A stretch of 64,000 bases of DNA. Origin: Terriglobia bacterium (lineage in GTDB: Bacteria > Acidobacteriota > Terriglobia > Terriglobales > Acidobacteriaceae). The stretch covers positions 1 to 64,000 of the forward strand of contig JAVUPY010000086.1 of NCBI GenBank assembly GCA_032252755.1, in the 5' to 3' direction. The translations under genes were made by a program, and so were the position numbers. Below, piece after piece: positions 1 through 64,000 of this stretch. Position 1 is the stretch's first letter. The number at the start of each line of letters is the position of its first letter. The notes below the pieces were generated by a model that made no database searches, was not told where the DNA came from, and saw only the letters and a list, made by a program, of their open reading frames with translations.

Positions 1-1134
1 AAATAGAAATCCCGGGGTTTTGTTGTCCCTTTCACCTCAGCCAGCGGCTCGCGTATGACCCTTGTCAGACCTGCGTTCCGGGTGTTTTGCTTGCGCAAAT
101 CGCTCGGCGCGATCTATCGACTCGGGCTCCGGGCTTACCACCAACCGGGCAAACTGAACCACGCCCCGGGATCCCAATTTTGCCTTCGACGTCTCTTGTT
201 CTCCTCGACCAGCAGCTCGCTTATAGACCCTCGCTGCCCCTCCTCGCCTCACGTCTGTGGTGTCGCCGTCAGATGCTCGAGCATTTCGCCTTGCGGCTTG
301 TGCTGAGCGCCGGGCTTAGAGACTGCCGTCTCCTGCCCAATGGCGGTTGCCGTCGCTACCGTCAGTTTCGCGGGAACTTCATTTTCGTGTCCGATACAAC
401 CGTCGCTGCATCGTTCACAAAAACCGTCATTCCCGTGACCTGTTGAACTTTCGTCCCTCAGGTTGTGCCAGGCGCCGTCGCCCCTGGCTTGTGTCGGCCT
501 AAGTCATCGCGTGCCCGCGCTAACCTATTTTGTGGCCGACCACTGGCGGCTTCCACCTCGGTGTGGGCTGGGTGAGCTCGCTTGAGCCCCGGACTCACCA
601 ACCAACCGGGAAAACTTCAGAAACTGTCAAAGAACGAGTGTGTTTCTACGCTTCTATAAAAATTTGTCAATGATTTCGTGCGAAAGAATAAGTGCCGTGT
701 TTTCAATCGAGTGCAGCTCGTCCACAAGGGGGTGCTTCAAGAATGGTGCAGAGGTCTGTGACGGGGGATCACACGGAAAGCCGCATGGATAGGCTTTTTG
801 CGGGTTCGAGGGTGATTTGAAGCCGCATGAATGTTGATCGAAGCGAATATTGAAATGTGTAAATTTGGGGAGAAACCGTGCTGGGAGCGGGAATCGAGGA
901 GGTGCAAGGTTCAAGGTACAAGGTGCAAGGTACAAGGCGCAAGAAAACACCGAACCGCTGATCAAGCGGAGTCACTTTTACAGTTCCAGCGCGAGGAAGC
1001 CGGGCAAAGGCACTCCGCTATTCCACGGTAAGTTTAGAAAGCTTTATCGTAGTTGCATTCGCCCGATGATACAGGTGACTCCGCGAAGTCCATGGCGTCG
1101 TTCTTGCACCTTGTACCTTGTGCCTTGCACCTCA
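1..1134. other. Left-edge region without a supportable gene
   Basis: Open frames here are short, overlap on both strands and match no family I know. The frame on the minus strand at 654-965 reads through a heptamer repeat, which gives a low-complexity Leu-Tyr-Leu-Ala-Pro-Cys peptide, so I do not call it. Visible contents are an imperfect direct repeat (about 118-160 and 571-620, sharing CCAACCGGG followed by an A-rich stretch) and the inverted heptamer arrays listed separately at 899-1133. Nothing else is recognised. Confidence 0.6.
899..1133. repeat. Inverted pair of heptamer arrays (unit AGGTNCA)
   Basis: The left arm (899-943) holds six tandem copies of the 7-bp unit AGGTNCA. The right arm (1103-1133) is its reverse complement. 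Over 31 bp (899-929 against 1103-1133) the arms agree at 29 positions. They enclose 173 bp with no gene. The right arm ends two bases from the stop codon of the methyltransferase gene at 1135. The unit returns at 12734-12865, next to the mobA stop codon. Confidence 0.85.
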
Positions 1135-1779
1135 TCAGATTTTCATCGCCACCGCCACTCCATCCCGCAGCGGCAACAGGGTCGTGAAGAACTCCTTCGA
1201 CTCGTATAACGCCTGATTGAATTCCTTGATTGCCTTAGTCGTTTCCATGTCGGCTTCTTTCGAACCTTCCGCGGCGATCACGCGGCCGTGCCAGAGGGTG
1301 TTGTCGGCGACGAAGAGGCCGCCTTTGCGGACGCGCCGGGAGGCCAGACGCAGGGCACGCGGGTAGTCATCCTTGTCGATGTCGCAGAAGATGATGTCGA
1401 ACTGGCCTTTCTCTTCGGAAAGGAGTTCGAGGGCGTCGCCAGTGCGGATGTCGATGCGATCGGCGACGCCGGCGCGCTGGAAGTATCCGCGAGCCTCGTC
1501 GGCGTTCTTGCGGTCGCCATCGGTGTAGATGACGCGTCCGCCTTCGCCGACCGCGCGCGCCCACCAGATGGTCGAATAACCGACGGCGGATCCCATCTCG
1601 AAAACGGACTCGGCCTGGGTCATCTGCACGAGCTGGTAGAAAAGGCGGCCCACGGCAGGACCGACGATCGGGATATTGCGCTGGCGCGCCTGCTCCTCGA
1701 TCTCGGTGAGGACTTCGTCGCGCGCGGGAAGCAGGCTGTGGATGTACTCGTCGATGCCGTCGATAAAGATTTCGCCCAA
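1135..1779 (-). CDS. SAM-dependent O-methyltransferase (caffeoyl-CoA OMT-like)
   Basis: A 214-residue class I methyltransferase of the Methyltransf_3 (catechol/caffeoyl-CoA O-methyltransferase-like) family. The SAM-binding motif I is VFEMGSAVGYSTIWWA (about residues 58-73), followed by an acidic strand end (IYTDGD). FDIIFCDIDKDDY (about 126-138) fits the metal-binding and catalytic Asp region of this family. The length matches bacterial members. The start is TTG at 1779, chosen because AAGGAG lies six bases upstream and the frame opens with the family's usual N-terminus. The substrate cannot be read from sequence; small catechols or hydroxylated aromatics are typical. It is the downstream neighbour of the hydrolase gene at 1932, with repeat elements between them. 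Confidence 0.88.
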   Translation of the reverse strand: MGEIFIDGIDEYIHSLLPARDEVLTEIEEQARQRNIPIVGPAVGRLFYQLVQMTQAESVFEMGSAVGYSTIWWARAVGEGGRVIYTDGDRKNADEARGYFQRAGVADRIDIRTGDALELLSEEKGQFDIIFCDIDKDDYPRALRLASRRVRKGGLFVADNTLWHGRVIAAEGSKEADMETTKAIKEFNQALYESKEFFTTLLPLRDGVAVAMKI

Positions 1780-1805
1780 GGGAAGCTCCTTGTTAAGAGA
1801 GAAAA

Positions 1806-1844
1806 GCAGATTCCTCGCCGACTAAAGTCGCCTCGGAATGACAA
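1806..1844. repeat. Family D mosaic repeat fragment
   Basis: The segment carries GCAGATTCCTCGCCGACT followed by CTCGGAATGACAA. Both blocks recur in related form at 11844-11900 and, reversed, at 53678-53752. It lies between the hydrolase stop and the methyltransferase start. Confidence 0.55.
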
Positions 1845-1874
1845 AAACAAATCAGAAAACGAACAACTCGCAAT

Positions 1875-1911
1875 GGCACGGCTAAAGCCGTACCCCTTCA
1901 AATCATTTCAC
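1875..1911. repeat. Family C palindrome with 11-bp direct repeat
   Basis: A near-perfect palindrome (1875-1894, arms GGCACGGCT and AGCCGTACC) with an attached CCTTCA. A second copy is at 51725-51744. Directly after it, AATCATTTCAC occurs at 1901-1911 and again at 1930-1940, where it spans the stop codon of the hydrolase gene. Confidence 0.75.
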
Positions 1912-1931
1912 AACAGCCGAGCCCTTATGAA

Positions 1932-2669
1932 TCATTTCACGATCGCCGGTTCGAGTATCTTCAGTTCCCTGCTGTCGCCGGGTTTCATCTCCCAGACTTC
2001 GATGCCGAGGTCGCGCGAGACTTTTTCCAACTGCTTGGGGCGGCCGGTTAGTGGCGGGAAGGTGCCAAAGTGCATGGGGATGACGACCTTCGGGTGCAGC
2101 AGGTGGCATGCGTAGGCGGCTTCGACGGGGCCCATGGTGAAGAGGTCGCCGATGGGTAGCATGGCGTAATCGGGCGCATAGAGTTCGCGGATGATGGCCA
2201 TGTCGCCAAACACATTGGTGTCGCCGGCGTGGTAGAGCGTGGGGCCGTGGGGAAACTTGATCACGTAGCCGGCGGGCTCGCCGCCATAAATGATCGAGCC
2301 ATCGTCGTCCTGTATGCCGCAGGAGTGATCGGCGTGAACCATGGTTATTTTGATTCCCTCAAACTCCTGGCTGCCACCCTTGTTCATTGGGCTGATGTTC
2401 TGGGCGCCGTGCTTGCCGAGCCACTGGCAAAGCTCGAAGATGCCGATGACCTTCGGTTGATGTTCGCGAATGAGCGGGACGGCGTCGCCAATATGGTCGA
2501 AATGCCCATGGGTGCAGATCATCAGATCGAGCTTCTTGAACTTCTTTTGGGAGTCCGGGCAAGCGGGATTTCCGCTGACCCATGGGTCGATCAGGATGAT
2601 TCGTCCGGCGTATTCAATCTTGAAAGTGGAATGTCCCAGCCAGGTGATTGTCGGGCGTGTTGTCGTCAT
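1932..2669 (-). CDS. Metal-dependent hydrolase, UPF0173 (metallo-beta-lactamase fold)
   Basis: A 245-residue cytoplasmic protein of the UPF0173 / YtkL-like branch of the metallo-beta-lactamase superfamily. It opens with ITWLGHSTFKI. The metal motif HGHFDHIGD has the HxHxDH pattern. Later metal ligands appear in HADHS, HAGDTN and the C-terminal MHFGTFP. The physiological substrate of this family is not established. The start is ATG at 2669 because GAGGA lies just upstream; a longer frame reaching 2720 lacks such support. The stop codon lies inside an 11-bp duplication and is followed by two repeat elements before the methyltransferase gene. Confidence 0.88.
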   Translation of the reverse strand: MTTTRPTITWLGHSTFKIEYAGRIILIDPWVSGNPACPDSQKKFKKLDLMICTHGHFDHIGDAVPLIREHQPKVIGIFELCQWLGKHGAQNISPMNKGGSQEFEGIKITMVHADHSCGIQDDDGSIIYGGEPAGYVIKFPHGPTLYHAGDTNVFGDMAIIRELYAPDYAMLPIGDLFTMGPVEAAYACHLLHPKVVIPMHFGTFPPLTGRPKQLEKVSRDLGIEVWEMKPGDSRELKILEPAIVK

Positions 2670-2760
2670 AAGGTCCTCACGAATGCTAGATGCGCGAGAC
2701 ATGGAGAATTGTAGTTTCACTGACTTGGCTCCGCAATCGGCGGTGGAAAAGCGCTGCGAC

Positions 2761-2776
2761 GGCGGATGATAAAATC
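2761..2776 (+). promoter_or_regulatory. Putative promoter core shared with the Crp/Fnr gene
   Basis: The 16-mer GGCGGATGATAAAATC occurs here and again at 42527-42542, each time upstream of a plus-strand regulator gene. TAAAAT would serve as the -10 hexamer. I see no convincing -35 element at 17 bp spacing. It lies about 130 bp before the phosphatase gene. Confidence 0.4.
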
Positions 2777-2903
2777 AGGGTTGGACCTCACTCATTAGCT
2801 GTTCTTTTTAGGGTGACCCGAGCCGAGGCGGCCGGGGCTACTGAGGCAAAATCGTTTCCCGGGCGAGGTGGCCGGGGACTACCAGGACAGGCATCATTTG
2901 GGG

Positions 2904-4679
2904 ATGAGTACGACGGCACAATCTACATCACCGGCACGTACGGATTCGCTGCTACTGGAGGTGGCCGACGTCGTCAACGCGACGCTCGACCTCGACACCC
3001 TTCTGCGCCGCGTGTCGGAACTTATCCGCCGCGTTATGAATTACGAGATCTTCGCCATCCTGCTGCTGAATGAGAAAACGCAGGAGATGAAGATTCGGTT
3101 CCAGGTGGGCCATCCGCCGGAGCTGGCGGAACGGATGCGCGTGAAGGTTGGCGAGGGAGTGACCGGGCTGGCGGCGGCGAAGCGTGAAGCGGTACTGGTG
3201 AACGATGTTCGCGAGATGCCGAACTTCATTGAAGGCGCCAAAGGCGTGCGCTCCGAGCTGGCGATCCCGCTGATCATAAAGAACCGTGTTATCGGCGTCA
3301 TCGATATCGAAGCATCAGTCCCGAACTACTTCACGGAAGAACACCGCGACCTCCTGGCGCTGGTCGGATCACGAATTGCCATCGGGATCGAGAACGCGCG
3401 GCTTTACACGCGGGTTTCGAAGCAGGCCAAAACGCTGATCCTGCTGAACGAGATCAGCCGTGAAGTTACGTCGATACTCGATCTCGATCAATTGCTGAAG
3501 CGCATCGGCGAACTGCTCACCCGTCTCATCGATTACCAGATGTTCAGCATCCTGCTCGTCGACGACAGCGGAAAGAAACTGCAGCACCGCTTCTCATTGC
3601 GCTTCAACGAAAGCATCCACCTGAAGCACGATATTGCACTCGGAAACGGACTCGTAGGCGCAGCGGCCAGACTCGGACAGCCGGTGCTGGTTCCGGACGT
3701 GAGCAGGGATCCACGGTATATCGCCGTGAACCCGGAGACGCGCTCAGAGCTGTGCGTTCCGCTCATCTATAAAGAGAAGGTCATCGGCGTTCTCGACCTC
3801 GAACACACGCGGCGAGCGTACTTCACGGAAGACCACATGCGTACGATGGTGACGCTGGCGGCGCAGATTGCCATCGCCATTGAAAATGCCCGGCTTTATG
3901 AGCAGATCAAGCGTCAGGAGAAGCGGCTCGAACAGGACCTGTTGCTGGCGCGCGAGTTGCAATATCGGCTGCTGCCGCATACGACGCCCACGTTAGGCAC
4001 TGCGGAAGTAGCGGCAAAATTCACTCCTGCTCGTACCATCGGCGGCGATATGTACGATTTTCTGAGCTACGCCGGGAACCAGACCGCCATCGCGATCGGC
4101 GACGTCAGCGGGAAGGGCGCTCCGGCGGCGATCTACGCTGCGCTGGTCAGCGGGATTCTGCGGTCGCACGCTGCGGAAGAACCGGGCGCCGCGCAGATGC
4201 TCGAGGCGATCAATCTCTCTCTCGCGGAGCGTCCGATCGAAGCGCAGTATGTTTCGATCATTTACGCCGTGTGGGACGATACGGAACGCGTGCTGCAAAT
4301 CGCCAACAGCGGACTTCCCCGCCCGATCTATTGCCACCAGGGAAAGGTCGAGCGTATCGAAGCCACAGGTTTGCCGCTGGGTTTGTTCCCGAGCGCGGAG
4401 TACGATGAGTTCACATTCCGCTCGGCGCCGGGCGACGTTTTCGTGTTCTTCAGCGACGGCATTCTCGACGCGCGCAATGCTCACGGAAATACGTTCGGGC
4501 GCGAACGCGCGGAAGAAATCGTCGCGCGTAATTGCTACAAGTCGGCCGACGAAATCGTCTCGCTGATCTTTCACGCGGTGACTGACTTCGTGGGCGATAC
4601 GGAACAGTTCGACGATCAAAGCGTGGTGGCTCTCAAAGTACGAAATCCTAATGCGAAGCCATCGCCGAAAAGAAAGTGA
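2904..4679 (+). CDS. GAF-GAF serine phosphatase (RsbU/SpoIIE type)
   Basis: A 591-residue soluble regulator. Two GAF domains (about residues 20-170 and 185-345) precede a short coiled-coil linker (IKRQEKRLEQDLLLAREL) and a PP2C/SpoIIE-type phosphatase domain (about 370-590). Metal-binding acidic motifs are visible as IGGDMYDF, IGDVSGKG, FFSDGILDAR and FDDQSVV. Family members dephosphorylate anti-anti-sigma factors in partner-switching circuits, with GAF domains sensing small ligands; no partner gene is nearby. The start is uncertain. ATG 2904 is preferred over GTG 2868, but neither has a strong ribosome binding site. The stop overlaps the start of lysA by 4 bp (GTGA), so the two are translationally coupled, an unusual pairing. 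Confidence 0.87.
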   Translation: MSTTAQSTSPARTDSLLLEVADVVNATLDLDTLLRRVSELIRRVMNYEIFAILLLNEKTQEMKIRFQVGHPPELAERMRVKVGEGVTGLAAAKREAVLVNDVREMPNFIEGAKGVRSELAIPLIIKNRVIGVIDIEASVPNYFTEEHRDLLALVGSRIAIGIENARLYTRVSKQAKTLILLNEISREVTSILDLDQLLKRIGELLTRLIDYQMFSILLVDDSGKKLQHRFSLRFNESIHLKHDIALGNGLVGAAARLGQPVLVPDVSRDPRYIAVNPETRSELCVPLIYKEKVIGVLDLEHTRRAYFTEDHMRTMVTLAAQIAIAIENARLYEQIKRQEKRLEQDLLLARELQYRLLPHTTPTLGTAEVAAKFTPARTIGGDMYDFLSYAGNQTAIAIGDVSGKGAPAAIYAALVSGILRSHAAEEPGAAQMLEAINLSLAERPIEAQYVSIIYAVWDDTERVLQIANSGLPRPIYCHQGKVERIEATGLPLGLFPSAEYDEFTFRSAPGDVFVFFSDGILDARNAHGNTFGRERAEEIVARNCYKSADEIVSLIFHAVTDFVGDTEQFDDQSVVALKVRNPNAKPSPKRK

Positions 4680-5959
4680 CCCGACCACCTAAAATCACCG
4701 CTCGACCGCCAGCTTTCCTGTACCGCAACCGTGACCTCCATTGCGAATCCGTACCGATGTCGCGCCTCGCTGCGCAACACGGGACTCCCCTCTACGTATA
4801 TTCCGCGACGACGATTCGCGAACGATTCGAGACATTCGACGCCGCCTTCGGTAGGTATCCGCACACTGTCTGCTATTCGGTGAAGGCTAATTCGAACCTG
4901 ACAATCTTGAAGATGCTGGCGAAGATGGGCGCTGGGTTCGACGTCGTTTCCGGCGGAGAACTGGAGCGCGTCCTGCGGGCGGACAAGACAGCAGCGAAGC
5001 GAGTAGTCTTCTCCGGCGTCGGGAAGACCGCAGCAGAAATGGACATGGCGCTGCGGGCGGGAATACTGCTCTTTAACCTCGAGAGCGAAGCAGAGTTGCA
5101 CGTATTGGCTGAGCGGGCGGCGCGTTTGCAGAAGACTGCGCGGATTGCATTTCGCGTGAATCCCCATGTCCATGCTACGACGCACCCGTACATCACTACC
5201 GGGCTGCGGGAACACAAGTTCGGCGTCAACATCGACGACGCTCCGCGGTTCTATGCTGAAGCCGCGCAGATGGACTGGTTGGAGCCCGTCGGGGTCAGCG
5301 TGCACATTGGATCGCAGATCACGGATGTCGAACCCTTCCGCGAAACCATGGAACGCATTACCAGGCTTGCACACCAGTTAATGCGTTTCGGGCTGAATAT
5401 TTCGCTGGTGGATGCCGGCGGCGGACTTGGAATCAACTATGAGGGCGGAACTTCAGGCGATTTTGCCAAGGCCGCTCGCGCTTATGCGAAGGCACTTCTC
5501 AGTTCGCTGCGCAAAGAACAGTTCCATCTCCTGCTCGAACCCGGACGGTCGATCGCCGCGCCTGCCGGGGCGCTGCTTACGCGCGTTCTGTACGTAAAAG
5601 AGAACTCGGGCAAGCAGTTCCTCATTGTTGACGCCGGTATGAACGACCTGATCCGGCCATCGCTCTACAACGCGTATCACGAAATTGTTCCCGTCGAGTT
5701 CGAGCGCGGCGAATCGATTACGGCTGACGTGGTTGGACCAGTATGTGAGACCGGCGATTTCTTTGCGCGCGGCCGCACACTGCCGCCCCTCAAGGCCGGC
5801 GACCTCGTCGCCATCCTCGACACCGGCGCCTACGGAATGTCGATCACATCCAACTACAACTCGCGCCCAAGGCCCGCGGAAGTGCTGGTGGAAGGATCAA
5901 AGTCGCGGGTGATTCTACGGCGGGAGACATTCGAGGACCTGATAAGGACGGAGTCGTAG
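4676..5959 (+). CDS. lysA: Diaminopimelate decarboxylase
   Basis: A 427-residue PLP enzyme of the alanine-racemase-fold decarboxylase family. It converts meso-diaminopimelate to L-lysine, the last step of lysine synthesis. The PLP lysine is in CYSVKANSN. HIGSQI supplies the barrel histidine. The glycine-rich phosphate loop is DAGGGLGINY. EPGRSI and the C-terminal GPVCETGD, with the catalytic Cys, complete the set. The length is typical. The start GTG 4676 overlaps the preceding phosphatase stop by 4 bp. No dapF or asd gene lies alongside. Confidence 0.95.
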   Translation: MTRPPKITARPPAFLYRNRDLHCESVPMSRLAAQHGTPLYVYSATTIRERFETFDAAFGRYPHTVCYSVKANSNLTILKMLAKMGAGFDVVSGGELERVLRADKTAAKRVVFSGVGKTAAEMDMALRAGILLFNLESEAELHVLAERAARLQKTARIAFRVNPHVHATTHPYITTGLREHKFGVNIDDAPRFYAEAAQMDWLEPVGVSVHIGSQITDVEPFRETMERITRLAHQLMRFGLNISLVDAGGGLGINYEGGTSGDFAKAARAYAKALLSSLRKEQFHLLLEPGRSIAAPAGALLTRVLYVKENSGKQFLIVDAGMNDLIRPSLYNAYHEIVPVEFERGESITADVVGPVCETGDFFARGRTLPPLKAGDLVAILDTGAYGMSITSNYNSRPRPAEVLVEGSKSRVILRRETFEDLIRTES

Positions 5960-6374
5960 AACTCGGAGATGATCCGAGGGAATCCACGAACCGGCGTCTA
6001 TATCCCCCGATAAGAAATTATCGGCCTACCGCTGGTGAGAGAGTCTCTGGCATTTCCGTATCTGGTGGACAATTACGTTTACGAAGGCACTGATTTCGCT
6101 GTGGTGCAATTGCACCCGTTTGAATTCCTGGGCATTCTGCCGGGAGCGGGTCCAACATCCTTTGCGTCGTGTGCCATTGAAAACCGAAACGGACGCGTAG
6201 TGGCTCTCATTTTTCAGCAAGATCACTGGATTCCGGCCGAATTGAAGGGTTCGCACAGTCCTAACTTCAAATCACTTTTCTGAATCAAGATTTTGTGCAC
6301 CCTTTTGGTCATTACCCTAAGCAATTCCCTGTATAGCTTTGTGACTGCGAATCGACCTATGCTTTGGCTGTCCA
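5960..6374. other. Intergenic stretch with a hairpin and a doubtful ORF
   Basis: A perfect 7-bp hairpin with a GAAA loop (CCGATAA/TTATCGG, 6007-6024) follows lysA. It lacks a T-run, so termination is uncertain. An 82-codon plus frame from GTG 6035 to 6283 has no family match and an equally long opposing frame, so I do not call it a gene. Confidence 0.5.
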
Positions 6375-6584
6375 ATGCAGTCGTCGCGCTACGAGTCCGG
6401 TGGAAACGTTTCGATTTGCGTCTGGTGCGAGAGCAAGTTCTCGTCGGCGAATAGCCGGGCGCGCGAAAACAATATCTTCTGCTCGAAAAAATGCGAGATC
6501 GAAGCCAGGTTCTGGCTCCTCGATCGGCTGAAAGAACAGCCTGCACCGGATGCTCCTGACGCAGGGGACAGCGCGGGAATTTAG
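6375..6584 (+). CDS. Small zinc-ribbon-like protein
   Basis: A 69-residue hypothetical protein. CVWCESKF followed about 17 residues later by CSKKCE gives two Cys pairs (CxxC and CxxxC) that could bind one zinc ion, as in small zinc-ribbon proteins. The sequence between is charged and polar, and the C-terminus is acidic and Pro/Ala-rich. No function can be assigned. The start ATG 6375 is the first in frame, and its Shine-Dalgarno sequence is not evident. It stands alone between lysA and a long non-coding region. Confidence 0.55.
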   Translation: MQSSRYESGGNVSICVWCESKFSSANSRARENNIFCSKKCEIEARFWLLDRLKEQPAPDAPDAGDSAGI

Positions 6585-7298
6585 CAACCCGAGTCACCAC
6601 AGAGACACACAGAGGGACAGGTCTCGAAACCTTATCGTTCAGGTCTGTAGCTACTCTGAGAGCGGAAAATCGCCCACCCGGTGGGAAAGAGGACCCAGAG
6701 GTCAAGAATCAGCCTCGCTCAAGTCTGCTTCGAGTGGACGCTGAATCCCGTCGGCAAAAAAAAAGGACCGAGTGGTTTTCACTCAGCCCCGTTAAGCTTT
6801 ATGGCTCTTATTTACGTTTCCGCTGCACCAGTTGAAGCTTTGGCTCTTCGGAAAATGTGTTTATGTTTACAGCGCGCTCAGCCTCGGAAGGCTGAAAACA
6901 CATGCAGTCCGGTCCACATGCATGCTCGCTCGGCGGGGGGAGTTCAACTTCAAAGACGACCCAGCGAATCACGAATGACTACCTCCGGCAAAACAACTCA
7001 AATACTACTTGGGGATGCTGTTGTATTTGGAAGCACGTCGGGGGCCATTTAGCAGTGCATGACATAACAACCACATACAGGAGAACATCTACTCTCAATT
7101 GTGCAGTTTTGGACCAAACAGCGGAAGTTTTTCGCAGAGTGAACACCTCAGAAACTCCACTAAATTCCCATTACGGGAAATTAAAGCAAGAACATTGAGG
7201 CGCTCCTCGCCCATCGCGTTTTCACGATTGGCCTGATCGGAAATCCAACGCAGATCTCTCCCTGCGGCCACCGCTCCGTTTGCGATGAAAAGCCTGGG
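6585..7298. other. About 700 bp without a supportable gene
   Basis: Plus frames at 6681-7052 and 6902-7198 overlap each other, have poor composition and resemble nothing known. Visible features are a run of nine A (near 6757), a 5-bp hairpin just after it (GAGTG/CACTC), and a 6-bp hairpin CAGCCT/AGGCTG at 6879-6894 without a T-run. GC is lower than in flanking genes. I cannot identify an RNA gene. Confidence 0.5.
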
Positions 7299-7985
7299 TC
7301 AATTACTGAAGCGCGGATCGTAAGTCGACGGGCCCTGCCCGTACCAGAGAACAAGAAGATCGGAGCGTCGCTGGACTTTGAACTTGCTTAAAAGATTGGA
7401 GACATGAAATTTTACGGTTCGCTCCGAGATGTTCAGTTCGTTCGCAATCTCTTTGTTGGTCAGGTTTTTGAGAAGCGCGCTGGCAATCTGCCGTTCACGC
7501 TGGCTCATGCGCACTTCCGGCAGATGTGCCGTGTCGTGTGTGCGAGAGGCTCCAACGAGGCTGTCGACGAATTTCGAAAGCATCCTGCGCCAAACCCACA
7601 GGCCACCGGACGAAATGGTCTCCAGCGCGCGCGGCAACTGCTGATCCATGCTTTCGTGTGTCACCAGGCCTTTTACTCCGAGGTTCAACAGTTCAAATGC
7701 CACCGACTCCTCAAACTGCTCTCCCAGGACCAGCACGTTGGCATCGGGTTCCTGCTGGAGTAGTTGGGCGACTCGTGTCGCTGGGCCTTCCGGACAACTG
7801 GAGGCGTCGAGGATGTAGATGGTGGCTTTGGGTAGCTGTACACTCTCCGAGTTCACGACGGAGAGCCGCTGTTCGTCGACATAGAGGGGCGCAGCGTTCA
7901 GGATGCGCTGCAACTGCGTGAGCACCATCGGATGAGCGGCGATGACACACACAGAAACCCGTCTTCTTCTCGGCGACTGGATCAT
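7299..7985 (-). CDS. LuxR/NarL-type regulator with atypical receiver
   Basis: A 228-residue protein with an N-terminal receiver-like domain (about 10-130) and a C-terminal LuxR-type helix-turn-helix (about 155-215: SQRERQIASALLKNLTNKE, then NELNISERTVKFHVSNLL). The phospho-acceptor Asp is retained (D60 in YILDASS). The acidic pocket normally found after the first strand is absent (VIAAHPM, with Ala16-Ala17), so normal Mg-dependent phosphorylation is doubtful. No kinase is adjacent. The start ATG 7985 has AGGG nearby. A similar but differently altered regulator lies at 62876. Confidence 0.82.
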   Translation of the reverse strand: MIQSPRRRRVSVCVIAAHPMVLTQLQRILNAAPLYVDEQRLSVVNSESVQLPKATIYILDASSCPEGPATRVAQLLQQEPDANVLVLGEQFEESVAFELLNLGVKGLVTHESMDQQLPRALETISSGGLWVWRRMLSKFVDSLVGASRTHDTAHLPEVRMSQRERQIASALLKNLTNKEIANELNISERTVKFHVSNLLSKFKVQRRSDLLVLWYGQGPSTYDPRFSN

Positions 7986-8052
7986 TACCCTACTAGATTA
8001 CCGGACCGGCTACGCTTCCACACCGTCCAAAAGTGTTAAGCAATTCCCTTTT

Positions 8053-8074
8053 GGAACAGATTTTTCACTGTTCC
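8053..8074 (-). other. Hairpin with the amidohydrolase stop codon in its loop
   Basis: GGAACAG (8053-8059) and CTGTTCC (8068-8074) form a 7-bp stem whose loop holds the TGA of the gene ending at 8065. No T-run follows, so termination is uncertain. Confidence 0.45.
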
Positions 8075-9747
8075 TTCATGGGATAAACCACCTTGCCCCC
8101 CACCATGGTCATTTGCACGGTTACGTCTTTGATGGCGTCGGGCTTAATAGCAAAGATATCATCACTCAGCATCACCATATCCGCAAGTTTTCCCGGCGTG
8201 ATGGAGCCTTTTTCCTTGTCTTGGAATTCCGCGTAAGCCGAACCCATGGTATACGCCTCGACGGCCTCGCTCACTTTCAACTTCTGCTCGGGATACCATC
8301 CGTCCGGATTCTTGCCGTCGAGCGTTTCGCGCGTTACGGCGGCGTAGATGGTCAGCAGCGGGTTGAGCGGCGCAACCGGCCAATCGGTGCCGAAGGCGAG
8401 CCGGACTTTGTTGTCCAGGAAAGTGCGGAAGGCATACGTTGCCTTCGCGCGCTCCGCGCCAATTCTCTTCTCCGCCCAGCGGCCGTCATCAATCGCATGG
8501 TACGGCTGCACTGAAGCGATCACATCCAACTGGCGAAAGCGATCGAAATCCTTGGGGGCCATATGCTGCGCGTGCTCGATGCGGAAGCGCCGATCCTTCG
8601 GGCCGTTCTTGTTGACAACGTCCTGGTAAAGATCGAGCACGTCGGAGATCGCCTCATCGCCGATGGCGTGAATGCACGACTGCAAACCGGCGGCATCGAG
8701 CCCGATCAAACGGTCGCGCATCTTGGACAGCGGGATCATATCCTCCGCTAGCAGACCGCGATTCTTCGGATCATCTGCATAGGGCTTGAAGAAGTACGCG
8801 GTGCTCGAGCCGAGCGAGCCGTCCGCAAAACCTTTGAGTGCGCCCATCCGGAGATACGACGTTCCGAAGGCGTGCCGTATGCCGATCTTCGCCTGGTCCT
8901 GCCAGTTCGCAATCAGCGGCGCGACGTATATCCGCGTGGTCAACTCGTTCTTCTCGGCGAGTTCCGAGAAGACCGAGACATCCTCGTACGGCACAGCCAT
9001 GTCCTGCACGCTGGTGAGGCCGAGGCGCGACGCGTGCGCCATGGCGCGACGAATGATCCTGGTGAGTTCGGCGCGAGTCGGCGGCGGAATCTTCGAGTAC
9101 ACCAGGTCCATCGCCGCATCTTTCAGGACGCCGGTGGGCTCGCCGTTCGCATCCCTTACGATCTCGCCACCCGGAGGCGCTTTCGTCGTTTTCGTAATAT
9201 CCGCGATCTTTAGCGCCACGCTGTTAGCCAGCGCCATGTGCCCGTCATAGCGACTGACGAAGACGGGCGTGTTCGGCGTGACCGAATCGATGAGTTGCCT
9301 GGTCGGCAGCTTCGCCGGAGTCCACTTCTGGTCGTCCCAGTTGCCGCCGGTCATCCACTCCTTCGGGAAATGCTGGGCGCGCTCTGCGATTCTCTTCTTG
9401 AACTCTTGTTGCGACGTCGCATCGCGCAGATCGACGCTATCTAGTTGGTGACCGCCGTCGGAGAAATGAACGTGTGCGTCGTTGAAGCCTGGCAGCACGA
9501 GTTTGCCGCCCCCGTCGATGATTTTCGTGGCGGAGCCTCGCCAGCGATCAATCTCGGCGGCGGAGCCGACGGCGACAATGCGGTCGCCGATGATCGCCAC
9601 GGCTTCGGCTCTCGGACGCTCCGGATCGACCGTCCAGATTTTTGCGTTGGTCAGGATGACGTCGGCGGCAGGCCGCTGTTGGGCCACGAGGCGGAAACCG
9701 AACGTGAGAAGAATTATGAGAGCGATGCGTTGAAGATTGCGAATCAT
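8065..9747 (-). CDS. Secreted amidohydrolase (YtcJ-like, Amidohydro_3)
   Basis: A 560-residue metal-dependent amidohydrolase. Residues 1-23 form a signal peptide (hydrophobic LIILLTFGF, then VAQQ), so it acts in the periplasm or outside. The metal-binding motif FNDAHVHFSDGG opens the catalytic barrel. Further ligand regions are CIHAIGDEA, RIEHAQH and AFGTDWPV. The C-terminal composite domain ends in MVGGKVVYP. The family hydrolyses amide bonds in varied N-acyl or cyclic compounds; the substrate is unknown here. Start ATG 9747 has GAGGAG seven bases upstream. It follows nadK, separated by a family A palindrome. Confidence 0.9.
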   Translation of the reverse strand: MIRNLQRIALIILLTFGFRLVAQQRPAADVILTNAKIWTVDPERPRAEAVAIIGDRIVAVGSAAEIDRWRGSATKIIDGGGKLVLPGFNDAHVHFSDGGHQLDSVDLRDATSQQEFKKRIAERAQHFPKEWMTGGNWDDQKWTPAKLPTRQLIDSVTPNTPVFVSRYDGHMALANSVALKIADITKTTKAPPGGEIVRDANGEPTGVLKDAAMDLVYSKIPPPTRAELTRIIRRAMAHASRLGLTSVQDMAVPYEDVSVFSELAEKNELTTRIYVAPLIANWQDQAKIGIRHAFGTSYLRMGALKGFADGSLGSSTAYFFKPYADDPKNRGLLAEDMIPLSKMRDRLIGLDAAGLQSCIHAIGDEAISDVLDLYQDVVNKNGPKDRRFRIEHAQHMAPKDFDRFRQLDVIASVQPYHAIDDGRWAEKRIGAERAKATYAFRTFLDNKVRLAFGTDWPVAPLNPLLTIYAAVTRETLDGKNPDGWYPEQKLKVSEAVEAYTMGSAYAEFQDKEKGSITPGKLADMVMLSDDIFAIKPDAIKDVTVQMTMVGGKVVYPMKEQ

Positions 9748-9783
9748 GGGGCTCCTCGCAGTTGCGAAATGAGGTCGTTATCC

Positions 9784-9817
9784 GTGGCCCCATCTGCCGT
9801 AATCAGCAGACGTGGGT
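9784..9817 (-). repeat. Family A palindrome directly after nadK
   Basis: An imperfect stem-loop of the CCCACGTCTGC type begins three bases after the nadK stop codon. Related elements follow the stop codons at 38237 (two tandem copies) and 47875, all in the same orientation relative to the gene. Confidence 0.75.
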
Positions 9818-9820
9818 GTT

Positions 9821-10675
9821 TTACCGCTGCCCCCACTTCAACTTGTTACGTAGTACATCAAAGAAAGTGCGTCTCATACGGAAAAGCGAGACGGAGTGCG
9901 TCGATTTACGGCAATGAACATGATCGCCGCTGAGGACGGGAATGCCGACCTGGCCGTCGATGGTGAGAAAGGCCTGCTCGCCGTCGGTATTGATGACGAG
10001 TTGAACGTCCACGGTGTCTCGCACGACCAGCGGCCGATGCGTGAGCGCATGCGGACACACCGGGGTAATCACGAAAGCATCCACGCTCGGCATGAGCACA
10101 GGCCCGCCCGCTGCAAGCGAATACGCGGTGGAACCCGTTGGCGTCGAGGTGATCACTCCATCCGCCTTGTACTGAACGACAAAAGCGTCGTCGATGAACA
10201 GATCGAAAGCCACGAGCCGCGCGATTGCGCTCTTGTTCACCACAACGTCGTTCAGCGCGTAATACGTTTCCAGGCAGTTTCCGTCGCGCACCAGACGACA
10301 TTCAAGTACCGAGCGCGATTCGACCGGGCAGCGGCAGGCGTCAATCTGCGCCAGCGTTTCATAAAGTTCGCTGAGCGGAACTTCGGTCAGGAATCCGAGC
10401 GAGCCGAGATTGACGCCGAGGATGGGTATGCCCTGCGGAGAAACGGCGCGCGCGGCGGAAAGCAGCGTCCCGTCACCACCGAGCACCAACGCGAAATCGG
10501 GTCTCAACTCGCCGATTTTGTCGCGAGGGACGACGCGATCGTGCGCGGCGTAGGTGGCGGTCTCCAGGTCAATGGTTACCTGGTAGTCGTGGTCGGCGAA
10601 CCATCGCAGAACTTCGGGGACAATCTGGTGCAACTCCTGCTTCGACGGCTTGGAAATGATAGCGGCAGTTTTCAT
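9821..10675 (-). CDS. nadK: NAD kinase
   Basis: A 284-residue ATP-NAD kinase that makes NADP. The signature GGDGTLLSAAR, the glycine-rich GVNLGSLGFLTE, and TPTGSTAYSLAAGGP, where the nucleotide binds, are all intact. The length is typical. Its ATG overlaps the tlyA stop by 4 bp (ATGA), a tlyA-nadK coupling I have seen in many bacteria. The gene is followed by a family A palindrome. Confidence 0.95.
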   Translation of the reverse strand: MKTAAIISKPSKQELHQIVPEVLRWFADHDYQVTIDLETATYAAHDRVVPRDKIGELRPDFALVLGGDGTLLSAARAVSPQGIPILGVNLGSLGFLTEVPLSELYETLAQIDACRCPVESRSVLECRLVRDGNCLETYYALNDVVVNKSAIARLVAFDLFIDDAFVVQYKADGVITSTPTGSTAYSLAAGGPVLMPSVDAFVITPVCPHALTHRPLVVRDTVDVQLVINTDGEQAFLTIDGQVGIPVLSGDHVHCRKSTHSVSLFRMRRTFFDVLRNKLKWGQR

Positions 10676-11481
10676 TCTTCGCTCGAGACCCCAAATACCG
10701 CGTGCAGAAGAAACTCCCTGTTCCCTTCCGTGCCGAGAATCGGCGAATCGATGACTTCAATTTCGGCGCCGCCCAACTGCTCGACGGCGGCACGAACTTT
10801 TGCGACGGCGTCCTGCTGCGCAACTTCGTCGCGAACAATACCGCCCTTGCCGACCCGCTCGCGCCCAACCTCGAACTGCGGCTTCACGAGCACGACCAGG
10901 TCTCGACGGTGGAGCGGCTTGACACTGGGTACCCCATCCTTTGCGCCCACTGTTGGCGCAAAGGGTGGGTCGGCTCCTGCCGCGCGCAGAACCGCCGGAA
11001 GGACGAGTGTAGCAGAGATAAAAGACACGTCCATGGCAATGATGTCGGCGTCTTCGGGGAGAGACTCTGGCTCCAGATAGCGGGCGTTGGTTCGCTCCAG
11101 CAGTCGAAGACGTGGATCATTGCGCAACCGCGCGTCGATCTGGCCGTAGCCGGTGTCAATGGCAATGACTCGCGCTGCACCGTGCTGTAACAAACAATCC
11201 GTGAAACCCCCGGTCGAGGTACCGATATCGAGTGCAGTCTTCCCTTCGCAGTCGATTCGCCAGTGCTCGAGTGCGCGCTCTAGTTTCAACCCGCCGCGAC
11301 TGACGTACGGCATGTCGTCGCCGAGCAATCGGATCGCCGCTGACTCCTCCACCTGCGCTCCAGCCTTCGTGACCTTCTGCTCGTTGATGAGCACGCGCCC
11401 GGCAAGAATCATGGCCTGCGCACGCTCACGCGAGGAGGCGAGGCCGCGGTCGGTCAGGAGTTTGTCGAGGCGGAGTTTCAT
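10672..11481 (-). CDS. tlyA: TlyA-family rRNA methyltransferase with repeat-derived insertion
   Basis: A 269-residue protein with an N-terminal S4 RNA-binding domain (about 1-60, LDKLLTDRGLASSRERA) and an FtsJ/RrmJ-like methyltransferase domain (SRGGLKLERALE, SAM motif LDIGTSTGGFTDCLL, VDVSFIS-like MDVSFISA, then VVLVKPQFE). TlyA proteins 2'-O-methylate rRNA. Residues about 171-186 (DPPFAPTVGAKDGVPS) are encoded by a family B palindrome. They sit where relatives have a short loop before the VVLVKPQFE strand, so the insertion probably is a tolerated surface loop. Coupled to nadK. Confidence 0.9.
   Translation of the reverse strand: MKLRLDKLLTDRGLASSRERAQAMILAGRVLINEQKVTKAGAQVEESAAIRLLGDDMPYVSRGGLKLERALEHWRIDCEGKTALDIGTSTGGFTDCLLQHGAARVIAIDTGYGQIDARLRNDPRLRLLERTNARYLEPESLPEDADIIAMDVSFISATLVLPAVLRAAGADPPFAPTVGAKDGVPSVKPLHRRDLVVLVKPQFEVGRERVGKGGIVRDEVAQQDAVAKVRAAVEQLGGAEIEVIDSPILGTEGNREFLLHAVFGVSSEE
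10927..10970. repeat. Family B palindrome inside tlyA
   Basis: A 44-bp element that can form a 15-bp stem with a 7-nt loop (9 inner pairs perfect). It matches 34 of 44 positions of the element at 51767-51810. Two stem pairs differ between the copies with both partners changed, keeping pairing. It is read in frame as part of TlyA. Confidence 0.85.
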
Positions 11482-11703
11482 CGCAGTTATTGTAGAGGAG
11501 AGGGCGGGCGAGGCGATCGGATCGGAATGGGTAGTCGAGGATAGATTATGGTAGGGCCCGTTCTCATCAATCCATCTTGTCTGCAGCGATGGATGTTAGA
11601 TGAAGTTGGTATCGTTTAGTTCTTCACCATGGCGCAGAATCATAGCATTGCGCTCTGTCTGTGGTTGATAAGGATGAATCGGAGTCAGGAAGAAGAATCG
11701 GTA

Positions 11704-11780
11704 TGGCGGGCCCGGAGCGATTCGAACGCCCGACCCCTTCGTTCGTAGCGAAGTGCTCTATCCAGCTGAGCTACGGGCCC
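11704..11780 (-). tRNA. tRNA-Arg (anticodon ACG)
   Basis: The minus strand gives a full cloverleaf of 77 nt. The acceptor stem is GGGCCCG/CGGGCCC. The D-arm contains AGCTCAGCTGGATAGAGC. The anticodon stem CTTCG/CGAAG closes loop CTACGAA, with anticodon ACG. The T-loop is TTCGAATC. Discriminator G is followed by an encoded CCA. The ACG anticodon (inosine at the wobble position) reads CGU, CGC and CGA. Confidence 0.97.
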
Positions 11781-11843
11781 GTGCTTCGAGTATAACAACG
11801 ACCTTTCGGAGCGGCAAGAGAGGGGTGTCCTGTCGAGGAAGAA

Positions 11844-11900
11844 ATGCAGGTCCCTCGACTCCGCCGTGCAAAAAGCGCGCGGCTGCACTCCGAATGACGA
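11844..11900. repeat. Family D mosaic repeat
   Basis: Begins with ATGCAGGTCCCTCGACT, identical over 17 bp to the reverse complement near 53731-53752, and ends with CTCCGAATGACGA, close to a block at 1832-1844. It lies between the ABC ATPase gene and tRNA-Arg. Confidence 0.65.
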
Positions 11901-11915
11901 TTCGTTATTTGTGGC

Positions 11916-11931
11916 AGAGCGTTTACGCTCT
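11916..11931 (-). other. Hairpin with the ABC ATPase stop codon in its loop
   Basis: AGAGCG and CGCTCT form a perfect 6-bp stem around a 4-nt loop that contains the TAA stop of the gene ending at 11923. No T-run follows. Confidence 0.5.
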
Positions 11932-12714
11932 CGGTCGCTCTTCCGGTGGTGGGATGTTTTCGATCATCTCGAAGGAATCGAGGTGCATGAATTCGCGGAC
12001 GATGTCGACCTCGGAATTCTTCATCTCAGCGGGCGGGCCGTCGAAGACCTTTTTGCCTTCGTGGAGGAAGATGACGCGGTCGGCGACCTTCTGGGCGAGC
12101 GCCATGTCGTGGGTCACGACAATCGAGGTCAGCTTCAACTGATACTTTAGCTTTTTAATGAGATCGCCCAGCAGTTGCGCCATTAGCGGGTCGACCATGG
12201 TTGTCGGCTCGTCGTACAGGATGCACTCGGGTTGCGCAGCCAGCGCGCGCGCAATCGCCACCGAACGTTTCATTCCGGTCGAAAGATCCGAGGGAAGCTG
12301 GTCGCGATACTGCTTGACGCCGACCATCTCCAGCAGGCCATCGACGATCTGGTAGATCTGCTCTTCGGTCAGGTCTCCGCGCTCGCGCAGTGGGAATGCG
12401 ACGTTCTCGCCGCAGGTGATCGAGTCGAAGAGTGCACCGTTCTGAAAGACCATCGTAACTTTCTTGCGGATGCGTTCGAGTTCGCGCTCGGGGTAGTCGG
12501 TGATGTCCTCGTGGGCGACCCAGACGCGGCCGGAATCCGGCTTGAGGAATCCCATGATGTGGTGGAGCGACACGGACTTGCCCACGCCCGAGCGCCCCAG
12601 GATAGCGACGGTCTCGCCCGGGTAGACGACGAAGCTGACGTCATCGAGCACGACCTTGTCGCCGAATGCCTTGCAGACGTGCTGGAAGTCGATATAGGGC
12701 TGGCGGTCAGTCAT
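11923..12714 (-). CDS. ABC transporter ATP-binding protein (MlaF-like)
   Basis: A 263-residue ATPase subunit. Walker A is GRSGVGKS, the Q-loop is MVFQNGALFDS, the signature is LSTGMKRSVAIARAL, Walker B is ILYDEPTTMVDP and the switch His is in VVTHD. The GALFDS Q-loop and STGMKR signature resemble the MlaF/Ttg2A group, which powers phospholipid transport between outer and inner membranes. No MlaE permease or MlaD gene is adjacent, so the partner must be elsewhere. The start ATG 12714 (MTDRQPYIDF) is preferred over an upstream frame that runs through a repeat array. No good ribosome binding site is visible, since the repeat occupies that position. Confidence 0.85.
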   Translation of the reverse strand: MTDRQPYIDFQHVCKAFGDKVVLDDVSFVVYPGETVAILGRSGVGKSVSLHHIMGFLKPDSGRVWVAHEDITDYPERELERIRKKVTMVFQNGALFDSITCGENVAFPLRERGDLTEEQIYQIVDGLLEMVGVKQYRDQLPSDLSTGMKRSVAIARALAAQPECILYDEPTTMVDPLMAQLLGDLIKKLKYQLKLTSIVVTHDMALAQKVADRVIFLHEGKKVFDGPPAEMKNSEVDIVREFMHLDSFEMIENIPPPEERPRA

Positions 12715-12733
12715 AAGGGGTGCCGGGTACCGG

Positions 12734-12865
12734 GGTTCAAGGTACAAGGTTCAAGGGGCAAGATGCAAGGAAGGTGCGAGGTACGGGGTAGGAGGTGCGA
12801 GGTACCAGGAAAGCTGAGCCGATTTTGCTCGCATCTCGAAGTTCGTAGATGGCACCTCGTACCTC
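12734..12865. repeat. Heptamer arrays (AGGTNCA type), partly inverted
   Basis: Five units of GGTTCAA type (12734-12768) are followed by degenerate GAGGTGC/GAGGTAC units (12775-12806). An inverted arm (12851-12865) matches 13 of 15 bases of 12792-12806. The right arm begins two bases after the mobA stop codon. It fills the gap between mobA and the ABC ATPase gene. Confidence 0.8.
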
Positions 12866-12867
12866 AT

Positions 12868-13506
12868 TCACTTCTCTGCCGCGAGTTTTTCGAACTCCTC
12901 CGGCGTATTCACGTTCGCGAACATCTCCGGGGAGAAGCCCGCTGCTCGCACCTCTTCTTCCGTTAGGATGCGCAGGGAGGCGCGATCGAAGCTGGCGTCG
13001 ACTTTATTGTGGCCGTCCTTGAGGGCCCTTTCGGCGCGCTCGCGGAAGCCCCGGCGATAGACGCCGCAGAGGGGCTGCAGGCCACCGACGACGGATGCCA
13101 CGGTGACTTGCGAACCCGCCTCTCGCGCCATCTTCAGAATCCAACCGAGTAGCGCCGCAGTGACTCCGGGGAGATCGACGGCGAGAATGATGTTCCACTC
13201 CGTGGTTGTCGTCGAGAGCGCAGCGTGAATGCCGCCGAGAGGGCCTCGGTCGCGAAAGACGTCTTCCACGATCTCACCCGCCCAGGCATATCCAGCATAT
13301 TTCTCGCGCGAACCCACAATTCCGACCTGTCCGGCCACGGCTCCGGCGACCGCGAGAGCGTTCTCCAGCAGCGTTCGACCGGAGGGCAGACTCAGCGACG
13401 CTTTATCCTGCCCCATGCGCTCGCTCCTGCCGCCGGTAAGAATGAAGGCGGTGACATCGCTCTGAGCTTTGTGCCCAACATTTGCGGTTTCTATGTCGGC
13501 AGACAT
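12868..13506 (-). CDS. mobA: Molybdenum cofactor guanylyltransferase (MobA-like)
   Basis: A 212-residue nucleotidyltransferase that joins GMP to molybdopterin to make the guanine dinucleotide cofactor. The N-terminal signature ILTGGRSERMGQDKASL fits the GTP-binding motif of the family (usually LAGGxSxRMGxDK). RDRGPLGGIHAAL and AVDLPGV (the metal-binding Asp region) also fit. The C-terminal FANVNTPEEFEKL is typical. ATG 13506 is preferred, with GGAG six bases upstream; a TTG four codons earlier would overlap that site. A distant MobB-like gene lies at 59029. Confidence 0.9.
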   Translation of the reverse strand: MSADIETANVGHKAQSDVTAFILTGGRSERMGQDKASLSLPSGRTLLENALAVAGAVAGQVGIVGSREKYAGYAWAGEIVEDVFRDRGPLGGIHAALSTTTTEWNIILAVDLPGVTAALLGWILKMAREAGSQVTVASVVGGLQPLCGVYRRGFRERAERALKDGHNKVDASFDRASLRILTEEEVRAAGFSPEMFANVNTPEEFEKLAAEK

Positions 13507-13587
13507 TTCGATCTCCAAGCGTACGACCAGTCCATCGTGAAAGGTATAAAGGTCATCACTGCCGGCAAGACGCCCGTGCCCGGAATC

Positions 13588-13971
13588 TCAGTTGATCTGG
13601 TTCGCCGTGCCCGGCTGCCACTGGATTTCCATGCCGACGATGCGGCCGGCGCGATCAAGGTCCAGTTTGGCGGGAGCCTTGAGCACGGCATCGCCGCTGA
13701 AGCCTGGCACGGCGATCAGGACCTTCGGCTCGATGTAGTCGGCCATGGCGTCACTCCGGATGAACTGCATGGCCAGATCGTTCCGGCAAGGCTTCGGAAT
13801 CTCGAACGAAAGGTCGGCGAGTTCGCCAGTTTCGGAGACCGAGATCGCCGCCTCTACCGGCATGCGAGTCTTGATTTCCTCGGCCGAGACCTGCAGGTGC
13901 GGCTTGAACGAGACGTAGTAGAGGAAGCCGTCCTCGGGATCGAATTCAGAACGTTCAACTTTGAATGGCAT
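13588..13971 (-). CDS. Hypothetical protein with duplicated strand motif
   Basis: A 127-residue soluble protein that I do not recognise with certainty. It contains two similar segments, AISVSETGELADLSFEIP and LDLDRAGRIVGMEIQW, which recall the beta-hairpin of DUF2283-type proteins; that link is only suggestive. There is no signal peptide or membrane segment. It lies directly upstream of mobA on the same strand (81 bp gap), but nothing ties it to cofactor synthesis. Confidence 0.6.
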   Translation of the reverse strand: MPFKVERSEFDPEDGFLYYVSFKPHLQVSAEEIKTRMPVEAAISVSETGELADLSFEIPKPCRNDLAMQFIRSDAMADYIEPKVLIAVPGFSGDAVLKAPAKLDLDRAGRIVGMEIQWQPGTANQIN

Positions 13972-14340
13972 ATCAAGAAAAGAAGCCTAGTTCTACTAAC
14001 TATTAACTATAAGAGCGGTTGTTTGTATCACAAAAGAGAGCACCGGGAAAGTAAATGAAAGGGAACGGAGAAGAGCGTAGATTGTGAATCGTGAATAGTC
14101 GATCGAATGGACTTTGGAGAACTAAGGTCGACCCACCAGTCACGATTCTCAATTGCCCCTGTGAGCCTGTTTTTGCACAACAAATTGGCCCTTCCAGGGT
14201 TCTAGAACCTTGGAGACTACTCGCAATTAGAAGTGCGGTTGGGCTATTCTGGCGCGGAGAATTTCCGAATCCAGGTGGTCCGGGTGCAGCAACTCTGCAT
14301 CTAACGCAACAAGCGTACCGCGACAGAGGAGAGTTCCAGT
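13972..14340. other. Divergent intergenic region with inverted repeat
   Basis: An inverted repeat of 14 bp (14081-14094 with 14140-14153, 13 matches; ATTGTGAATCGTGA-type) is visible. A degenerate ACTATTA-type short repeat lies at about 13993-14011. The region must carry promoters for both flanking genes, but no hexamers stand out. Confidence 0.5.
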
Positions 14341-15423
14341 ATGAAGATGAAGGCAGCGCTGTACCCTGTCATGATCGCTGTGCTGGCGATGTTGATCGGC
14401 ACAGCGTGCAACAAGACCGCAGCCACGCGGAGCGACGCACAGGTCGCCGGCGATGTGCAATCCAAGATATTCTCCGACCCGAACGTTCAAAGCCGGCAGA
14501 TCAGCGTGCAGTCGGCCAACGGTATCGTCACGCTCTCCGGAACCGTGAATTCGGATGCGGAACGCGCCGCCGCGGCACAGGATGCTGCCGCCATCGACGG
14601 CGTCAAGACCGTCGTCAACAACCTGACGACGCAGGCTGCCCAGGCGCAGCCACCGGCCGAGCAGCAGCCGGAAGCAACCCAGGCGGCAACCGAAACCAAG
14701 CCCGAACGGCGCGCAGCCCCGCGCCGCCCGAGTCCGCGTCGCGAGCGAAGCTACTCGGACAACTCGCAGTCGGCAAGCAATTCCTCGAATATGAACTCGA
14801 TGCCTGCGACGACCTCGGCCGGTAACGCCGCTGTAGCGGACAACACGCCGCCGCCACCACCGCAGCCGAAGAAGATCACGGTGCCATCGGGAACGCAGCT
14901 CTCGATTCGCCTGATCGATACACTCGACTCGGAGAAGAACCAGGTGGGAGACCAGTTCCGTGCGACATTGAATGCCCCCGTGGTGATTGACGACGAAGTC
15001 GTCATCCCGCAGGATGCCGATGTGCAGGGCCGTGTGGTGGACGTGAAGAGTGCGGGTCGCTATGCCGGCGCAGCCGATATGGTACTGGAACTCACGACGT
15101 TGAGTTTCAATGGCAAGACCTATAACCTGAGCACGAACCAGTGGTCTCGCCAGACCAAGGGTCGTGGCAAGAGCACAGCCGGAAAAGTCGGTGGGGGCGC
15201 CGTCCTCGGAGCCATCATCGGCGGGATCGCCGGTGGCGGTAAGGGCGCGGCGATCGGAACCATAGCCGGAGCCGGTGCGGGCGGCGGAGTAGCTACTATG
15301 GGCAAGGGCCAGCAGATTCACCTCGGGTCGGAAGCTCTGCTCAGCTTCGATCTCCAGAACCCGATCGTAGTCACGACGCAGCCAGGTGGAAACCAGATGA
15401 ACCGGCGCTCGATGGATCAATAG
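14341..15423 (+). CDS. BON-domain lipoprotein with glycine zipper
   Basis: A 360-residue envelope protein. A lipoprotein signal peptide ends in the lipobox LIGTAC (Cys23). A BON domain (about 34-95, DVQSKIFSDPNVQSRQISV to TVVNNLTTQ) is followed by a Pro/Gln/Ala-rich linker (about 96-175). Next comes a beta-rich domain (about 178-275, starting KITVPSGTQLSIRL). A glycine-zipper segment (about 282-325, GGGAVLGAIIGGIAGGGKG) could insert in or pack on membranes. BON domains bind phospholipid or stabilise the envelope, so an outer-membrane role is likely. AGAGGAGAG precedes the ATG by seven bases. A strong terminator follows. Confidence 0.88.
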   Translation: MKMKAALYPVMIAVLAMLIGTACNKTAATRSDAQVAGDVQSKIFSDPNVQSRQISVQSANGIVTLSGTVNSDAERAAAAQDAAAIDGVKTVVNNLTTQAAQAQPPAEQQPEATQAATETKPERRAAPRRPSPRRERSYSDNSQSASNSSNMNSMPATTSAGNAAVADNTPPPPPQPKKITVPSGTQLSIRLIDTLDSEKNQVGDQFRATLNAPVVIDDEVVIPQDADVQGRVVDVKSAGRYAGAADMVLELTTLSFNGKTYNLSTNQWSRQTKGRGKSTAGKVGGGAVLGAIIGGIAGGGKGAAIGTIAGAGAGGGVATMGKGQQIHLGSEALLSFDLQNPIVVTTQPGGNQMNRRSMDQ

Positions 15424-15441
15424 TTTCCTTGCGTAGTAAGC

Positions 15442-15471
15442 AGGCGGTCCGAAAGGGCCGCCTTTGTTTTT
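15442..15471 (+). terminator. Rho-independent terminator
   Basis: A 9-bp stem (AGGCGGTCC/GGGCCGCCT) with a GAAA tetraloop is followed by TTGTTTTT, 18 bases after the BON lipoprotein stop. Confidence 0.9.
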
Positions 15472-15554
15472 GCGACACAAAGGCCGTGGCACGCACCCCA
15501 GAAGGGCGATTTTTCGCTGGCAACTGTCCTTCGGTTCGTCGCAACTATCTTGAG

Positions 15555-16052
15555 ATGCCGAAGTTTACGGCCCTTATCTTCGCCCGGCTGGAAGACTCTG
15601 CCTATCTGGACCGGGCTCTGGAGTCCCTGAAGGTCGCCAACGATCGACTCCTGATCGACGCTGACCGGAACCCGGAGATTAAAAAAATCGCGCGTCGGCA
15701 TCATGCCCGGCACAAGAATGGCATCCCCGGCGTTACTCCTGGCGCGTACCTCATGGATGCCTTTCATCACTGGATCCTGGTGTTGCGCCCGTTTGAAGCG
15801 CTCAGCAATGACCTCATCCGCGCCCTGGAAGAATGGAAGAAGCGAAAGAAGGACGAGTCTCCCGGGTACGGGTTTCCGATACTCAGGCAGGAGGGCCACA
15901 GGTGGTGCGCCGATGACCCTGAACTGAGACTCGTAAATAGGCGGCTGATTAACTGGATGGGGGAGTTGCCGGATAACCAAAGGGCGCCAATCCTCCCGGG
16001 GCCGCTTCTGCAATACGAGACAGAAGAGCAGGAACAGAGGATGGCTTCTTAG
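15555..16052 (+). CDS. Glycosyltransferase-like protein (truncated GT2-type fold?)
   Basis: A 165-residue protein. The N-terminus FTALIFARLEDSAYLDRALESL and the following DRLLIDADRN resemble the first strands and DxD region of family 2 glycosyltransferases of the WaaE type. HHWILVLRPFEALSNDLIRALEEWKKRK and RLVNRRLINWMGELP recall their later segments. It is much shorter than the roughly 250 residues usual for that family, so it may be a minimal or inactive relative. The start is ATG 15555; the frame extends upstream through the terminator but that part is unlikely to be coding. No lipopolysaccharide genes are adjacent. Confidence 0.6.
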   Translation: MPKFTALIFARLEDSAYLDRALESLKVANDRLLIDADRNPEIKKIARRHHARHKNGIPGVTPGAYLMDAFHHWILVLRPFEALSNDLIRALEEWKKRKKDESPGYGFPILRQEGHRWCADDPELRLVNRRLINWMGELPDNQRAPILPGPLLQYETEEQEQRMAS

Positions 16053-16132
16053 AGTTTTTCAGCCAAGAACCTGAGCCCTATGAACGTTTACCCTCTTGGG
16101 CACCTGCGAACCAGAACCCTGCCTGCGCCGGA

Positions 16133-16138
16133 TATAAT
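16133..16138 (+). promoter_or_regulatory. Putative -10 element before prepilin peptidase gene
   Basis: A perfect TATAAT lies 33 bp before the TTG start of the prepilin peptidase gene. No convincing -35 hexamer is seen at standard spacing. Confidence 0.4.
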
Positions 16139-16170
16139 CTCCACTCAGACCAGCAGCCACGGAAAATACT

Positions 16171-17073
16171 TTGGACCCCAACACTGTTTTCACGGCGGTC
16201 GCGTTCATTTTCGGCCTCGTATTCGGAAGTTTCCTGAACGTCTGCATCTACCGGATGCCACGCGGGCTTTCGGTAGTGGCGCCGCGGTCCGCATGCCCAA
16301 GTTGCAAAAAACCCATCGCTGGTTATGACAACATCCCCGTTGTGAGTTGGCTGGTTTTGCGAGGCCGCTGCCGAAACTGCGGCGCACGCATTGCCGCCAG
16401 GTATATCGGCGTCGAGTTGCTCACCGGCATTCTGTTCGCCGCCTGCTTCTGGGAATTCGGACCGAGTCTCGCGGCGGTGAAGTACACAACGTTCTCGTTC
16501 CTGCTATTAGGGCTCATCTTTACCGATTGCGAGAACCGTCTGTTGCCCGACCTGCTCACGCTGCCGGGCTTTTTCATTGGGCTGGCTTTCAGCCTGGTGG
16601 TGCCGCTCAACGGACTCTTCGAGTTTCTCTATGCCGGCGATTTCAACTGGCGCGCTCTTTCATTGGCGGATGCCCTTCTCGCAGCCTTCATCGGCGGCGG
16701 CTTTATATGGGCTGCCGGAGAACTCTACTTTCGAATGCGCGGCATGCCTGGAATGGGATTCGGCGACGTGAAATTGCTGCTGATGATTGGCGCGTTCCTC
16801 GGTGTTCGGCTGACGGTGCTGACGGTTTTCGCGGCTTCGGTTGGGGCAGCGGTGATCGGGATCGCGATGTTCCCGGCCGTTTATCGCAGGCGACAGAAAG
16901 CCGTATCGTTGAAAAGACGCTTTCCTGACGAGAAAGAACGCCGGCAGGAGGCGTACGATTCTGCCATGCGTTGCATGCGGCTGCCCTTCGGTTCGTTCCT
17001 GGGCGGCGCCGCGCTGTTCGTCACGTTCTTCGGGGAACGTGTCGCGAACTGGTACCTGGGACTTTATCGTTGA
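16171..17073 (+). CDS. pilD: Prepilin leader peptidase / N-methyltransferase
   Basis: A 300-residue inner-membrane aspartic protease (peptidase A24 plus N-terminal methylation domain). It cleaves and methylates type IV pilins and type II secretion pseudopilins. GSFLNVCIYRMPRG opens the methylase domain. Two CxxC pairs (CPSCKKP, CRNCGA) are the zinc motif. The catalytic Asp residues are in TDCENRLLPD and GFGDVK. About seven membrane segments are visible. The start is TTG 16171, the only suitable one. The stop overlaps the next start by 4 bp (TTGA). A possible pilin-like gene begins at 63684. Confidence 0.93.
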   Translation: MDPNTVFTAVAFIFGLVFGSFLNVCIYRMPRGLSVVAPRSACPSCKKPIAGYDNIPVVSWLVLRGRCRNCGARIAARYIGVELLTGILFAACFWEFGPSLAAVKYTTFSFLLLGLIFTDCENRLLPDLLTLPGFFIGLAFSLVVPLNGLFEFLYAGDFNWRALSLADALLAAFIGGGFIWAAGELYFRMRGMPGMGFGDVKLLLMIGAFLGVRLTVLTVFAASVGAAVIGIAMFPAVYRRRQKAVSLKRRFPDEKERRQEAYDSAMRCMRLPFGSFLGGAALFVTFFGERVANWYLGLYR

Positions 17074-18371
17074 AGGACCTGCTGACCAACCCGGTCGTGA
17101 TGCGCGCCATCCTGACATTTGTACTGGCGCTGGCAATGCTAGTTCTCGGCGTCATGTTCATCCGACGCATGCGGCGGTCGATGGTGGAAGAGCCAAGCCC
17201 TCGCCGTTCGACAGGAGACGATTCCGGCTTCGCACTAGAGGCCTATCACGGAGTTATTCAGCGGCTGAAAGAGCAGGAACAGGAGTTGGTTCGGCTTCGA
17301 GCCGAGGCCTCCGCCCGTGCTTCCGCCAGCGAAAACATGAGCGCCGTGGTGCTGACGAATCTCACCTCCGGCGTGCTCCTGTTCAACAACATGGGAATCG
17401 TGCAGCAGGCGAACCAGGCGGCGCGAGGAATTCTCGGATACGCTTCGCCGCTGGGCCTGCACGCGCGCGACATCTTCCGCACCGTTACCGCTCTGCGATT
17501 GGAGAACGGTGAGCACCATTCGACGGGTATCGCGCTGATGCAGGCCGTACAGATCGCCATCGGCCAGGGAACTCCTTTTCGGCGAATGGAAGCCGACTAT
17601 CGAACTCCCGGCGGCGAAGATCGCGTGCTCGGCATCACTCTGTCACCGGTGAAGGGCTCCGCCGGGGAAGGGCTTGGCGCTGCCTGCCTGGTAAGCGACC
17701 TCACCCAGATTACGGCGCTGGAGCGCGAGGCCCGCACACGCCAGAAGATGGCTGCGCTGGGTGAAATGTCTGCCGGAATCGCACACGAGTTCAAGAATTC
17801 GCTCGCTACGATCAGCGGCTACGCTCAGATGCTGGCGAAATCCGAAGACGCAAGCGCACGCGACTTCGGCCAGCGCATTCGAAACGAGACCGCCAACCTC
17901 ACCCGTGTCGTGTCCGACTTTCTGGCGTTTGCACGGGGCCCGCAGACAATTTCGCGGGATCCGGTGGAACTTGCCCCCCTCTTCGACGATTGCGCGCGTG
18001 AAACAGGCGTCGAGCTGCACATCAACGTGGGCGCAGATGTGGTCCTCTCCGGAGACCGGACCGCCCTTCGACAGGCGATCGCCAATCTCTTCCGCAACAG
18101 CGTCGAAGCCAAGGGCAACGACGTACGCATCGACGTCTCGGCCGTTGTGAAGGATAGCGTCGCCGAGGTGCGCATTAAAGATAACGGTCCGGGAATGCCG
18201 CCCGAGGTGCTGGAGAAAATCTTCATTCCCTTCTACACGACCAAGCCGAACGGCACCGGTTTGGGGCTTGCGCTGGTGCACCGCATCGTCAGCGATCACG
18301 GAGGTAAGGTTACCGTGGTCTCTGGCCAGGAGGGCACCACCTTTATACTTTCGCTTCCTGCCACAAACTGA
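17070..18371 (+). CDS. PAS sensor histidine kinase (NtrB/PilS-like)
   Basis: A 433-residue kinase with a single N-terminal membrane helix (about 11-30), a short coiled coil, a PAS domain (about 85-200), a HisKA domain with H239 in GEMSAGIAHEFKNSLATISG, and an HATPase domain (N box LFRNSVEA, G1 DNGPGMPP, F box FIPFYTTK, G2 GTGLGLAL). The membrane anchor and NtrB-like H box suit control of a sigma-54 activator, and one of that kind lies 760 bp downstream at 19133. Coupling to the prepilin peptidase gene suggests a PilS/PilR-like role in pilus or secretion control (inference). The TTG start overlaps the previous stop. Confidence 0.9.
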   Translation: MKDLLTNPVVMRAILTFVLALAMLVLGVMFIRRMRRSMVEEPSPRRSTGDDSGFALEAYHGVIQRLKEQEQELVRLRAEASARASASENMSAVVLTNLTSGVLLFNNMGIVQQANQAARGILGYASPLGLHARDIFRTVTALRLENGEHHSTGIALMQAVQIAIGQGTPFRRMEADYRTPGGEDRVLGITLSPVKGSAGEGLGAACLVSDLTQITALEREARTRQKMAALGEMSAGIAHEFKNSLATISGYAQMLAKSEDASARDFGQRIRNETANLTRVVSDFLAFARGPQTISRDPVELAPLFDDCARETGVELHINVGADVVLSGDRTALRQAIANLFRNSVEAKGNDVRIDVSAVVKDSVAEVRIKDNGPGMPPEVLEKIFIPFYTTKPNGTGLGLALVHRIVSDHGGKVTVVSGQEGTTFILSLPATN

Positions 18372-18455
18372 GGCATCATTGTCCTGAAGGGCGGGCTAGA
18401 ATACCGCCAGAATCGCATTCATCTTTGCCTGCAGCGACTTGAGGCGGGAGTGTCT

Positions 18456-19028
18456 ATGAAGCATCTCTGGAAGTGGGTGGCGTGCTCAATTCTCGTGGTG
18501 GCTGCGACGGCACTTGCCGCTGCGCAGGAACCGCTCGGCGATGTGGCTCGCCAGGAGCGCGCAAAGCCCAAGCCGCACGGCGAAAAAGTCATCACTAATG
18601 ACGACATCCGGTCCGCGGGCCCCGACGTAGTCGCACCAGAGCCGTCTCCGACAGATTCTGCCGAGAAAGCAGGAAAGGACGAAAAAGCCGACGAGAAGAG
18701 CGATCTCACCACGAAAGAAGGTCCTCTGCCTGCGAACGAGGAGATCAAGCGGACCGAGATGTGGAAGAGCAAGATTGCCGCGCAAGAAGCCAAGGTGCAG
18801 AGCCTCGACCAGCAGGTACAGCAGATCGATCGCGATTACAGATTGCGCATGTCGGCCTATTATGCCGATCTCGGACTGCGACTGCGCGACGAAGCTCACT
18901 GGGCCACAGAGGAAAAGAAGTACCACGAAGATATCGCCAAGAAACAGAAGGAACGCGACGCCGAACGGGACAAGTTGGAAGACATGAAAGACGCGGCAAG
19001 ACGCGCTGGGGTTCACGGACTAGATTGA
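18456..19028 (+). CDS. Secreted coiled-coil protein of unknown function
   Basis: A 190-residue exported protein. The signal peptide runs to about residue 23 (CSILVVAATALAAAQ). An acidic, Lys/Asp/Pro-rich low-complexity stretch (about 45-90) is followed by a long charged coiled coil (about 98-185, WKSKIAAQEAKVQSLDQQV and EKKYHEDIAKKQKERDAER). ATG 18456 is chosen because GGGAG lies five bases upstream. No family is recognised. It sits between kinase and response regulator genes on the same strand, so it may belong to the same unit. The stop is followed by a short TCAGTTT-type duplication. Confidence 0.75.
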   Translation: MKHLWKWVACSILVVAATALAAAQEPLGDVARQERAKPKPHGEKVITNDDIRSAGPDVVAPEPSPTDSAEKAGKDEKADEKSDLTTKEGPLPANEEIKRTEMWKSKIAAQEAKVQSLDQQVQQIDRDYRLRMSAYYADLGLRLRDEAHWATEEKKYHEDIAKKQKERDAERDKLEDMKDAARRAGVHGLD

Positions 19029-19132
19029 GTCAGTTTTCAGTTCCCGGTGTAGGTTCTTCGTTGTTCGGTGTTTTGAGGCAGCAGTGAGTTGTATCGGGTT
19101 AAGATTTTCCCGTTTACCGGTTTTGCCGTTGA

Positions 19133-20500
19133 ATGGATTCCATCCTCCTCGTCGAAGACAAAGCTGAATTGCGCGAGATGCTGACGACAGCGCTCGGGCG
19201 CATGGGATATGAAGTCGTTCCCGCGCCGGACGCGCCGCCCGCCATGACGCTGCTGGCTTCGCGACGATTCTCCGCCGTGCTCACCGATTTGCGGCTCCCT
19301 AACGGCAGCGGCATGGATGTGCTCCAGGCCGCGCTCGACAACGATGCGACGCTGCCGGTGGTTTTGATGACTGCGTACGGTTCTGTGCAGCAGGCCGTGC
19401 AGGCCATGCGCGATGGCGCTTTCGACTTCATCGAAAAGCCGATCGACCTCGATCATCTCCAACAGTTGCTCGCACGCGCTATCGAGCGGCAACAACTTCT
19501 GCGAGAAAACGTAGTTCTCCGCGAAGAGACCGCGCGACGCCTGGGCCTGCCGCGCATCCTCGGCGAGCACCCGAAACTGCAGGAAGCCGCCCGCGCCATG
19601 CAGCGTATCGCGCCGAGTGAATCAACCGTATTGCTGCTGGGCGAGAGCGGTACTGGAAAAGAACTCTTCGCCCGCGCGATTCACCAGCTCAGTCCACGGG
19701 CAAAAAAACCGTTCATCGCGATTAACTGTGCTGCAATTCCCGACACACTGGTCGAGAACGAACTCTTCGGTCACGAAAGGGGGGCCTTCACCGGCGCAAA
19801 CCAGCGCAAGGCCGGACGCTTCGAGATGGCCCATGGAGGAACGCTGTTCCTCGACGAAATCGGAGAGGTGCCGCTCACGGTGCAAGCAAAATTGTTGCGT
19901 GCGCTGGAAGAGAAGAAGATCGAGCGCCTTGGCGGCTCGGGCGAAGTCACTGTCGATGTTCGAATCGTCGCGGCCACGAATCGCGACCTCTCGCAGGCCG
20001 CGGCCGCCGGAGAGTTTCGACAAGACCTGTTCTATCGCTTGAACGTCTTCCCTATCGCGATCCCTCCGCTACGCGACCGCGGCGAAGATATTGTGCTGCT
20101 GGCCGAAGCGTTCCTCGACCGTTTCCGTCGCGAGTTAAAGAAGCCGCGCCTGAAGTTCGCCGTCGACGCGCTGTCAGCCCTTCGTGCGCACTCATGGCCC
20201 GGAAATGTCCGGGAGTTGCAAAATGTCATCGAGCGTGCGGCCATTCTCAACGATGCCGAACTCCACGCCGCTGACCTTGGCCTCTCGGCCAACGTTCGCG
20301 CCGCCGCCGCACCCGAAACGGAACTCTCACTCGACGGCTCCCTGGCCGACATCTCTGCACAAGCTGTCCGCGCCGTCGAAAAAGCAAAGATCGAAGCGAC
20401 CCTGCGCGAATGCAAGTGGAACAAGACTGAAGCCGCGCAAAGACTGGGCGTCAGCTACAAGACGTTGCTGACGAAGATTCATGCGTATGGGTTGGATTAG
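19133..20500 (+). CDS. NtrC-family sigma-54 response regulator
   Basis: A 455-residue activator. The receiver domain (1-120) has phospho-Asp D52 in LTDLRLPN. The AAA+ domain (about 145-370) has Walker A GESGTGKE, the sigma-54 contact loop GAFTGA, Walker B GGTLFLDEIGE and the arginine-finger region [15 protein letters not shown] Fis-type helix-turn-helix closes the protein (KWNKTEAAQRLGVSYKTLLTKI). It should open sigma-54 promoters when phosphorylated, probably by the kinase at 17070. The next gene starts within its last 20 bp. Confidence 0.93.
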   Translation: MDSILLVEDKAELREMLTTALGRMGYEVVPAPDAPPAMTLLASRRFSAVLTDLRLPNGSGMDVLQAALDNDATLPVVLMTAYGSVQQAVQAMRDGAFDFIEKPIDLDHLQQLLARAIERQQLLRENVVLREETARRLGLPRILGEHPKLQEAARAMQRIAPSESTVLLLGESGTGKELFARAIHQLSPRAKKPFIAINCAAIPDTLVENELFGHERGAFTGANQRKAGRFEMAHGGTLFLDEIGEVPLTVQAKLLRALEEKKIERLGGSGEVTVDVRIVAATNRDLSQAAAAGEFRQDLFYRLNVFPIAIPPLRDRGEDIVLLAEAFLDRFRRELKKPRLKFAVDALSALRAHSWPGNVRELQNVIERAAILNDAELHAADLGLSANVRAAAAPETELSLDGSLADISAQAVRAVEKAKIEATLRECKWNKTEAAQRLGVSYKTLLTKIHAYGLD

Positions 20501-21026
20501 CTTATCGAACAATTCGATTCTCGGTCGGCCGCCTGAGGTTTCGATCGCTGAAGATACAGACGGTCTCCTGATCAAGGTTGCGCTCCGCCGACGTTTTGCT
20601 GCGGTCGTAAGTGCTATAGCTACGACTGGCTGCGCCCTGATCGTGGCCGACGCATTTGTGCCTCACCGCCTGATGCTCATCATCGTTGCACTTGCCGCAC
20701 TGCTCGGAGTTGTGATGTCCATGCGGGAGCAGACTGTAGAACTTCGGGTAAACAATCTTGATTTCGAGACGCTTGGCTATTTTGGCGGGAGTTATCGCCG
20801 TCGCAGAACTGAACCTCGAATGAGCATCCGGGGCATGGAACATCGCACCAGCGAGAACGTACCGGGGCTGTACGCTGACATGCCCTTTTACTGGGCCTGC
20901 CTTCTTCCCTTCGTCAGTGAACAACAGGCCAACGAAATCATCGAGCGTATCTATCGGAAGTTTCCCGATACCCCGGTCGCGGCGGACCCCTTCACCGAGA
21001 ATTTAACGACCCTGGAATTGGACTGA
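20481..21026 (+). CDS. Hypothetical protein with two membrane helices
   Basis: A 181-residue protein. Two adjacent hydrophobic helices (about 38-58 and 64-80, VSAIATTGCALIVADAF and LMLIIVALAALLGVVMS) form a hairpin, with cytoplasmic flanks like small PH-like membrane proteins. The C-terminal part carries LLPFVSEQQANEIIERIYRKFP. No family is recognised. It overlaps the 3' end of the NtrC-type gene by 20 bp. ATG 20481 or 20487 could be used. Confidence 0.65.
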   Translation: MRMGWISLSNNSILGRPPEVSIAEDTDGLLIKVALRRRFAAVVSAIATTGCALIVADAFVPHRLMLIIVALAALLGVVMSMREQTVELRVNNLDFETLGYFGGSYRRRRTEPRMSIRGMEHRTSENVPGLYADMPFYWACLLPFVSEQQANEIIERIYRKFPDTPVAADPFTENLTTLELD

Positions 21027-21043
21027 GTCTCATCCTTGCTTGG

Positions 21044-21067
21044 GCTGAATGCTGAGTGCTGCCTGCT
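21044..21067. repeat. Heptamer array at the glgA stop codon
   Basis: Three tandem units of GCTGNNT (GCTGAAT, GCTGAGT, GCTGCCT) plus a partial unit end at the glgA stop codon (21066-21068). Confidence 0.7.
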
Positions 21068-22535
21068 ACACCATCATTGGCACCACTCCTGCCGACCGCA
21101 GCACCAGTGCCCGCTCGTAGATCTTGACATACTCCCTGGCCGACGCCGCCCACGAGAAATCCTTGGCCATGCCGTTCTTCATCAGTTGCGACCAGGCGGC
21201 CTTATCAGGAAAAACAGCCAGTGCGCGGTGCAGGGTTTCCAGCAGAGCTTCGCCGCTGTATTCGTGGAACTTGAAGCCAGTTCCCTTCCCGGTTGTCGGG
21301 TCGAAGTTCTCGATCGTATCGTCAAGACCGCCGGTGGCGCGTACCACCGGGACCGTGCCGTACTTCAAGCTGAATATCTGGTTCAACCCGCAGGGCTCGT
21401 AGCGCGAAGGCATCAGGAACATGTCGGCTCCGGCTTCGATTTTGTGCGCCAGCGCGTTGTCGTAGGCGATCTTGAGAGCAAACTTCTGCGGGAACTGCTT
21501 GTTTAAGCGCCGGAATAGATCCTCGTAATCCTTATCGCCCGAGCCGAGGATAACGACAATGACGTTTTCGAGCGCGATTCGATCTGCTACCTGTGAGATG
21601 AGATCAAATCCTTTCTGCGCGGCGAAGCGCGAGACGATCCCCACAACCGGCATCCTGGACTCGGGATTGACGCCGAACTCCTTCAGCAGATCACGCCGGC
21701 ACGCGGCTTTGCCGGTGAGGTCGGCGGCGGAGTAGTGCGCCGCGATGAACTTATCTTTTTCGGGACTCCACTCGTTGTAATCCACTCCATTCACAATTCC
21801 GGCGACCACACCCGACCGCGCGCGCAACACGCCTTCGAGCCCAAAGCCGTATTCTGATGTTTGAATTTCCAGCGCGTATTTGCGGCTCACGGTGGTGATG
21901 TAGTCGGAATAGATGAGCGCGCCCTTGAGGAAGTTCACCTTGCCGTAGAATTCCAGCTTGGTCAGGGTGAACAGGTCCCACGGAAGCATCAGCAGGGGCA
22001 GAGTGTCCGGCGGGAACAGGCCTTGGTAGCCGATGTTGTGCACGGTGAACACGATCGGCACGTCACTGTACGCAGGATCGTCCTGGTAAAGATTGCGCAA
22101 CAGTACGGGGATGAGCGCGGATTGCCAGTCGTGGCAGTGAAACACGTCGGGCACGCCGAGGATTTTGCAGGCCTCGATTACGGCGCGGCTGAAGAGCAGG
22201 AAACGCTCGGCATTGTCGTGATAGTCGCCGAGCGATGTGCCGTATAACGCCTCGCGGTCAAAGAATGGCGGATAATCTATAAAATAGAAATGGACGCCGT
22301 CCACGAGGCCGCCATCGAGCACGGAGCAGAACCGGTACTGGTCGTCAAATGGTACTGTAATGCTCTGGATGAGGACCTTGGGATTGTTCAGCTTGGTCTG
22401 GCGGTACTTGGGGATAAATACGCTGACCTGGTGTCCGAGTTCGGCTAGCGCCCTGGGGAGCGCGCCGACGACATCGGCAAGGCCGCCGGTCTTGGAATAG
22501 GGAACGCACTCCGAAGCGGCGAATGCTATATGCAT
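21066..22535 (-). CDS. glgA: Glycogen synthase (ADP-glucose type)
   Basis: A 489-residue GT5 glycosyltransferase that extends alpha-1,4-glucan from ADP-glucose. The ADP-glucose motif is in YSKTGGLADVVGALP at the N-terminus. HCHDWQSALIP and GIVSRFAAQKGFDL mark the domain boundary. The C-terminal nucleotide-sugar motif is PSRYEPCGLNQIFSLKYGTVPVVRATGGL. The length is typical. AGGAGG stands about seven bases before the ATG. No other glycogen genes are adjacent. Confidence 0.95.
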   Translation of the reverse strand: MHIAFAASECVPYSKTGGLADVVGALPRALAELGHQVSVFIPKYRQTKLNNPKVLIQSITVPFDDQYRFCSVLDGGLVDGVHFYFIDYPPFFDREALYGTSLGDYHDNAERFLLFSRAVIEACKILGVPDVFHCHDWQSALIPVLLRNLYQDDPAYSDVPIVFTVHNIGYQGLFPPDTLPLLMLPWDLFTLTKLEFYGKVNFLKGALIYSDYITTVSRKYALEIQTSEYGFGLEGVLRARSGVVAGIVNGVDYNEWSPEKDKFIAAHYSAADLTGKAACRRDLLKEFGVNPESRMPVVGIVSRFAAQKGFDLISQVADRIALENVIVVILGSGDKDYEDLFRRLNKQFPQKFALKIAYDNALAHKIEAGADMFLMPSRYEPCGLNQIFSLKYGTVPVVRATGGLDDTIENFDPTTGKGTGFKFHEYSGEALLETLHRALAVFPDKAAWSQLMKNGMAKDFSWAASAREYVKIYERALVLRSAGVVPMMV

Positions 22536-22679
22536 GAAAACCTCCTCCGCGCGTGCGCGGCGGAATGATAAATGAAAGAATCAACTTGCGCAGTATTTTG
22601 GATGTTCGCCAAACGGCGATATTCAGCTTGATTTCAAAATCAACGACACTGTAGAGCCTAGCAGAAAGGCGGCATTCCG

Positions 22680-23546
22680 TTGGCAAAAGCAGCCGTGACC
22701 GCAGGTGGCGCAGGCAGCAAGAAACCCAAACTGGGACAGAATTTCCTCGTCGATCACGGCGCCATGCAGCGCATTGTCGACGCGCTCGGCGATGTCACCC
22801 AGGCCACTGTCATGGAGATCGGCCCCGGCAGGGGTGCCCTGACGGATTTCCTCGCCGTGCGCGCTGGAAGGCTTATCGCCGTCGAACTCGATCGCGTGCT
22901 CTCCGCGCAACTGCGCATGCGCTACGCCCGCCTGCCCAATGTCGACGTCATTGAAGCAGACATCCTGAAGACCGACATCGGCACGATCGTCGGGAAGCGC
23001 CCCGGGCCGTTGCGTGACCTGCGCCCTTCAGCGCCGATTAAGGCTCGCGTCGTCGGCAACCTGCCGTACTACATCACCTCGGACATCCTGCTGGCGCTGT
23101 TCGCCGCTCATTACAACATCGATCGCATCGTCATCATGGTGCAGGAAGAGGTCGCGGAGCGACTGGCGGCGAAACCCGGGGGCAGCGAATACGGACTTCT
23201 TTCTGCGACGGCACAGCTCTATGGGAAGGTTGAAAAGCTGTTCACACTCCCGCCCGACGCATTCAATCCGCCCCCTAAAGTGCACTCGGGCGTGGTCCGA
23301 ATCGTGATTGAGCCGCAGTTCGAGGCGCTGCAGGTCGATGAAGAGGGATTTATCGAATTCCTGAAGTTGACCTTCGGCCAGAAACGCAAGACCCTGTTAA
23401 ATAACCTGCGCGACCGATATGGCGCCGAACCCTCGAAGAAAGCCCTCGCCGCCGCAAAGATTAAGCCCGACGTCCGCGCCGAAGCGCTTTCGCTGGAGAA
23501 GATGGCATCGATCTATCAAACACTGAAGAACGGAACTTCGCAGTAG
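22680..23546 (+). CDS. rsmA: 16S rRNA (adenine1518/1519-N6)-dimethyltransferase
   Basis: A 288-residue KsgA-type enzyme that dimethylates two adjacent adenines in helix 45 of 16S rRNA, late in 30S assembly. KPKLGQNFLVD opens the protein. The SAM motif is VMEIGPGRGALTDFL. The catalytic NLPYYIT is present (usual NLPYNI/YITT type). VHSGVVRI and the C-terminal FGQKRKTLLNNL are typical. The start is TTG 22680, with weak AAAGG upstream; GTG 22695 is an alternative. It is closely followed by the MEMO1 gene. Confidence 0.94.
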   Translation: MAKAAVTAGGAGSKKPKLGQNFLVDHGAMQRIVDALGDVTQATVMEIGPGRGALTDFLAVRAGRLIAVELDRVLSAQLRMRYARLPNVDVIEADILKTDIGTIVGKRPGPLRDLRPSAPIKARVVGNLPYYITSDILLALFAAHYNIDRIVIMVQEEVAERLAAKPGGSEYGLLSATAQLYGKVEKLFTLPPDAFNPPPKVHSGVVRIVIEPQFEALQVDEEGFIEFLKLTFGQKRKTLLNNLRDRYGAEPSKKALAAAKIKPDVRAEALSLEKMASIYQTLKNGTSQ

Positions 23547-23558
23547 CGGGAGGTCATT

Positions 23559-24371
23559 ATGGCTTCCGTTGTTCGTCCCCCGGCGGTTGCCGGGCAGTTC
23601 TACCCGGGTCGCGCAGATATCCTGTTGCGCGAAATTCGTGAATACACCTCAACGCAAGCAGAGAAGCAGCCGGCACTCGGCTGCGTCGCTCCTCACGCCG
23701 GATACATGTACTCTGGGAACGTCGCGGGTGCACTCTATGGCTCCTTAAAGCTCCCAAACCGCTACGTGATGCTTTGCCCGAATCACACTGGAATGGGGAC
23801 ACCGCTCGCCATCGTGAGCGAAGGCGCATGGGAGACGCCTCTCGGCCAGGTGCCAATCGACACGCAATTCGCACAATCCTTAAAATCCAAGTTTCCCCTG
23901 CTCGCCGAAGATCCCCTCGCGCATCAGACCGAACACGCCCTTGAAGTACAGCTTCCCTTCCTTCAGGCGCTCGTGAAGAACTTCCAGTTCATTCCAATCA
24001 CGGTCGGCACGAGCCGCCTGGACGCGCTGCAAGGCCTCGGACATGCGATCGCCGAGGTCATCCGCGAACAGAACGTTCCGGCAATGGTCATCGCTTCCAG
24101 CGATATGAACCACTACGAGAGCGATTCCATTACGCGCGTGAAAGATCGCAAGGCGATCGATCGCGTCCTCGCGCTCGATCCAGAGGGACTTCATCAGACC
24201 GTCCAGCGCGAGCACATCACCATGTGCGGATATGGACCGGCAGTGGTCATGCTGACCGCCGCGAAGGCCCTTGGCGCGACCAAAGCGGAACTCGTGAAAT
24301 ACGCGACTTCCGGCGATGTCTCGGGAGAAAGGGATTGGGTGGTGGGATATGCGGGAATCGCGGTCAGGTAA
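23559..24371 (+). CDS. MEMO1-family protein (AmmeMemoRadiSam system protein B)
   Basis: A 270-residue protein of the MEMO family, which shares the fold of class III extradiol dioxygenases. RPPAVAGQFYPG opens it. Conserved His residues appear in APHAGYMYSG, CPNHTG, and ASSDMNHYE. CGYGPAVVML is near the C-terminus. Its biochemical role in bacteria is unsettled. In many genomes it goes with an AMMECR1 protein and a radical SAM enzyme, neither seen here. AGGTCATT precedes the ATG, 12 bp after ksgA. Confidence 0.9.
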   Translation: MASVVRPPAVAGQFYPGRADILLREIREYTSTQAEKQPALGCVAPHAGYMYSGNVAGALYGSLKLPNRYVMLCPNHTGMGTPLAIVSEGAWETPLGQVPIDTQFAQSLKSKFPLLAEDPLAHQTEHALEVQLPFLQALVKNFQFIPITVGTSRLDALQGLGHAIAEVIREQNVPAMVIASSDMNHYESDSITRVKDRKAIDRVLALDPEGLHQTVQREHITMCGYGPAVVMLTAAKALGATKAELVKYATSGDVSGERDWVVGYAGIAVR

Positions 24372-24642
24372 GAAGAGGCGTAGAAATGAAGAAGACGCGT
24401 TGACGCTCAAGAAGCGGTTCCTAAGGAGAGCTATTGAGAATTACGAATATTCCTGGGCACCTGAATACACTAATTCAAGAATGACACCAGCAGCGATGAA
24501 AGAGGGGACCCTCGACTTCGACTACAACGATCCAGAATCGAACGTGGAGCTATGTCCCAGAGGCACGGGTGCGTGGGTGAACGCGCGTGTCTGGGTTCCC
24601 CAGAAATGGCTGAAAGCAAAGCGCTCGGCTCCTCGCAAATAA
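24316..24642 (+). CDS. Small hypothetical protein (uncertain start)
   Basis: A frame of up to 108 residues that ends in DYNDPESNVELCPRGTGAWVNARVWVPQKWLKAK, which looks like real protein sequence. I do not recognise a family. The ATG 24316 start overlaps the MEMO1 gene by 56 bp in another frame, and the first 28 residues are Arg/Lys-rich. TTG 24400 would avoid the overlap and may be the true start. A hairpin follows the stop. Confidence 0.42.
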   Translation: MSREKGIGWWDMRESRSGKKRRRNEEDALTLKKRFLRRAIENYEYSWAPEYTNSRMTPAAMKEGTLDFDYNDPESNVELCPRGTGAWVNARVWVPQKWLKAKRSAPRK

Positions 24643-24645
24643 ATG

Positions 24646-24667
24646 AGGGCGACCTCGCGGTCGCCCT
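24646..24667. terminator. Terminator-like hairpin between convergent genes
   Basis: A perfect 9-bp stem (AGGGCGACC/GGTCGCCCT) with a 4-nt loop lies between stops at 24642 and 24690. T-rich flanks are weak on both strands. Confidence 0.55.
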
Positions 24668-24689
24668 GTTCCATATAAGTCAATGTTTT

Positions 24690-26195
24690 CTAGTGCGGTT
24701 TGCCTTCGCTCCGCGGCATCGACGGTGGCGGCCCTGACGGCATACGCATTGGTGGTGGCTCAGACCGCATCGACGGTTCTCTCATAGGAGGCGGACTCAT
24801 GCGAGGCTGCGCCGGTGGCGGCGTTGATCGTGGCTGTGCTGCCGGTGGTGTCATGCGAGGCTGCGTGTGTTCCACCGCCCTTGGTGAAGCCTGTGCAGGC
24901 AGCTTTGCGTTCGGCACGGTGGCGGGTTTCCCAGCCTCAACGCCTTTCGCGCCCGGCCGGCCATGCATCACGGCGCCGTTTTCACCACCCGGGACCCCAA
25001 TTGCCCGCACATGTCCAACTTTGCCGGCATTCAGTGCGCCCGGAGGAACTACCCTGCGCACGGGCACGATCTCACGACTGACCGTCTGGCCCGGTCGCGG
25101 AACTCTGCCTGCCGACGCCGTTCCTGTCGAAGGTCTCGCGATGATGGTCGTGCCCGGCGCGACTTCGATGTTCTTATTCGGCGGTCTCGGTATCGCAAAG
25201 CCGCTTGGCGGATTCACTACAACCGGCACTGTCTGCCACGCGTACGATGGTGGTCCTGGACGCCAGCTCCAGCCATATCCCGGAACGAACATCCACGAAC
25301 CATAGCGATAAGGCGCCCAGCCCCACGGATACCCGGAGATGAACGTCCATCCGAAGCCCGGGTAGTAGGACCAATTGCCGTTGCCAAACGGATCCCACGC
25401 CATTGGATCGTAGGCATAGGAGGCGTCATAGAAATACGGACGCCACATCCAGCCATAGCCCGGCCCGTAGTACCAGTTGCCATACCGAGCAAGGTCGTAG
25501 GCGCCGTAAGCGTTGCCGTAGTAGCTGTTGCTCGCGTGGTATTGCTCGGAGCGCGCCAGGAGTTGCCGGTCCTGCTCACGATCCTTGTTCCAGCTATCGG
25601 CGCCGAGCGGGTCCACACCCTTGTTCAAAGCGTATTGAGCGTTGCCCTGGTAGGAAATGGTCTCGTTCTTCTTGACGGCGACTTCGTTTGGCTCACCCTG
25701 CAGGATCAGTTCGCCCTTGGTCACCGCGAGATCCTGCTCATCTCCGGCTACATCGACCCGGAACTGCGAGTTCTTCCTGGCGGCGAAGGTATGTCCGTCG
25801 AACTCGACCAGGAACTCATTGTCCTTTGCCCTTGGCAGGTCGAAATACGCCAGGCCGTCGTGGACGGCGATGAGACTGTTCTGTTTCCCTTCAGGATTGA
25901 GCGTCAGTTCGCGGAAGTCGACCTGTGCGGGTCCAACCAGCCGCATCGTGCTGTCGTTCTCAAATTCCACTTCGGCGTGACTCCCCTGTTCTACGGAGAG
26001 TTTCATGCCCTCGACGATGGGCATGTTCAGCAAGGCTTTGTCGGTTTGGCCGGAGTTGCGGGTGACCTGAACCTGTCCGTCCACATAGCTGAGGCGGACA
26101 ATTCGCGCATGGGAGTTCTGGGCTGAGAGCGCGGGGACCAGCAACAGCAGGACAGCCGCAACGGCCAGAGCGAATCGTACTCTGCGCGCGCGCAT
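24690..26195 (-). CDS. Secreted FecR-domain protein with Tyr/Trp/Gly- and Pro-rich tails
   Basis: A 501-residue exported protein. A signal peptide (1-25, LAVAAVLLLLVPALSAQ) is followed by a FecR-type domain (about 30-190: LSYVDGQVQVTRNSG, LSVEQGSHAEVEFENDSTMRL). Next is an aromatic, glycine-rich region (about 225-330, with YYGPGYGWMWRPYF and WSYYPGFGWTFISG type repeats) and a basic Pro/Met/Arg-rich C-terminus (about 440-501). No anti-sigma module or sigma gene is present, so this is not a classic FecR regulator; a surface or envelope role is more likely. AAGGAG is six bases before ATG 26195. Confidence 0.82.
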   Translation of the reverse strand: MRARRVRFALAVAAVLLLLVPALSAQNSHARIVRLSYVDGQVQVTRNSGQTDKALLNMPIVEGMKLSVEQGSHAEVEFENDSTMRLVGPAQVDFRELTLNPEGKQNSLIAVHDGLAYFDLPRAKDNEFLVEFDGHTFAARKNSQFRVDVAGDEQDLAVTKGELILQGEPNEVAVKKNETISYQGNAQYALNKGVDPLGADSWNKDREQDRQLLARSEQYHASNSYYGNAYGAYDLARYGNWYYGPGYGWMWRPYFYDASYAYDPMAWDPFGNGNWSYYPGFGWTFISGYPWGWAPYRYGSWMFVPGYGWSWRPGPPSYAWQTVPVVVNPPSGFAIPRPPNKNIEVAPGTTIIARPSTGTASAGRVPRPGQTVSREIVPVRRVVPPGALNAGKVGHVRAIGVPGGENGAVMHGRPGAKGVEAGKPATVPNAKLPAQASPRAVEHTQPRMTPPAAQPRSTPPPAQPRMSPPPMREPSMRSEPPPMRMPSGPPPSMPRSEGKPH

Positions 26196-26331
26196 AGATG
26201 GCTCCTTTACTTACTCTATTAGAACCCTTATTGACGGCCAGAGTTGCTAATTATGTCATGTTGCCGTGGGTCGTCGGTGTCCCAAGTCACACACCAGCGC
26301 CCATCTTCTTCCCACCTCTGCCGCACGGTGC

Positions 26332-27081
26332 CTACTTCTGACTCACCACTGGCCGGCTCCGCTCCAGCAGCACTCGTGCCTTCTGGCGGGCGATATTCAT
26401 CACGCTCTCGTCATTGGCAATCCGCTCCAGCGTCGGCGCGATCACCTGCAGTTCCCCCAACTGACCATCCTTGTCGAGCTGTACCATGGCCTTCAGATCG
26501 CGATCCAGGCCCAGCTTGTCGAACCTCATGTCGTAATCCAGCCTCTGCGCGGTTTCAAAGGTCGTCGACATCTTCTGGAACAGCGAGATCAACTCGTTCA
26601 TCTGGGCATTGTCAGAGTAGTTGAGCGTAGTCTTGGTTTCTTTATCGCCTTGCCGGAAAGTGACTGTCTTTTTGCCAGTCTGGGCTATTTTGGCTCGTGT
26701 CTCGAAGTTTCCCTGGAAATCGTGCAGAGCCTTGGCGATCTGGAAGATTCGCTCGCGCGTCGGCGCCGACATGATGAACTGCAGCGTGTAAGGTTCACCG
26801 GGCGGCTGATCATCAGCCGTGTGAGGCCGCGACTCGTAGGTCGCCTGCCCGTTCTGATCCACTGTGATCTGGTACCAGGCGGGATTCGCGACTTTCCAAT
26901 CGACTTCGAAACTGATCGTCGGGACGGCTGTGCTCATGTGACCTGGGTCAAGACTGTTCTGAGCCGCCGCGGGAGATGCGAAGAATGCGAGAAGTGGAAG
27001 TAGAAATATCAGCGAACCGAAAATAGCGGTAGCCCTTTTGTCGTGCTGAGGAGTGAAATGACGAGCAATGCTTGTACCCAT
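26332..27081 (-). CDS. Secreted hypothetical protein
   Basis: A 249-residue protein with a signal peptide reaching about residue 41 (IFGSLIFLLPLLAFFASPAAAQ). The mature part shows alternating strands and helices, with internal VTFRQGDKETKTTLNYSDN and a helical C-terminus (LERIANDESVMNIARQKARVLLE). No family is recognised. It lies between the FecR-type gene and ruvC on the same strand. The ribosome binding site is weak. Confidence 0.7.
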   Translation of the reverse strand: MGTSIARHFTPQHDKRATAIFGSLIFLLPLLAFFASPAAAQNSLDPGHMSTAVPTISFEVDWKVANPAWYQITVDQNGQATYESRPHTADDQPPGEPYTLQFIMSAPTRERIFQIAKALHDFQGNFETRAKIAQTGKKTVTFRQGDKETKTTLNYSDNAQMNELISLFQKMSTTFETAQRLDYDMRFDKLGLDRDLKAMVQLDKDGQLGELQVIAPTLERIANDESVMNIARQKARVLLERSRPVVSQK

Positions 27082-27132
27082 ATTGGTCTTTCATTATCTC
27101 CTAGACGGAAACTGAGCGCTCTGTCATGCGGG

Positions 27133-27636
27133 TCAGTGCGCCTTCGCCGCGTACCGCTCCAGAGTCGCCGCCGTATGCAGATGGCAAATCGCGATGGCAA
27201 GCGCGTCTGCGGCATCGGCGGGCTCCGGAATGCGATCCAGTTTCAGCAGCCGAGCCACCATCATCTGGACCTGTGACTTCTCAGCCTTACCATAACCCAC
27301 CACCGCCGACTTAACGGCCAGCGGCGCATAGGCCACCACTTCCAGGCCGCAGCGCGCTGCGGAGAGCATTGCGACTCCGCGCACATGCCCCAGCTTCAGC
27401 GCCGTTTTGGCGTTGGCGGCGTAGAACACGTCTTCAATGGCTACGATCTCTGGATGATTGCGCTCGATGATTTCGGTGAGCCGGCAGAAGATCTGATCGA
27501 GCCGGTGCTCCAGCCGGTCCTGCGGCGAGAGTCGTATAGCGCCAACTTCCAGGCAATGCAGGTCGCAGGAGTCGGCCTGTTCAACCACGCCAAACCCCGT
27601 GTACTCGCCCCCGCAGTCGATGCCCATGACGCGCAT
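27133..27636 (-). CDS. ruvC: Crossover junction endodeoxyribonuclease RuvC
   Basis: A 167-residue Holliday-junction resolvase. Catalytic acidic residues are visible: D7 in MGIDCG, E68 in VAIEDVF, and D141/D144 in ADAADALA. The length is typical. The frame continues 183 codons upstream, but ATG 27636 gives the family's N-terminus and the rest runs antisense into lhgO. No ruvA or ruvB gene is adjacent. Confidence 0.94.
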   Translation of the reverse strand: MRVMGIDCGGEYTGFGVVEQADSCDLHCLEVGAIRLSPQDRLEHRLDQIFCRLTEIIERNHPEIVAIEDVFYAANAKTALKLGHVRGVAMLSAARCGLEVVAYAPLAVKSAVVGYGKAEKSQVQMMVARLLKLDRIPEPADAADALAIAICHLHTAATLERYAAKAH

Positions 27637-27921
27637 GAGTGGAGTGTACAACAGGTGAGTTCGATTGCAGTTGCGAGGGGAACCTCGACGGATATCGTGA
27701 ACAGCGTCGCTGTGGCGAGGTCCGCATCCGGCAAACGGACATCCCCTTACGTTCAGGCGGCGTTTCGGTGCGTATCCTCTTGCTCCCTGGTGTCCGTGAG
27801 AGCCGCCTGCAATTGGCAACATTGCGCAAATAGGACGCGCCGAAGTCCTTGAACTCTCCCAGGTGACTATCATCACGAGACCGGCTTGCATGGGCGCATA
27901 CAATGATTTCGCAGGTGACCC

Positions 27922-29145
27922 ATGCCAGACGGCCGTTTCGACGTGATCATTATCGGTGGCGGAATTGTCGGACTTGCCACTGCCCGCGAACTGTTGCAGC
28001 GATTGCCGCGAACCAGTCTCCTCGTGGTCGAAAAAGAAAACGAGATTGCCGCTCATCAGACCGGACATAACTCGGGGGTCATCCACTCCGGTCTGTATTA
28101 CCGGCCCGGCTCGCTGAAAGCGAAGCTGTGCGTCACCGGCGCCGCCCGAATGATTGCGTTCTGCCGTGAAAACGGTGTTCCGCATGAGGTCTGCGGCAAG
28201 GTCGTCGTGGCCACCGAGAAGAGCGAGTTGCCCGCACTGGAAGAGCTATTCTCTCGCGGTACCAACAATGGTGTTCCCAATCTGAGCAAGCTGACGCGCG
28301 AGCACATTCGCGAGATCGAGCCCCACGCCAGCGGCATCGCCGGCATTCACGTGCCGGGCACAGGAATCACCGATTTCATCGCCGTCTCCCAGAAATACGC
28401 CGAGCACATTGCGGCCGCCGGCGGCGAAATCCGCTGCAATGCAGCCGTTCACGGCTTTCGTCGCGCTGATTCCGCAACTGTCGTCGAGACCAGGGCCGGG
28501 GATTTCTTCGGCAAACTGGTCATCAACTGCGCGGGCCTTTACGGCGACCGCGTCGCACGCCTCGCCGGAGCAACGGTCGAGATCCAGAGTGTTCCTTTTC
28601 GCGGCGAGTACTACGACCTGAAGCCCGATAAAGCTCACATGGTTCGCGGCCTAATCTACCCGGTTCCCGATCCACGCTTCCCTTTCCTTGGCGTGCACTT
28701 CACCAAGCGCATCTATGGCGGCGCCGATGCCGGTCCGAATGCCGTACTGGCGTTTGCACGTGAAGGCTACGGGAAGACCTCGTTCAACCTTGACGAAGCT
28801 GTTGAGATTCTGCGGTACCCCGGCTTCTGGGTGATGGCGCGCAAGTATTGGAAGGCTGCGCTCGGCGAGTACTATCGCTCGTTCAGCAAAGCTGCTTTCG
28901 TCCTGGCACTACAGAAGTTGATGCCCGAGTTGGTCTCAGGCGACCTTACGCCCGGTCACACTGGAGTCCGCAGCCAAGCCCTGATGCGCGACGGCACGCT
29001 GATGGACGACTTCTACTTCGTCTTCACTGAAGGGATCGTCCACGTGGTGAACGTGCCGTCTCCGGCGGCAACGGCGAGTCTCGAAGTGGCGCGTGAAATC
29101 GTGGATAGGATTTTCAGCAACAGCGCGGCCGTCGTTCGCGCGTAA
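27922..29145 (+). CDS. lhgO: L-2-hydroxyglutarate oxidase/dehydrogenase
   Basis: A 407-residue FAD enzyme of the DAO family that oxidises L-2-hydroxyglutarate to 2-oxoglutarate. The dinucleotide motif is VIIIGGGIVGLATARELLQ. HQTGHNSGVIHSGLYYRPGSLKA is the family signature. VINCAGLYGDRVA and the C-terminal HVVNVPSPAATASLEVAREI also fit. AGGTGA precedes the ATG. The last 32 bp overlap the convergent YbdD/YjiX-like gene. Confidence 0.93.
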   Translation: MPDGRFDVIIIGGGIVGLATARELLQRLPRTSLLVVEKENEIAAHQTGHNSGVIHSGLYYRPGSLKAKLCVTGAARMIAFCRENGVPHEVCGKVVVATEKSELPALEELFSRGTNNGVPNLSKLTREHIREIEPHASGIAGIHVPGTGITDFIAVSQKYAEHIAAAGGEIRCNAAVHGFRRADSATVVETRAGDFFGKLVINCAGLYGDRVARLAGATVEIQSVPFRGEYYDLKPDKAHMVRGLIYPVPDPRFPFLGVHFTKRIYGGADAGPNAVLAFAREGYGKTSFNLDEAVEILRYPGFWVMARKYWKAALGEYYRSFSKAAFVLALQKLMPELVSGDLTPGHTGVRSQALMRDGTLMDDFYFVFTEGIVHVVNVPSPAATASLEVAREIVDRIFSNSAAVVRA

Positions 29146-29386
29146 GGTTCGATTCGCGCAGATACAGCGCATAGCTCTCGCGAGTGTTCGTCATGTGGTG
29201 ATGGGCGAGGAAGCGGCGGTATGCGTTTTCGTCGAATATCTCGCGAAGGGCGGCGACAAGGGTTTGTGCAATTCTCCGAAAAGCGGATCCCCTGGGGGCT
29301 GCCGCCTGCTCATGATGACAAAGAACTGGTTGTGCCGTTGGCCCCACGGCTGAATGATGATTCCTAATTGTTGACTGCTCCCTCAT
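29114..29386 (-). CDS. YbdD/YjiX-family small protein
   Basis: A 90-residue protein whose last 55 residues (REIFDENAYRRFLAHHH, YALYLRESNLTRERRPRCC) match the small YbdD/YjiX family that accompanies CstA: a Tyr-containing helix, a His-rich turn, and the terminal RCC. Its ATG overlaps the cstA stop (ATGA) and is preceded by GGAGGAAGG, so it is translationally coupled to cstA. The first 35 residues are less like the family, so a later start is possible. Partners of this kind are needed for pyruvate uptake by CstA-type carriers in enterobacteria. Its 3' end overlaps the opposite lhgO gene by 32 bp. Confidence 0.82.
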   Translation of the reverse strand: MREQSTIRNHHSAVGPTAQPVLCHHEQAAAPRGSAFRRIAQTLVAALREIFDENAYRRFLAHHHMTNTRESYALYLRESNLTRERRPRCC

Positions 29387-31425
29387 CCTTCCTCCTCGGC
29401 AAAGCGGCTCTGCACGAAGGGCGCTTCGCTCGTCACCGCCCGCTTCCGTCCGCTCAAGACTCTGATCCACTCGACCAATGATTCGGCCACAACGATCACA
29501 ACCAGGACCACGAGGAAGATCGTCACCGCGGCATCGAGACGATCATTGAAAATCAGCCGAGCGGTATCGCCCCCCGCTCCGGATGCCGCAAGTTGCGCGG
29601 CATGCGACAGGAAGCCGACCCGTGGATTAGAGCTGAGCACTTTTTCGTAGCTTGCCGTGAATGTCACCGCTACCAGCCACACCATCGGGACGAGGGTCAC
29701 AAAGACATAACGCGCACGCCCGCTCTTAAGCACTATGGTTGTCGCCACACAGAGCGCCACAGTTGCGAGCAACTGGTTCGATATCCCGAACAGCGGCCAC
29801 ATCGTATTGATCCCGCCCAGCGGATCCTTGATCCCGGCCCAGGTAAAGTAGCCCCACATCGCCACAACGATCGCGGAGGTCAGCAGGACGCTCGGGTACC
29901 AACTGGTGCGGCCGAGCGGCTTCCAAACATGTCCGAGGCCATCTTGCAACATGAAGCGCCCGACCCGGGTTCCCGCATCAAGGACGGTCAGGATGAATAG
30001 TGCCTCGAACATGATGGCGAAGTGATACCAGATCGCCATGACCGCCGTGCCCCCGAGCGATCCGGAGAAGATGTGCGCCATGCCGACAGCGAACGCAGGC
30101 GCGCCGCCGGTGCGATTGAAGAGTGTCTGCTCGCCGACGTGCCGCGCCAGCATAGCCATCTCATCAGCGCTCACGACGAATCCCCACGAGGAAATCGTGT
30201 GTGCTGCCGCTGCCGGAGTTGCTCCCACGACCCCTGCCGGAGCATTAATCGCGAAGTAGACTCCGGGGTCGAGCACGCACGCGGCAATCATCGCCATGAT
30301 GCCGACGAGCGATTCCGCCAGCATTGCACCGTAGCCGACTAGCCTCGCCTGGGTCTCGCGCTCGAGGAGCTTTGGCGTCGTTCCGCTCGAGATAAGTGAA
30401 TGGAAGCCGCTGATGGCGCCGCAGGCGATGGTGATAAATGCGAACGGGAAGAGGCTCCCGGCAAAGACCGGTCCGGTTCCGTCGATAAACCGAGTGAGCG
30501 CCGGCATGTGCAGCACGGGGCGCATAACAACGATGCCAATCGCAAGAATGCCGATGGTTCCGAGTTTCACGAAAGTGCTGAGATAATCGCGCGGCGCGAG
30601 CAGCAGCCACACAGGCAGCGCCGACGCAGCGAAACCATAAACGATGATGGCAATTGCCAGCACGGGCGCGGAGAATGTGAACCACCCCGCATACGGCGAT
30701 TGCGAGACCCACTGTCCGCCAAAGATCGCCAGCAGCACCAGCACGAAACCGAGAGCCGATGTCTCCAGGACTTTTCCCGGACGCAGGCGACGAAGATAAA
30801 CACCCATCAGGATCGCAATCGGAATCGTCGCGGCAATCGTGAACGTTCCCCAGGGACTCCCCTTCAACGCGTTCACCACCACGACCGCCACTGCTCCCAG
30901 CAGAATCACGATTATCGACATCACAGCTACGAATGCGACGATGCCGCCTATTTTGCCTATCTCCTCGCGCGCCATTTCGGTCAGCGACTTACCGTCCCGC
31001 CGGACCGAGAAGGCCAGGATTACAAAATCCTGCACGCATCCGCCCAGCACCGCGCCGACAATGATCCAAAGGGTCCCGGGAAGATATCCGAATTGCGCGG
31101 CCAGCACCGGACCGACGAGTGGGCCCGGCCCGGCGATCGCGGCGAAATGGTGTCCGAAGACGACCCACTTGTTCGTGGGAACGAAGTCGCGGCCGTTATC
31201 GAGACGTTCGGCCGGCGTCGCTCGCGACTTATCCAGCACCAGCAGCTTGGTCGCGATAAATTTTGAATAAAAACGATATCCAATGGCGTATGTACATAGC
31301 GCCGCTACCACCAGCCACATGGCATTGATGGACTCGCCGCGACGAAACGCGATGGTCGCCAGCGACAGTGCACCCAGCAAACTGACGAGAATCCAGATCA
31401 CCGCACGAAGCAGCTTTCGGCTCAT
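29383..31425 (-). CDS. cstA: CstA-family pyruvate/peptide transporter
   Basis: A 680-residue inner-membrane carrier with at least 16 hydrophobic segments. N-terminal YAIGYRFYSKFIATKLLVLD and FVPTNKWVVFGHHFAAIAGPGPLVGPVLAAQ are hallmarks of CstA. The C-terminal domain has INTMWPLFGISNQLLA. The family imports pyruvate and was first linked to peptide uptake on carbon starvation. Start ATG 31425. The stop overlaps the start of its small YbdD-like partner. An octamer array sits just upstream, at the Mpo1-like gene's end. Confidence 0.94.
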   Translation of the reverse strand: MSRKLLRAVIWILVSLLGALSLATIAFRRGESINAMWLVVAALCTYAIGYRFYSKFIATKLLVLDKSRATPAERLDNGRDFVPTNKWVVFGHHFAAIAGPGPLVGPVLAAQFGYLPGTLWIIVGAVLGGCVQDFVILAFSVRRDGKSLTEMAREEIGKIGGIVAFVAVMSIIVILLGAVAVVVVNALKGSPWGTFTIAATIPIAILMGVYLRRLRPGKVLETSALGFVLVLLAIFGGQWVSQSPYAGWFTFSAPVLAIAIIVYGFAASALPVWLLLAPRDYLSTFVKLGTIGILAIGIVVMRPVLHMPALTRFIDGTGPVFAGSLFPFAFITIACGAISGFHSLISSGTTPKLLERETQARLVGYGAMLAESLVGIMAMIAACVLDPGVYFAINAPAGVVGATPAAAAHTISSWGFVVSADEMAMLARHVGEQTLFNRTGGAPAFAVGMAHIFSGSLGGTAVMAIWYHFAIMFEALFILTVLDAGTRVGRFMLQDGLGHVWKPLGRTSWYPSVLLTSAIVVAMWGYFTWAGIKDPLGGINTMWPLFGISNQLLATVALCVATTIVLKSGRARYVFVTLVPMVWLVAVTFTASYEKVLSSNPRVGFLSHAAQLAASGAGGDTARLIFNDRLDAAVTIFLVVLVVIVVAESLVEWIRVLSGRKRAVTSEAPFVQSRFAEEEG

Positions 31426-31436
31426 GTTGTTCTTTT

Positions 31437-31468
31437 CCCGATTACCCGACCATCCGATTTCCCGATGC
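31437..31468. repeat. Octamer array (YCCGATNN x4) spanning a stop codon
   Basis: Four tandem units (CCCGATTA, CCCGACCA, TCCGATTT, CCCGATGC). The array supplies the last codons and the TAA stop of the Mpo1-like gene on the minus strand. The same unit recurs at 52503, 58039 and 60715. Confidence 0.8.
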
Positions 31469-31780
31469 CTTCAAGTAGGGTCCGAGCCTTCCCGTGGCCA
31501 TCAGGAACAGCATCCGAAAATCGCTAATGAACGACCAGAACGGATGTCCGAAAGTCGCGGGCGTGTTCTTCTCCAACAGGAAATGCCCGATCCACGCGAA
31601 TCCATACGCGACTGGAATCCAAAGCAGCGCGTACCAAGGATGCCCGGTCGCGAACGCAACGACAGCCGTCAGGATGCCCAGCGTCGTCCCCGCAGCGTGC
31701 ATCAGGCGGTTGGAGAAAGACGAGTGCTGCCGGACATAAAAGGCAAAGAACTCTTCGTAGGACTGAAATCTCTCTGCCAT
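31442..31780 (-). CDS. Mpo1-like membrane protein (DUF962)
   Basis: A 112-residue membrane protein of the Mpo1/DUF962 family. FYVRQHSSFSNRLMHAAGTTLG carries the conserved His residues of the first helix. YGFAWIGHFLLEKNTPATFGHPFWSFISDFRML is the second signature. The yeast member is an iron-dependent 2-hydroxy fatty acid dioxygenase, so a lipid-oxidation role is possible but unproven. The final residues (SGNRMVG) are encoded by an octamer repeat. It lies between ldh and cstA on the same strand. Confidence 0.88.
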   Translation of the reverse strand: MAERFQSYEEFFAFYVRQHSSFSNRLMHAAGTTLGILTAVVAFATGHPWYALLWIPVAYGFAWIGHFLLEKNTPATFGHPFWSFISDFRMLFLMATGRLGPYLKASGNRMVG

Positions 31781-31878
31781 GGCACCCCATTCTTTTCATG
31801 CCGGCCTGGAACTTCGCGAACGAAAGCGTCCCTTCAGGCTGGATGAGGCATGGTTCGCGTATGGTACCGCAAAATTCT

Positions 31879-32832
31879 TCACACCCCAACAGTGTTTGCA
31901 CTTTTCCGCAGCACCTCAGCCGACCGCTGGAGTGCCATTTGCTCCGATTCGCTGAGTTGCAATCGCAGCACCCGCTCGATCCCGTTGCATCCAATCACAG
32001 TTGGGAGGCTCAGACACAGCCCATCAATGCCGTAGTAATCGGTAATAAGACTCGATACCGAGAGCACAGTATGCTGGTCGCGCAGAATCGCCTCGACGAT
32101 TCGCATCAATCCAGCCGCTACCGCATAGTAAGTTGCGCCTTTGCGTTCGATGATGTGGTATGCGGCATCGCGGGTGCGCCGAAAGATATCGTCGAGCATC
32201 GCCTGGTCGTGCGTTATCCCATTCAAATCGGCGTAGTCGGCCAAGCGCAGTCCCGCAATATTCGCCAGCGACCACACTGGAACCTCGCTGTCACCGTGCT
32301 CGCCAACAATGTACGCATGTACGCTGCGAGGTTCCACGCCAAAATGCTTTCCCAGCAGATACCGGAACCGCGCCGTATCAAGGATTGTTCCCGAACCTAT
32401 TACGCGATTCGGCGGCAATCCCGAGAGCTTCTGCGATACCTGCGTCAGAACATCGACAGGGTTCGTCGCGATCAGCAGAATGCCCTCTGGATTTCGACGC
32501 GACACTTCGGGAACGATCTTGCCGAAGATCTCGGCGTTCTTCTTTACCAAATCAAGTCGCGTTTCTCCCGGGCGCTGTCCGGCCCCGGCAGTGATAACCA
32601 CGATGGCGGCGCCAGCACAGTCGTCGTAGTCTCCTGCCCAGACACGCGTGGGGTAGGTAAAAGGCTCGGCATGGTTCAGGTCCATGGATTCGCCCTCAGC
32701 GCGGGCGCGGTTGGCGTCGATTAGGACGATTTCCGCGGCGAGTCCACGAAACAGCAGAGCGTATGCGAAGGTGGCGCCTACATTGCCTGCGCCGATGATG
32801 ACCACCCGCACCGGGTTTGAACTGGAAGGCAT
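31879..32832 (-). CDS. ldh: L-lactate dehydrogenase
   Basis: A 317-residue NAD-dependent dehydrogenase converting pyruvate and L-lactate. The NAD loop is IGAGNVGATFAYAL, with LIDANRARAEGESMDL after it. The substrate loop AGAGQRPGETRLDLV has Gln before RPGE, which marks lactate rather than malate specificity. IATNPVDVLT, the catalytic His in VGEHGDSEVPVWS, and GSGTILDTARFR are intact. ATG 32832 is chosen, with GGAG eight bases upstream. Neighbouring cstA suggests a pyruvate-handling theme. Confidence 0.93.
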   Translation of the reverse strand: MPSSSNPVRVVIIGAGNVGATFAYALLFRGLAAEIVLIDANRARAEGESMDLNHAEPFTYPTRVWAGDYDDCAGAAIVVITAGAGQRPGETRLDLVKKNAEIFGKIVPEVSRRNPEGILLIATNPVDVLTQVSQKLSGLPPNRVIGSGTILDTARFRYLLGKHFGVEPRSVHAYIVGEHGDSEVPVWSLANIAGLRLADYADLNGITHDQAMLDDIFRRTRDAAYHIIERKGATYYAVAAGLMRIVEAILRDQHTVLSVSSLITDYYGIDGLCLSLPTVIGCNGIERVLRLQLSESEQMALQRSAEVLRKSANTVGV

Positions 32833-32981
32833 TGTGTTGACTCCATGAGTTTGGAACGTTCGATGAAATCCAATCGTGGCAAGATGCGAGGACGCTTCAT
32901 TGACACCGCCGCAGGGGGAACGATACGCTTCCCGCATCCCCGGAGATCACTGTTCGGCGTTGTTCTCCCAAGGAGATCCTG

Positions 32982-34943
32982 ATGCGCCTTTTATGGCTGC
33001 CTTTCTGCGCCATTCTCGTCCTATCCCCATTAATATTGACAGCACAGCAAGCCCCATTGTCGCAGCGCGTTGTCCAGTACGACATCGATGCGAAGTATGA
33101 CGCGAAGACGCACTCGCTCAACGCCGTTGAAACGCTGACCTGGCACAACTTTACAGGCAAGCCCCAGGACAAATTTCCCTTCCATCTCTATCTCAACGCC
33201 TTTCAGCCGCATTCGACTTTCAACCAGGAATCACGCCGTCGCGGCGGCTTTCGCGAAGGGATGGGGGGCACCGGAAACAAGGGTGAAGGCTCCATCGTGA
33301 TCCAGCAATTTGAAGTCGTAGGCATGGGCGACGGCAAGAGCAAGCTCACATTCCCTACCCCGCAGAACGTGACCGACAAAATCAAGTACGTTCAGCCCGA
33401 CGACGGCAATACGGACGACAAAACGGTCGTTGAGATACCGCTGCCACAGCCAGTCCCGGCGGGCGGCGAAGTGACATTCCGGATCACCTTCCATGACCAG
33501 TTCCCCGAAGTTGTGGCGCGCACCGGCTACAAACGGGACTTCATCCTCGCCGGCCAATGGTTCCCCAAGGTCGGTGTGTGGTGGAAGGGCGCCTGGAACT
33601 GCCACCAGTTCCACGAAAACTCCGAGTTCTTCGCCGACTTCGGCGTCTACAACGTCAACATCACGATGCCGCAGAACTTCATCGATGGCGCCACGGGGAT
33701 AAGGGTCGCGGATAAGAAGAACAACGACGGCACGAAGACAGTTACCTACCACGCCGAAGACGTCCACGACTTCGCCTGGACCGCGGATCCGAACTACAAG
33801 GTCGTAACCGCCACATACACCAACAGCGCCGGGAACAAGACCGACATCCGCATTCTGATGCAGCCCGACCATATGGATACCGCCGAGCGCTACCGGCAGG
33901 TCACGCTCGGATCGATGAAGAAGTTCGACGAGTGGTATGGCCCCTATCCTTACTCCACGCTCACGGTTGTCGATCCCGCGAGCGGCGCCGAGCAGGCAGG
34001 CGGCATGGAATATCCGACCTTCATCACCGGCCTCTCGATGTACCACGTTCCGAAGGGCCTGAAGATGATGCCGGAGGGCGTCGTCGAACACGAGTTCGGC
34101 CACCAGTACTGGTATGGCATGGTGGCTACCAATGAATTCGAGGATGCATGGCTCGACGAAGGGATCAACAGCTATTCGGAAGTGAAGGTGCTCGCCGCGC
34201 TCTACGGTAAAAAGACTGACGTGCTCAACGTCCTGGGCGCGACCATGGGAGATGCCGACGAGCAGCGCATCAGTTACGTGGGTTCAGCCGACCTCGACCC
34301 ATTAACCGATAATGCCTGGGACTACGTTACCTCCAACTCCTACGGTGCTGTCACATACGGCAAAACGGCCACGGTGCTGCTCACGCTCGAGGGCATTATC
34401 GGCGAGCAGAAGATGCAGCAGGCGCTCCGCACCTGGTTCGAGCGCTACAAGTTCACCCATCCCACCGAAGAAGATTTTATGAACACGGTGAACGAAGTTG
34501 CCGGCCAGGATCTCTCGTGGTACTGGGACCAGGCGGTGAAAGGAACGCAGGTTCTGGACTACCGGATACTCAGTGCGAAGTCGTTGAACAATAACTGGAA
34601 ATCAGCCTTCGCGAAGAAAGGTACCGTTCCTTACGACACCATCGTCACCGTGCATCGCAAGGGCGACTTCATAATGCCGGTGCATCTCCAGGTCAAGTTC
34701 GATAATGGCGACGTAGAGAACGCAACCTGGGACGGCAAGGATCGGTGGCATCGATTCGAGTGGCACAAGAACGCTAAGTTCGTCTCGGCGGAAATCGACC
34801 CAACGCACCAGGTCCTGCTCGACAAGGACCTCTTCAACAACAGTTACCTGGCCGAACCCAACGGCAAGGCCACAAGAAAACTTACGGCCTACTGGATGAT
34901 CTTCACACAGTGGTTCGGACAGATGCTTTCTTGGCTCACCTGA
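32982..34943 (+). CDS. Secreted M1-family metallopeptidase
   Basis: A 653-residue exported zinc aminopeptidase-like protein. The signal peptide covers about 1-21. An N-terminal beta domain (30-240) is followed by the thermolysin-like domain. The exopeptidase motif appears as GGMEYP. The zinc site is H370-E371-F-G-H374 with E393 19 residues later (HExxHx18E). Y-type catalytic residues lie in SNSYGAVTYGKTA. AAGGAG is six bases before the ATG. It is followed 45 bp later by a membrane protein gene. Confidence 0.92.
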   Translation: MRLLWLPFCAILVLSPLILTAQQAPLSQRVVQYDIDAKYDAKTHSLNAVETLTWHNFTGKPQDKFPFHLYLNAFQPHSTFNQESRRRGGFREGMGGTGNKGEGSIVIQQFEVVGMGDGKSKLTFPTPQNVTDKIKYVQPDDGNTDDKTVVEIPLPQPVPAGGEVTFRITFHDQFPEVVARTGYKRDFILAGQWFPKVGVWWKGAWNCHQFHENSEFFADFGVYNVNITMPQNFIDGATGIRVADKKNNDGTKTVTYHAEDVHDFAWTADPNYKVVTATYTNSAGNKTDIRILMQPDHMDTAERYRQVTLGSMKKFDEWYGPYPYSTLTVVDPASGAEQAGGMEYPTFITGLSMYHVPKGLKMMPEGVVEHEFGHQYWYGMVATNEFEDAWLDEGINSYSEVKVLAALYGKKTDVLNVLGATMGDADEQRISYVGSADLDPLTDNAWDYVTSNSYGAVTYGKTATVLLTLEGIIGEQKMQQALRTWFERYKFTHPTEEDFMNTVNEVAGQDLSWYWDQAVKGTQVLDYRILSAKSLNNNWKSAFAKKGTVPYDTIVTVHRKGDFIMPVHLQVKFDNGDVENATWDGKDRWHRFEWHKNAKFVSAEIDPTHQVLLDKDLFNNSYLAEPNGKATRKLTAYWMIFTQWFGQMLSWLT

Positions 34944-34988
34944 TCTGAGTCGAAGGCGAGCTTCAAAACTTCAGATCGGGAGGAAAAC

Positions 34989-35972
34989 ATGAGCAAAGGA
35001 ACAGTTGGTACCGGTTGGAGCCTCGTATGGGGCCACAAGAAGATTTTGATATGGGTTTTTGTTGTGAACCTGGTGCTGGGAGCGCTGGCTACTAACACGC
35101 CACGCGTGGAATTCAGTAGTGTGCTCGACCACAGCATGCACGCATCCAGACTGGCGAATGGGTTCGATGTCGCGACTTTCGGCGAACTTCTCAGCAGGCC
35201 CGACATTAATATGACGGCCCTGACGCGGGGCTCCGTCCTGTACTCCTATCTTTTCTTCCTCTTCATGCTGTTCATCGTCGGCGGCATCCTGACTGCCTAT
35301 CGCGAAGACCGTCCGCTCACGGCCGGCGAGTTCTTCGGCTCCAGCGGCGATTATTTCTGGCGGATGGCTCGGCTCTTCCTGATGTCGCTGATCCCGTACG
35401 CAGTGGTCGTGGGGCTTACAGGAATCATTTTCGCGATAGCTTCGCAGGCAGCCAGTGAAAAGACGGCGTTCCAGATCCGGTTGGTCGGCATCGGCATCAG
35501 CGTCGTCCTCGTCCTGCTGGTGCGCCTCTGGTTCGACGTCGCGCAGGTGCGCGCCGTAGCGCAGAACGAGCACGGGATGTTCCGCGACCTGATGCGAGCT
35601 TTCGTGATCTCGTTCAGGGCACTGGGCACGCTGCTCTGGATGTACCTCCGCATCAGCATCGTCGCCTGGGTTTTGCTCGGAGTTGGCTTGTGGGCGTGGA
35701 GCCATCTGCCAGGAAACCAGGTTTGGGCGACATGGTGGCTTCTCGAAGTCGTAATGCTCACCCAGATTTTCGCCCGCCTTTGGCAGCGCGCAGCGTCTGT
35801 CCGCTGGTATGGTTTGTATGCGGAAGAACACCCGGCCGTTGTCGTCGAATACACGACGACGCATCCGGCGGAAATCCCAGGGCCTGAGGTCCTTGCGGCA
35901 CCTGCCGCGCAGCCCGCGACTCCGCAGGCGGAATCCGCCGCCGCACCCGAACCGCCCCCAACACAGTCGTAA
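34989..35972 (+). CDS. Polytopic membrane protein of unknown function
   Basis: A 327-residue protein with about six hydrophobic segments (near 20-37, 85-105, 128-160, 170-188, 213-240, 255-270) and a Pro/Ala-rich C-terminal tail. WSLVWGHKKILIWVFVVNLVLG and the later FRALGTLLWMYLRISIV are reminiscent of DUF-type bacterial membrane proteins with duplicated halves, but I cannot name the family. GGGAGG stands before the ATG. It is probably co-transcribed with the M1 peptidase gene. Confidence 0.75.
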   Translation: MSKGTVGTGWSLVWGHKKILIWVFVVNLVLGALATNTPRVEFSSVLDHSMHASRLANGFDVATFGELLSRPDINMTALTRGSVLYSYLFFLFMLFIVGGILTAYREDRPLTAGEFFGSSGDYFWRMARLFLMSLIPYAVVVGLTGIIFAIASQAASEKTAFQIRLVGIGISVVLVLLVRLWFDVAQVRAVAQNEHGMFRDLMRAFVISFRALGTLLWMYLRISIVAWVLLGVGLWAWSHLPGNQVWATWWLLEVVMLTQIFARLWQRAASVRWYGLYAEEHPAVVVEYTTTHPAEIPGPEVLAAPAAQPATPQAESAAAPEPPPTQS

Positions 35973-35980
35973 TTCTTCCC

Positions 35981-36014
35981 GCCAAAACTAAAGGCGCAGC
36001 TTTTGGCTGCGCCT
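35981..36014 (-). terminator. Rho-independent terminator for acs
   Basis: On the minus strand a 9-bp stem (AGGCGCAGC/GCTGCGCCT) with a 5-nt loop is followed by TTAGTTTT. It also separates the convergent plus-strand gene. Confidence 0.8.
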
Positions 36015-36052
36015 AAGTCTTGCCGCTTCCCTTTGCCGTTCTGCCGTTGTTT

Positions 36053-38020
36053 CTATTCGTCGCTTTCCTTGAGCCGCGCGATCACGTTGAAATCTTCCAG
36101 CGTGGTCGTGTCGCCTTTTACTTCGCCGCTCGTGGCGAGTTCACGCAGCAGGCGCCGCATGATCTTGCCGGAACGGGTCTTCGGCAACTGGTCGGTGAAG
36201 CGAATGTCGTCTGGTTTCGCCATCGCGCCGATTTCCTTCGCCACCCACGCCCGCAGTTCTTCTTTCATATCCTTCGATGGAGTAATGCCACCCTCGAGAG
36301 TTACGAAAGCGCAAACCGCCTGCCCTTTCAGATCGTCTGGACGACCGACGACCGCGGCTTCGGCAACCTTCTCGTGCGCCACCAGCGCTGATTCAATCTC
36401 CATCGTCGACAGCCGGTGTCCGCTGACATTGAGCACGTCGTCTACGCGGCCCATGATCCAGAAGTAGCCGTCTTTGTCCTCGCGCGCGCCGTCGCCCGTG
36501 AAGTAAACGCCCGGAATATCCGACCAGTACTGCTTCACGTAACGGTCAGGATCGCCATAGATGGTGCGGAGCATTGCGGGCCACGGCTTCTTGATCACAA
36601 GGTATCCGCCGGAACCCAGCGGTACTTTTTCCCCGGATCGCGTAACTACTTCCGCCACGATCCCCGGGAATGGACGTGTCCCGGAACCAGGCTTTGCTGG
36701 AATCGCGCCCGGCAACGGCGTGATCATGATCATGCCTGTCTCGGTCTGCCACCATGTATCGACAATCGGGCAGCGGTTCTTGCCAATCACGTCGCGATAC
36801 CACATCCAGGCTTCCGGATTGATCGGTTCGCCAACTGTGCCAAGCAGTCGCAGGCTGTCCATCTTGTGACGGTTCGGCCAGTCGTCGCCCCACTTAATGA
36901 AGGTACGAATCGCGGTCGGCGCCGTGTAGAAAACGTTCACCTTGTGCTTGTCGATGATGGCCCAGAAACGGTCGTACTCCGGGAAGTTCGGCGCGCCCTC
37001 GTACATCATGCTGGTGGCGCCGTTCTGCAGCGGCCCGTAGACGATGTAGCTGTGGCCAGTTACCCAGCCGATGTCAGCCGTGCACCAGAACACGTCCTCG
37101 TCCTTGAGATCGAACACCCACTTCGACGTGATATAGGTTCCGACCGAGTATCCGCCGGTCGTGTGCACAATGCCCTTCGGCTTGCCGGTGGTTCCCGAGG
37201 TGTAGAGGATGTACAGCGGGTGCTCTGCGTCGAGATGCTCGGCCGGGCAGTCATCGCTGGCGGTCGCCATCAGGTCGTGATACCAGTGGTCGCGGCCTTC
37301 TTCCATTTTCACCGGCGAACCGGTGCGCTTGAGCACCACGACGTGCTTCACGCTCGGACAACGGTGCAGCGCCTCATCAACCGTGTTCTTCAGCTTGACC
37401 TCGGTGCCGCGCCGATGACCGCCATCTTGCGTGATGACCGCAACCGCATGCTGATCGACCACGCGATCGACAATGGCATTCGCTGAGAATCCACCGAAGA
37501 TCACCGAGTGCACCGCGCCGATGCGCGCACACGCCAGCATAGCCACCGGAAGCTCCGGCACCATGCCCATGTAAATGGCAACGCGATCGCCCTTCTGGAT
37601 CCCAAGACTCTTCAGTACGTTCGCGAACTTCTGCACTTCGACGAGAAGTTGCTGATACGTCAGCGTGCGAGTGTCGCCGGGTTCGCCTTCCCAGATCAGG
37701 GCGGCCTTGTTCCGGCGCCAGGTCTTCACGTGCCGGTCCAGGCAGTTGTAGGAGAGGTTGATCTCGCCGCCGACGAACCATTTCGCCCACGGCGAATTCC
37801 ACTCCAGGACCTTGTCCCATTTCTTGAACCAGTGCAGTTCTTCGGCAATGCCACCCCAGAACTTCTCCGGATTGTCCTTCGCCTCTTGGTAAATACGCTC
37901 GTACTCTTCCAGGCTCTTCACATGAGCCTTCGCTGCGAATTCCGGGCTGGGCGGGAAAACACGAGTTTCCTGCAAGATTGAATCGATGTTTGCTTGTGAT
38001 ATGGCTGGTGTATTCGCCAT
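36053..38020 (-). CDS. acs: Acetyl-CoA synthetase (AMP-forming)
   Basis: A 655-residue enzyme making acetyl-CoA from acetate, ATP and CoA. The adenylation motif is [30 protein letters not shown] is the family A5 motif. [33 protein letters not shown] and the C-terminal [11 protein letters not shown], whose lysine is the usual acetylation target, are present. The length matches Acs. CGGAGG stands upstream of the ATG. It is the last gene of the porin-DUF485-symporter-acs set; a terminator follows. Confidence 0.96.
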
Positions 38021-38146
38021 CCTTGAATATTCCTCCGTACCTTCTGGACTGCGGAGCGACCGTTACTTTAATGCTTTCGCAAAAAGATTGCGAGTGGGGC
38101 TAAAAACCGTGCCTCTCAGTTGGTTCTTCGATCAAAGTTGTTTGCA

Positions 38147-38230
38147 CCCCACATCTGCCGAAGCTGCCAGATGTGGGGTTGTAACCGCGATATCCGTGCC
38201 CCACGTCCGCCGTAGTCGGCAGACGTGGGG
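38147..38230 (-). repeat. Two tandem family A palindromes after actP
   Basis: Two 32-bp stem-loops (38147-38178, 38199-38230) with arms CCCCACATCTG and CCCCACGTC. Between copies a stem A-T pair is replaced by G-C, so pairing is kept. The nearer copy begins six bases after the actP stop codon. Confidence 0.88.
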
Positions 38231-38236
38231 ATGTTC

Positions 38237-39826
38237 TTAGTGTGCCGAGGCTTTCTCGGCTCCCAGGCCCGTGTTGGCACGAACCTCGAGTTCCGTGAAC
38301 TTTGCTTCGGCCATAGGTTCACGTCCGCCGATCAAAGCTCCCAAGTATGCACCGAGGAACCCAATCGGAACGCTGAGAATCCCGGGATTCTCGAGCGGGA
38401 AGATGGCTGCATGGTTGATGAAGTGCTTTCCGTCCGTACCCATCAGGCTCGGGCTGAGGAAGATCAGCACGATCGATGCAACCAGTCCTGCTGCCAGTCC
38501 CCAGACCGCTCCCGCCGTGTTGAAGCGCTTCCAGAAGATCGAAAGCAGGATGACGGGAACGTTGGCCGAGGCCGCTACTGCGAATGCCAGCGCGACCAGG
38601 AAAGCCACATTGGCAGCCGGTCCGAGCATGAGGGCAATTGCGATGGCAACCGCTCCCACGACGAACGCCGCAATACGTGCGACGCGCCGCTCTTCGCCCG
38701 GCGAACGCTCGGTTCCGTTGTGAACGATGTTCGTCCAAACGTCATGAGCGAACGAGGTAGAAGCCGAGATCGTAAGGCCGGCGACCACCGCAAGGATCGT
38801 CGCAAACGCGATGGCGCAAATGAACGCGAAGAACACCGAACCCGCCAGTGCATTGGCCAGCAGCGGCGCGCTCATGTTGATGCCACCGTTCTTGCCGATG
38901 AAGTCGCGACCGACAATCGTCGCAGCTCCGAACCCAAGGAATGTGGTCATGATGTAGAAGCTGCCGATCAGAACCATCGCCCACACTACGGAGTGACGGG
39001 CCGTCTTAGCATCCGGCACCGTATAGAACCGTACGAGAATGTGCGGAAGCCCCGCGGTTCCGAAGATCAGCGCGATGCCAAGCGAGATCAGGTCGAGCGC
39101 CCCGTAAGGTGGCTTGAAGCGCAAGCCCGGCTGCAGGAAGTCCTGCACGACAGGCTTTCCACCCGCACCGGTGTAGTGCACCTGCGTTACGGCGCTGAAG
39201 AACTCGCCAAAGCTGAAGTGGAAGTGCGCCATCACGAGGACGCTCAGCAGCACGGTGCCGGCCATGAGCAGGATTGCCTTCACGATCTGCACCCAGGTCG
39301 TCGCGATCATGCCGCCGAAGACCACGTAAATGATCATCAGGACGCCCACGCCGATGACGGCCGTGTGATAGCTGATGTGACTGTCCTTCAGTAGCAGTGC
39401 CACCAGCGCTCCGGCACCGACCATCTGCGCGATCATGTAAAACGTGCTCACGACAAGCGTGCTCAGGGAAGCCATCGCGCGAACCGGCTTTGGTCTCAAC
39501 CGGTACGCAAGCACGTCGGCCATGGTGTACTTGCCCGCATTGCGCAACGGTTCGGCGACGATCAGCAGCACCGTCAGATATGCCACCAGCCATCCGACCG
39601 AGTACATGAAGCCGTCATAGCCGAAGAATGCGATCAATCCGGCGATGCCGAGGAAGGATGCAGCGCTCATGTAATCACCGGCGACGGCTACTCCGTTCTG
39701 CCACGCGGTGATTCTCCGGTTCGCCGCAAAATACGACGCGGTTGAACTGGAGCGCTTCGCCGCCCACGCAGTGATGCCCAGGGTGACTACGATGAAGGCG
39801 AGGAAAAGCAATAGTGTAGTGTTCAT
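38237..39826 (-). CDS. actP: Sodium:solute symporter (ActP-like acetate permease)
   Basis: A 529-residue SSS-family carrier with about 13 membrane segments. [36 protein letters not shown] is the ActP-type N-terminal signature, and [24 protein letters not shown] is the family loop. By homology and context it co-transports acetate or similar short acids with a cation. Its start overlaps the DUF485 gene stop by 4 bp. Paired palindromes separate it from acs. Confidence 0.93.
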
Positions 39827-40185
39827 TGTCCGGTCACCTTCACTTTCCCTTCCTCCTCCAGTCGTTGCATAATGCGCGCCCCGTACGCGTCAAATTTCTT
39901 GGCGGCGCGCACATAGAGGAAAGCGATGATCCATGAAACGAAGAACTGTGAAAGCGCGAACAGGTAGGCTATGTTCACCTGTCCCCAAACTTTACGATCC
40001 ATGAAGGCCGGGAAATACCCGACCAGGATGGGCAACGCAAAGTAGTAGGCGATGAAGAAAATGGTTGCCGGAACGACGAATCCCACCTTAGCCAGAAGCA
40101 GAAGGCGAAATTCGTCCATTTCCGCGACGCGGTCCCATTGGCTTTTGCCGTCGGGGTTTGCGGCCTGCGACACCGTATCAGCCAT
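39823..40185 (-). CDS. DUF485 membrane protein (YjcH-like)
   Basis: A 120-residue protein with two membrane helices (about 35-55 and 75-95) and charged ends. [32 protein letters not shown] and ISYLF-like [24 protein letters not shown] fit DUF485. In enterobacteria the homologue YjcH lies between acs and actP. Its exact job is unknown; a helper subunit of the symporter is a fair guess. It is coupled to actP and lies 12 bp after the porin gene. Confidence 0.92.
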
Positions 40186-40197
40186 GGTCTCTCCTAA

Positions 40198-42063
40198 TTA
40201 GAAACTGAAAATCGTTGAAAATTCACTGCGCACGTCATGCCACGAACTCGCGACACCGCCATTCCAGATCGGCGTTACGTAAGTTGGGCCAGCGCCGGGA
40301 CCTGAAAGTTTCGTGTCATAGTACGACTGTTCGTATCCGAAAGTGACCAGGGAGTTGAGCTTCCAAAACAAGGTCCCCGCGAACAAACTGCTGCGATCGC
40401 GGTTGCCCATGGAATTGTCCGCCACTGCCGGCGCCCTCCGGACATCCCGCGCGTACGGATCGTCAACGCTGTAGTGCAGGTACATCTGCCATCCCGCGTT
40501 GCGACCAGCAGGGTCGGCGTGGAAGATCCGGCTCAGCGGGAATCCCAGGTTCACAAACCCGCCCGCCGTACGAATCGGTCTTTGCGGTGCTACGACGTAC
40601 GCCGTGCCGTTGTTGCCGAACGTAACGGTATTACCATCCACGCCTGTCGCCGTCAGCAACCCGGTCAGGCCGGTGGTATCCGTGAAATTCGAGTACAGGC
40701 CGTTGACGAAGAAGAACCGCAGGTCCTCGCCGTTGTAATACTTGGCAAGCAGCGTAACGTACCGCGTCGGCAACTGCATTTCCAGCGAAACGCCGTTTTG
40801 GCTGCTGCTGACGCTGGTTCCATTCGGAAACGCGCTCTGCGCCGCCGCGGGAACATTCGCCTTGGCCACGTAAATGCGCCGTTCGCCGTTCATCGCGCTG
40901 ATGATGAACTGTGCCGGCACCACTCCAGGCGCTTTATCCAGTTGCCATTGAAACACCAGCCGTCCCTGTATTTCCGGGCGCGCCGAATCCGGTCCCTGGC
41001 GCTCACCGTAACCCAGTTGACTGGCGAGGTCGGTGGGTGGCAATCCTGACGACGGCGTCACAATCGCAAACTCGGGTCCTATACCGAATTTCCGGTCACC
41101 GCCGAAGGTGTGGAACAAGCCGACTCGGAGCTGGGGATCCCGTTCATAGAGCGTTCCGAAGCCCAGGCCCAGGCCGGTCGTCTCCAGCAGGTTTGGCAGC
41201 GTCGATGAACCGAAGGGCGTCCAATCCTGCCCAAACAATCCAAAAACACTGGTCCGATCCGTCGTCTTGTAGTCGATTCGACCATAAGCCAACCGAATCG
41301 AAGGCATGCTCGATCTCATACTGGAGATGTTGCGGTTGTTGACGCGCGAGAAGTTTCCTTCGAAATCAAACTCGACTTTGCCGGTTATGGAGAGATTCGG
41401 GCTGAGGTCCGGCCATTCAAACATTGCTCCCAGCCGTGTCGACCGCGCCTTGACATGAAATTCACCGCCGGGGTTCGGGCCTGTATCGATGGAGCCTATG
41501 AACCCGGGCAATGGGAAATCGTTGCCATACGGAGACGATGTGTCGTCGATGACGCTCATCTTCACGAATCCGTAGAATTTCAGCAACGCACCCGAACCGA
41601 GTTTAACGTCGGGGATCAATCCCTTCTTCGAAGGCTCGAGTTGGAGAACGCGCAGCGGCGCGACTGCCGGTATGAAGGTGGGAGCCGGCGGCTTGGATTC
41701 TGTCGGTTTCGCCGCCTGCGGTGTGGAAGCCGTCGTAGTCAAGACGGCAGGTTTATATGTGGCAGCCGGTTGCGAGCCGGTTGATACCGGGGTCACAGTC
41801 AACTGGTCGAGATCAGCGTTTGAAAGCACGCCCTTCTGCTTCAGCAGGTAAAGCAGCTTTTCACGCTGATTGTTGCCCGTTCCGATAAAGCGGGCTTCGT
41901 CAGAGGTGATTACGCCTTTCTCTACAAGAACACGAACCAGGGGGTCCTGTGTGACGGGACCGCCCGTGGTAGCAGTCTGAGCTGCCTGTTGCGCCCAGAG
42001 AAAAGTTGTGGGGATCAAAAGCAGCGCCAATATGGCGCTGAAGAACGTCAAGTGTCGCTTCAT
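40198..42063 (-). CDS. Outer-membrane porin-like protein
   Basis: A 621-residue exported protein with signal peptide 1-25. Residues about 40-85 form a helical, periplasmic segment (LVRVLVEKGVITSDEARF, LLYLLKQKGVLSNADLDQL) like the short repeats before many acidobacterial and delta-proteobacterial porins. A Thr/Pro/Ala linker precedes a beta-barrel of amphipathic strands from about 165 to the C-terminal Phe (SEFSTIFSF), typical for Bam-inserted barrels. Position at the head of the acetate set suggests it lets short-chain acids through the outer membrane (inference). Confidence 0.85.
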   Translation of the reverse strand: MKRHLTFFSAILALLLIPTTFLWAQQAAQTATTGGPVTQDPLVRVLVEKGVITSDEARFIGTGNNQREKLLYLLKQKGVLSNADLDQLTVTPVSTGSQPAATYKPAVLTTTASTPQAAKPTESKPPAPTFIPAVAPLRVLQLEPSKKGLIPDVKLGSGALLKFYGFVKMSVIDDTSSPYGNDFPLPGFIGSIDTGPNPGGEFHVKARSTRLGAMFEWPDLSPNLSITGKVEFDFEGNFSRVNNRNISSMRSSMPSIRLAYGRIDYKTTDRTSVFGLFGQDWTPFGSSTLPNLLETTGLGLGFGTLYERDPQLRVGLFHTFGGDRKFGIGPEFAIVTPSSGLPPTDLASQLGYGERQGPDSARPEIQGRLVFQWQLDKAPGVVPAQFIISAMNGERRIYVAKANVPAAAQSAFPNGTSVSSSQNGVSLEMQLPTRYVTLLAKYYNGEDLRFFFVNGLYSNFTDTTGLTGLLTATGVDGNTVTFGNNGTAYVVAPQRPIRTAGGFVNLGFPLSRIFHADPAGRNAGWQMYLHYSVDDPYARDVRRAPAVADNSMGNRDRSSLFAGTLFWKLNSLVTFGYEQSYYDTKLSGPGAGPTYVTPIWNGGVASSWHDVRSEFSTIFSF

Positions 42064-42560
42064 TTCGGCGAGACCTCCTGTATCTCAGCCGCGGGCCGTT
42101 TGATAATGCCTGGGGGATAAGGCCTTTTCTTATGAACAGCTTTCTGCAGCAGGAGGACTGCAAGTAAATAAGCAGGTATAAAACGATCGAGGACGATGGC
42201 AGGTCCGGCCGGTTAAAGAGGGTCGAAATCATGTATTAGACCGCGCTCCCTGGCCGGGATACACTCCGGCCTCCGTCAGGCACAACCGAACAGCGAAGGG
42301 GATGTTTCACCATCCCGGCTGCGCCCAACTGCGTCACGCGACGATGTGACCGGCAGCCCTCGCCCTTGGTCGAGTTTGCGCATTCTCGCGGAGCCATCGA
42401 CCCAAAGTCTGTGAGCCGTCTACCCCATCTCTGTAATGGGCGTCACAACCCTTTTGTGATATAAGTCAGCAGCATAGGGGCCCGTGGAGCGGTTTTCCGG
42501 GGCAAAGTCGAGAATTTGAGTCCGGCGGCGGATGATAAAATCTAAGTAACGGGAGGCACT
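42064..42560. other. Divergent promoter region, possible structured leader
   Basis: The region separates the porin gene (minus) and the Crp/Fnr gene (plus). It holds two GC-rich hairpins (GGCCGG/CCGGCC at 42252-42271, GGGATG/CATCCC at 42299-42316), a dyad TCACAA-N5-TTGTGA (42443-42459), and the 16-mer promoter-like block at 42527-42542. I cannot match a known riboswitch. Confidence 0.5.
42527..42542 (+). promoter_or_regulatory. Putative promoter core of the Crp/Fnr gene
   Basis: GGCGGATGATAAAATC, identical to 2761-2776. It ends 18 bp before the GTG start, with GGGAGG between as ribosome binding site, so any transcript starting here would have a very short leader. Confidence 0.4.
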
Positions 42561-43277
42561 GTGGGAGCGCCATACGGCCTGGAACTCGTTGAGAACTGCC
42601 TGATCTGCAAGCTGCGGACGGATGCGTTTTTCTGCGGCCTGCCCAAGACTTCTCTTGAAGCTTTCGAAAAAATCAAATTCACCGCCGCATATCCGGCTGG
42701 CGCCGTCCTCTTCGTGGAGGGTCAGTCGCCGCGCGGAATCTACATGCTCTGTAAAGGGCGGGTGAAACTCTCGACGACATCCAGCGATGGCAAGACCTTG
42801 ATCCTGAAAATCGCGCAGCCCGGCGAGGTCCTCGGTCTCCATGCCACGGTTTCGAGCACGCCGTACGAAATCACCGCCGAAACCGGACAGCCTTGCCAAC
42901 TTAATTTCATCAAGCGCGACGATTTCCTGCGCTTCCTCCAGGTGCATGGCGATGCCTGCCTCAAGGCCGCCCAGCACCTCAGTCGCGATTGCCAGTCCGC
43001 CTACCAGCAGATCCGTTCGCTCGGCCTTTCTCATTCCGCCCCCGAACGCCTCGCCCGCCTGCTTCTGGAATGGGCACACGGCGACGGCGCCGATGCGGAG
43101 GGGATGCGCATCAAGGTTGCCCTTACACACGAAGAGATCGCACAGATCATCGGCACGTCGCGAGAGACCGTAACGCGGACTCTTGCGGACTTCCGCAAAA
43201 AGCAGATCGCGGTTCTCAAGGGCTCCACACTTTTGATCAAGAACAAGCCCGCACTTGAACGCCTGATAGGCTCATGA
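42561..43277 (+). CDS. Crp/Fnr-family regulator with FNR-like cysteines
   Basis: A 238-residue transcription factor. Cys13, Cys16 and Cys25 (NCLICKLRTDAFFC) plus Cys112 (QPCQL) match the layout of the [4Fe-4S] ligands of FNR (three N-terminal, one central), so oxygen or redox sensing is likely. A cyclic-nucleotide-like beta-barrel (about 40-125) precedes the dimer helix and a winged helix (about 188-225). The recognition helix GTSRETVTRTL has the CRP-type Arg-Glu-xx-xArg pattern, predicting GTGA half-sites. GTG start with GGGAGG four bases upstream. A terminator follows, then a candidate binding site at 43551. Confidence 0.92.
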   Translation: MGAPYGLELVENCLICKLRTDAFFCGLPKTSLEAFEKIKFTAAYPAGAVLFVEGQSPRGIYMLCKGRVKLSTTSSDGKTLILKIAQPGEVLGLHATVSSTPYEITAETGQPCQLNFIKRDDFLRFLQVHGDACLKAAQHLSRDCQSAYQQIRSLGLSHSAPERLARLLLEWAHGDGADAEGMRIKVALTHEEIAQIIGTSRETVTRTLADFRKKQIAVLKGSTLLIKNKPALERLIGS

Positions 43278-43295
43278 TTTCATGACTCGTCCTTG

Positions 43296-43324
43296 ACCCG
43301 GCCATTGCGGCCGGGTTTCTCTTT
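43296..43324 (+). terminator. Rho-independent terminator of the Crp/Fnr gene
   Basis: An 8-bp stem (ACCCGGCC/GGCCGGGT) with a 5-nt loop is followed by TTCTCTTT, 19 bases after the stop. Confidence 0.82.
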
Positions 43325-43550
43325 GTCGGGACTCTCGTCATCCTGCTGACCGTTGTCGTCGCATTCATGAACGGAGCCGAGAGGCTGGGGCTTATCGCAG
43401 TTTTTGTCACAACTCGCAGTAGCTTTTCGCAACATCCCGCAACCTCTCGGTATCCCCGCATTGCATTTCTCAGCACGATCTAACCATCATCCCGTTTTTT
43501 CTCGCTGAGATTTTCAACACACGCGCACGAATCAAGGCTCACGACTCAGG

Positions 43551-43564
43551 GTGACACGGGTCAC
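43551..43564. promoter_or_regulatory. Candidate CRP/FNR-type operator (GTGA-N6-TCAC)
   Basis: GTGACACGGGTCAC is a perfect dyad with the CRP spacing GTGA-N6-TCAC. It lies between the Crp/Fnr gene, whose recognition helix should read GTGA, and the ferredoxin operon. It is 140 bp before the first doubtful small ORF and about 600 bp before the ferredoxin gene. Confidence 0.5.
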
Positions 43565-43691
43565 TGCGACGTCACTTGTACGATCTCACACTCCTAAGTG
43601 CTGCAATCTCGCGAATTTGGAGTTGCAGTGATGCAGTTTTCAACGCAATAAATCGGGCGGTCTGCAAAGCTCTTAAGCCTTTGCGACCGCT

Positions 43692-43898
43692 GTGGCATTT
43701 AAGGGCATTTTTTATCAGGAGGCGCGATGCGGGATTTTCATAACGAATGTTCTCATCATCCTTTTTCTCGCTTCACCCGCTTCGTTTGCTCCTGGCGCCC
43801 ACAGTCGCACTTCGTTGTTCGAAGTGCATTCCGGTCAAAACGAAGCAGTGATCGTCAATGCGGAGGAATTGGTCCGTAACGACAACGAGAAAAGGTGA
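43692..43898 (+). CDS. Doubtful small ORF with a signal-like segment
   Basis: A frame of 68 codons from GTG. Residues 15-33 (IFITNVLIILFLASPASFA) look like an export signal or membrane helix. No family is recognised. In its favour, the next frame starts four bases after its stop and itself overlaps the ferredoxin start, as in a packed operon. Against it, the start is poor, and the only strong ribosome binding site nearby (AGGAGG at about 43719) serves an ATG at 43728 in another frame. Confidence 0.3.
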   Translation: MAFKGIFYQEARCGIFITNVLIILFLASPASFAPGAHSRTSLFEVHSGQNEAVIVNAEELVRNDNEKR

Positions 43899-43901
43899 GC
43901 A

Positions 43902-44168
43902 ATGCAGCCCAGCTTTCGCCTGATTCATGACGATAACCGGCAGGCGGTAAACCCGCTGGCGGTGCGCCGCGGAACTGAGCCCGACGCGTATGTCTTCCCC
44001 GCTCCGGCCCGAGTATCCTTGAGCACCACCGACAATCCGCAATGCCTTCCGAGCCCCACCCTGAATCTCATTCGGTACCCAGCAGCACATTTATTCCAAT
44101 CTCATTCCAGCTCACTCGATGAGCCGACGTTTAGTCCCGATCGGCCATCCCAGGCGGAGAGTCTATGA
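43902..44168 (+). CDS. Small hypothetical ORF coupled to the ferredoxin gene
   Basis: A frame of 88 codons with AAAGGTGA just before its ATG. Its TGA overlaps the ferredoxin ATG by 4 bp. The product is polar, with a Ser/Pro-rich C-terminus and a single Cys, and no heme or iron-sulphur motif. No family is recognised. The coupling geometry is the main support. Confidence 0.35.
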   Translation: MQPSFRLIHDDNRQAVNPLAVRRGTEPDAYVFPAPARVSLSTTDNPQCLPSPTLNLIRYPAAHLFQSHSSSLDEPTFSPDRPSQAESL

Positions 44169-44950
44169 GTAAAGCACTCCTATACGACGCAACCATGTGC
44201 ATCGGTTGCAAACAGTGCGAGGCCGGCTGCGCGCAGCAGAACAAGCTGCCGTACGACGACAAGATCGCAGCGGAAGAATACACATCGGACCATAAGTTCA
44301 CAGCCATCATGACCAAGGGCGACAAGTTCTTTCGTCGTCTCTGCATGCATTGCCAAGACCCCGCCTGCGCCTCTGTATGCCCGGTCGGAGCGCTCAAGAA
44401 GACCGCGCTCGGCCCGGTGGTTTACGACGCTAACAAGTGCATGGGTTGCCGCTATTGCATGGTCGCCTGCCCATTCAGTGTTCCGAAGTACGAGTGGGGA
44501 AAGGTCATACCCAAGATTGAAAAGTGCATCATGTGCCCCGATCGGGTTGACAATGGCCGGCCCACCGCATGTGCCGAAGCCTGCCCCACCGGCGCAACCA
44601 AGTTTGGAGATCGTGCCGAACTCATCAAGGAAGCCCAGCAGCGCCTCCACGACAACCCGTCGAACTACGTTCCGCACATTTTCGGAATTGAGGAAGTCGG
44701 TGGCACCAGCGTCATCATGCTTTCCAGCGTGCAATTCGCCGAGTTCGGCCTCAACCCGGCAAAGCTCCCGACCGATCCCCTGCCGATGTACACCTACCGC
44801 GTGCTCTCGCGCATCCCCGATTTCGTTCCCCTGGGCGGCGCAATGCTCGGTGGTGTCTGGTGGATCACCCACCGTCGCGAAGAAGTTGCCGCCGCGGAAG
44901 CCGAAGAAGAAGCAAAGAAGAGCGAAAAGCGGGAGGGAGGTAAGCGATGA
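44165..44950 (+). CDS. Four-cluster ferredoxin subunit (HybA/NrfC/DmsB-like)
   Basis: A 261-residue electron-transfer protein. Sixteen Cys in four groups (C12-15-18-22, C60-63-68-72, C92-95-98-102, C121-124-136-140) can hold four [4Fe-4S] clusters. A single hydrophobic segment near the C-terminus (FVPLGGAMLGGVWWI, about 220-236) should anchor it, as in HybA. There is no Tat signal, so the side of the membrane is uncertain. Such subunits link a catalytic subunit to a NrfD/HybB membrane protein; here the membrane partner follows with a 4-bp overlap, but no catalytic subunit is present. Confidence 0.92.
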   Translation: MSKALLYDATMCIGCKQCEAGCAQQNKLPYDDKIAAEEYTSDHKFTAIMTKGDKFFRRLCMHCQDPACASVCPVGALKKTALGPVVYDANKCMGCRYCMVACPFSVPKYEWGKVIPKIEKCIMCPDRVDNGRPTACAEACPTGATKFGDRAELIKEAQQRLHDNPSNYVPHIFGIEEVGGTSVIMLSSVQFAEFGLNPAKLPTDPLPMYTYRVLSRIPDFVPLGGAMLGGVWWITHRREEVAAAEAEEEAKKSEKREGGKR

Positions 44951-46125
44951 AATTCAAATTCACGTTCTGGAAATTCATCTTCGCTGTGATCATGGTTCTC
45001 GGCCTCTACGCGACAGTCATTCGTTTCACGCGTGGCCTCGGCGCCGCCACTAACCTCTCCGACCAATTCCCCTGGGGCATTTGGGTGGGCTTTGACGTGC
45101 TTTGCGGCGTGATGCTCGCCGCGGGCGGTTTCACCCTCACGGCCGCTGTCCACATCCTCAACATCAAGCGCTGGCACTCCATCGTGCGGCCAACGGTCCT
45201 TACCGCGTTCCTCGGATACGTACTGGTGTCGTTCGCGCTGATCTTTGACCTCGGCAAGCCCTACAACATCTGGCATCCATTGATCATGCGCAATCCCCAC
45301 TCGGTAATGTTCGAGGTAGCGTATTGCGTCATGCTCTATACGACGGTTCTCTCGCTGGAGTTCTCGCCGATCGTTCTTGAGCGCTTCAAACTTGAGAGAC
45401 CGCTGAAGATCGTCAAGGCGGTTCTCATTCCACTCGTAATCCTCGGCGTGATCCTCTCAACGCTGCACCAGTCTTCGCTTGGCACGCTCTACCTCATCAT
45501 GCCGACGAAGCTCCATGCTTTCTGGTATAGCTCACTGCTGCCGGCCTTCTTCTTCATCTCGGCCATCGCGGTAGGCCTGGCGATGACGATCTTCGAGTCC
45601 TCGATGAGTTCGAAGTACTTCCATCGTCAACTTGAACTTCCCATCCTGCGAGAGCTTGGACGCGTGCTCTGGGTCGTGCTCTGGGTTTACACGATCCTTC
45701 GCTTTGAAGATCTCCTGCATCGCGGCCTGTTGAAGCAGATCCTGCTACCCGGCTACGAGATGTACCTGTTCTGGATTGAAGCGATCATGGCCATGATTGC
45801 TCCTATTGTTCTTCTGTCCATCAAGAAAGTGCGCAATTCGCCCGGCGGTCTTTACTTCACCGCCGTACTGGTTGTGCTGGGCTTCATCACCAATCGCCTC
45901 AACGTCAGCATTACCGGGATGGAAGGCACAGCGGGCGGGCATTATCTGCCCAAATGGACCGAGTTTGCCATCACCGCGATGATCGTTGCCGGCGGTTTTG
46001 CCCTGTTCGGACTTGCGGCAAAGTACCTGCCCATCTTCCCGGACGAAAAGGAGCACGAGGCCGCGGCCGAAGAGGTTGTGGCGGTACCGGTCGCATCCGC
46101 CGTGATGACCAATGTCGGAGACTGA
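44947..46125 (+). CDS. HybB/NrfD-type membrane quinone-interacting subunit
   Basis: A 392-residue inner-membrane protein with about ten helices. WGIWVGFDVLCGVMLAAGGFTLTAAVHI, SLEFSPIVLERF, TLHQSSLGTLYLIMP and ITGMEGTAGGHYLPKWTEFAIT are typical of the HybB branch of the NrfD family. The family exchanges electrons with menaquinone or ubiquinone. It is coupled to the ferredoxin gene, and the kinase gene begins in its last 14 bp. Confidence 0.93.
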   Translation: MKFKFTFWKFIFAVIMVLGLYATVIRFTRGLGAATNLSDQFPWGIWVGFDVLCGVMLAAGGFTLTAAVHILNIKRWHSIVRPTVLTAFLGYVLVSFALIFDLGKPYNIWHPLIMRNPHSVMFEVAYCVMLYTTVLSLEFSPIVLERFKLERPLKIVKAVLIPLVILGVILSTLHQSSLGTLYLIMPTKLHAFWYSSLLPAFFFISAIAVGLAMTIFESSMSSKYFHRQLELPILRELGRVLWVVLWVYTILRFEDLLHRGLLKQILLPGYEMYLFWIEAIMAMIAPIVLLSIKKVRNSPGGLYFTAVLVVLGFITNRLNVSITGMEGTAGGHYLPKWTEFAITAMIVAGGFALFGLAAKYLPIFPDEKEHEAAAEEVVAVPVASAVMTNVGD

Positions 46126-47875
46126 ATCCGATTCGAAGAACACAAAGCACGGGGCCGAGGAGACCGTTCCGACGCCCCGTAAATGGCAGCCGCAGGGTCA
46201 CGAGCTCTCCGAGCTGGAGTCCCAGTTCCAACTCCACTGGAGCGACATCACCAACAGCATTAGCGCGAAGCTCCTGCTGCTGTTGGCTGTCACCCTCATC
46301 GTGACCTTCGGAGCCCTCGGATATCTCAACATTCGCCTGCATCGCAAGGACCTCGAAGCGCAAACGCTTGCCTCGGCCGAGGGCATGGGTGAAGTCATCA
46401 AGCGCAGCACCAGTTCTTACATGATGCACAACGACCGCAGCGGCCTCTACGAGATGATGGGCACGATGGCTAATCAGCCAGGCGTCGTCCACCTGCGCAT
46501 CATCAACAAGGAAGGCCGGATCAGCTTTTCTACCGACCCGGACGAAGTGAACCAGATGGTGGACAAGAGCGCCGAAGCCTGTTACGGATGCCACGCGCAG
46601 GCTCAGCCGCTCACCCGGCTCAATCGGCCCGACCGTTTCCGCATCTTTCGCGCGTCGAACAAGGACCGTGTTCTCGGCATCATCACGCCTATCGAGAACA
46701 ATGCGACCTGTTCATCCGCCGAATGCCACGCCCATCCGCCCAACCAGCAAATACTGGGTGTGCTCGATACCAGTCTCTCCCTCGCCAAGGCCGACGCCGA
46801 CAATGCCCACGGCAGCAGGATACTCGCCGCCTACACGGTAGCCGGTTCCATCGTCATCGCCGTCCTGAGCTTCCTGTTTATCTGGGAAATCGTTCACCGG
46901 CCCCTCAAAAAGCTCAAGCACGGCACCGACCGCTTACGCGACGGAGACCTTGGCTACCAGATTGACGTCACATCAAACGACGAAATCGGCGAACTCTCGT
47001 CCTCGTTCAACTCCATGAGCTACGAACTGTTCGTCGCACGGCAGGAAATCACTTCCTGGGCGCTAACACTCGAAGAGCGCGTGGAAGAGAAAACGCGCGA
47101 GTTACGTCGCGCGCACGAGCAGATGCTCCAGGCTGAGCGCATGGTCGCCATCGGCAAGCTCGCCGCTGTTGTCGCGCACGAAATCAACAACCCGCTCGCC
47201 GGAATTCTCACCTACGCCAAGCTCATCCGGCGTTGGTTCGAAAAAGGCATCGACTCGGAAGCCAGGAAGAAAGAAGCCCTCGATTCGCTCGACTTGATCG
47301 CCGGGGAAAGCCGTCGCTGCGGCGAGTTGGTGAAGAACCTGCTCACCTTCTCGCGAACCTCACCCATCAGTCTCGAGAAAGCCGACGTCAACACCATCGT
47401 TGAGCGCTGCTTAAGGCTCATCGAGCACAAGTCGGAACTAGCTGCCATCCAGTTGCAAACCGAACTCGCAACCGATCTCCCGACCGTTTATTGCGACGCC
47501 GCGCAGATCGAACAGGTCCTGCTTGCGCTCTGCATGAACGCCATCGACGCCATGCCGCATGGCGGAAATCTATGGCTGAAGAGCGCGCGCCTCAACGAAA
47601 CCGAAATCCAGCTCACCGTTCGCGATGATGGCACCGGGATTCCGGAGAGCGTTTTGCGCAATCTATTCGAGCCCTTCCTGACCACCAAGGAAGTGGGCAA
47701 GGGCGTTGGCCTTGGCCTCGCCATCAGCAAAGGCATTGTCGACCGCCATGGCGGCAAGATCGAAGTCGAATCGAAGCCGGGACACGGCACAACTTTTCGT
47801 ATCACATTACCCGTCGATGCACGGGTCAGCGAGGCTGCGGCCGTCGCCGCCGCCGGAAACGCGCTGGTTCGTTAA
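46112..47875 (+). CDS. Sensor histidine kinase with heme-c-like motifs
   Basis: A 587-residue kinase. Two membrane helices (about 53-74 and 239-260) bound a periplasmic domain of about 165 residues. That domain contains C157-YG-C160-H161, a canonical CxxCH heme-c attachment motif, and C200-SSAE-C205-H206, a CX4CH variant. A HAMP domain (261-314), a coiled coil, HisKA with H356 in VVAHEINNPLAG and an HATPase domain (DDGTGIPE, FEPFLTTK, GVGLGLAIS) follow. It probably senses redox state or a gas through periplasmic heme. It overlaps the HybB-like gene and is followed by its likely partner regulator. A family A palindrome follows the stop. Confidence 0.92.
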   Translation: MSETESDSKNTKHGAEETVPTPRKWQPQGHELSELESQFQLHWSDITNSISAKLLLLLAVTLIVTFGALGYLNIRLHRKDLEAQTLASAEGMGEVIKRSTSSYMMHNDRSGLYEMMGTMANQPGVVHLRIINKEGRISFSTDPDEVNQMVDKSAEACYGCHAQAQPLTRLNRPDRFRIFRASNKDRVLGIITPIENNATCSSAECHAHPPNQQILGVLDTSLSLAKADADNAHGSRILAAYTVAGSIVIAVLSFLFIWEIVHRPLKKLKHGTDRLRDGDLGYQIDVTSNDEIGELSSSFNSMSYELFVARQEITSWALTLEERVEEKTRELRRAHEQMLQAERMVAIGKLAAVVAHEINNPLAGILTYAKLIRRWFEKGIDSEARKKEALDSLDLIAGESRRCGELVKNLLTFSRTSPISLEKADVNTIVERCLRLIEHKSELAAIQLQTELATDLPTVYCDAAQIEQVLLALCMNAIDAMPHGGNLWLKSARLNETEIQLTVRDDGTGIPESVLRNLFEPFLTTKEVGKGVGLGLAISKGIVDRHGGKIEVESKPGHGTTFRITLPVDARVSEAAAVAAAGNALVR

Positions 47876-47878
47876 AGA

Positions 47879-47908
47879 CCCACGTCTGCTAACTGCGGCA
47901 GGCGTGGG
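47879..47908 (+). repeat. Family A palindrome after the kinase gene
   Basis: An 11-bp stem (CCCACGTCTGC with GCAGGCGTGGG, one G-U pair) begins four bases after the kinase stop and lies before the regulator gene, inside the operon. Confidence 0.82.
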
Positions 47909-47934
47909 CACGGAATAGCGCAGGAGCCAGGAAC

Positions 47935-49305
47935 GTGAGTGACATTAAGGGAAATCTGCTGATCGTAGATGACGAATTGAGCGTACGCGATTCCCTCAGC
48001 AAGTGGTTTCGCGAAGAGGGATTCGACGTCGGTACCGCCGAAAACGCCAATGAGGCCCTGCTTCGCCTCGCTGAACGCAGGTGGGATGTCGCACTGCTCG
48101 ACATTAAGATGCGCGGCACAGACGGCATCGAATTGCAGCGCCGCATTCACGAGGTCGAATCCGATGTCATCTGCATCATGATGACCGGCTACGCCTCGGT
48201 CGAAACCGCCATAGCCGCGTTGAAAAATGGCGCCTATGACTACGTGACCAAACCGCTCGATCCAGACGAGATCGCGCACCTCGTGAACCGGGCGCTCGAG
48301 CATCGCAATGCGCAGCGCGAGAACGTTCGCTTGAAAGAACAGGTCGCGGAGTCCACCCGCCCATCCGAAATCGTCGGCCAGGGTCCGGCCATGCAGCGCG
48401 TCTTCGAAGCCATCGAAACCGTCGGACCCACCGACGCCACGGTGCTCATCACCGGCGAAAGTGGCACCGGGAAAGAGTTGGTCGCACGCGCCATCCACTA
48501 TGCCAGCCCGCGGCGCTTTCACCCGCTCGTTGTAATTCACTGCGGCGCGCTCACCGAGACTCTGCTGGAAAGCGAACTCTTCGGCCACGAAAAAGGTGCC
48601 TTCACCGGAGCGCAGTACCGCAAGAAGGGTAAGTTTGAAATCGCTGAAGGCGGAACCGTATTCCTGGACGAGATCGGCGACATCAGTCTCAAAACGCAGA
48701 CCGACCTGCTGCGCGTTTTGCAGGAGCGCGAAATCGTTCGCGTCGGTGGCAATCAATCGATCAAGGTCGACTTCCGCATCGTTTCGGCGACCAATAAGAG
48801 CCTTGAGCAGCTAATCGAAGAAGGCAAGTTCCGCCCCGACCTCTTTTACCGCCTCAACGTCTTCCGCATTGAACTGCCGCCGCTGCGCGACCGTAGGGAA
48901 GACATCCCGTTACTCGTCAATCACTTCGTTGGCAAGTTCTCGAAGGAGATGAACAAGCGCATCACTCGTGTGTCACCGCGGGCGATGGATATTCTGCAGG
49001 CTCACGCCTGGCCGGGCAACATCCGTGAACTGGAAAACGCCGTCGAGCGCGCCATGGTCGTGGCGCAGGAACCCGAACTTCGCGAACAGGACTTCACGCT
49101 CGCCAAGGTCAATGGTTCATCCGTTAGTTCAGCTTTTCAGGGCAAGACATTGGATGAAATGGAACGTACACACATCCTGCGAGTGCTCGAGGAATGTGGC
49201 GGAAACCAAACGCGCGCCGCTGAAATGCTCGACATCGACCGCGTCACACTGCATCACAAGCTGAAGAAGTACGGCTGGAAAAAAGACATCGTAGAGACTC
49301 GATGA
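47935..49305 (+). CDS. NtrC-family sigma-54 response regulator
   Basis: A 456-residue activator. The receiver has phospho-Asp D56 in ALLDIKMRG. The AAA+ domain has GESGTGKE, the sigma-54 loop GAFTGAQ, Walker [12 protein letters not shown] and [13 protein letters not shown]. The C-terminal Fis-type helix-turn-helix is [25 protein letters not shown] start with AGGA upstream. It should act with the heme-type kinase before it. Its stop overlaps the archaemetzincin start by 4 bp. Confidence 0.94.
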
Positions 49306-49838
49306 AAGCCCTGAACCTGCTGCCGATCGGAAATGTCGATCCAGGGCTGCTGGAATGGCTACGCCAGGAGCTCATCGAAGGCTTTCGCATTCCCTGCGAA
49401 ATCGTCGACCCGCATTTGGACCCAGGCTTCGCGTTTCACCCGGAGCGCGACCAGTTCCACTCCAGCGAGATACTGGAGCGCCTGCATGACTTCGTGCAAC
49501 CCAGTACCTGGCGAATGCTCGGCGTCACGCCCGTCGACCTCTATATCCCCATTTTGACGTTCGTTTTCGGCGAAGCCGAACTCGGCGGCGCCTGTTCGGT
49601 CGTTTCCTACCACCGCCTTCGCCAGGAGTTCTATGGACTGCCGCCCGACTTACCCCTTCTCGGGCGACGTCTTCTCACCGAATGCATCCACGAACTTGGC
49701 CACACTCTCGAACTCACTCATTGCCAGGACTACCGCTGCGTCATGGCTTCATCCCACGCGGTGGAATGGATCGACCTCAAGGATTGGACCTTCTGTCCCG
49801 ATTGCGCCGCCAAAGCCGAAGCCCAGGCCCAGTTCTGA
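49302..49838 (+). CDS. Archaemetzincin-family zinc metalloprotease
   Basis: A 178-residue protein of peptidase family M54. The zinc site is H130-E131-LG-H134-TLELT-H140, followed by the family's Cys set C141, C146-V-M148 and C165-PD-C168, which binds a second zinc. In the usual HExxHxxGxxH motif the Gly is replaced by Glu137, a notable change near the active site. Bacterial archaemetzincins are rare and their substrates unknown. Coupling to the NtrC-type regulator (ATGA overlap) puts it in the redox operon. Confidence 0.9.
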   Translation: MKALNLLPIGNVDPGLLEWLRQELIEGFRIPCEIVDPHLDPGFAFHPERDQFHSSEILERLHDFVQPSTWRMLGVTPVDLYIPILTFVFGEAELGGACSVVSYHRLRQEFYGLPPDLPLLGRRLLTECIHELGHTLELTHCQDYRCVMASSHAVEWIDLKDWTFCPDCAAKAEAQAQF

Positions 49839-49841
49839 ACG

Positions 49842-49950
49842 GCATTGACGATTGACTCATTGGGCGATTGAACTGCACTGTCGGTATTTTTTCGGGTTTC
49901 AATCGTCAATGCAGTTCATTCGTCATTCTGAGATTCGTCATTTCGACATT
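49842..49950. repeat. Inverted ATTGACG/AATGACG arrays between convergent genes
   Basis: Near-tandem units ATTGACG, ATTGACT, ATTGAAC start four bases after the archaemetzincin stop. From the other side AATGACG-type units start about nine bases after the stop of the gene at 49958. A perfect 14-bp inverted repeat joins 49842-49855 and 49899-49912, and an 8-bp one joins 49870-49877 and 49910-49917. It may also act as a terminator. Confidence 0.8.
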
Positions 49951-49957
49951 CCCTGTC

Positions 49958-51091
49958 TTACTCTTTCTTCGACTGGCTCTTTTCCCGAAACATCTTGAGC
50001 CCTAGCTTCCTCAGCAAATCACTGACGTTCTTATTCATCGAAAGATGCTTCAAGTCCATCACGAGCAGGTGCGGCATAAGCGGCAGTGCCAAATCGAGCG
50101 GCGTTCTTGGGTTATTGATCAGGGCGCGGATGACCGCATAGTTCTTCATGTACTTCCTTTTTGCCGCAATGCCGCGCAACACCGCTTCCTGCACATTCTT
50201 CATGGAGGCGAACATCTCCGCCTCGGTATCGGTCACCTTCGGCGACTCCAACACCGCGAGCGCCACAACCTTCGCACCATCGCGGATCAGGATGAATCGT
50301 TCGTCCTTGTTCCCCTTCATTGCCGCCTGAACGCGCTCGCCAACGGTCATGCGCGCCAGTTTCTGCAGCGTCGAAAGCTTTTTTTCGTCTTCCGGATTCG
50401 CGTGCTTGTCTGCGGCCTTGTGCGTCGCCTTCTCGTCTTTCCAGTCGATCTTCGCCAGCCCAAGCAAGTCGTCGAGGTCGTCCGGATCCAAGCCTTCCGG
50501 CCGATAGAGCTGGAATATGTCGTTCTCCGCCGACTCGATCTCCGCCCTGTGCTTCTCGAGGAATTCCCGCATCTCCGGCGTTTCTTCGAAATCTTCCAGC
50601 GGTTCCGTTTCGCTCGGCGCCGCCGAACCTCCCAGCGCGGCTTTGATGTCCTCATGCTCTGCGACGGTCAGGTGCGGATTCTTTTGCAGGGCACGTAACA
50701 CTCTCTCCGCGCCACGAACCCGCGGCGTCGTCAGCATCACCTTTGCCATGTCGCGCGAAGCGCTTTCCGCAACCTCCTGTATCCGCTCTTCCGGCAGCGA
50801 AGGATTTCCCAGCAGCGCCAGGAACAACTGCGGCCTCAGATTTTTTGGATCAAAGAAATATTCGAGAACTTCCACCGGCGTCGCCCGATCCGCTGCGATT
50901 GCCTCGGCCTGCTTCAGATCCCACCCGGCGAGCGTTATCCGCGCCTGCTCGCCCACAATCGGGTGATGCCTGAGGTGAACCAATATCTCGATCATCTCCG
51001 GCGCGGGAAGTGATAATGCCCCTTTGGAGGCCGAGCGCAGCAGGTTCGCCGGCACGGCAGACTGTTTAATCAGGTCCAGCATGTGGCCCAT
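49958..51091 (-). CDS. Hypothetical helical-repeat protein
   Basis: A 377-residue soluble protein without signal or membrane segments. It appears to be built of HEAT-like helix pairs in both halves (for example ILVHLRHHPIVGEQARITLAG, LFLALLGNPSLPEERIQEVAE, YAVIRALINNPRTPLDLALPL). An acidic and lysine-rich middle (about 165-235) separates them. Such folds mediate protein contacts. No family name can be given. It starts three bases after the stop of the HD hydrolase gene, so the two are probably co-expressed. Confidence 0.75.
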   Translation of the reverse strand: MGHMLDLIKQSAVPANLLRSASKGALSLPAPEMIEILVHLRHHPIVGEQARITLAGWDLKQAEAIAADRATPVEVLEYFFDPKNLRPQLFLALLGNPSLPEERIQEVAESASRDMAKVMLTTPRVRGAERVLRALQKNPHLTVAEHEDIKAALGGSAAPSETEPLEDFEETPEMREFLEKHRAEIESAENDIFQLYRPEGLDPDDLDDLLGLAKIDWKDEKATHKAADKHANPEDEKKLSTLQKLARMTVGERVQAAMKGNKDERFILIRDGAKVVALAVLESPKVTDTEAEMFASMKNVQEAVLRGIAAKRKYMKNYAVIRALINNPRTPLDLALPLMPHLLVMDLKHLSMNKNVSDLLRKLGLKMFREKSQSKKE

Positions 51092-51094
51092 GGG

Positions 51095-51715
51095 TTAGGT
51101 CTCCGGAAATGCCAGTTCTTTCGGGCGCTTTTCGTTGGCCGCCGCGTACAATTCGTTCACAATACGGTCCAGTTCCCGGGCCATCTCGTCCCGCTTTTGC
51201 TCCAGGAACGCCCGCGCCAGCGCATCGTAGTACCAGAGCGTCCCGTTACGTTTTCCGCTGAAGCGTTCAAACGTTTTCGTGCCGTGATGTCGCACATCCC
51301 GCAAAATCGTTCCAGCGTTGTGAATCTTGTCCGCAAGCGACACGCGGCGACTACTCTCGGAAACCCCTGGAAGATGCTCGATGTACTTTTGTTTTCGCTC
51401 TCGCCACGCGGGCTTCGGATCGCCCTCGCAGTCGCTGCAGTCCGCGACGATCTTCGCGACCCTGGGACCGAAGCGCTCCTCGATTAGCTTCAGCGTCCTT
51501 TGCCCACCCTGGTCCTCAACCGCGTCGTGCAGCAGCGCCGCCGTCGCTTCTTCTTCTGAGCCGCCAAACTCCAGTACCAACGCCGCCACTGCCATCAGGT
51601 GCGACACGTAGGGCGTGTCCTTGCCTTTCCTTCCCTGCTTCCCTTTCGTCTGGTGCAGTTCGAAGGCTAGTTGAAATGCCTGCTCGAATTTTTGACTCAG
51701 ATGCCGCGCTTCCAT
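51095..51715 (-). CDS. HD-domain phosphohydrolase (small alarmone hydrolase-like)
   Basis: A 206-residue HD protein. YVSHLMAVAALVLEFGG, ALLHDAVEDQGG (the HD pair and the ED motif) and SLADKIHNA fit the RelA/SpoT hydrolase-type HD domain, as in single-domain alarmone hydrolases (Mesh1 type). It lacks the synthetase, TGS and ACT domains of full SpoT. It may remove pyrophosphate from (p)ppGpp, but a different nucleotide substrate is possible. Genes on both sides are on the same strand, with the next starting three bases after its stop. Confidence 0.85.
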   Translation of the reverse strand: MEARHLSQKFEQAFQLAFELHQTKGKQGRKGKDTPYVSHLMAVAALVLEFGGSEEEATAALLHDAVEDQGGQRTLKLIEERFGPRVAKIVADCSDCEGDPKPAWRERKQKYIEHLPGVSESSRRVSLADKIHNAGTILRDVRHHGTKTFERFSGKRNGTLWYYDALARAFLEQKRDEMARELDRIVNELYAAANEKRPKELAFPET

Positions 51716-51724
51716 GTTTGAAGG

Positions 51725-51744
51725 GGCACGGCTTCAGCCGTGCC
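51725..51744. repeat. Family C palindrome at the cation efflux gene stop
   Basis: A perfect palindrome (GGCACGGCT/AGCCGTGCC) also found at 1875. It contains the TGA of the gene ending at 51734. Confidence 0.85.
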
Positions 51745-52480
51745 GTTCCTGCTTACATCCACACCCGGGTGCCCCATTCTTCGCGTCCGCTTCTGACGCG
51801 AAGGGTGGGACAGTTCCCAAAACTTCGATGGACGCATTGCACGCACACGGATCGCCCTTCAGCGCCTCGATCCCTTCGCGGATAATAATTGGAACCATGA
51901 TAAGTCCCGCGACGGGATCGGCCCACCACCATCCCAGCAGGAAATTCAAAAGTAAACCGCCCAGCAGAATCGCCGAAAGATAGGCACAAAGGTCGGTCTG
52001 CCGCGAATCGGCGTGGAGAGCATTGCTGTTCAGCGTGCGCGCGACCTTGCGTTTTGCGCGCGCCAGCAGCGGCATAGCGATCAGAGAAAGCGCAGCAATA
52101 ATGATTCCGGGAATACTGTGCTCGGGCACTTCCCGCGTCCAAAGGTCCTTCGCTGCCTGGTAGCCGACGTATGCTGCGAGCGCGAGAAAGCTCGCCCCTA
52201 CAATTCTTAGCGCAACCCGCTCGGCCCGTTCGCGAGTGTCAGCATTCCGCTCATTCGCATGACTCAATCGCCACAGCAACGCCGCACCGGAAGACGTCTC
52301 GATCACCGAATCCAATCCAAAGCCAACCAGAGCAATGCTCCCGGCAAGAAGTCCAGCGACAATCGATGCAATCGCCTCGAGCGAATTCCACCCAACGGTC
52401 AGATATTCCAGCCGTCGTCCGCGGACCAGGGCGGCCTGTCGGGTCGAGCCGAAATTATCAGAATGGACACTAGCATTCAT
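51734..52480 (-). CDS. Cation diffusion facilitator-like protein with repeat-derived tail
   Basis: A 248-residue membrane protein with about six helices. The TM2 metal motif is VGFGLDSVIET (D57) and the TM5 motif is ALHADSRQTD (H156 and Asp), both typical of the CDF fold. The usual cytoplasmic C-terminal metal-binding domain is missing. Instead, residues about 222-248 are encoded by a family B palindrome (TVPPFASEADAKNGAP) and a family C palindrome that gives the stop. Short CDF-like proteins of this kind exist; zinc, iron or another divalent metal may be the substrate. GGAG precedes the ATG. Confidence 0.82.
   Translation of the reverse strand: MNASVHSDNFGSTRQAALVRGRRLEYLTVGWNSLEAIASIVAGLLAGSIALVGFGLDSVIETSSGAALLWRLSHANERNADTRERAERVALRIVGASFLALAAYVGYQAAKDLWTREVPEHSIPGIIIAALSLIAMPLLARAKRKVARTLNSNALHADSRQTDLCAYLSAILLGGLLLNFLLGWWWADPVAGLIMVPIIIREGIEALKGDPCACNASIEVLGTVPPFASEADAKNGAPGCGCKQERHG
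51767..51810. repeat. Family B palindrome in the cation efflux gene
   Basis: A 44-bp partner of the element in tlyA (10927-10970). It forms the same 15-bp stem, with compensatory differences at two pairs, and is translated as part of the protein's tail. Confidence 0.85.
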
Positions 52481-52502
52481 CTCTGCTCCGCACGATTTGC
52501 TC

Positions 52503-52518
52503 TTCCGATCTTCCGATT
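52503..52518. repeat. Octamer array (TTCCGATN x2) after prfB
   Basis: Two units, TTCCGATC and TTCCGATT, about 11 bases after the prfB stop and just upstream of the cation efflux gene. Same unit type as 31437, 58039 and 60715. Confidence 0.6.
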
Positions 52519-52528
52519 ACCACCGCGT

Positions 52529-53648
52529 TCACTGTCCTCTCTGCTCCCGCCTCATCAGCAGATACGCCCGTATGAACCCGTCGAGATCGCCATCCAGCAC
52601 ACGATCCACGTCGCCGACCTCATAACGCGTCCTCAAATCTTTTATCAGCCGGTATGGCTGCAACACGTACGACCGAATCTGCGACCCGAATGCGATGTCC
52701 AGCTTCGCGTCCTCAATCTGCTTGCTCGCTTCCTTCTTCTTCTCCAGTTCGTACTCGTACAGCTTCGACCGCAGGATTTTGAACGCCCGCTCCCGGTTCT
52801 TGTGCTGTGAGCGCTCGTTCTGGCAGCTCACGACAATCCCCGTCGGAAAATGCGTAATCCGCACTGCCGAGTCCGTCGTGTTGACGTGCTGTCCGCCCTT
52901 GCCACCGGAGCGGAAGGTATCGATACGAATCTCTTCCGGCTTGACGACAATGTCGATGCTGTCGTCGATTTCCGGCGAGACGAACACGCTCGCGAACGAG
53001 GTATGCCTTCGCGCCGCCTGGTCGAAGGGCGAGATGCGGACCAACCGGTGCACGCCGATTTCGCTCACCATCAGCCCGTACGCGTATTCGCCGGTAATCG
53101 AAAACGTCGCTGACTTGATGCCAGCTTCTTCGCCCGCCTGGTAGTCGTTCAACACGGTTTCGAAGCCCTTGCGCTCGCACCATCGCAGGTACATGCGCAT
53201 CAACATTTCGGCCCAGTCCTGCGACTCGGTTCCGCCCGCCCCTGGATGGATCGTAACGATTGCGTTTGCCGCATCCTGTGAACCGGAGAGAAGCGTCTGT
53301 GTTTCGAGTTTCTCGACCAACCCGCGCAGAGCGTCCAGTTCCTTCTTCAGCTCTTCGGAGACGTCCTCGCCCTCGTGGGCCAATTCGAAGAACGCACCGA
53401 TGTCCTCGCTGCGCTGCACCAGTTCCTTGTCGGTCGACAAAGCGTCTTCCAGGCGCTTGCGCTCGCGCATCACTTTTTGGGAATTTTCAGGATCGGACCA
53501 GAAGTTCGGATCGTTTACTTTCTTCTCGACCTCGTCGAGTTGCGCGCGCACCTTGGGCGCGTCAAAGATACTCCCGGAGCTCGCGCACCTTGTCTTTCAG
53601 CGCGGCATACTGCTGTTCTAGCTCTTCCGTCGTGTACTTGGATTCCAT
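52529..53648 (-). CDS. prfB: Peptide chain release factor 2 (programmed +1 frameshift)
   Basis: RF2 ends translation at UGA and UAA. The full protein of about 372 residues needs a +1 shift. The first 28 codons (MESKYTTEELEQQYAALK to REYL, from ATG 53648) meet an in-frame TGA in the sequence CTTTGAC. Skipping one T leads into the main frame (DAPKVRAQLDEVEKK onward). The tripeptide anticodon SPF (about 206-208) and the catalytic GGQ in GGKGGQHVN (about 251-253) are in place. The frame after the shift has no good start of its own; GTG 53551 would drop the N-terminus. Confidence 0.95.
53561..53578 (-). promoter_or_regulatory. RF2 +1 frameshift site
   Basis: On the minus strand GGGAG lies three bases before CTTTGAC, which is the classic RF2 arrangement (internal Shine-Dalgarno-like motif, slippery CUU, UGA, C). 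The TGA is at 53562-53564. It autoregulates RF2 levels in other bacteria. Confidence 0.93.
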
Positions 53649-53677
53649 TCCTTAAGTTCTCCAACCAACTTTCGCCA

Positions 53678-53752
53678 TCCCGAGCGAAGGTCGCGAGGTT
53701 TTGTTTGCGCGCGTTGTTGGCGCGCTCGCGACCGAAGTCGAGGGACCTGCAT
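53678..53752. repeat. Family D mosaic repeat after lnt
   Basis: The minus strand reads ATGCAGGTCCCTCGACT immediately after the lnt stop codon, then a GC-rich inverted stretch (GCGCGAGC type), ending in CTCGGGATGG. Copies at 1806 and 11844. Confidence 0.7.
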
Positions 53753-53754
53753 CT

Positions 53755-55356
53755 CTACACCGGTTGTGGCTGCGTCACATCCGCTCGTTCCCTGAAGCGG
53801 AAGAACAGCCCGACTATGCTGATTATCGCACACAGTATCGGGAACCAATCGCCGTAGCGCGTGTAGAAAGTGGTGCCTGTTTCGCGCCCGTAGCCGGCCT
53901 TTAGGACGCCGCGCCTGTTGCGCGGCAACGACTGCACAACGCGCCCCAGTGGATCGACGACAGCCGTAATCCCCGTATTCGTATCGCGCAGCAGCCAGCG
54001 ATCGTTCTCGATCGCCCTCATCCGCGCCATGTTCAGGTGCTGCCAGGGCGCACCGGTGTTGCCGAACCAGCCATCGTTCGAAATGTTGACGAACACATCG
54101 GCCCCGCGTTCCGCGAACTGCCGCACTTCACCCGGAAAGACCGATTCGTAGCAGATGAACACGCCGACGCGCTGCCCATCCACCGTGAGAGGCGCCCGGT
54201 ACGTCCCAGGCACAAAGTTTCCCACTTCCGCGGTCAGCGACTTGGCGAACCTAAGCACGCTGGCAAACGGAACGTACTCTCCGAACGGCACCAGGTGCAC
54301 CTTGTCATAGCGTGCCACCACTGCGCCCTGTGGGCTGACCAGCGCCGCCGAGTTGTAGATATTCTCGGAAGAGTTGCTCCGTCGAGGATGTACCCCGATG
54401 CTTCCAGCAATGACGTACGCATCTGACTTCCTGGCCACATCGGCGATCGTGTTCACGAATTGCGGATCGTTGAGGAAGAACGGTGCTGGAGATTCCGGCC
54501 AGACAATCAGGCCTGCGTCTTTTTGGGCCTCCTTCGGCAGAATACTAATGTCCGACAAATTGGCCAGCAACCTGTCGTACTCCGCCGCGGTCCATTCCTC
54601 GCGAATCGGCACATTCTGCTGCACCAGCAGCGCATTGGCTTCGGTCGGCGCGGGATCGAACTTGACGAACTGCTCCGTCTGCAATGCGACGGATGATACC
54701 AGTGCCGCCGCGATCATCGCCTTCCGTTTGGTCTTATGTACCAGGAAGGTCGCCGCGAAAACCGTGTTCACCAGCGCGATCTCGAACGAGAGCCCGTAAA
54801 CCCCCGTCACTGTTGCCAGCCGGCTAAGCGGAATATTGTTCACCTGTGCCGTCCCGAGCAGGTCCCACGGGAATCCGACAACGTACGTCCGAATCAACTC
54901 CACCGTGACCCACAGAAACGGCGCCAGGACCAGGGCTCTCCGGCTGAAGCCTGCTCTGGCCTGCCCTGCCCACGCCAATAGCGCACCGAAAATGCCGTGA
55001 TTCAATCCCAGGTACAACGAGAACAGGATCAGCAGCAGGAAGGATACGAACGGGTTCAGGCCGCCATATAGGTGCATTACATGGAACACCCAGTAGCACG
55101 TTCCCAGGTACCAGACCACCCCGCACGTCCAGCCGAGTACGAATCCTTGCTTGGGAGTTGCGGGAATGAGAAAGGAGGGACTCTGCGATTCCAGCAGAAC
55201 CGTCGCATCGACTTCGCGCGCCCGCAGGATTGCGTAGATCAGCGGGGCCAGTGCCACCCAGCACAAGAATGTGAGATCCGGTGTCGGGAAGACGAGGATC
55301 TGCAGGATGCCAGAACTGATGGCCAGCAACCATGCGCTGGGATGGACGCGTCGCAT
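53755..55356 (-). CDS. lnt: Apolipoprotein N-acyltransferase
   Basis: A 533-residue inner-membrane enzyme that adds the third acyl chain to lipoproteins. About eight membrane segments precede a periplasmic nitrilase-like domain with the catalytic triad Glu (VWPESPAPF), Lys (RYDKVHLVPFGEY) and Cys (FICYESVFP), then NISNDGWFG and a final helix. It fits an organism with outer-membrane lipoproteins such as that at 14341. ATG 55356 is chosen; a TTG nine codons earlier is possible. It stops at a family D repeat. Confidence 0.94.
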   Translation of the reverse strand: MRRVHPSAWLLAISSGILQILVFPTPDLTFLCWVALAPLIYAILRAREVDATVLLESQSPSFLIPATPKQGFVLGWTCGVVWYLGTCYWVFHVMHLYGGLNPFVSFLLLILFSLYLGLNHGIFGALLAWAGQARAGFSRRALVLAPFLWVTVELIRTYVVGFPWDLLGTAQVNNIPLSRLATVTGVYGLSFEIALVNTVFAATFLVHKTKRKAMIAAALVSSVALQTEQFVKFDPAPTEANALLVQQNVPIREEWTAAEYDRLLANLSDISILPKEAQKDAGLIVWPESPAPFFLNDPQFVNTIADVARKSDAYVIAGSIGVHPRRSNSSENIYNSAALVSPQGAVVARYDKVHLVPFGEYVPFASVLRFAKSLTAEVGNFVPGTYRAPLTVDGQRVGVFICYESVFPGEVRQFAERGADVFVNISNDGWFGNTGAPWQHLNMARMRAIENDRWLLRDTNTGITAVVDPLGRVVQSLPRNRRGVLKAGYGRETGTTFYTRYGDWFPILCAIISIVGLFFRFRERADVTQPQPV

Positions 55357-55409
55357 CAGCGCAAGTGTAACAAACGCCTGCAAATCTTTGCGTTACACGA
55401 ACGGCACCA

Positions 55410-55439
55410 TCGTGTGATTTACCTTCGTGTGATTTACTT
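55410..55439. repeat. 15-bp tandem duplication
   Basis: Two adjacent copies of TCGTGTGATTTACCT (14 of 15 identical) between lnt and the micro-ORF at 55469. Confidence 0.85.
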
Positions 55440-55468
55440 TCTCGTCCGCACGCTCTCTAATTGGTCAT

Positions 55469-55600
55469 ATGCACGTTGCCGCAATATTCGTTACAGGTTT
55501 TCTCGACGTCATCGAAGGACTCTTTGTAGTCGGCCTTATAGGCTCGACCGCGGTTCTGATTCTCTCCTTCATTGAAGACGTGAAGACCATCCTGTCCTGA
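55469..55600 (+). CDS. 43-residue single-helix membrane micro-protein
   Basis: A short frame, ATG to TGA, encoding MHVAAIFVTGFLDV, then IEGLFVVGLIGSTAVLILSF and the tail IEDVKTILS. One continuous hydrophobic segment (about residues 15-34) with acidic flanks is typical of small membrane proteins. It occupies an otherwise empty 330-bp gap, 87 bp before the APC permease gene on the same strand. No ribosome binding site is evident, so it might be leaderless or not translated. A subunit of the permease is one possible role. Confidence 0.55.
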   Translation: MHVAAIFVTGFLDVIEGLFVVGLIGSTAVLILSFIEDVKTILS

Positions 55601-55686
55601 TCCGCATCGTTGACTGCCGACCACTCAGGCTTTAAACTCGCAGACTTGGACCCCTTCCGCTGAGTGGCGGATTTTCAACAGTCTAA

Positions 55687-58002
55687 ATGCCCGATTCTTC
55701 CCAGCCATCCTCTCCCGGAAAGCAGAGAGTTCGCATCGTCGTAGCGACGTCGGTGATGCTGACCTTTATCTCCTTCTGGAGAGCAGCGGCCATCGTCCTG
55801 AACGACCTCGGCTCCTCCGCTTTTTACGCCGGCCCCATCGCCGAACAGGCGGTCGGGAAGGCGGCCCCCTGGTTCATCATCGGCGTCATGCTCTTCGCGT
55901 TTACCGTGCGCGCGGTTTACGTGGAGAGCTGTTCCATGTTCGTTCGCGGGGGCGTATACCGTGTCGTCAAAGAGGCCCTCGGCGGCGGCCTGGCAAAAGT
56001 CAGCGTCTCCGCCCTGATGTTCGATTACATCCTCACCGGACCGATCTCGGGTGTCTCCGCCGGCCACTACATCGGCGGTCTAATCAACTCCCTGTTCCAC
56101 ACCGCCCACGTCCACGGCTTCTTCCCGTTCAATTTCCAGATCAACGAGAACGCCTCTGCCCTCGTGTTCGCCATCATCATGACCCTCTACTACTGGTGGC
56201 AGAACACCATGGGCATTGAAGAGAGCAGCGAAAAGGCTCTCAACGTGATGAAGATCGTCACCGTGATGGTGGTGGTCGCGCTCGGTTGGTCAGTCGTAAC
56301 CATCTGGATACGCGGCTCGCAACTTCCGCCGCTGCCGATCCCCTCGAATCTTCATTTCAGCACCGAGGCCCTCGGATTCATCAAGCACACGAACTGGGCA
56401 CAGACCTTCGGTCTTTTCGGGGTTCTGATAGCCTTTGGTCACTCCGTGCTCGCCATGAGCGGCGAAGAGACGCTCGCGCAGGTGAACCGTGAGCTGGCGC
56501 ATCCCAAGCTCACGAACCTGAAGAAAGCCGCCATCATCATTGGCATCTACAGCTTCCTCTTCACCGGCTTGATCTCACTGTTCGGCGTCATGATCGTTCC
56601 CGACGCTCTTCGGACCACGGTCTACAAGGACAATCTCATCAGCGGTTTGGCGATGAGCTTCGTGGGCCCGCACTCTATCAGGCTCGCATTCCAGGTCTTC
56701 GTCGTTCTCGTCGGATTCCTGATGCTCTCGGGAGCCATCAACACCTCGATCATCGGCGCCAATGGAGTCCTGAACCGAATCTCCGAAGACGGTGTACTCA
56801 CTGACTGGTTCCGCAAGCCGCACAAGAAATACGGGACCAGCTATCGCATCATCAATCTCATCGTCATCCTTCAGATTCTCACGATTGTCGGCAGCCGCGG
56901 CGACGTCTACACCCTGGGCGAAGCGTACGCCTTTGGCGTCATCTGGAGCTTCACCTTCAACAGCTTCTCCATGCTGGTGTTGCGCTTCAAGTTCAAAGGT
57001 ATACGCGGCTGGAAGATGCCGCCGAACATCACCATCGCCGGCGTGGAGCTACCGATTGGTCTCGGTTCGGTTTTCCTCGTGCTCTTCTGCACAGCGGTCA
57101 CGAACCTGATGACGAAGTCGATCGCGACGGTGGCCGGCCTGACCTTCACCGTGATGTTTCTCATCATCTTCACCGTCTCCGAGCGTATCAACATGCGGAA
57201 ATTCGCTAACGCTCAAGCATCGATGAAGGAACATTTCCAGTTGCTCCACCGTGACACGGTCGACAACCAGACAGTCGGCATAAAGCCAGGCAACGTGCTC
57301 GTTGCGGTTCGCGACTACAACACTTTGAATCATCTCAAGTGGGTGCTTTCGCACACCGCCCTTGACATCGACATCGTCGTCATGGCCGCGCGCCTCACCG
57401 GCCCAGGCAGTGCCGAGTACGACCTCTCGATGGACCAGATATTCTCCGATTACGAGCAAACACTATTTACTCGTGCTGTTGGCGTGGCCGAAGGATTTGG
57501 CCGCCACGTCGATCTGCTCGTCGTTCCAGCGCGTGATGTCTGGTCCGCCATCGTTCAGACCGCCAGCGCTCTCGGTTCGTCCGCCATCGTCGCCGGCCTT
57601 TCCAGCAAGATGACCGCCCAGGAACAGGCCTTCTACCTCGGTCGCGCCTGGGAGGCCATGCCCGAGCCCAAGAAGGAAATGTTGTTCCAGGTTGTTCGTC
57701 CGGATATGGAGGTCGATACCTATCGCATCGGACCGCACACGCCGAGCATGAGGACCGAAGACGTTCACCTCGTACATCGACTTTGGCTGGATATCACGCG
57801 GGAGAAGGGACTCGAGAAGATCCACCACTCCGACCTGGTGTCCATGGCCCTGACGCGGTTCGCCCGCGAATTTACCGGCGACGGCCGCCAGGAAATTATC
57901 CGCGACCTGAAAAAAACTGAACAGCGCCGTGGCGCTGCCGCAGCACTGCCCGAAAAGGCATCCGGCAGCGAAGATGAAGGCCCACCCGTCCTGAGACCCT
58001 GA
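55687..58002 (+). CDS. APC-superfamily amino acid permease with C-terminal soluble domain
   Basis: A 771-residue transporter. About 12 membrane helices (25-510) start with VVATSVMLTFISFWRAAAIVLNDLGSSAFY, a variant of the APC N-terminal helix. GHSVLAMSGEETLAQVNRELAHPK is the family's acidic loop. A soluble C-terminal region (about 530-771) has alternating strands and helices (VLVAVRDYNTLNHLKWVL, ALDIDIVVMAA, SSAIVAGLSS) resembling a pair of universal-stress-type folds. The substrate is unknown. The ribosome binding site is poor. Confidence 0.86.
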   Translation: MPDSSQPSSPGKQRVRIVVATSVMLTFISFWRAAAIVLNDLGSSAFYAGPIAEQAVGKAAPWFIIGVMLFAFTVRAVYVESCSMFVRGGVYRVVKEALGGGLAKVSVSALMFDYILTGPISGVSAGHYIGGLINSLFHTAHVHGFFPFNFQINENASALVFAIIMTLYYWWQNTMGIEESSEKALNVMKIVTVMVVVALGWSVVTIWIRGSQLPPLPIPSNLHFSTEALGFIKHTNWAQTFGLFGVLIAFGHSVLAMSGEETLAQVNRELAHPKLTNLKKAAIIIGIYSFLFTGLISLFGVMIVPDALRTTVYKDNLISGLAMSFVGPHSIRLAFQVFVVLVGFLMLSGAINTSIIGANGVLNRISEDGVLTDWFRKPHKKYGTSYRIINLIVILQILTIVGSRGDVYTLGEAYAFGVIWSFTFNSFSMLVLRFKFKGIRGWKMPPNITIAGVELPIGLGSVFLVLFCTAVTNLMTKSIATVAGLTFTVMFLIIFTVSERINMRKFANAQASMKEHFQLLHRDTVDNQTVGIKPGNVLVAVRDYNTLNHLKWVLSHTALDIDIVVMAARLTGPGSAEYDLSMDQIFSDYEQTLFTRAVGVAEGFGRHVDLLVVPARDVWSAIVQTASALGSSAIVAGLSSKMTAQEQAFYLGRAWEAMPEPKKEMLFQVVRPDMEVDTYRIGPHTPSMRTEDVHLVHRLWLDITREKGLEKIHHSDLVSMALTRFAREFTGDGRQEIIRDLKKTEQRRGAAAALPEKASGSEDEGPPVLRP

Positions 58003-58038
58003 AGGCAAATCGGGGAACCGGGTCAGTAAAGCCGGCCA

Positions 58039-58070
58039 CCTGATTTCCCGATTACCTGATCGCCCGATAT
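58039..58070. repeat. Octamer array (CCYGATNN x4) spanning a stop codon
   Basis: Four units (CCTGATTT, CCCGATTA, CCTGATCG, CCCGATAT). On the minus strand it encodes the last residues and TAA stop of the reductase gene, exactly as at 31437 for the Mpo1-like gene. Confidence 0.82.
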
Positions 58071-58918
58071 CGATTGAACTGCAAATCCCCAACTTTCCTG
58101 CAGCTCAGCCAATGCCAGCGCACAACATCTTCCTTGGTGAATCCCGTTCCGGCAAAGATCGTCGGTCGAATTGCCGGTTGCTTCCATGGCACGAATTCCT
58201 GCTCCTGCGGAATCTCCTGCCCGGTATCGATCGGCGCAATCGTCAGGAATTTTTCGTCAATCAGTCCGGCGCGAATCATGTGCCCGTAAAGCACCGGCCC
58301 GCCCTCGCACAGCAGATACTTGATGCCCATTTCCTGCCGAAGCGTGCGCATCGCGACCTTCAGGTCGACCTCGCTCCCGTCTCCGGCGACGACGATCTTC
58401 ACATGCGGATGCGTCGCCTGCTGCGGCCGTAACCGTTCCGCTCCAGAAACAGTTGTGATAATGGCACTATCTACGCGGTCGCCATCGAATACCGCAAAAT
58501 CCGCCACTTGAAAATTGCCGGTCGCGCTCACAAAAATGTTGCGTTCAACTCCTCGCCGCAATTTCGCGCGCAACTGCTGCAATGTTGGCTCGACGATCCG
58601 AAACACCGGCCCGCGAGGTCGCGGCCGCTCCAGCCGCTTCTCAACCATCAGCGTGCCCATACCGAGCAGCACCGCGTCCGCATGAGCCCGCAGCAAATCC
58701 ATCAACCACCGGTCTTCTTCGCTCTGCGCAATATCTGATCCCGACGCATTCACTCCCAGCAGCGAAACGATGCCATCCAGCGTCTGCACAAAATTGGCAT
58801 AAACCCACGGCCGTTCCGCCAGCGGCGCTGGAAATCCCAGCTTCCCATAAGGCGAATACACCGGATCCAGCAGATCCGACCGCTCACCATGATCGAAGAG
58901 GATTTGAAAATCGTGCAT
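58052..58918 (-). CDS. RibD C-terminal-like reductase
   Basis: A 288-residue protein of the RibD_C / dihydrofolate-reductase-like family. YANFVQTLDGIVSL opens the fold. LLRAHADAVLLGMGTL and KYLLCEGGPVLYGHMIRAGLIDEKFLT carry the NADPH-binding pattern seen in pyrimidine-deaminase/reductase enzymes. The deaminase half of RibD is absent, so it may be a stand-alone 5-amino-6-ribosylamino-uracil-phosphate reductase or a reductase with another substrate. The last residues come from an octamer repeat. It is preceded by the MobB-like gene on the same strand. Confidence 0.85.
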   Translation of the reverse strand: MHDFQILFDHGERSDLLDPVYSPYGKLGFPAPLAERPWVYANFVQTLDGIVSLLGVNASGSDIAQSEEDRWLMDLLRAHADAVLLGMGTLMVEKRLERPRPRGPVFRIVEPTLQQLRAKLRRGVERNIFVSATGNFQVADFAVFDGDRVDSAIITTVSGAERLRPQQATHPHVKIVVAGDGSEVDLKVAMRTLRQEMGIKYLLCEGGPVLYGHMIRAGLIDEKFLTIAPIDTGQEIPQEQEFVPWKQPAIRPTIFAGTGFTKEDVVRWHWLSCRKVGDLQFNRYRAIR

Positions 58919-59028
58919 CGAGAATTACTCGTCGGTGCTCCGTCCAAGCTCTGCTTGGGCGATGTAGTTTGGAGCACGGCATGTCCTGAGAACTGCGTCA
59001 ATGCCGTCGCAATCGCCGCTTCCTGAAA

Positions 59029-59661
59029 TCATGTTTTCGATGGCTCAATGGCACGATCGGCCGATGCCACGATTCGTTGCCTCACAAAATCCACCAGTTC
59101 CCCGCTGACGTACTTCGGCGGCTCCACCTGAAACACCGGCCGTCCCGCCACCGGCTTTAACGAAACTCCCTGCCACGCCACTCCATCGGCCGCATGCAGC
59201 AGCACCGCATCCGCCCGATCGAGATACTCACGCGCCGATTCCTTGAAATCTTTGGTGGCGGGATCAAGCACAACCATATATACATCCGGCCGCACAAAGC
59301 GCAGCACGCTATTCGACTCGAGGATTACATTGCGCGCCTTCGCCATCTCTTGCCGGAGACGCGGAATTGCCTCGGCCAAAAATCCCTGCTGCGTCCGCAC
59401 CCACAAAACTCGCGACGCACCCGCCACGAGAAACCTCGACGTATCTGTCTCTCCCGACCGGTCGCGCTCTTCGGTGATTGCAGAAGCGTGATCCGCGGTC
59501 ACGCAATCGCACGGCTCGCCATTCGCTGAGCAGATCCCATGGCCATACTGCGTGATCTTGACGGCAAGCCACTCGCACTCGCGCAGCGCGGAAATCAGAC
59601 CCGCCACCACGCTCGTCTTCCCCACATTCCGCGAATGCCCGCCAACAACAATCAGAGCCAT
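59029..59661 (-). CDS. MobB-like P-loop NTPase
   Basis: A 210-residue soluble protein. The N-terminal P-loop GGHSRNVGKTSVVAGLI and AVKITQYGHG resemble MobB, the GTP-binding partner in molybdenum cofactor synthesis. It then departs from MobB: Cys-rich CSANGEPCDCVTADH, SGETDTSRFLVAGA, and a long C-terminal part (LESNSVLRFVRPDVYMVVLDP, VSLKPVAGRPVF). SGETDTSRF also fits the substrate region of related kinases. It lies after lpxD, not with mobA, so the molybdenum link is weak; function unassigned. Confidence 0.7.
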   Translation of the reverse strand: MALIVVGGHSRNVGKTSVVAGLISALRECEWLAVKITQYGHGICSANGEPCDCVTADHASAITEERDRSGETDTSRFLVAGASRVLWVRTQQGFLAEAIPRLRQEMAKARNVILESNSVLRFVRPDVYMVVLDPATKDFKESAREYLDRADAVLLHAADGVAWQGVSLKPVAGRPVFQVEPPKYVSGELVDFVRQRIVASADRAIEPSKT

Positions 59662-59685
59662 TGAAGCTGTGACAATCCCAAGTCT

Positions 59686-60681
59686 CTATGGTTTAGCGTC
59701 CCGCTTTACCAATCTCGCGAGCACCGCCAGCTCTTTCAGGTACTCGCGAATCGGCCGCGCTGGCGTTCCCCAAAAGACTACACCTTTTCCACGAATGACC
59801 TTGTTGCTGGGAATTCCTGCCTGCGCGCCAAGAATGGCTCCCTCCTCGACTGTCACGTGATCGGCAATTCCCACCTGTCCACCGATCAGAACGTTCTTCT
59901 CGATGACCGAGCTTCCGGAAATCCCCGTTTGCGCAGCCGATACCACGTTCTCGCCCAGCCGCACGTTGTGGCCAATGTGGACGAGATTGTCGAGTTTCAC
60001 GCCGTCTGAAAGGATCGTAGCATCCAGCGCGCCTCGATCCACGGTCGCGTTTGCGCCTATCTCGACATCGTTCCCGACTTCCAGTCGCCCAATCTGAGGA
60101 AACTTGTGATAGCGCCCCTGTTCATCCGGCACGAATCCGAAACCATCGCTGCCCAGCACCGCGCCCGCATGAACCGTCACCCGGTCACCAATCTTCGTGT
60201 GCGGATAAACCGTCACCCTCGCTACCAGTTCGCAGTCCTCCCCGATTTCAATATCACCAAGCAGCACGCATCCCGGCCCGATCACCGCGTTGCGACCAAT
60301 CGCCACACGCGGCCCAATGAAAGCCTGTGCCCCAATGCTCACTCCTTCGCCAAGTCTCGCTGAAGAATCCAGGACGGCTGATTTGTGAACACCCGTGCAC
60401 GCTTTCCCTTCCCCTGCGAGCAACGCCCCAGCCTTCGCAAACCCCAGTCGTGGATTCCGAACCACGATCAACGTCCTCCTTTGCAGAGCCTCGACACTCG
60501 CTTCGGCAGTAATCAGTGCCCCTGCCGCACTCCTCCGCCCATCGTCGGCGAACTTGGCATCCTCCACGAACGACAGATCCGTCGCCTGCGCGGCCGCAAG
60601 GCTCGCAACACGCCTGACTTCTTGCCCACCATCCCCGATGACTCTGCCGCCAATCTCCGCAGCAATCTGCGAGACTTTCAT
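59686..60681 (-). CDS. lpxD: UDP-3-O-acylglucosamine N-acyltransferase
   Basis: A 331-residue enzyme adding the second acyl chain in lipid A synthesis. The N-terminal uridine-binding domain (about 1-95) is followed by a left-handed beta-helix of hexapeptide repeats (about 100-290), with the catalytic His region NLVHIGHNVRLGENV. The C-terminal helix GTPARPIREYLKELAVLARL forms the trimer cap. ATG 60681 is chosen, with AAGGGG seven bases upstream. It follows the acyltransferase gene at 60729, a partial lipid A cluster. Confidence 0.95.
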   Translation of the reverse strand: MKVSQIAAEIGGRVIGDGGQEVRRVASLAAAQATDLSFVEDAKFADDGRRSAAGALITAEASVEALQRRTLIVVRNPRLGFAKAGALLAGEGKACTGVHKSAVLDSSARLGEGVSIGAQAFIGPRVAIGRNAVIGPGCVLLGDIEIGEDCELVARVTVYPHTKIGDRVTVHAGAVLGSDGFGFVPDEQGRYHKFPQIGRLEVGNDVEIGANATVDRGALDATILSDGVKLDNLVHIGHNVRLGENVVSAAQTGISGSSVIEKNVLIGGQVGIADHVTVEEGAILGAQAGIPSNKVIRGKGVVFWGTPARPIREYLKELAVLARLVKRDAKP

Positions 60682-60714
60682 CTTCGTGCCCCTTAGTGTC
60701 CTTCGTGGTTTGTC

Positions 60715-60730
60715 TTCCGATCTTCCAATC
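60715..60730. repeat. Octamer pair (TTCCGATC, TTCCAATC) at the lpxL stop
   Basis: Two units whose end overlaps the TGA of the acyltransferase gene (60729-60731). Confidence 0.6.
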
Positions 60731-61628
60731 AGTAAATCGGCCCTTCTCCCGGCGGTCGCGCCTTCCATCGCCGATGCACCCACAGCCACTGGTCCGGGTA
60801 TCGCCGCACGAATTCTTCAATCTTCTTCGTGAACGCCGCCGTATTCGTAATCGCGTCGGCCTCGTCATCTCCTGTGTTTGCCAACGGAATTGGCGGCTCG
60901 AAATGAATACGGTACTTTCGCAGCTCTTTGTCCCAGATGGAGAATGCCGGGACCACTGCCGCACCGGTTCGCAGCGCCACTCGCGCCACACCGCTCGCGG
61001 TACATGCAAGGTGGCCGAAGAAATCCACGAATACTCCCTGCGGCGGCGTCATATTCGTGTCCATCAATATCCCGACCGTCTCGCCCCGCCTCATCGCCCC
61101 AAGCAGCCCGCGCGCGAAGTCGTCCTTCGACATCATGCGGTTTCCATGCAGCGAACGATAGCCGGTCACCAGACGGTCCAGGTAAGGATTGTCCAACTCT
61201 CGCATCATCACGTTAAGCGGATTGCCGTAAACCGAATGCGCGAAGGCGCCGACCTCCCAACCACCGAGGTGCGCCGTCATAAACAGGACGCCCTTGCCGC
61301 GCTCCCGGGCACGCTCAAAATTCTCGAACCCCTCGTAAACCGCAATCCGCTTGACGTTCTCTTTCGTGTACTCGGGGAATTTGGTAAATTCGGCCAGCAG
61401 CCGGCCCAGTGAGGTATACACGCAGCGCAGAATCCGCTTGCGCTCCGGTAGAGGCTTTTCCGGAAACGCCAGTTCGAGGTTGCGCATGCCAACGTGCCAC
61501 AGCCGCCGGTGCAGCAGCCGAATTGTGTGCGCCAGGGCAATCCCCAGCCCGCGCGCAACCGGGCGCGGCAGGATCGCGAATATCCGGACGATCACCCAGA
61601 CCGGAGCATATTCCAGACGATGGCGCAT
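60729..61628 (-). CDS. Lipid A biosynthesis acyltransferase (LpxL/HtrB family)
   Basis: A 299-residue inner-membrane acyltransferase. The catalytic HX4E motif is in MTAHLGGWEVGA. MMRELDNPYLDRLV, MMSKDDFARGLLGAMRRGETVGILMDTNM and the C-terminal YPDQWLWVHRRWK are family signatures. It adds a secondary acyl chain to lipid A. One N-terminal hydrophobic segment (about 10-35) anchors it. It is directly upstream of lpxD. Confidence 0.92.
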   Translation of the reverse strand: MRHRLEYAPVWVIVRIFAILPRPVARGLGIALAHTIRLLHRRLWHVGMRNLELAFPEKPLPERKRILRCVYTSLGRLLAEFTKFPEYTKENVKRIAVYEGFENFERARERGKGVLFMTAHLGGWEVGAFAHSVYGNPLNVMMRELDNPYLDRLVTGYRSLHGNRMMSKDDFARGLLGAMRRGETVGILMDTNMTPPQGVFVDFFGHLACTASGVARVALRTGAAVVPAFSIWDKELRKYRIHFEPPIPLANTGDDEADAITNTAAFTKKIEEFVRRYPDQWLWVHRRWKARPPGEGPIY

Positions 61629-61752
61629 TCTGAGTTCGACGCTATCGTATCAGGCGCCTGCACCAAGAGCACACGCTCAAAGCCCTTCGGGGAGGGCAGC
61701 CTTCCACGCGTGCCGCAAAAAGCGATCCTGAACCTCAGCTGTTGTCCAGTCG

Positions 61753-61791
61753 GACAAAACAATGGGGGCTGCTCTTCAGCGGCCCCCATTG
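61753..61791 (-). terminator. Rho-independent terminator
   Basis: A 14-bp stem (ACAATGGGGGCTGC with its complement, one G-U pair) and a 6-nt loop. On the minus strand it is followed by TTTTG, 47 bases after the SYLF gene. Confidence 0.78.
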
Positions 61792-61837
61792 TCTTGCAGT
61801 GTCTTGTAGTCACTAATTGCTAATGGCGAACAAAATT

Positions 61838-62569
61838 CTACTGCTTCTTCTCCGAACTGGCCGGCTCTGCCGTCTTCGCAGGTGTCGCCGTTACCGCCGC
61901 CGGAGCGTACTTCCGCAGCGCATCTATCCACGGTGATGCCGCCGACGGGATCGGTGTGAACTCGCCCGTCAGTAGTGTCTTGAATGGAACCATGCGGCCG
62001 TAAAACGCTCGCGTATCGTCCTGGTCCTGCTTGATCACCGCGCCATTAAGCGTGATTCCCGCGAACACGCCGCGCGACCGGGAATACGTCAGGACCTCCG
62101 CGCGCATCTTCCAGTCCGTGGCGCCTTCCGCATGGCGTCCGACTGGCCCTGCCGCGACCGACGCATCTGCTCCGAGTTTGAACTTGCTTGAAAGCAGGTC
62201 CTGCATGCCCCGGTCATTCATGATGACCATGATGTAATCCACAGCCTGTCCGCCGATCTGTAAGCCGAAGCTTCCGCCTTCGACACGGAAAAACGCTGGC
62301 GTGCTCCACCCGTTCGCGGTCTTGCAGCTGGCAACGCCCTTCCCATACGCGCCGCCGACGATGAATCCACCCTTCAGCAGCGACGGCACCACCGCCAGGC
62401 ACTTCGCATCGCCCAAAATCTCTTCCGGGATGCCCTTATCTGGCGCCGACATTACGTCGTCCAGAACCTGTGCTGCGCTCTGCAACCGGTCCTTGTCCTT
62501 CTCACGGTCGTCCGCCAACAACGGAATCGCCAGCAGCATCAATAGGAACACAACGAGCAGTTTTCTCAT
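61838..62569 (-). CDS. Secreted SYLF-domain lipid-binding protein (Ysc84-like)
   Basis: A 243-residue exported protein with signal peptide 1-19. The SYLF domain (about 45-215) shows LAVVPSLLKGGFIVGGAYGKGVASC, GGQAVDYIMVIMNDRGMQDLL, ADASVAAGPVGRHAEG and YSRSRGVFAGITLNGAVIKQDQ. SYLF proteins bind phosphoinositides in eukaryotes; in bacteria they occur as envelope proteins of uncertain function. The C-terminus is Ala/Pro/Lys-rich. AGAGG precedes the ATG. Confidence 0.92.
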   Translation of the reverse strand: MRKLLVVFLLMLLAIPLLADDREKDKDRLQSAAQVLDDVMSAPDKGIPEEILGDAKCLAVVPSLLKGGFIVGGAYGKGVASCKTANGWSTPAFFRVEGGSFGLQIGGQAVDYIMVIMNDRGMQDLLSSKFKLGADASVAAGPVGRHAEGATDWKMRAEVLTYSRSRGVFAGITLNGAVIKQDQDDTRAFYGRMVPFKTLLTGEFTPIPSAASPWIDALRKYAPAAVTATPAKTAEPASSEKKQ

Positions 62570-62875
62570 GAAGCCTCTTTCGCAAAGAGTTTAGTCGCCC
62601 TGGTTTCACGACTGATAATACTCGTTCGGATGGAGTCAAAGATGCCCAAGGTTTGCTGCTGTTGAAAACTCAGCGTTTACTGGGTAGGTTCAAGCACGAT
62701 TGGGGTGGTTTTCCCGGAAAAGTGAAAGGGTTGGAATCGGTGACCCTCGTTACCAATCCCAACCCCGTCTCCCAGGTTCTGTGGTAGGTGAAGAGAGTAT
62801 CCACCGAACCAGTAATCCTCACAAGTCACGGCCGGACATTGTACTTTCGCGCCCAGCGCCTCGTCTTAACGTCAC
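62570..62875. other. Intergenic region with an imperfect hairpin
   Basis: A long imperfect stem (62728-62765, arms start GGGTTGG and end CCAACCC, 13 of 16 pairs) lies in the middle. A plus frame at 62700-62969 has no family match. Nothing else is recognised. Confidence 0.5.
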
Positions 62876-63535
62876 CTATTTCGAGATGACCAGCGAATGC
62901 GTAATGGCGTGGACCGAAAGCGCTATCCTGTTCTGCACACCTACCTTACGCATCAATTTTGCAACGTGAGCTTTCACTGTACGCTCTTCAATTCCGAGCG
63001 ATGACCCTATTTCCTTATTTGACCGCCCTGCAACCAGCAGTTCCAGAACCTCTTTTTCGCGGTCGGTGAAAGTTACCCTGCCAGCCGGAAAAATCCGTCC
63101 CGGAGACGCCGTAACGCGCTCAATAAACGTTGACAGCACCCTTCGTGGTGCCCAAACCGAACCCTGGTTCACGATACGGATCGCAGTGGTAAACTCCTGC
63201 GGCGAAGCCGCTTCGTCCACGTAACCCTTGGCTCCGGCTGCCAGCGCCTTCAAAATCGTCTCATCATCGGCGCCCGCTCCGGTTACCAGGATTCGCAGGT
63301 CGGGACGGCTGGCCTTCAGGCTGGCCATCACGTCGAACAGGTTCTGTCCCCCGCGGCTGCCCAGCAGGATCAGGTCGACGTCACTGCGGGTGGCAATCTC
63401 TTGAATGCTGGCAGAGGCCAGTTCGAAATCGGGTTCATCGTCAAAAAGTGCTCGGAATCCGATGAACCGAAGGGGATCGCTCTCAACAACGGCGACGCGG
63501 ATTTTGGGTTTCTTGGCGACAGCTGCTTGTTTCAT
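62876..63535 (-). CDS. LuxR/NarL-type regulator with phospho-Asp lost
   Basis: A 219-residue protein with a receiver fold (10-130) and a LuxR helix-turn-helix (about 150-212: FTDREKEVLELLVAGRSNKE, LGIEERTVKAHVAKLM). The acidic pocket is partly kept (VVESDPL), but the phospho-acceptor is Gly59 (DLILLGSRGG), so it cannot be activated by normal phosphotransfer. It may bind a ligand or protein instead. It is divergent from the pilin-like gene at 63684. Confidence 0.85.
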   Translation of the reverse strand: MKQAAVAKKPKIRVAVVESDPLRFIGFRALFDDEPDFELASASIQEIATRSDVDLILLGSRGGQNLFDVMASLKASRPDLRILVTGAGADDETILKALAAGAKGYVDEAASPQEFTTAIRIVNQGSVWAPRRVLSTFIERVTASPGRIFPAGRVTFTDREKEVLELLVAGRSNKEIGSSLGIEERTVKAHVAKLMRKVGVQNRIALSVHAITHSLVISK

Positions 63536-63629
63536 AACTGGTCATCCTGTGGAACGCTGGTAGCATATGCTGAATTGTCCGGATTGCAAAAGGTACGATG
63601 GCTCAAGGGACACTGGCCATTCGGACTAT

Positions 63630-63643
63630 GTACCTTCGGGTAC
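63630..63643 (+). other. TTCG-loop hairpin in the 5' leader of the pilin-like gene
   Basis: GTACC-TTCG-GGTAC, a stable tetraloop hairpin 40 bases before the start at 63684, in the divergent region with the regulator at 62876. Confidence 0.45.
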
Positions 63644-63683
63644 GCGAACGTACAGCATCTAACTTGCGGGAGAGAGTACCACG

Positions 63684-64000
63684 ATGAAGAAACAAATGCG
63701 CGCTTTTTCAGTAACTCTTTTGATAACAGTCCTCGCCACCCTCGCCGCCGCGCAGATCGGCGCCCCACCTGCTCCCGGCACTCCGTACACGCCCAAGTTC
63801 AAGGGCGATCCCGCACGTTCCGAAAAAGAGGCCCAGGCCCTGGGGTACATGCGCGTGGTGGTCAATGCCGAAAAGAACTATAGCCATAAGCACGGTGGCC
63901 AGTACGCCAGTACGTTACGTGAACTCGTCGGCCAAGGCTCTTTCACCAAGCGGCTCCTGAGTCCGCAGCGCAACGACTACACCGTCAAATTCAGAGGCAC
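63684..64000 (+). CDS. Secreted pilin-like protein (3' end cut by the window)
   Basis: An open frame of 105 codons running off the window end. Residues 1-23 form a signal peptide (VTLLITVLATLAAAQ). The mature part MRVVVNAEKNYSHKHGGQYASTLRELVG, ending near NDYTVKFRG, resembles the helix-then-sheet region of type II/IV pilin-like proteins, where Tyr and Gly follow the first helix, but without a prepilin cleavage site. GGGAGAGAG stands upstream of the ATG. The C-terminus is not visible. Confidence 0.78.
   Translation, partial: MKKQMRAFSVTLLITVLATLAAAQIGAPPAPGTPYTPKFKGDPARSEKEAQALGYMRVVVNAEKNYSHKHGGQYASTLRELVGQGSFTKRLLSPQRNDYTVKFRG

Follow-up and report, generated by a model that had tools for sequence, protein, structure and literature searches.

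Inverted heptamer arrays at gene borders in a Terriglobia bacterium and other Acidobacteriaceae

Two array loci and a dispersed class

The window, i.e. the whole stretch of DNA that was analysed, comprises 64,000 nucleotides from a Terriglobia bacterium (assembly GCA_032252755.1, contig JAVUPY010000086.1, positions 1-64,000, forward strand), a soil bacterium that is classified in GTDB under Acidobacteriota; Terriglobia; Terriglobales; Acidobacteriaceae. Locus 1 borders on an O-methyltransferase gene (PF01596; 1135..1779, minus strand). Its 5' arm (900..943, plus strand) consists of six AGGTNCA units, equivalent to CAAGGYN, followed by AG; the interior (944..1102, without assigned strand) measures 159 nt and contains an inner inverted repeat (966-980 / 1070-1084); and the 3' arm (1103..1132, minus strand) consists of four units, the first of which lies two bases past the methyltransferase stop (TCA on the plus strand, 1135-1137; the adjacent unit reads AGGTGCA), as had been described earlier. 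An inverted-repeat search returned arms of 34 nt (896-929 / 1103-1136) that are 91% complementary and 173 nt apart, and their inner 31 nt pair with two mismatches, in agreement with the preliminary description. An array just past a methyltransferase stop was also seen in L009, L022, L023 and L028; it had the look of positional conservation but was left out of the argument.

Locus 2 lies between an ABC transporter ATPase gene (PF00005; 11923..12714, minus strand) and a gene for a MobA-like NTP transferase (PF12804; 12868..13506, minus strand). The outer part of its 5' arm (12734..12770, plus strand), 19 bp from the ATPase start codon, is made up of CAAGG-type (AGGTNCA) units, and the inner part (12771..12809, plus strand) of CGAGG-type (AGGTNCG) units. 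The 3' arm (12851..12865, minus strand) holds two CGAGG-type units that fall below the array threshold and are visible by eye; the inverted-repeat search listed no inverted pair at this locus. With the arm read in this way, the earlier placement two bases after the mobA stop is confirmed (stop at 12868-12870, with GAGGTAC beginning two bases beyond).

The tandem 7-bp units with an inverted arm that had been noticed at both loci are real and lie far above chance. With at most three mismatches, the AGGTNCA-type array pattern matches the window 14 times against 1.09 expected, and none of 100 shuffles scored as high; genome-wide, there are 28 exact matches against 0 for the reversed control, and 181 matches with at most two mismatches against 22 (overlapping matches inside one array being counted separately). 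A search for further copies took the arrays well beyond the two loci: 53 clear CAAGG[Y][N] arrays were found in about 0.8 of the 5.39 Mb of the source genome, mostly of four units (34 of the 53 have four variable dinucleotides, the four-unit mode of the Xanthomonas type), and most arrays of this genome reach the at least four contiguous 7-bp boxes that are required of a pSM19035-type RHH operator. A reverse-complementary partner within 150 bp is present for 31 of 86 arrays in the source genome and for 23 of 96 in relatives, against none with shuffled flanks. Unpaired arrays are present as well, and several heptamer words coexist in one genome. The arrays form a dispersed intergenic class, with two convergent heptamer arrays, one at each border of a gap, and an interior that is not conserved.

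Many intergenic copies, each with a pair of conserved arms that enclose a variable loop, would also suit a mobile element of the REPIN or MITE type that is mobilised by a transposase, whether Y1 (RAYT) or another. Y1 domains were found in 18 of the 21 genomes, and the source genome has six such domains. The proposed likeness to a miniature element was not supported by the test for a common internal sequence, however. The 159-nt interior of locus 1 has one match in the genome, namely itself, and 41 array-masked elements have no common interior. One pair of elements, C6:13707 and C74:6395, is related over a stretch of 72 nt (76%) that spans array and flanks, so that occasional copying is possible. 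By eye, no target-site duplication was noticed in the 25-nt flanks. A MITE was rejected on the absence of a common interior, that one pair apart. Detected arrays lie within 900 bp of none of the 17 Y1 genes examined, and G150 and G156, in which no Y1 match was found, nevertheless have arrays that are clear by eye (with period-7 counts, 4 and 7, that are not above the counts at periods 6 and 9); RAYT/REPIN was rejected on these grounds. REP and REPIN elements with their RAYT are likewise dispersed intergenic palindromes (PMC3733652, PMC3116915, as far as compared), and what sets the arrays apart from them is the lack of a detected RAYT linkage and the 7-bp internal period. Taken together, we regard a mobile element as highly improbable.

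Units, arms and gene borders

In the main families an arm has about four contiguous units, and of the seven positions in a unit five are fixed, one is a pyrimidine and one is free. In windows picked by total period-7 identity, adjacent units differ most often at the seventh column (70% of comparisons for CAAGG, 79% for TTAGC), less often at the Y column (36% and 34%, respectively) and least at the five named columns (5-15% and 3-22%); a single free column was not seen in the CAGTT, GTTTC, ATTTG and GTCGT words of relatives. All 23 array pairs counted in the source genome face inward and none outward. A second count gave 34 inward and 0 outward (11 words searched, nine of which yielded pairs), and tests consistency within a word, as the words were written in the orientation already seen. 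Between facing arms, the variable bases agree in 11 of 74 cases for the pairs of the source genome (15.5 expected), in 20 of 88 for a second set of pairs (20.6 expected) and, with each pair of the source genome at its best register, in 26 cases (28.0 expected). Facing arms thus have the word in common while the free base is uncorrelated over all pairs, and they do not look like mutual copies; inverted copying of one arm was rejected as a general rule. Two long-loop elements, locus 1 and C90:73839, have arms that agree in the best register at three of the four variable dinucleotides and that may be copies of each other.

These counts bear on a neutral by-product, in which heptamer microsatellites would be born by polymerase slippage in intergenic gaps, the arms would stem from inverted duplication and the borders from selection against entry into genes. 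An excess of heptamer repeats is described for many bacteria, with slippage as a proposed origin (PMC4692102, in the part compared). The same origin would suit the observations that arrays halt at gene borders, that some are homogeneous and microsatellite-like (a TTAGCTT run in G008; L154 of G156), that the arms of locus 1 and C90:73839 largely agree and that GTTTC, CAGTT, GTCGT and AATCT arrays share NN internally above a global shuffle. An invariant-column test over all arrays equalled a random-substitution model, this statistic not being discriminating. Nevertheless, adjacent CAAGG units of the source genome have the same NN in 17 of 142 cases, against 32.9 for a global shuffle (P 0.0003) and 25.8 for a within-array shuffle (P 0.005), the relatives overall being neutral (50 of 258, 51.9 expected). 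Moreover, the loci of the main families agree in which column is free, facing NN are not common to the arms over all pairs, and polarity is strict. Copying and plain slippage are disfavoured by the independence of the arms and by the free base, and we consider a neutral by-product possible but doubtful.

Arms abut stops more frequently than starts, with 29 against 16 in the source genome and 26 against 20 in relatives; the previously proposed link to gene ends therefore holds, for starts too. Among 17 other arms at most 12 nt from a stop, TGA is followed directly by GG in four and TAG by GT in three; in seven of the 17 the stop codon is formed out of the first unit. The near-identical transition between stop and array that had been pointed out at the two loci, i.e. 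the TGAGGT junction, recurs elsewhere. The preference for stops, and the fact that arms often begin at a stop codon and finish shortly before the next start, notably in the atp operon, would suit RNA hairpins in 3' or intercistronic leaders that serve as terminators, as mRNA stabilisers or in stop-to-start translational coupling. In 59 sense-oriented elements, however, sense-strand G-U (85) is not commoner than A-C (112), a wobble count on which the RNA hairpin was rejected, and the variable bases pair no more than by chance. Elements also occur between divergent genes (9 of 58 gaps with arrays in the source genome, 11 of 57 in relatives), and one pair, by eye, encloses an apparent ordinary terminator (C71:105527-105639). 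Positions 1-14000 of the window gave no Rfam match at gathering score. An RNA-level role is unlikely on this evidence; features that one would expect of RNA hairpins, of REP/RAYT elements or of MITEs are absent.

Heptamer words in relatives and in the atp operon

Relatives from the same family carry other words, also inward (TTAGCYN, TTGGCYN, TCAGTTN, GTTTCNN), and period 7 is prominent among them (55 versus 1-15 at other periods). The reversed-pattern control CGRTTNY is high in G108, G315, G318 and G054, where it is apparently itself a heptamer word and does not provide a clean null. Among the 100 alpha/gamma and gamma/beta spacers of the atp operon in 50 genera, 45 are compact, and heptamer arrays, judged against 50 shuffles, are found in 30 of 49 longer ones. 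An atp spacer that is compact in one genus may be filled with arrays in its orthologue from another, which implies gain and loss. Occupancy on the AtpG tree is scattered (15 changes versus a shuffled mean of 16), and as a consequence no such site looks essential. Among the species of one genus the word in a given atp spacer varies, and the change of word can affect both arms; orthologous spacers differ in the word that they hold at a given position, which is not the picture of a single element on the move.

Word turnover in place, together with polarity, a common word with independent N and unshared interiors, would be accounted for by the healing of breaks, i.e. by scars in which one and the same heptamer, made of about six templated bases and one loose base, was added to each 3' end before the ends were joined, a re-broken hairpin being re-extended with the current word. 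The succession at locus 2 (outer CAAGG, inner CGAGG, opposite arm CGAGG) is consistent with this, as is, by eye, the delta/alpha spacer of G081, where the outer TTAGC is as in the orthologues and a different inner word matches the opposite arm. Yet similarity in the outer 8 nt is scarcely higher between orthologous arms (0.67) than between non-orthologous ones (0.56), and RVT_1, which would mark the obvious agent, a telomerase-like enzyme, has no match in the source genome (99.98% complete) or in 14 others of the 21 genomes searched. Telomerase-like healing by a reverse transcriptase was rejected on this search, and break healing in general appears distinctly unlikely.

Known repeats and a possible heptad platform

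Inverted heptamer arrays resemble repeats known elsewhere, the closest described being the inverted GGGANTN heptamers of Xanthomonas and the paired sites of Geobacter, but the word here differs by place and by species. According to the compared parts of Rehm et al. 2015 (PMC4692102), the (GGGANTN)n repeats are degenerate heptamers, mostly of four units, with 70 and 75 convergent inverted pairs; they are 89-93% intergenic, at a mean of 28 nt from the 5' neighbouring ORF, and in two species most of them occupy the gap between corresponding genes, with a sequence that varies. Degenerate four-unit heptamers, convergent pairs and an intergenic position near genes are thus common to both systems, but Xanthomonas has one G4-forming word, whereas the arrays analysed here have several, which differ at the same orthologous spacer; none of the listed main words has three adjacent G in its consensus, as a G4-type GGG tract would. 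In the compared account of Geobacter metallireducens (PMC2700814), 'global regulator binding sites' and heptanucleotide elements are paired tandem 7-8-mers on opposite strands at variable distance, one family of 49 elements having four heptanucleotide repeats; these represent a few classes in one genome, some of them adjoining insertion sequences. The TAACTGA repeats of Beggiatoaceae, cyanobacteria and Bacteroidetes are intergenic and near starts, and overlap with the TCAGTTN word of the relatives (TCAGTTA being the reverse complement of TAACTGA); they are described, in the part compared, as direct, with a single inverted case in the main genome (PMC4679880), whereas inverted pairs are common among the Acidobacteriaceae arrays.

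A precedent for function is the parS site of pSM19035, a plasmid centromere with WATCACW, in which contiguous 7-bp repeats, direct or inverted, each bind one RHH ParB/Omega dimer and at least four are needed (PMC9499535, in the part compared). With their contiguous 7-bp repeats, at least four in most arrays of the source genome, the arrays analysed here may be an analogue in the way they work. We propose, with a probability of roughly one in three, that the arrays are DNA-level heptad platforms for a putative oligomerising protein. They would act as double-stranded DNA, each heptamer being a putative site for one protomer (dimer) of a DNA-binding protein that would read roughly six bases out of seven; a stable complex would form on four contiguous sites, and two inward-facing complexes would mark the gap between genes or insulate it, single elements being dispensable. 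The proposal draws on polarity, the free base, the uncorrelated arms, the four-unit length, the border position, the absence of strand preference and the parS precedent. Counted against it are the several words per genome, the scattered atp occupancy, the homogeneous and the unpaired arrays, the words of some relatives without a single free column, and the possible arm copies at locus 1 and C90:73839. Moreover, several words per genome and a word change in both arms within a genus imply that several or changing proteins would be needed. An extended form, to which we attach little likelihood, is a genome-wide, multi-dialect DNA 'punctuation' in the family, with inward four-heptamer platforms at gene borders, even among the ATP synthase genes, in which each dialect (six bases read, one ignored) would have its own putative oligomerising protein, and a change of dialect would rewrite both arms while position and geometry persist.

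The observation in the preliminary description is confirmed, and its interpretation is partly supported. Heptamer arrays occur in distant bacteria, and the literature compared here, as far as it was covered, reports no settled function or origin for them. Within the one bacterial family studied here, corresponding operon spacers can be compact, filled, mixed or rewritten; these stages allow the hypotheses to be separated, and the atp spacers are ready-made experimental loci.

Anatomy and spread of the CAAGGYN arrays in the host genome

Both inverted heptamer loci of the window lie where the preliminary description placed them, inverted arms included: locus 1 has arms at 900-943 and 1103-1132, and at locus 2 a short inverted arm (12851-12865) accompanies the arrays of 12734-12809. 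They adjoin genes for an O-methyltransferase (PF01596), a MobA-like NTP transferase (PF12804) and an ABC ATPase (PF00005), and the window holds 14 matches to the heptamer pattern versus 1.09 expected. By eye, the outer and inner units of locus 2 differ, and the opposite arm agrees with the inner units. No gene is called beside locus 1, at window 1-890; an unpaired third array, of the type GCTGANN, lies at 21043-21068, shortly after a TGA at 21024-21026.

The search for further copies was productive: the 17-mer pattern occurs 28 times exactly in the 5.39-Mb host genome (control 0) and 181 times with at most two mismatches (control 22). The exact CAAGG pattern is present in 4 of 150 family genomes, the host counted. 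About 0.8 Mb of host DNA was read, i.e. 20 stretches picked blind to the arrays and the surroundings of matches, Y1 genes and the atp operon, the match-based stretches being drawn from among the matches listed. Four variable dinucleotides (the last two bases of the unit) occur in 34 of the 53 arrays scoring at least 14. All 23 close pairs face inward and none outward, with loops of 9-35 nt in 17 pairs and of more than 150 nt in three. Gene calls came from a codon-model script of our own rather than from a standard gene finder; by these calls five of 56 arms lie within genes and two lack a gene on one side, while 42 of the remaining 49 are closer to the gene on their outer side (median 9 nt versus 75 nt on the inner side). 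Where an arm lies within 12 nt of a stop, its first unit forms that stop in 7 of 17 cases (TGA-GG four times, TAG-GT three times), which explains the TGAGGT junction noticed earlier.

Other heptamer words and their placement between genes

A scan for four pentamers at seven-base spacing (at most two mismatches) yielded 55 period-7 arrays in 35 acidobacterial loci (510 kb; 13 of 48 loci were omitted, 12 of them non-acidobacterial by title), as compared to none in shuffled sequence and 2, 12, 8, 10, 1, 3 and 15 at periods 5, 6, 8, 9, 10, 11 and 12. Outside the acidobacteria, 195 kb from twelve loci held 3 period-7 and 9 period-6 arrays. The host genome holds several words besides CAAGG, and over 400 kb of it the excess is modest (17 arrays at period 7, 12 at period 6, 16 at period 12).

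Inverted partners no more than 150 bp away accompany 31 of 86 host and 23 of 96 relatives' arrays (none with shuffled flanks in either set). The suggested link to gene ends holds in both sets: among arrays in two-gene gaps, 45 of 73 (host) and 46 of 74 (relatives) are at most 15 bp from a border (random placement 0.32 and 0.30). Called genes contain 10 of the 86 host and 21 of the 96 relatives' arrays. The gaps with arrays are 37 tandem, 12 convergent and 9 divergent in the host (292, 75 and 97 available, at 60 bp or more) and 35, 11 and 11 in the relatives (350, 88 and 123 available). These border, gene and gap counts retain a 2.5-kb overlap between loci L093 and L122. Divergent gaps hold fewer arrays per base than expected, and stops are abutted more often than starts (29:16 host, 26:20 relatives).

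When 121 genomes of the class were scanned, TTRGCYN arrays turned up in 8 of the 22 from the own family and in 6 of the remaining 99, high counts being confined to a few own-family genomes; a hand count among the matches listed gave 18 inward pairs and no outward ones. The reversed control pattern CGRTTNY is abundant in three genomes (G108, G315, G318) and is apparently a heptamer word too. Genome G156 carries about 500 bp of AGAGCRC-type heptamers (L154:8082-8609, three detected pieces), far beyond the usual four units. Dispersed repeats of about 40 bp in G006 (L155:5178-5223, 2544-2587 and 4631-4674) are apparently a separate repeat family; four genomes from a single genus contain many matches to them.

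Occupancy and word turnover in the atp operon

AtpG was detected in 56 of 60 family genomes, 50 of which (30 search loci, 20 fetched) supplied the alpha/gamma and gamma/beta spacers. Among these 100 spacers, 45 were shorter than 45 bp, 5 exceeded 330 bp and were dropped, one was undetermined and 49 were tested. At P<=0.02, period-7 arrays were detected in 29, inverted pairs in 23 and one or the other in 30; the control periods gave 1 array and 1 pair (period 6), 2 and 5 (period 8), and 0 and 2 (period 9). Forty-eight of the 50 atp loci contain 45 period-7 arrays versus 0-8 at other periods. At 25 atp loci of other acidobacterial families there is no period-7 excess (4 arrays, three from one genome, versus 4 at period 6 and 8 at period 9). 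One such locus, in G204, carries an inverted GAATGAA pair and about 13 consecutive GGGTTCA units (L267:1376-1458 and 2423-2515). The gamma/beta spacer of G030 (L234) has repeats of the type AGCTGCTN that by eye look period-8, so eight-base versions may exist. On the AtpG tree the occupied spacers are scattered: their distribution takes 15 changes, as compared to a mean of 16 after shuffling, and well-supported branches force at least three of them.

Within one genus (G006, G081, G122 and G142; 69-85% DNA identity over longer aligned pieces), arrays are flagged in 15 of 16 atp spacers, four per species, the miss being beta/epsilon of G081; subunits other than AtpG are those we take them to be from their N-termini. 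The alpha/gamma words across the four species are GTCGTTR, TTGGCTN, TCAGTTN and TTAGCYN, and the array is inverted in three, G142 having no opposite arm. Some arms mix words; in delta/alpha of G081 the inner units differ, by eye, from the outer ones and match the opposite arm. Orthologous arms are barely closer to each other than non-orthologous ones (likeness 0.67 versus 0.56 over the outer 8 nt, 0.57 versus 0.55 over 40-50 nt). At a junction of what are presumably parA/parB-like genes, TCAGC is retained in all four species with altered spacers; the array reads into the protein tail there, and protein constraint is possible.

Arm independence, origin and a possible role

In a column test on windows selected solely by total period-7 identity and afterwards grouped by consensus, adjacent units differ in the last column in 70% (CAAGG), 76% (CGAGG), 79% (TTAGC), 59% (TTGGC), 61% (TCAGC) and 53% (host CAGTT) of cases, and in the five named columns mostly in at most 22% (maximum 38%). 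The same test found no single free column in the relatives' CAGTT, GTTTC, ATTTG and GTCGT. Over all pairs, facing variable dinucleotides agree at chance level (11/74 versus 15.5; in a second count 20/88 versus 20.6; in the best register 26 versus 28.0), the exceptions being two long-loop elements, locus 1 and C90:73839, which agree at three of four. Neighbouring units in host CAAGG arms avoid identical dinucleotides, contrary to what fresh slippage would give; no such avoidance is seen in the relatives taken together. An origin by healing of DNA breaks fits, in that it accounts for both the polarity and the independence of the arms, but it is left without an enzyme, as an RVT_1 search of the host genome gave no match. 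The common internal sequence for which a check had been proposed did not emerge among 41 elements compared with their arrays masked. One pair, C6:13707 and C74:6395 (L099:4689-4760 and L121:3976-4039), is related at 76% across 72 nt that take in the array as well as the flanks, and one further flank match spans 47 nt at 79%.

If the stems worked as RNA, sense-strand G-U wobbles should exceed A-C mismatches. The counts are 85 G-U versus 112 A-C in 59 tandem-gene elements, and 16 versus 15 in 13 others, and they argue against this explanation. A role at the DNA level fits better, because the arrays border starts as well as stops, occur in all gap types and show no G-U surplus.

The architecture is that of the Xanthomonas heptamer repeats, for which Rehm et al. 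(2015) describe a single G-rich word and report no function. A Geobacter metallireducens paper describes paired tandem heptamers and octamers, and TCAGTTN is a word shared with published TAACTGA repeats. Titles and abstract starts among the open-access matches listed describe no such arrays in Acidobacteriota, a silence that is weak evidence of absence. The closest biochemical precedent is parS of pSM19035, in which contiguous 7-bp boxes each take one ribbon-helix-helix dimer and four are required (PMC9499535). Our preferred reading, held with a probability of roughly one in three, is that the arrays would be DNA platforms for an oligomerising protein, whose binding we infer from their anatomy.
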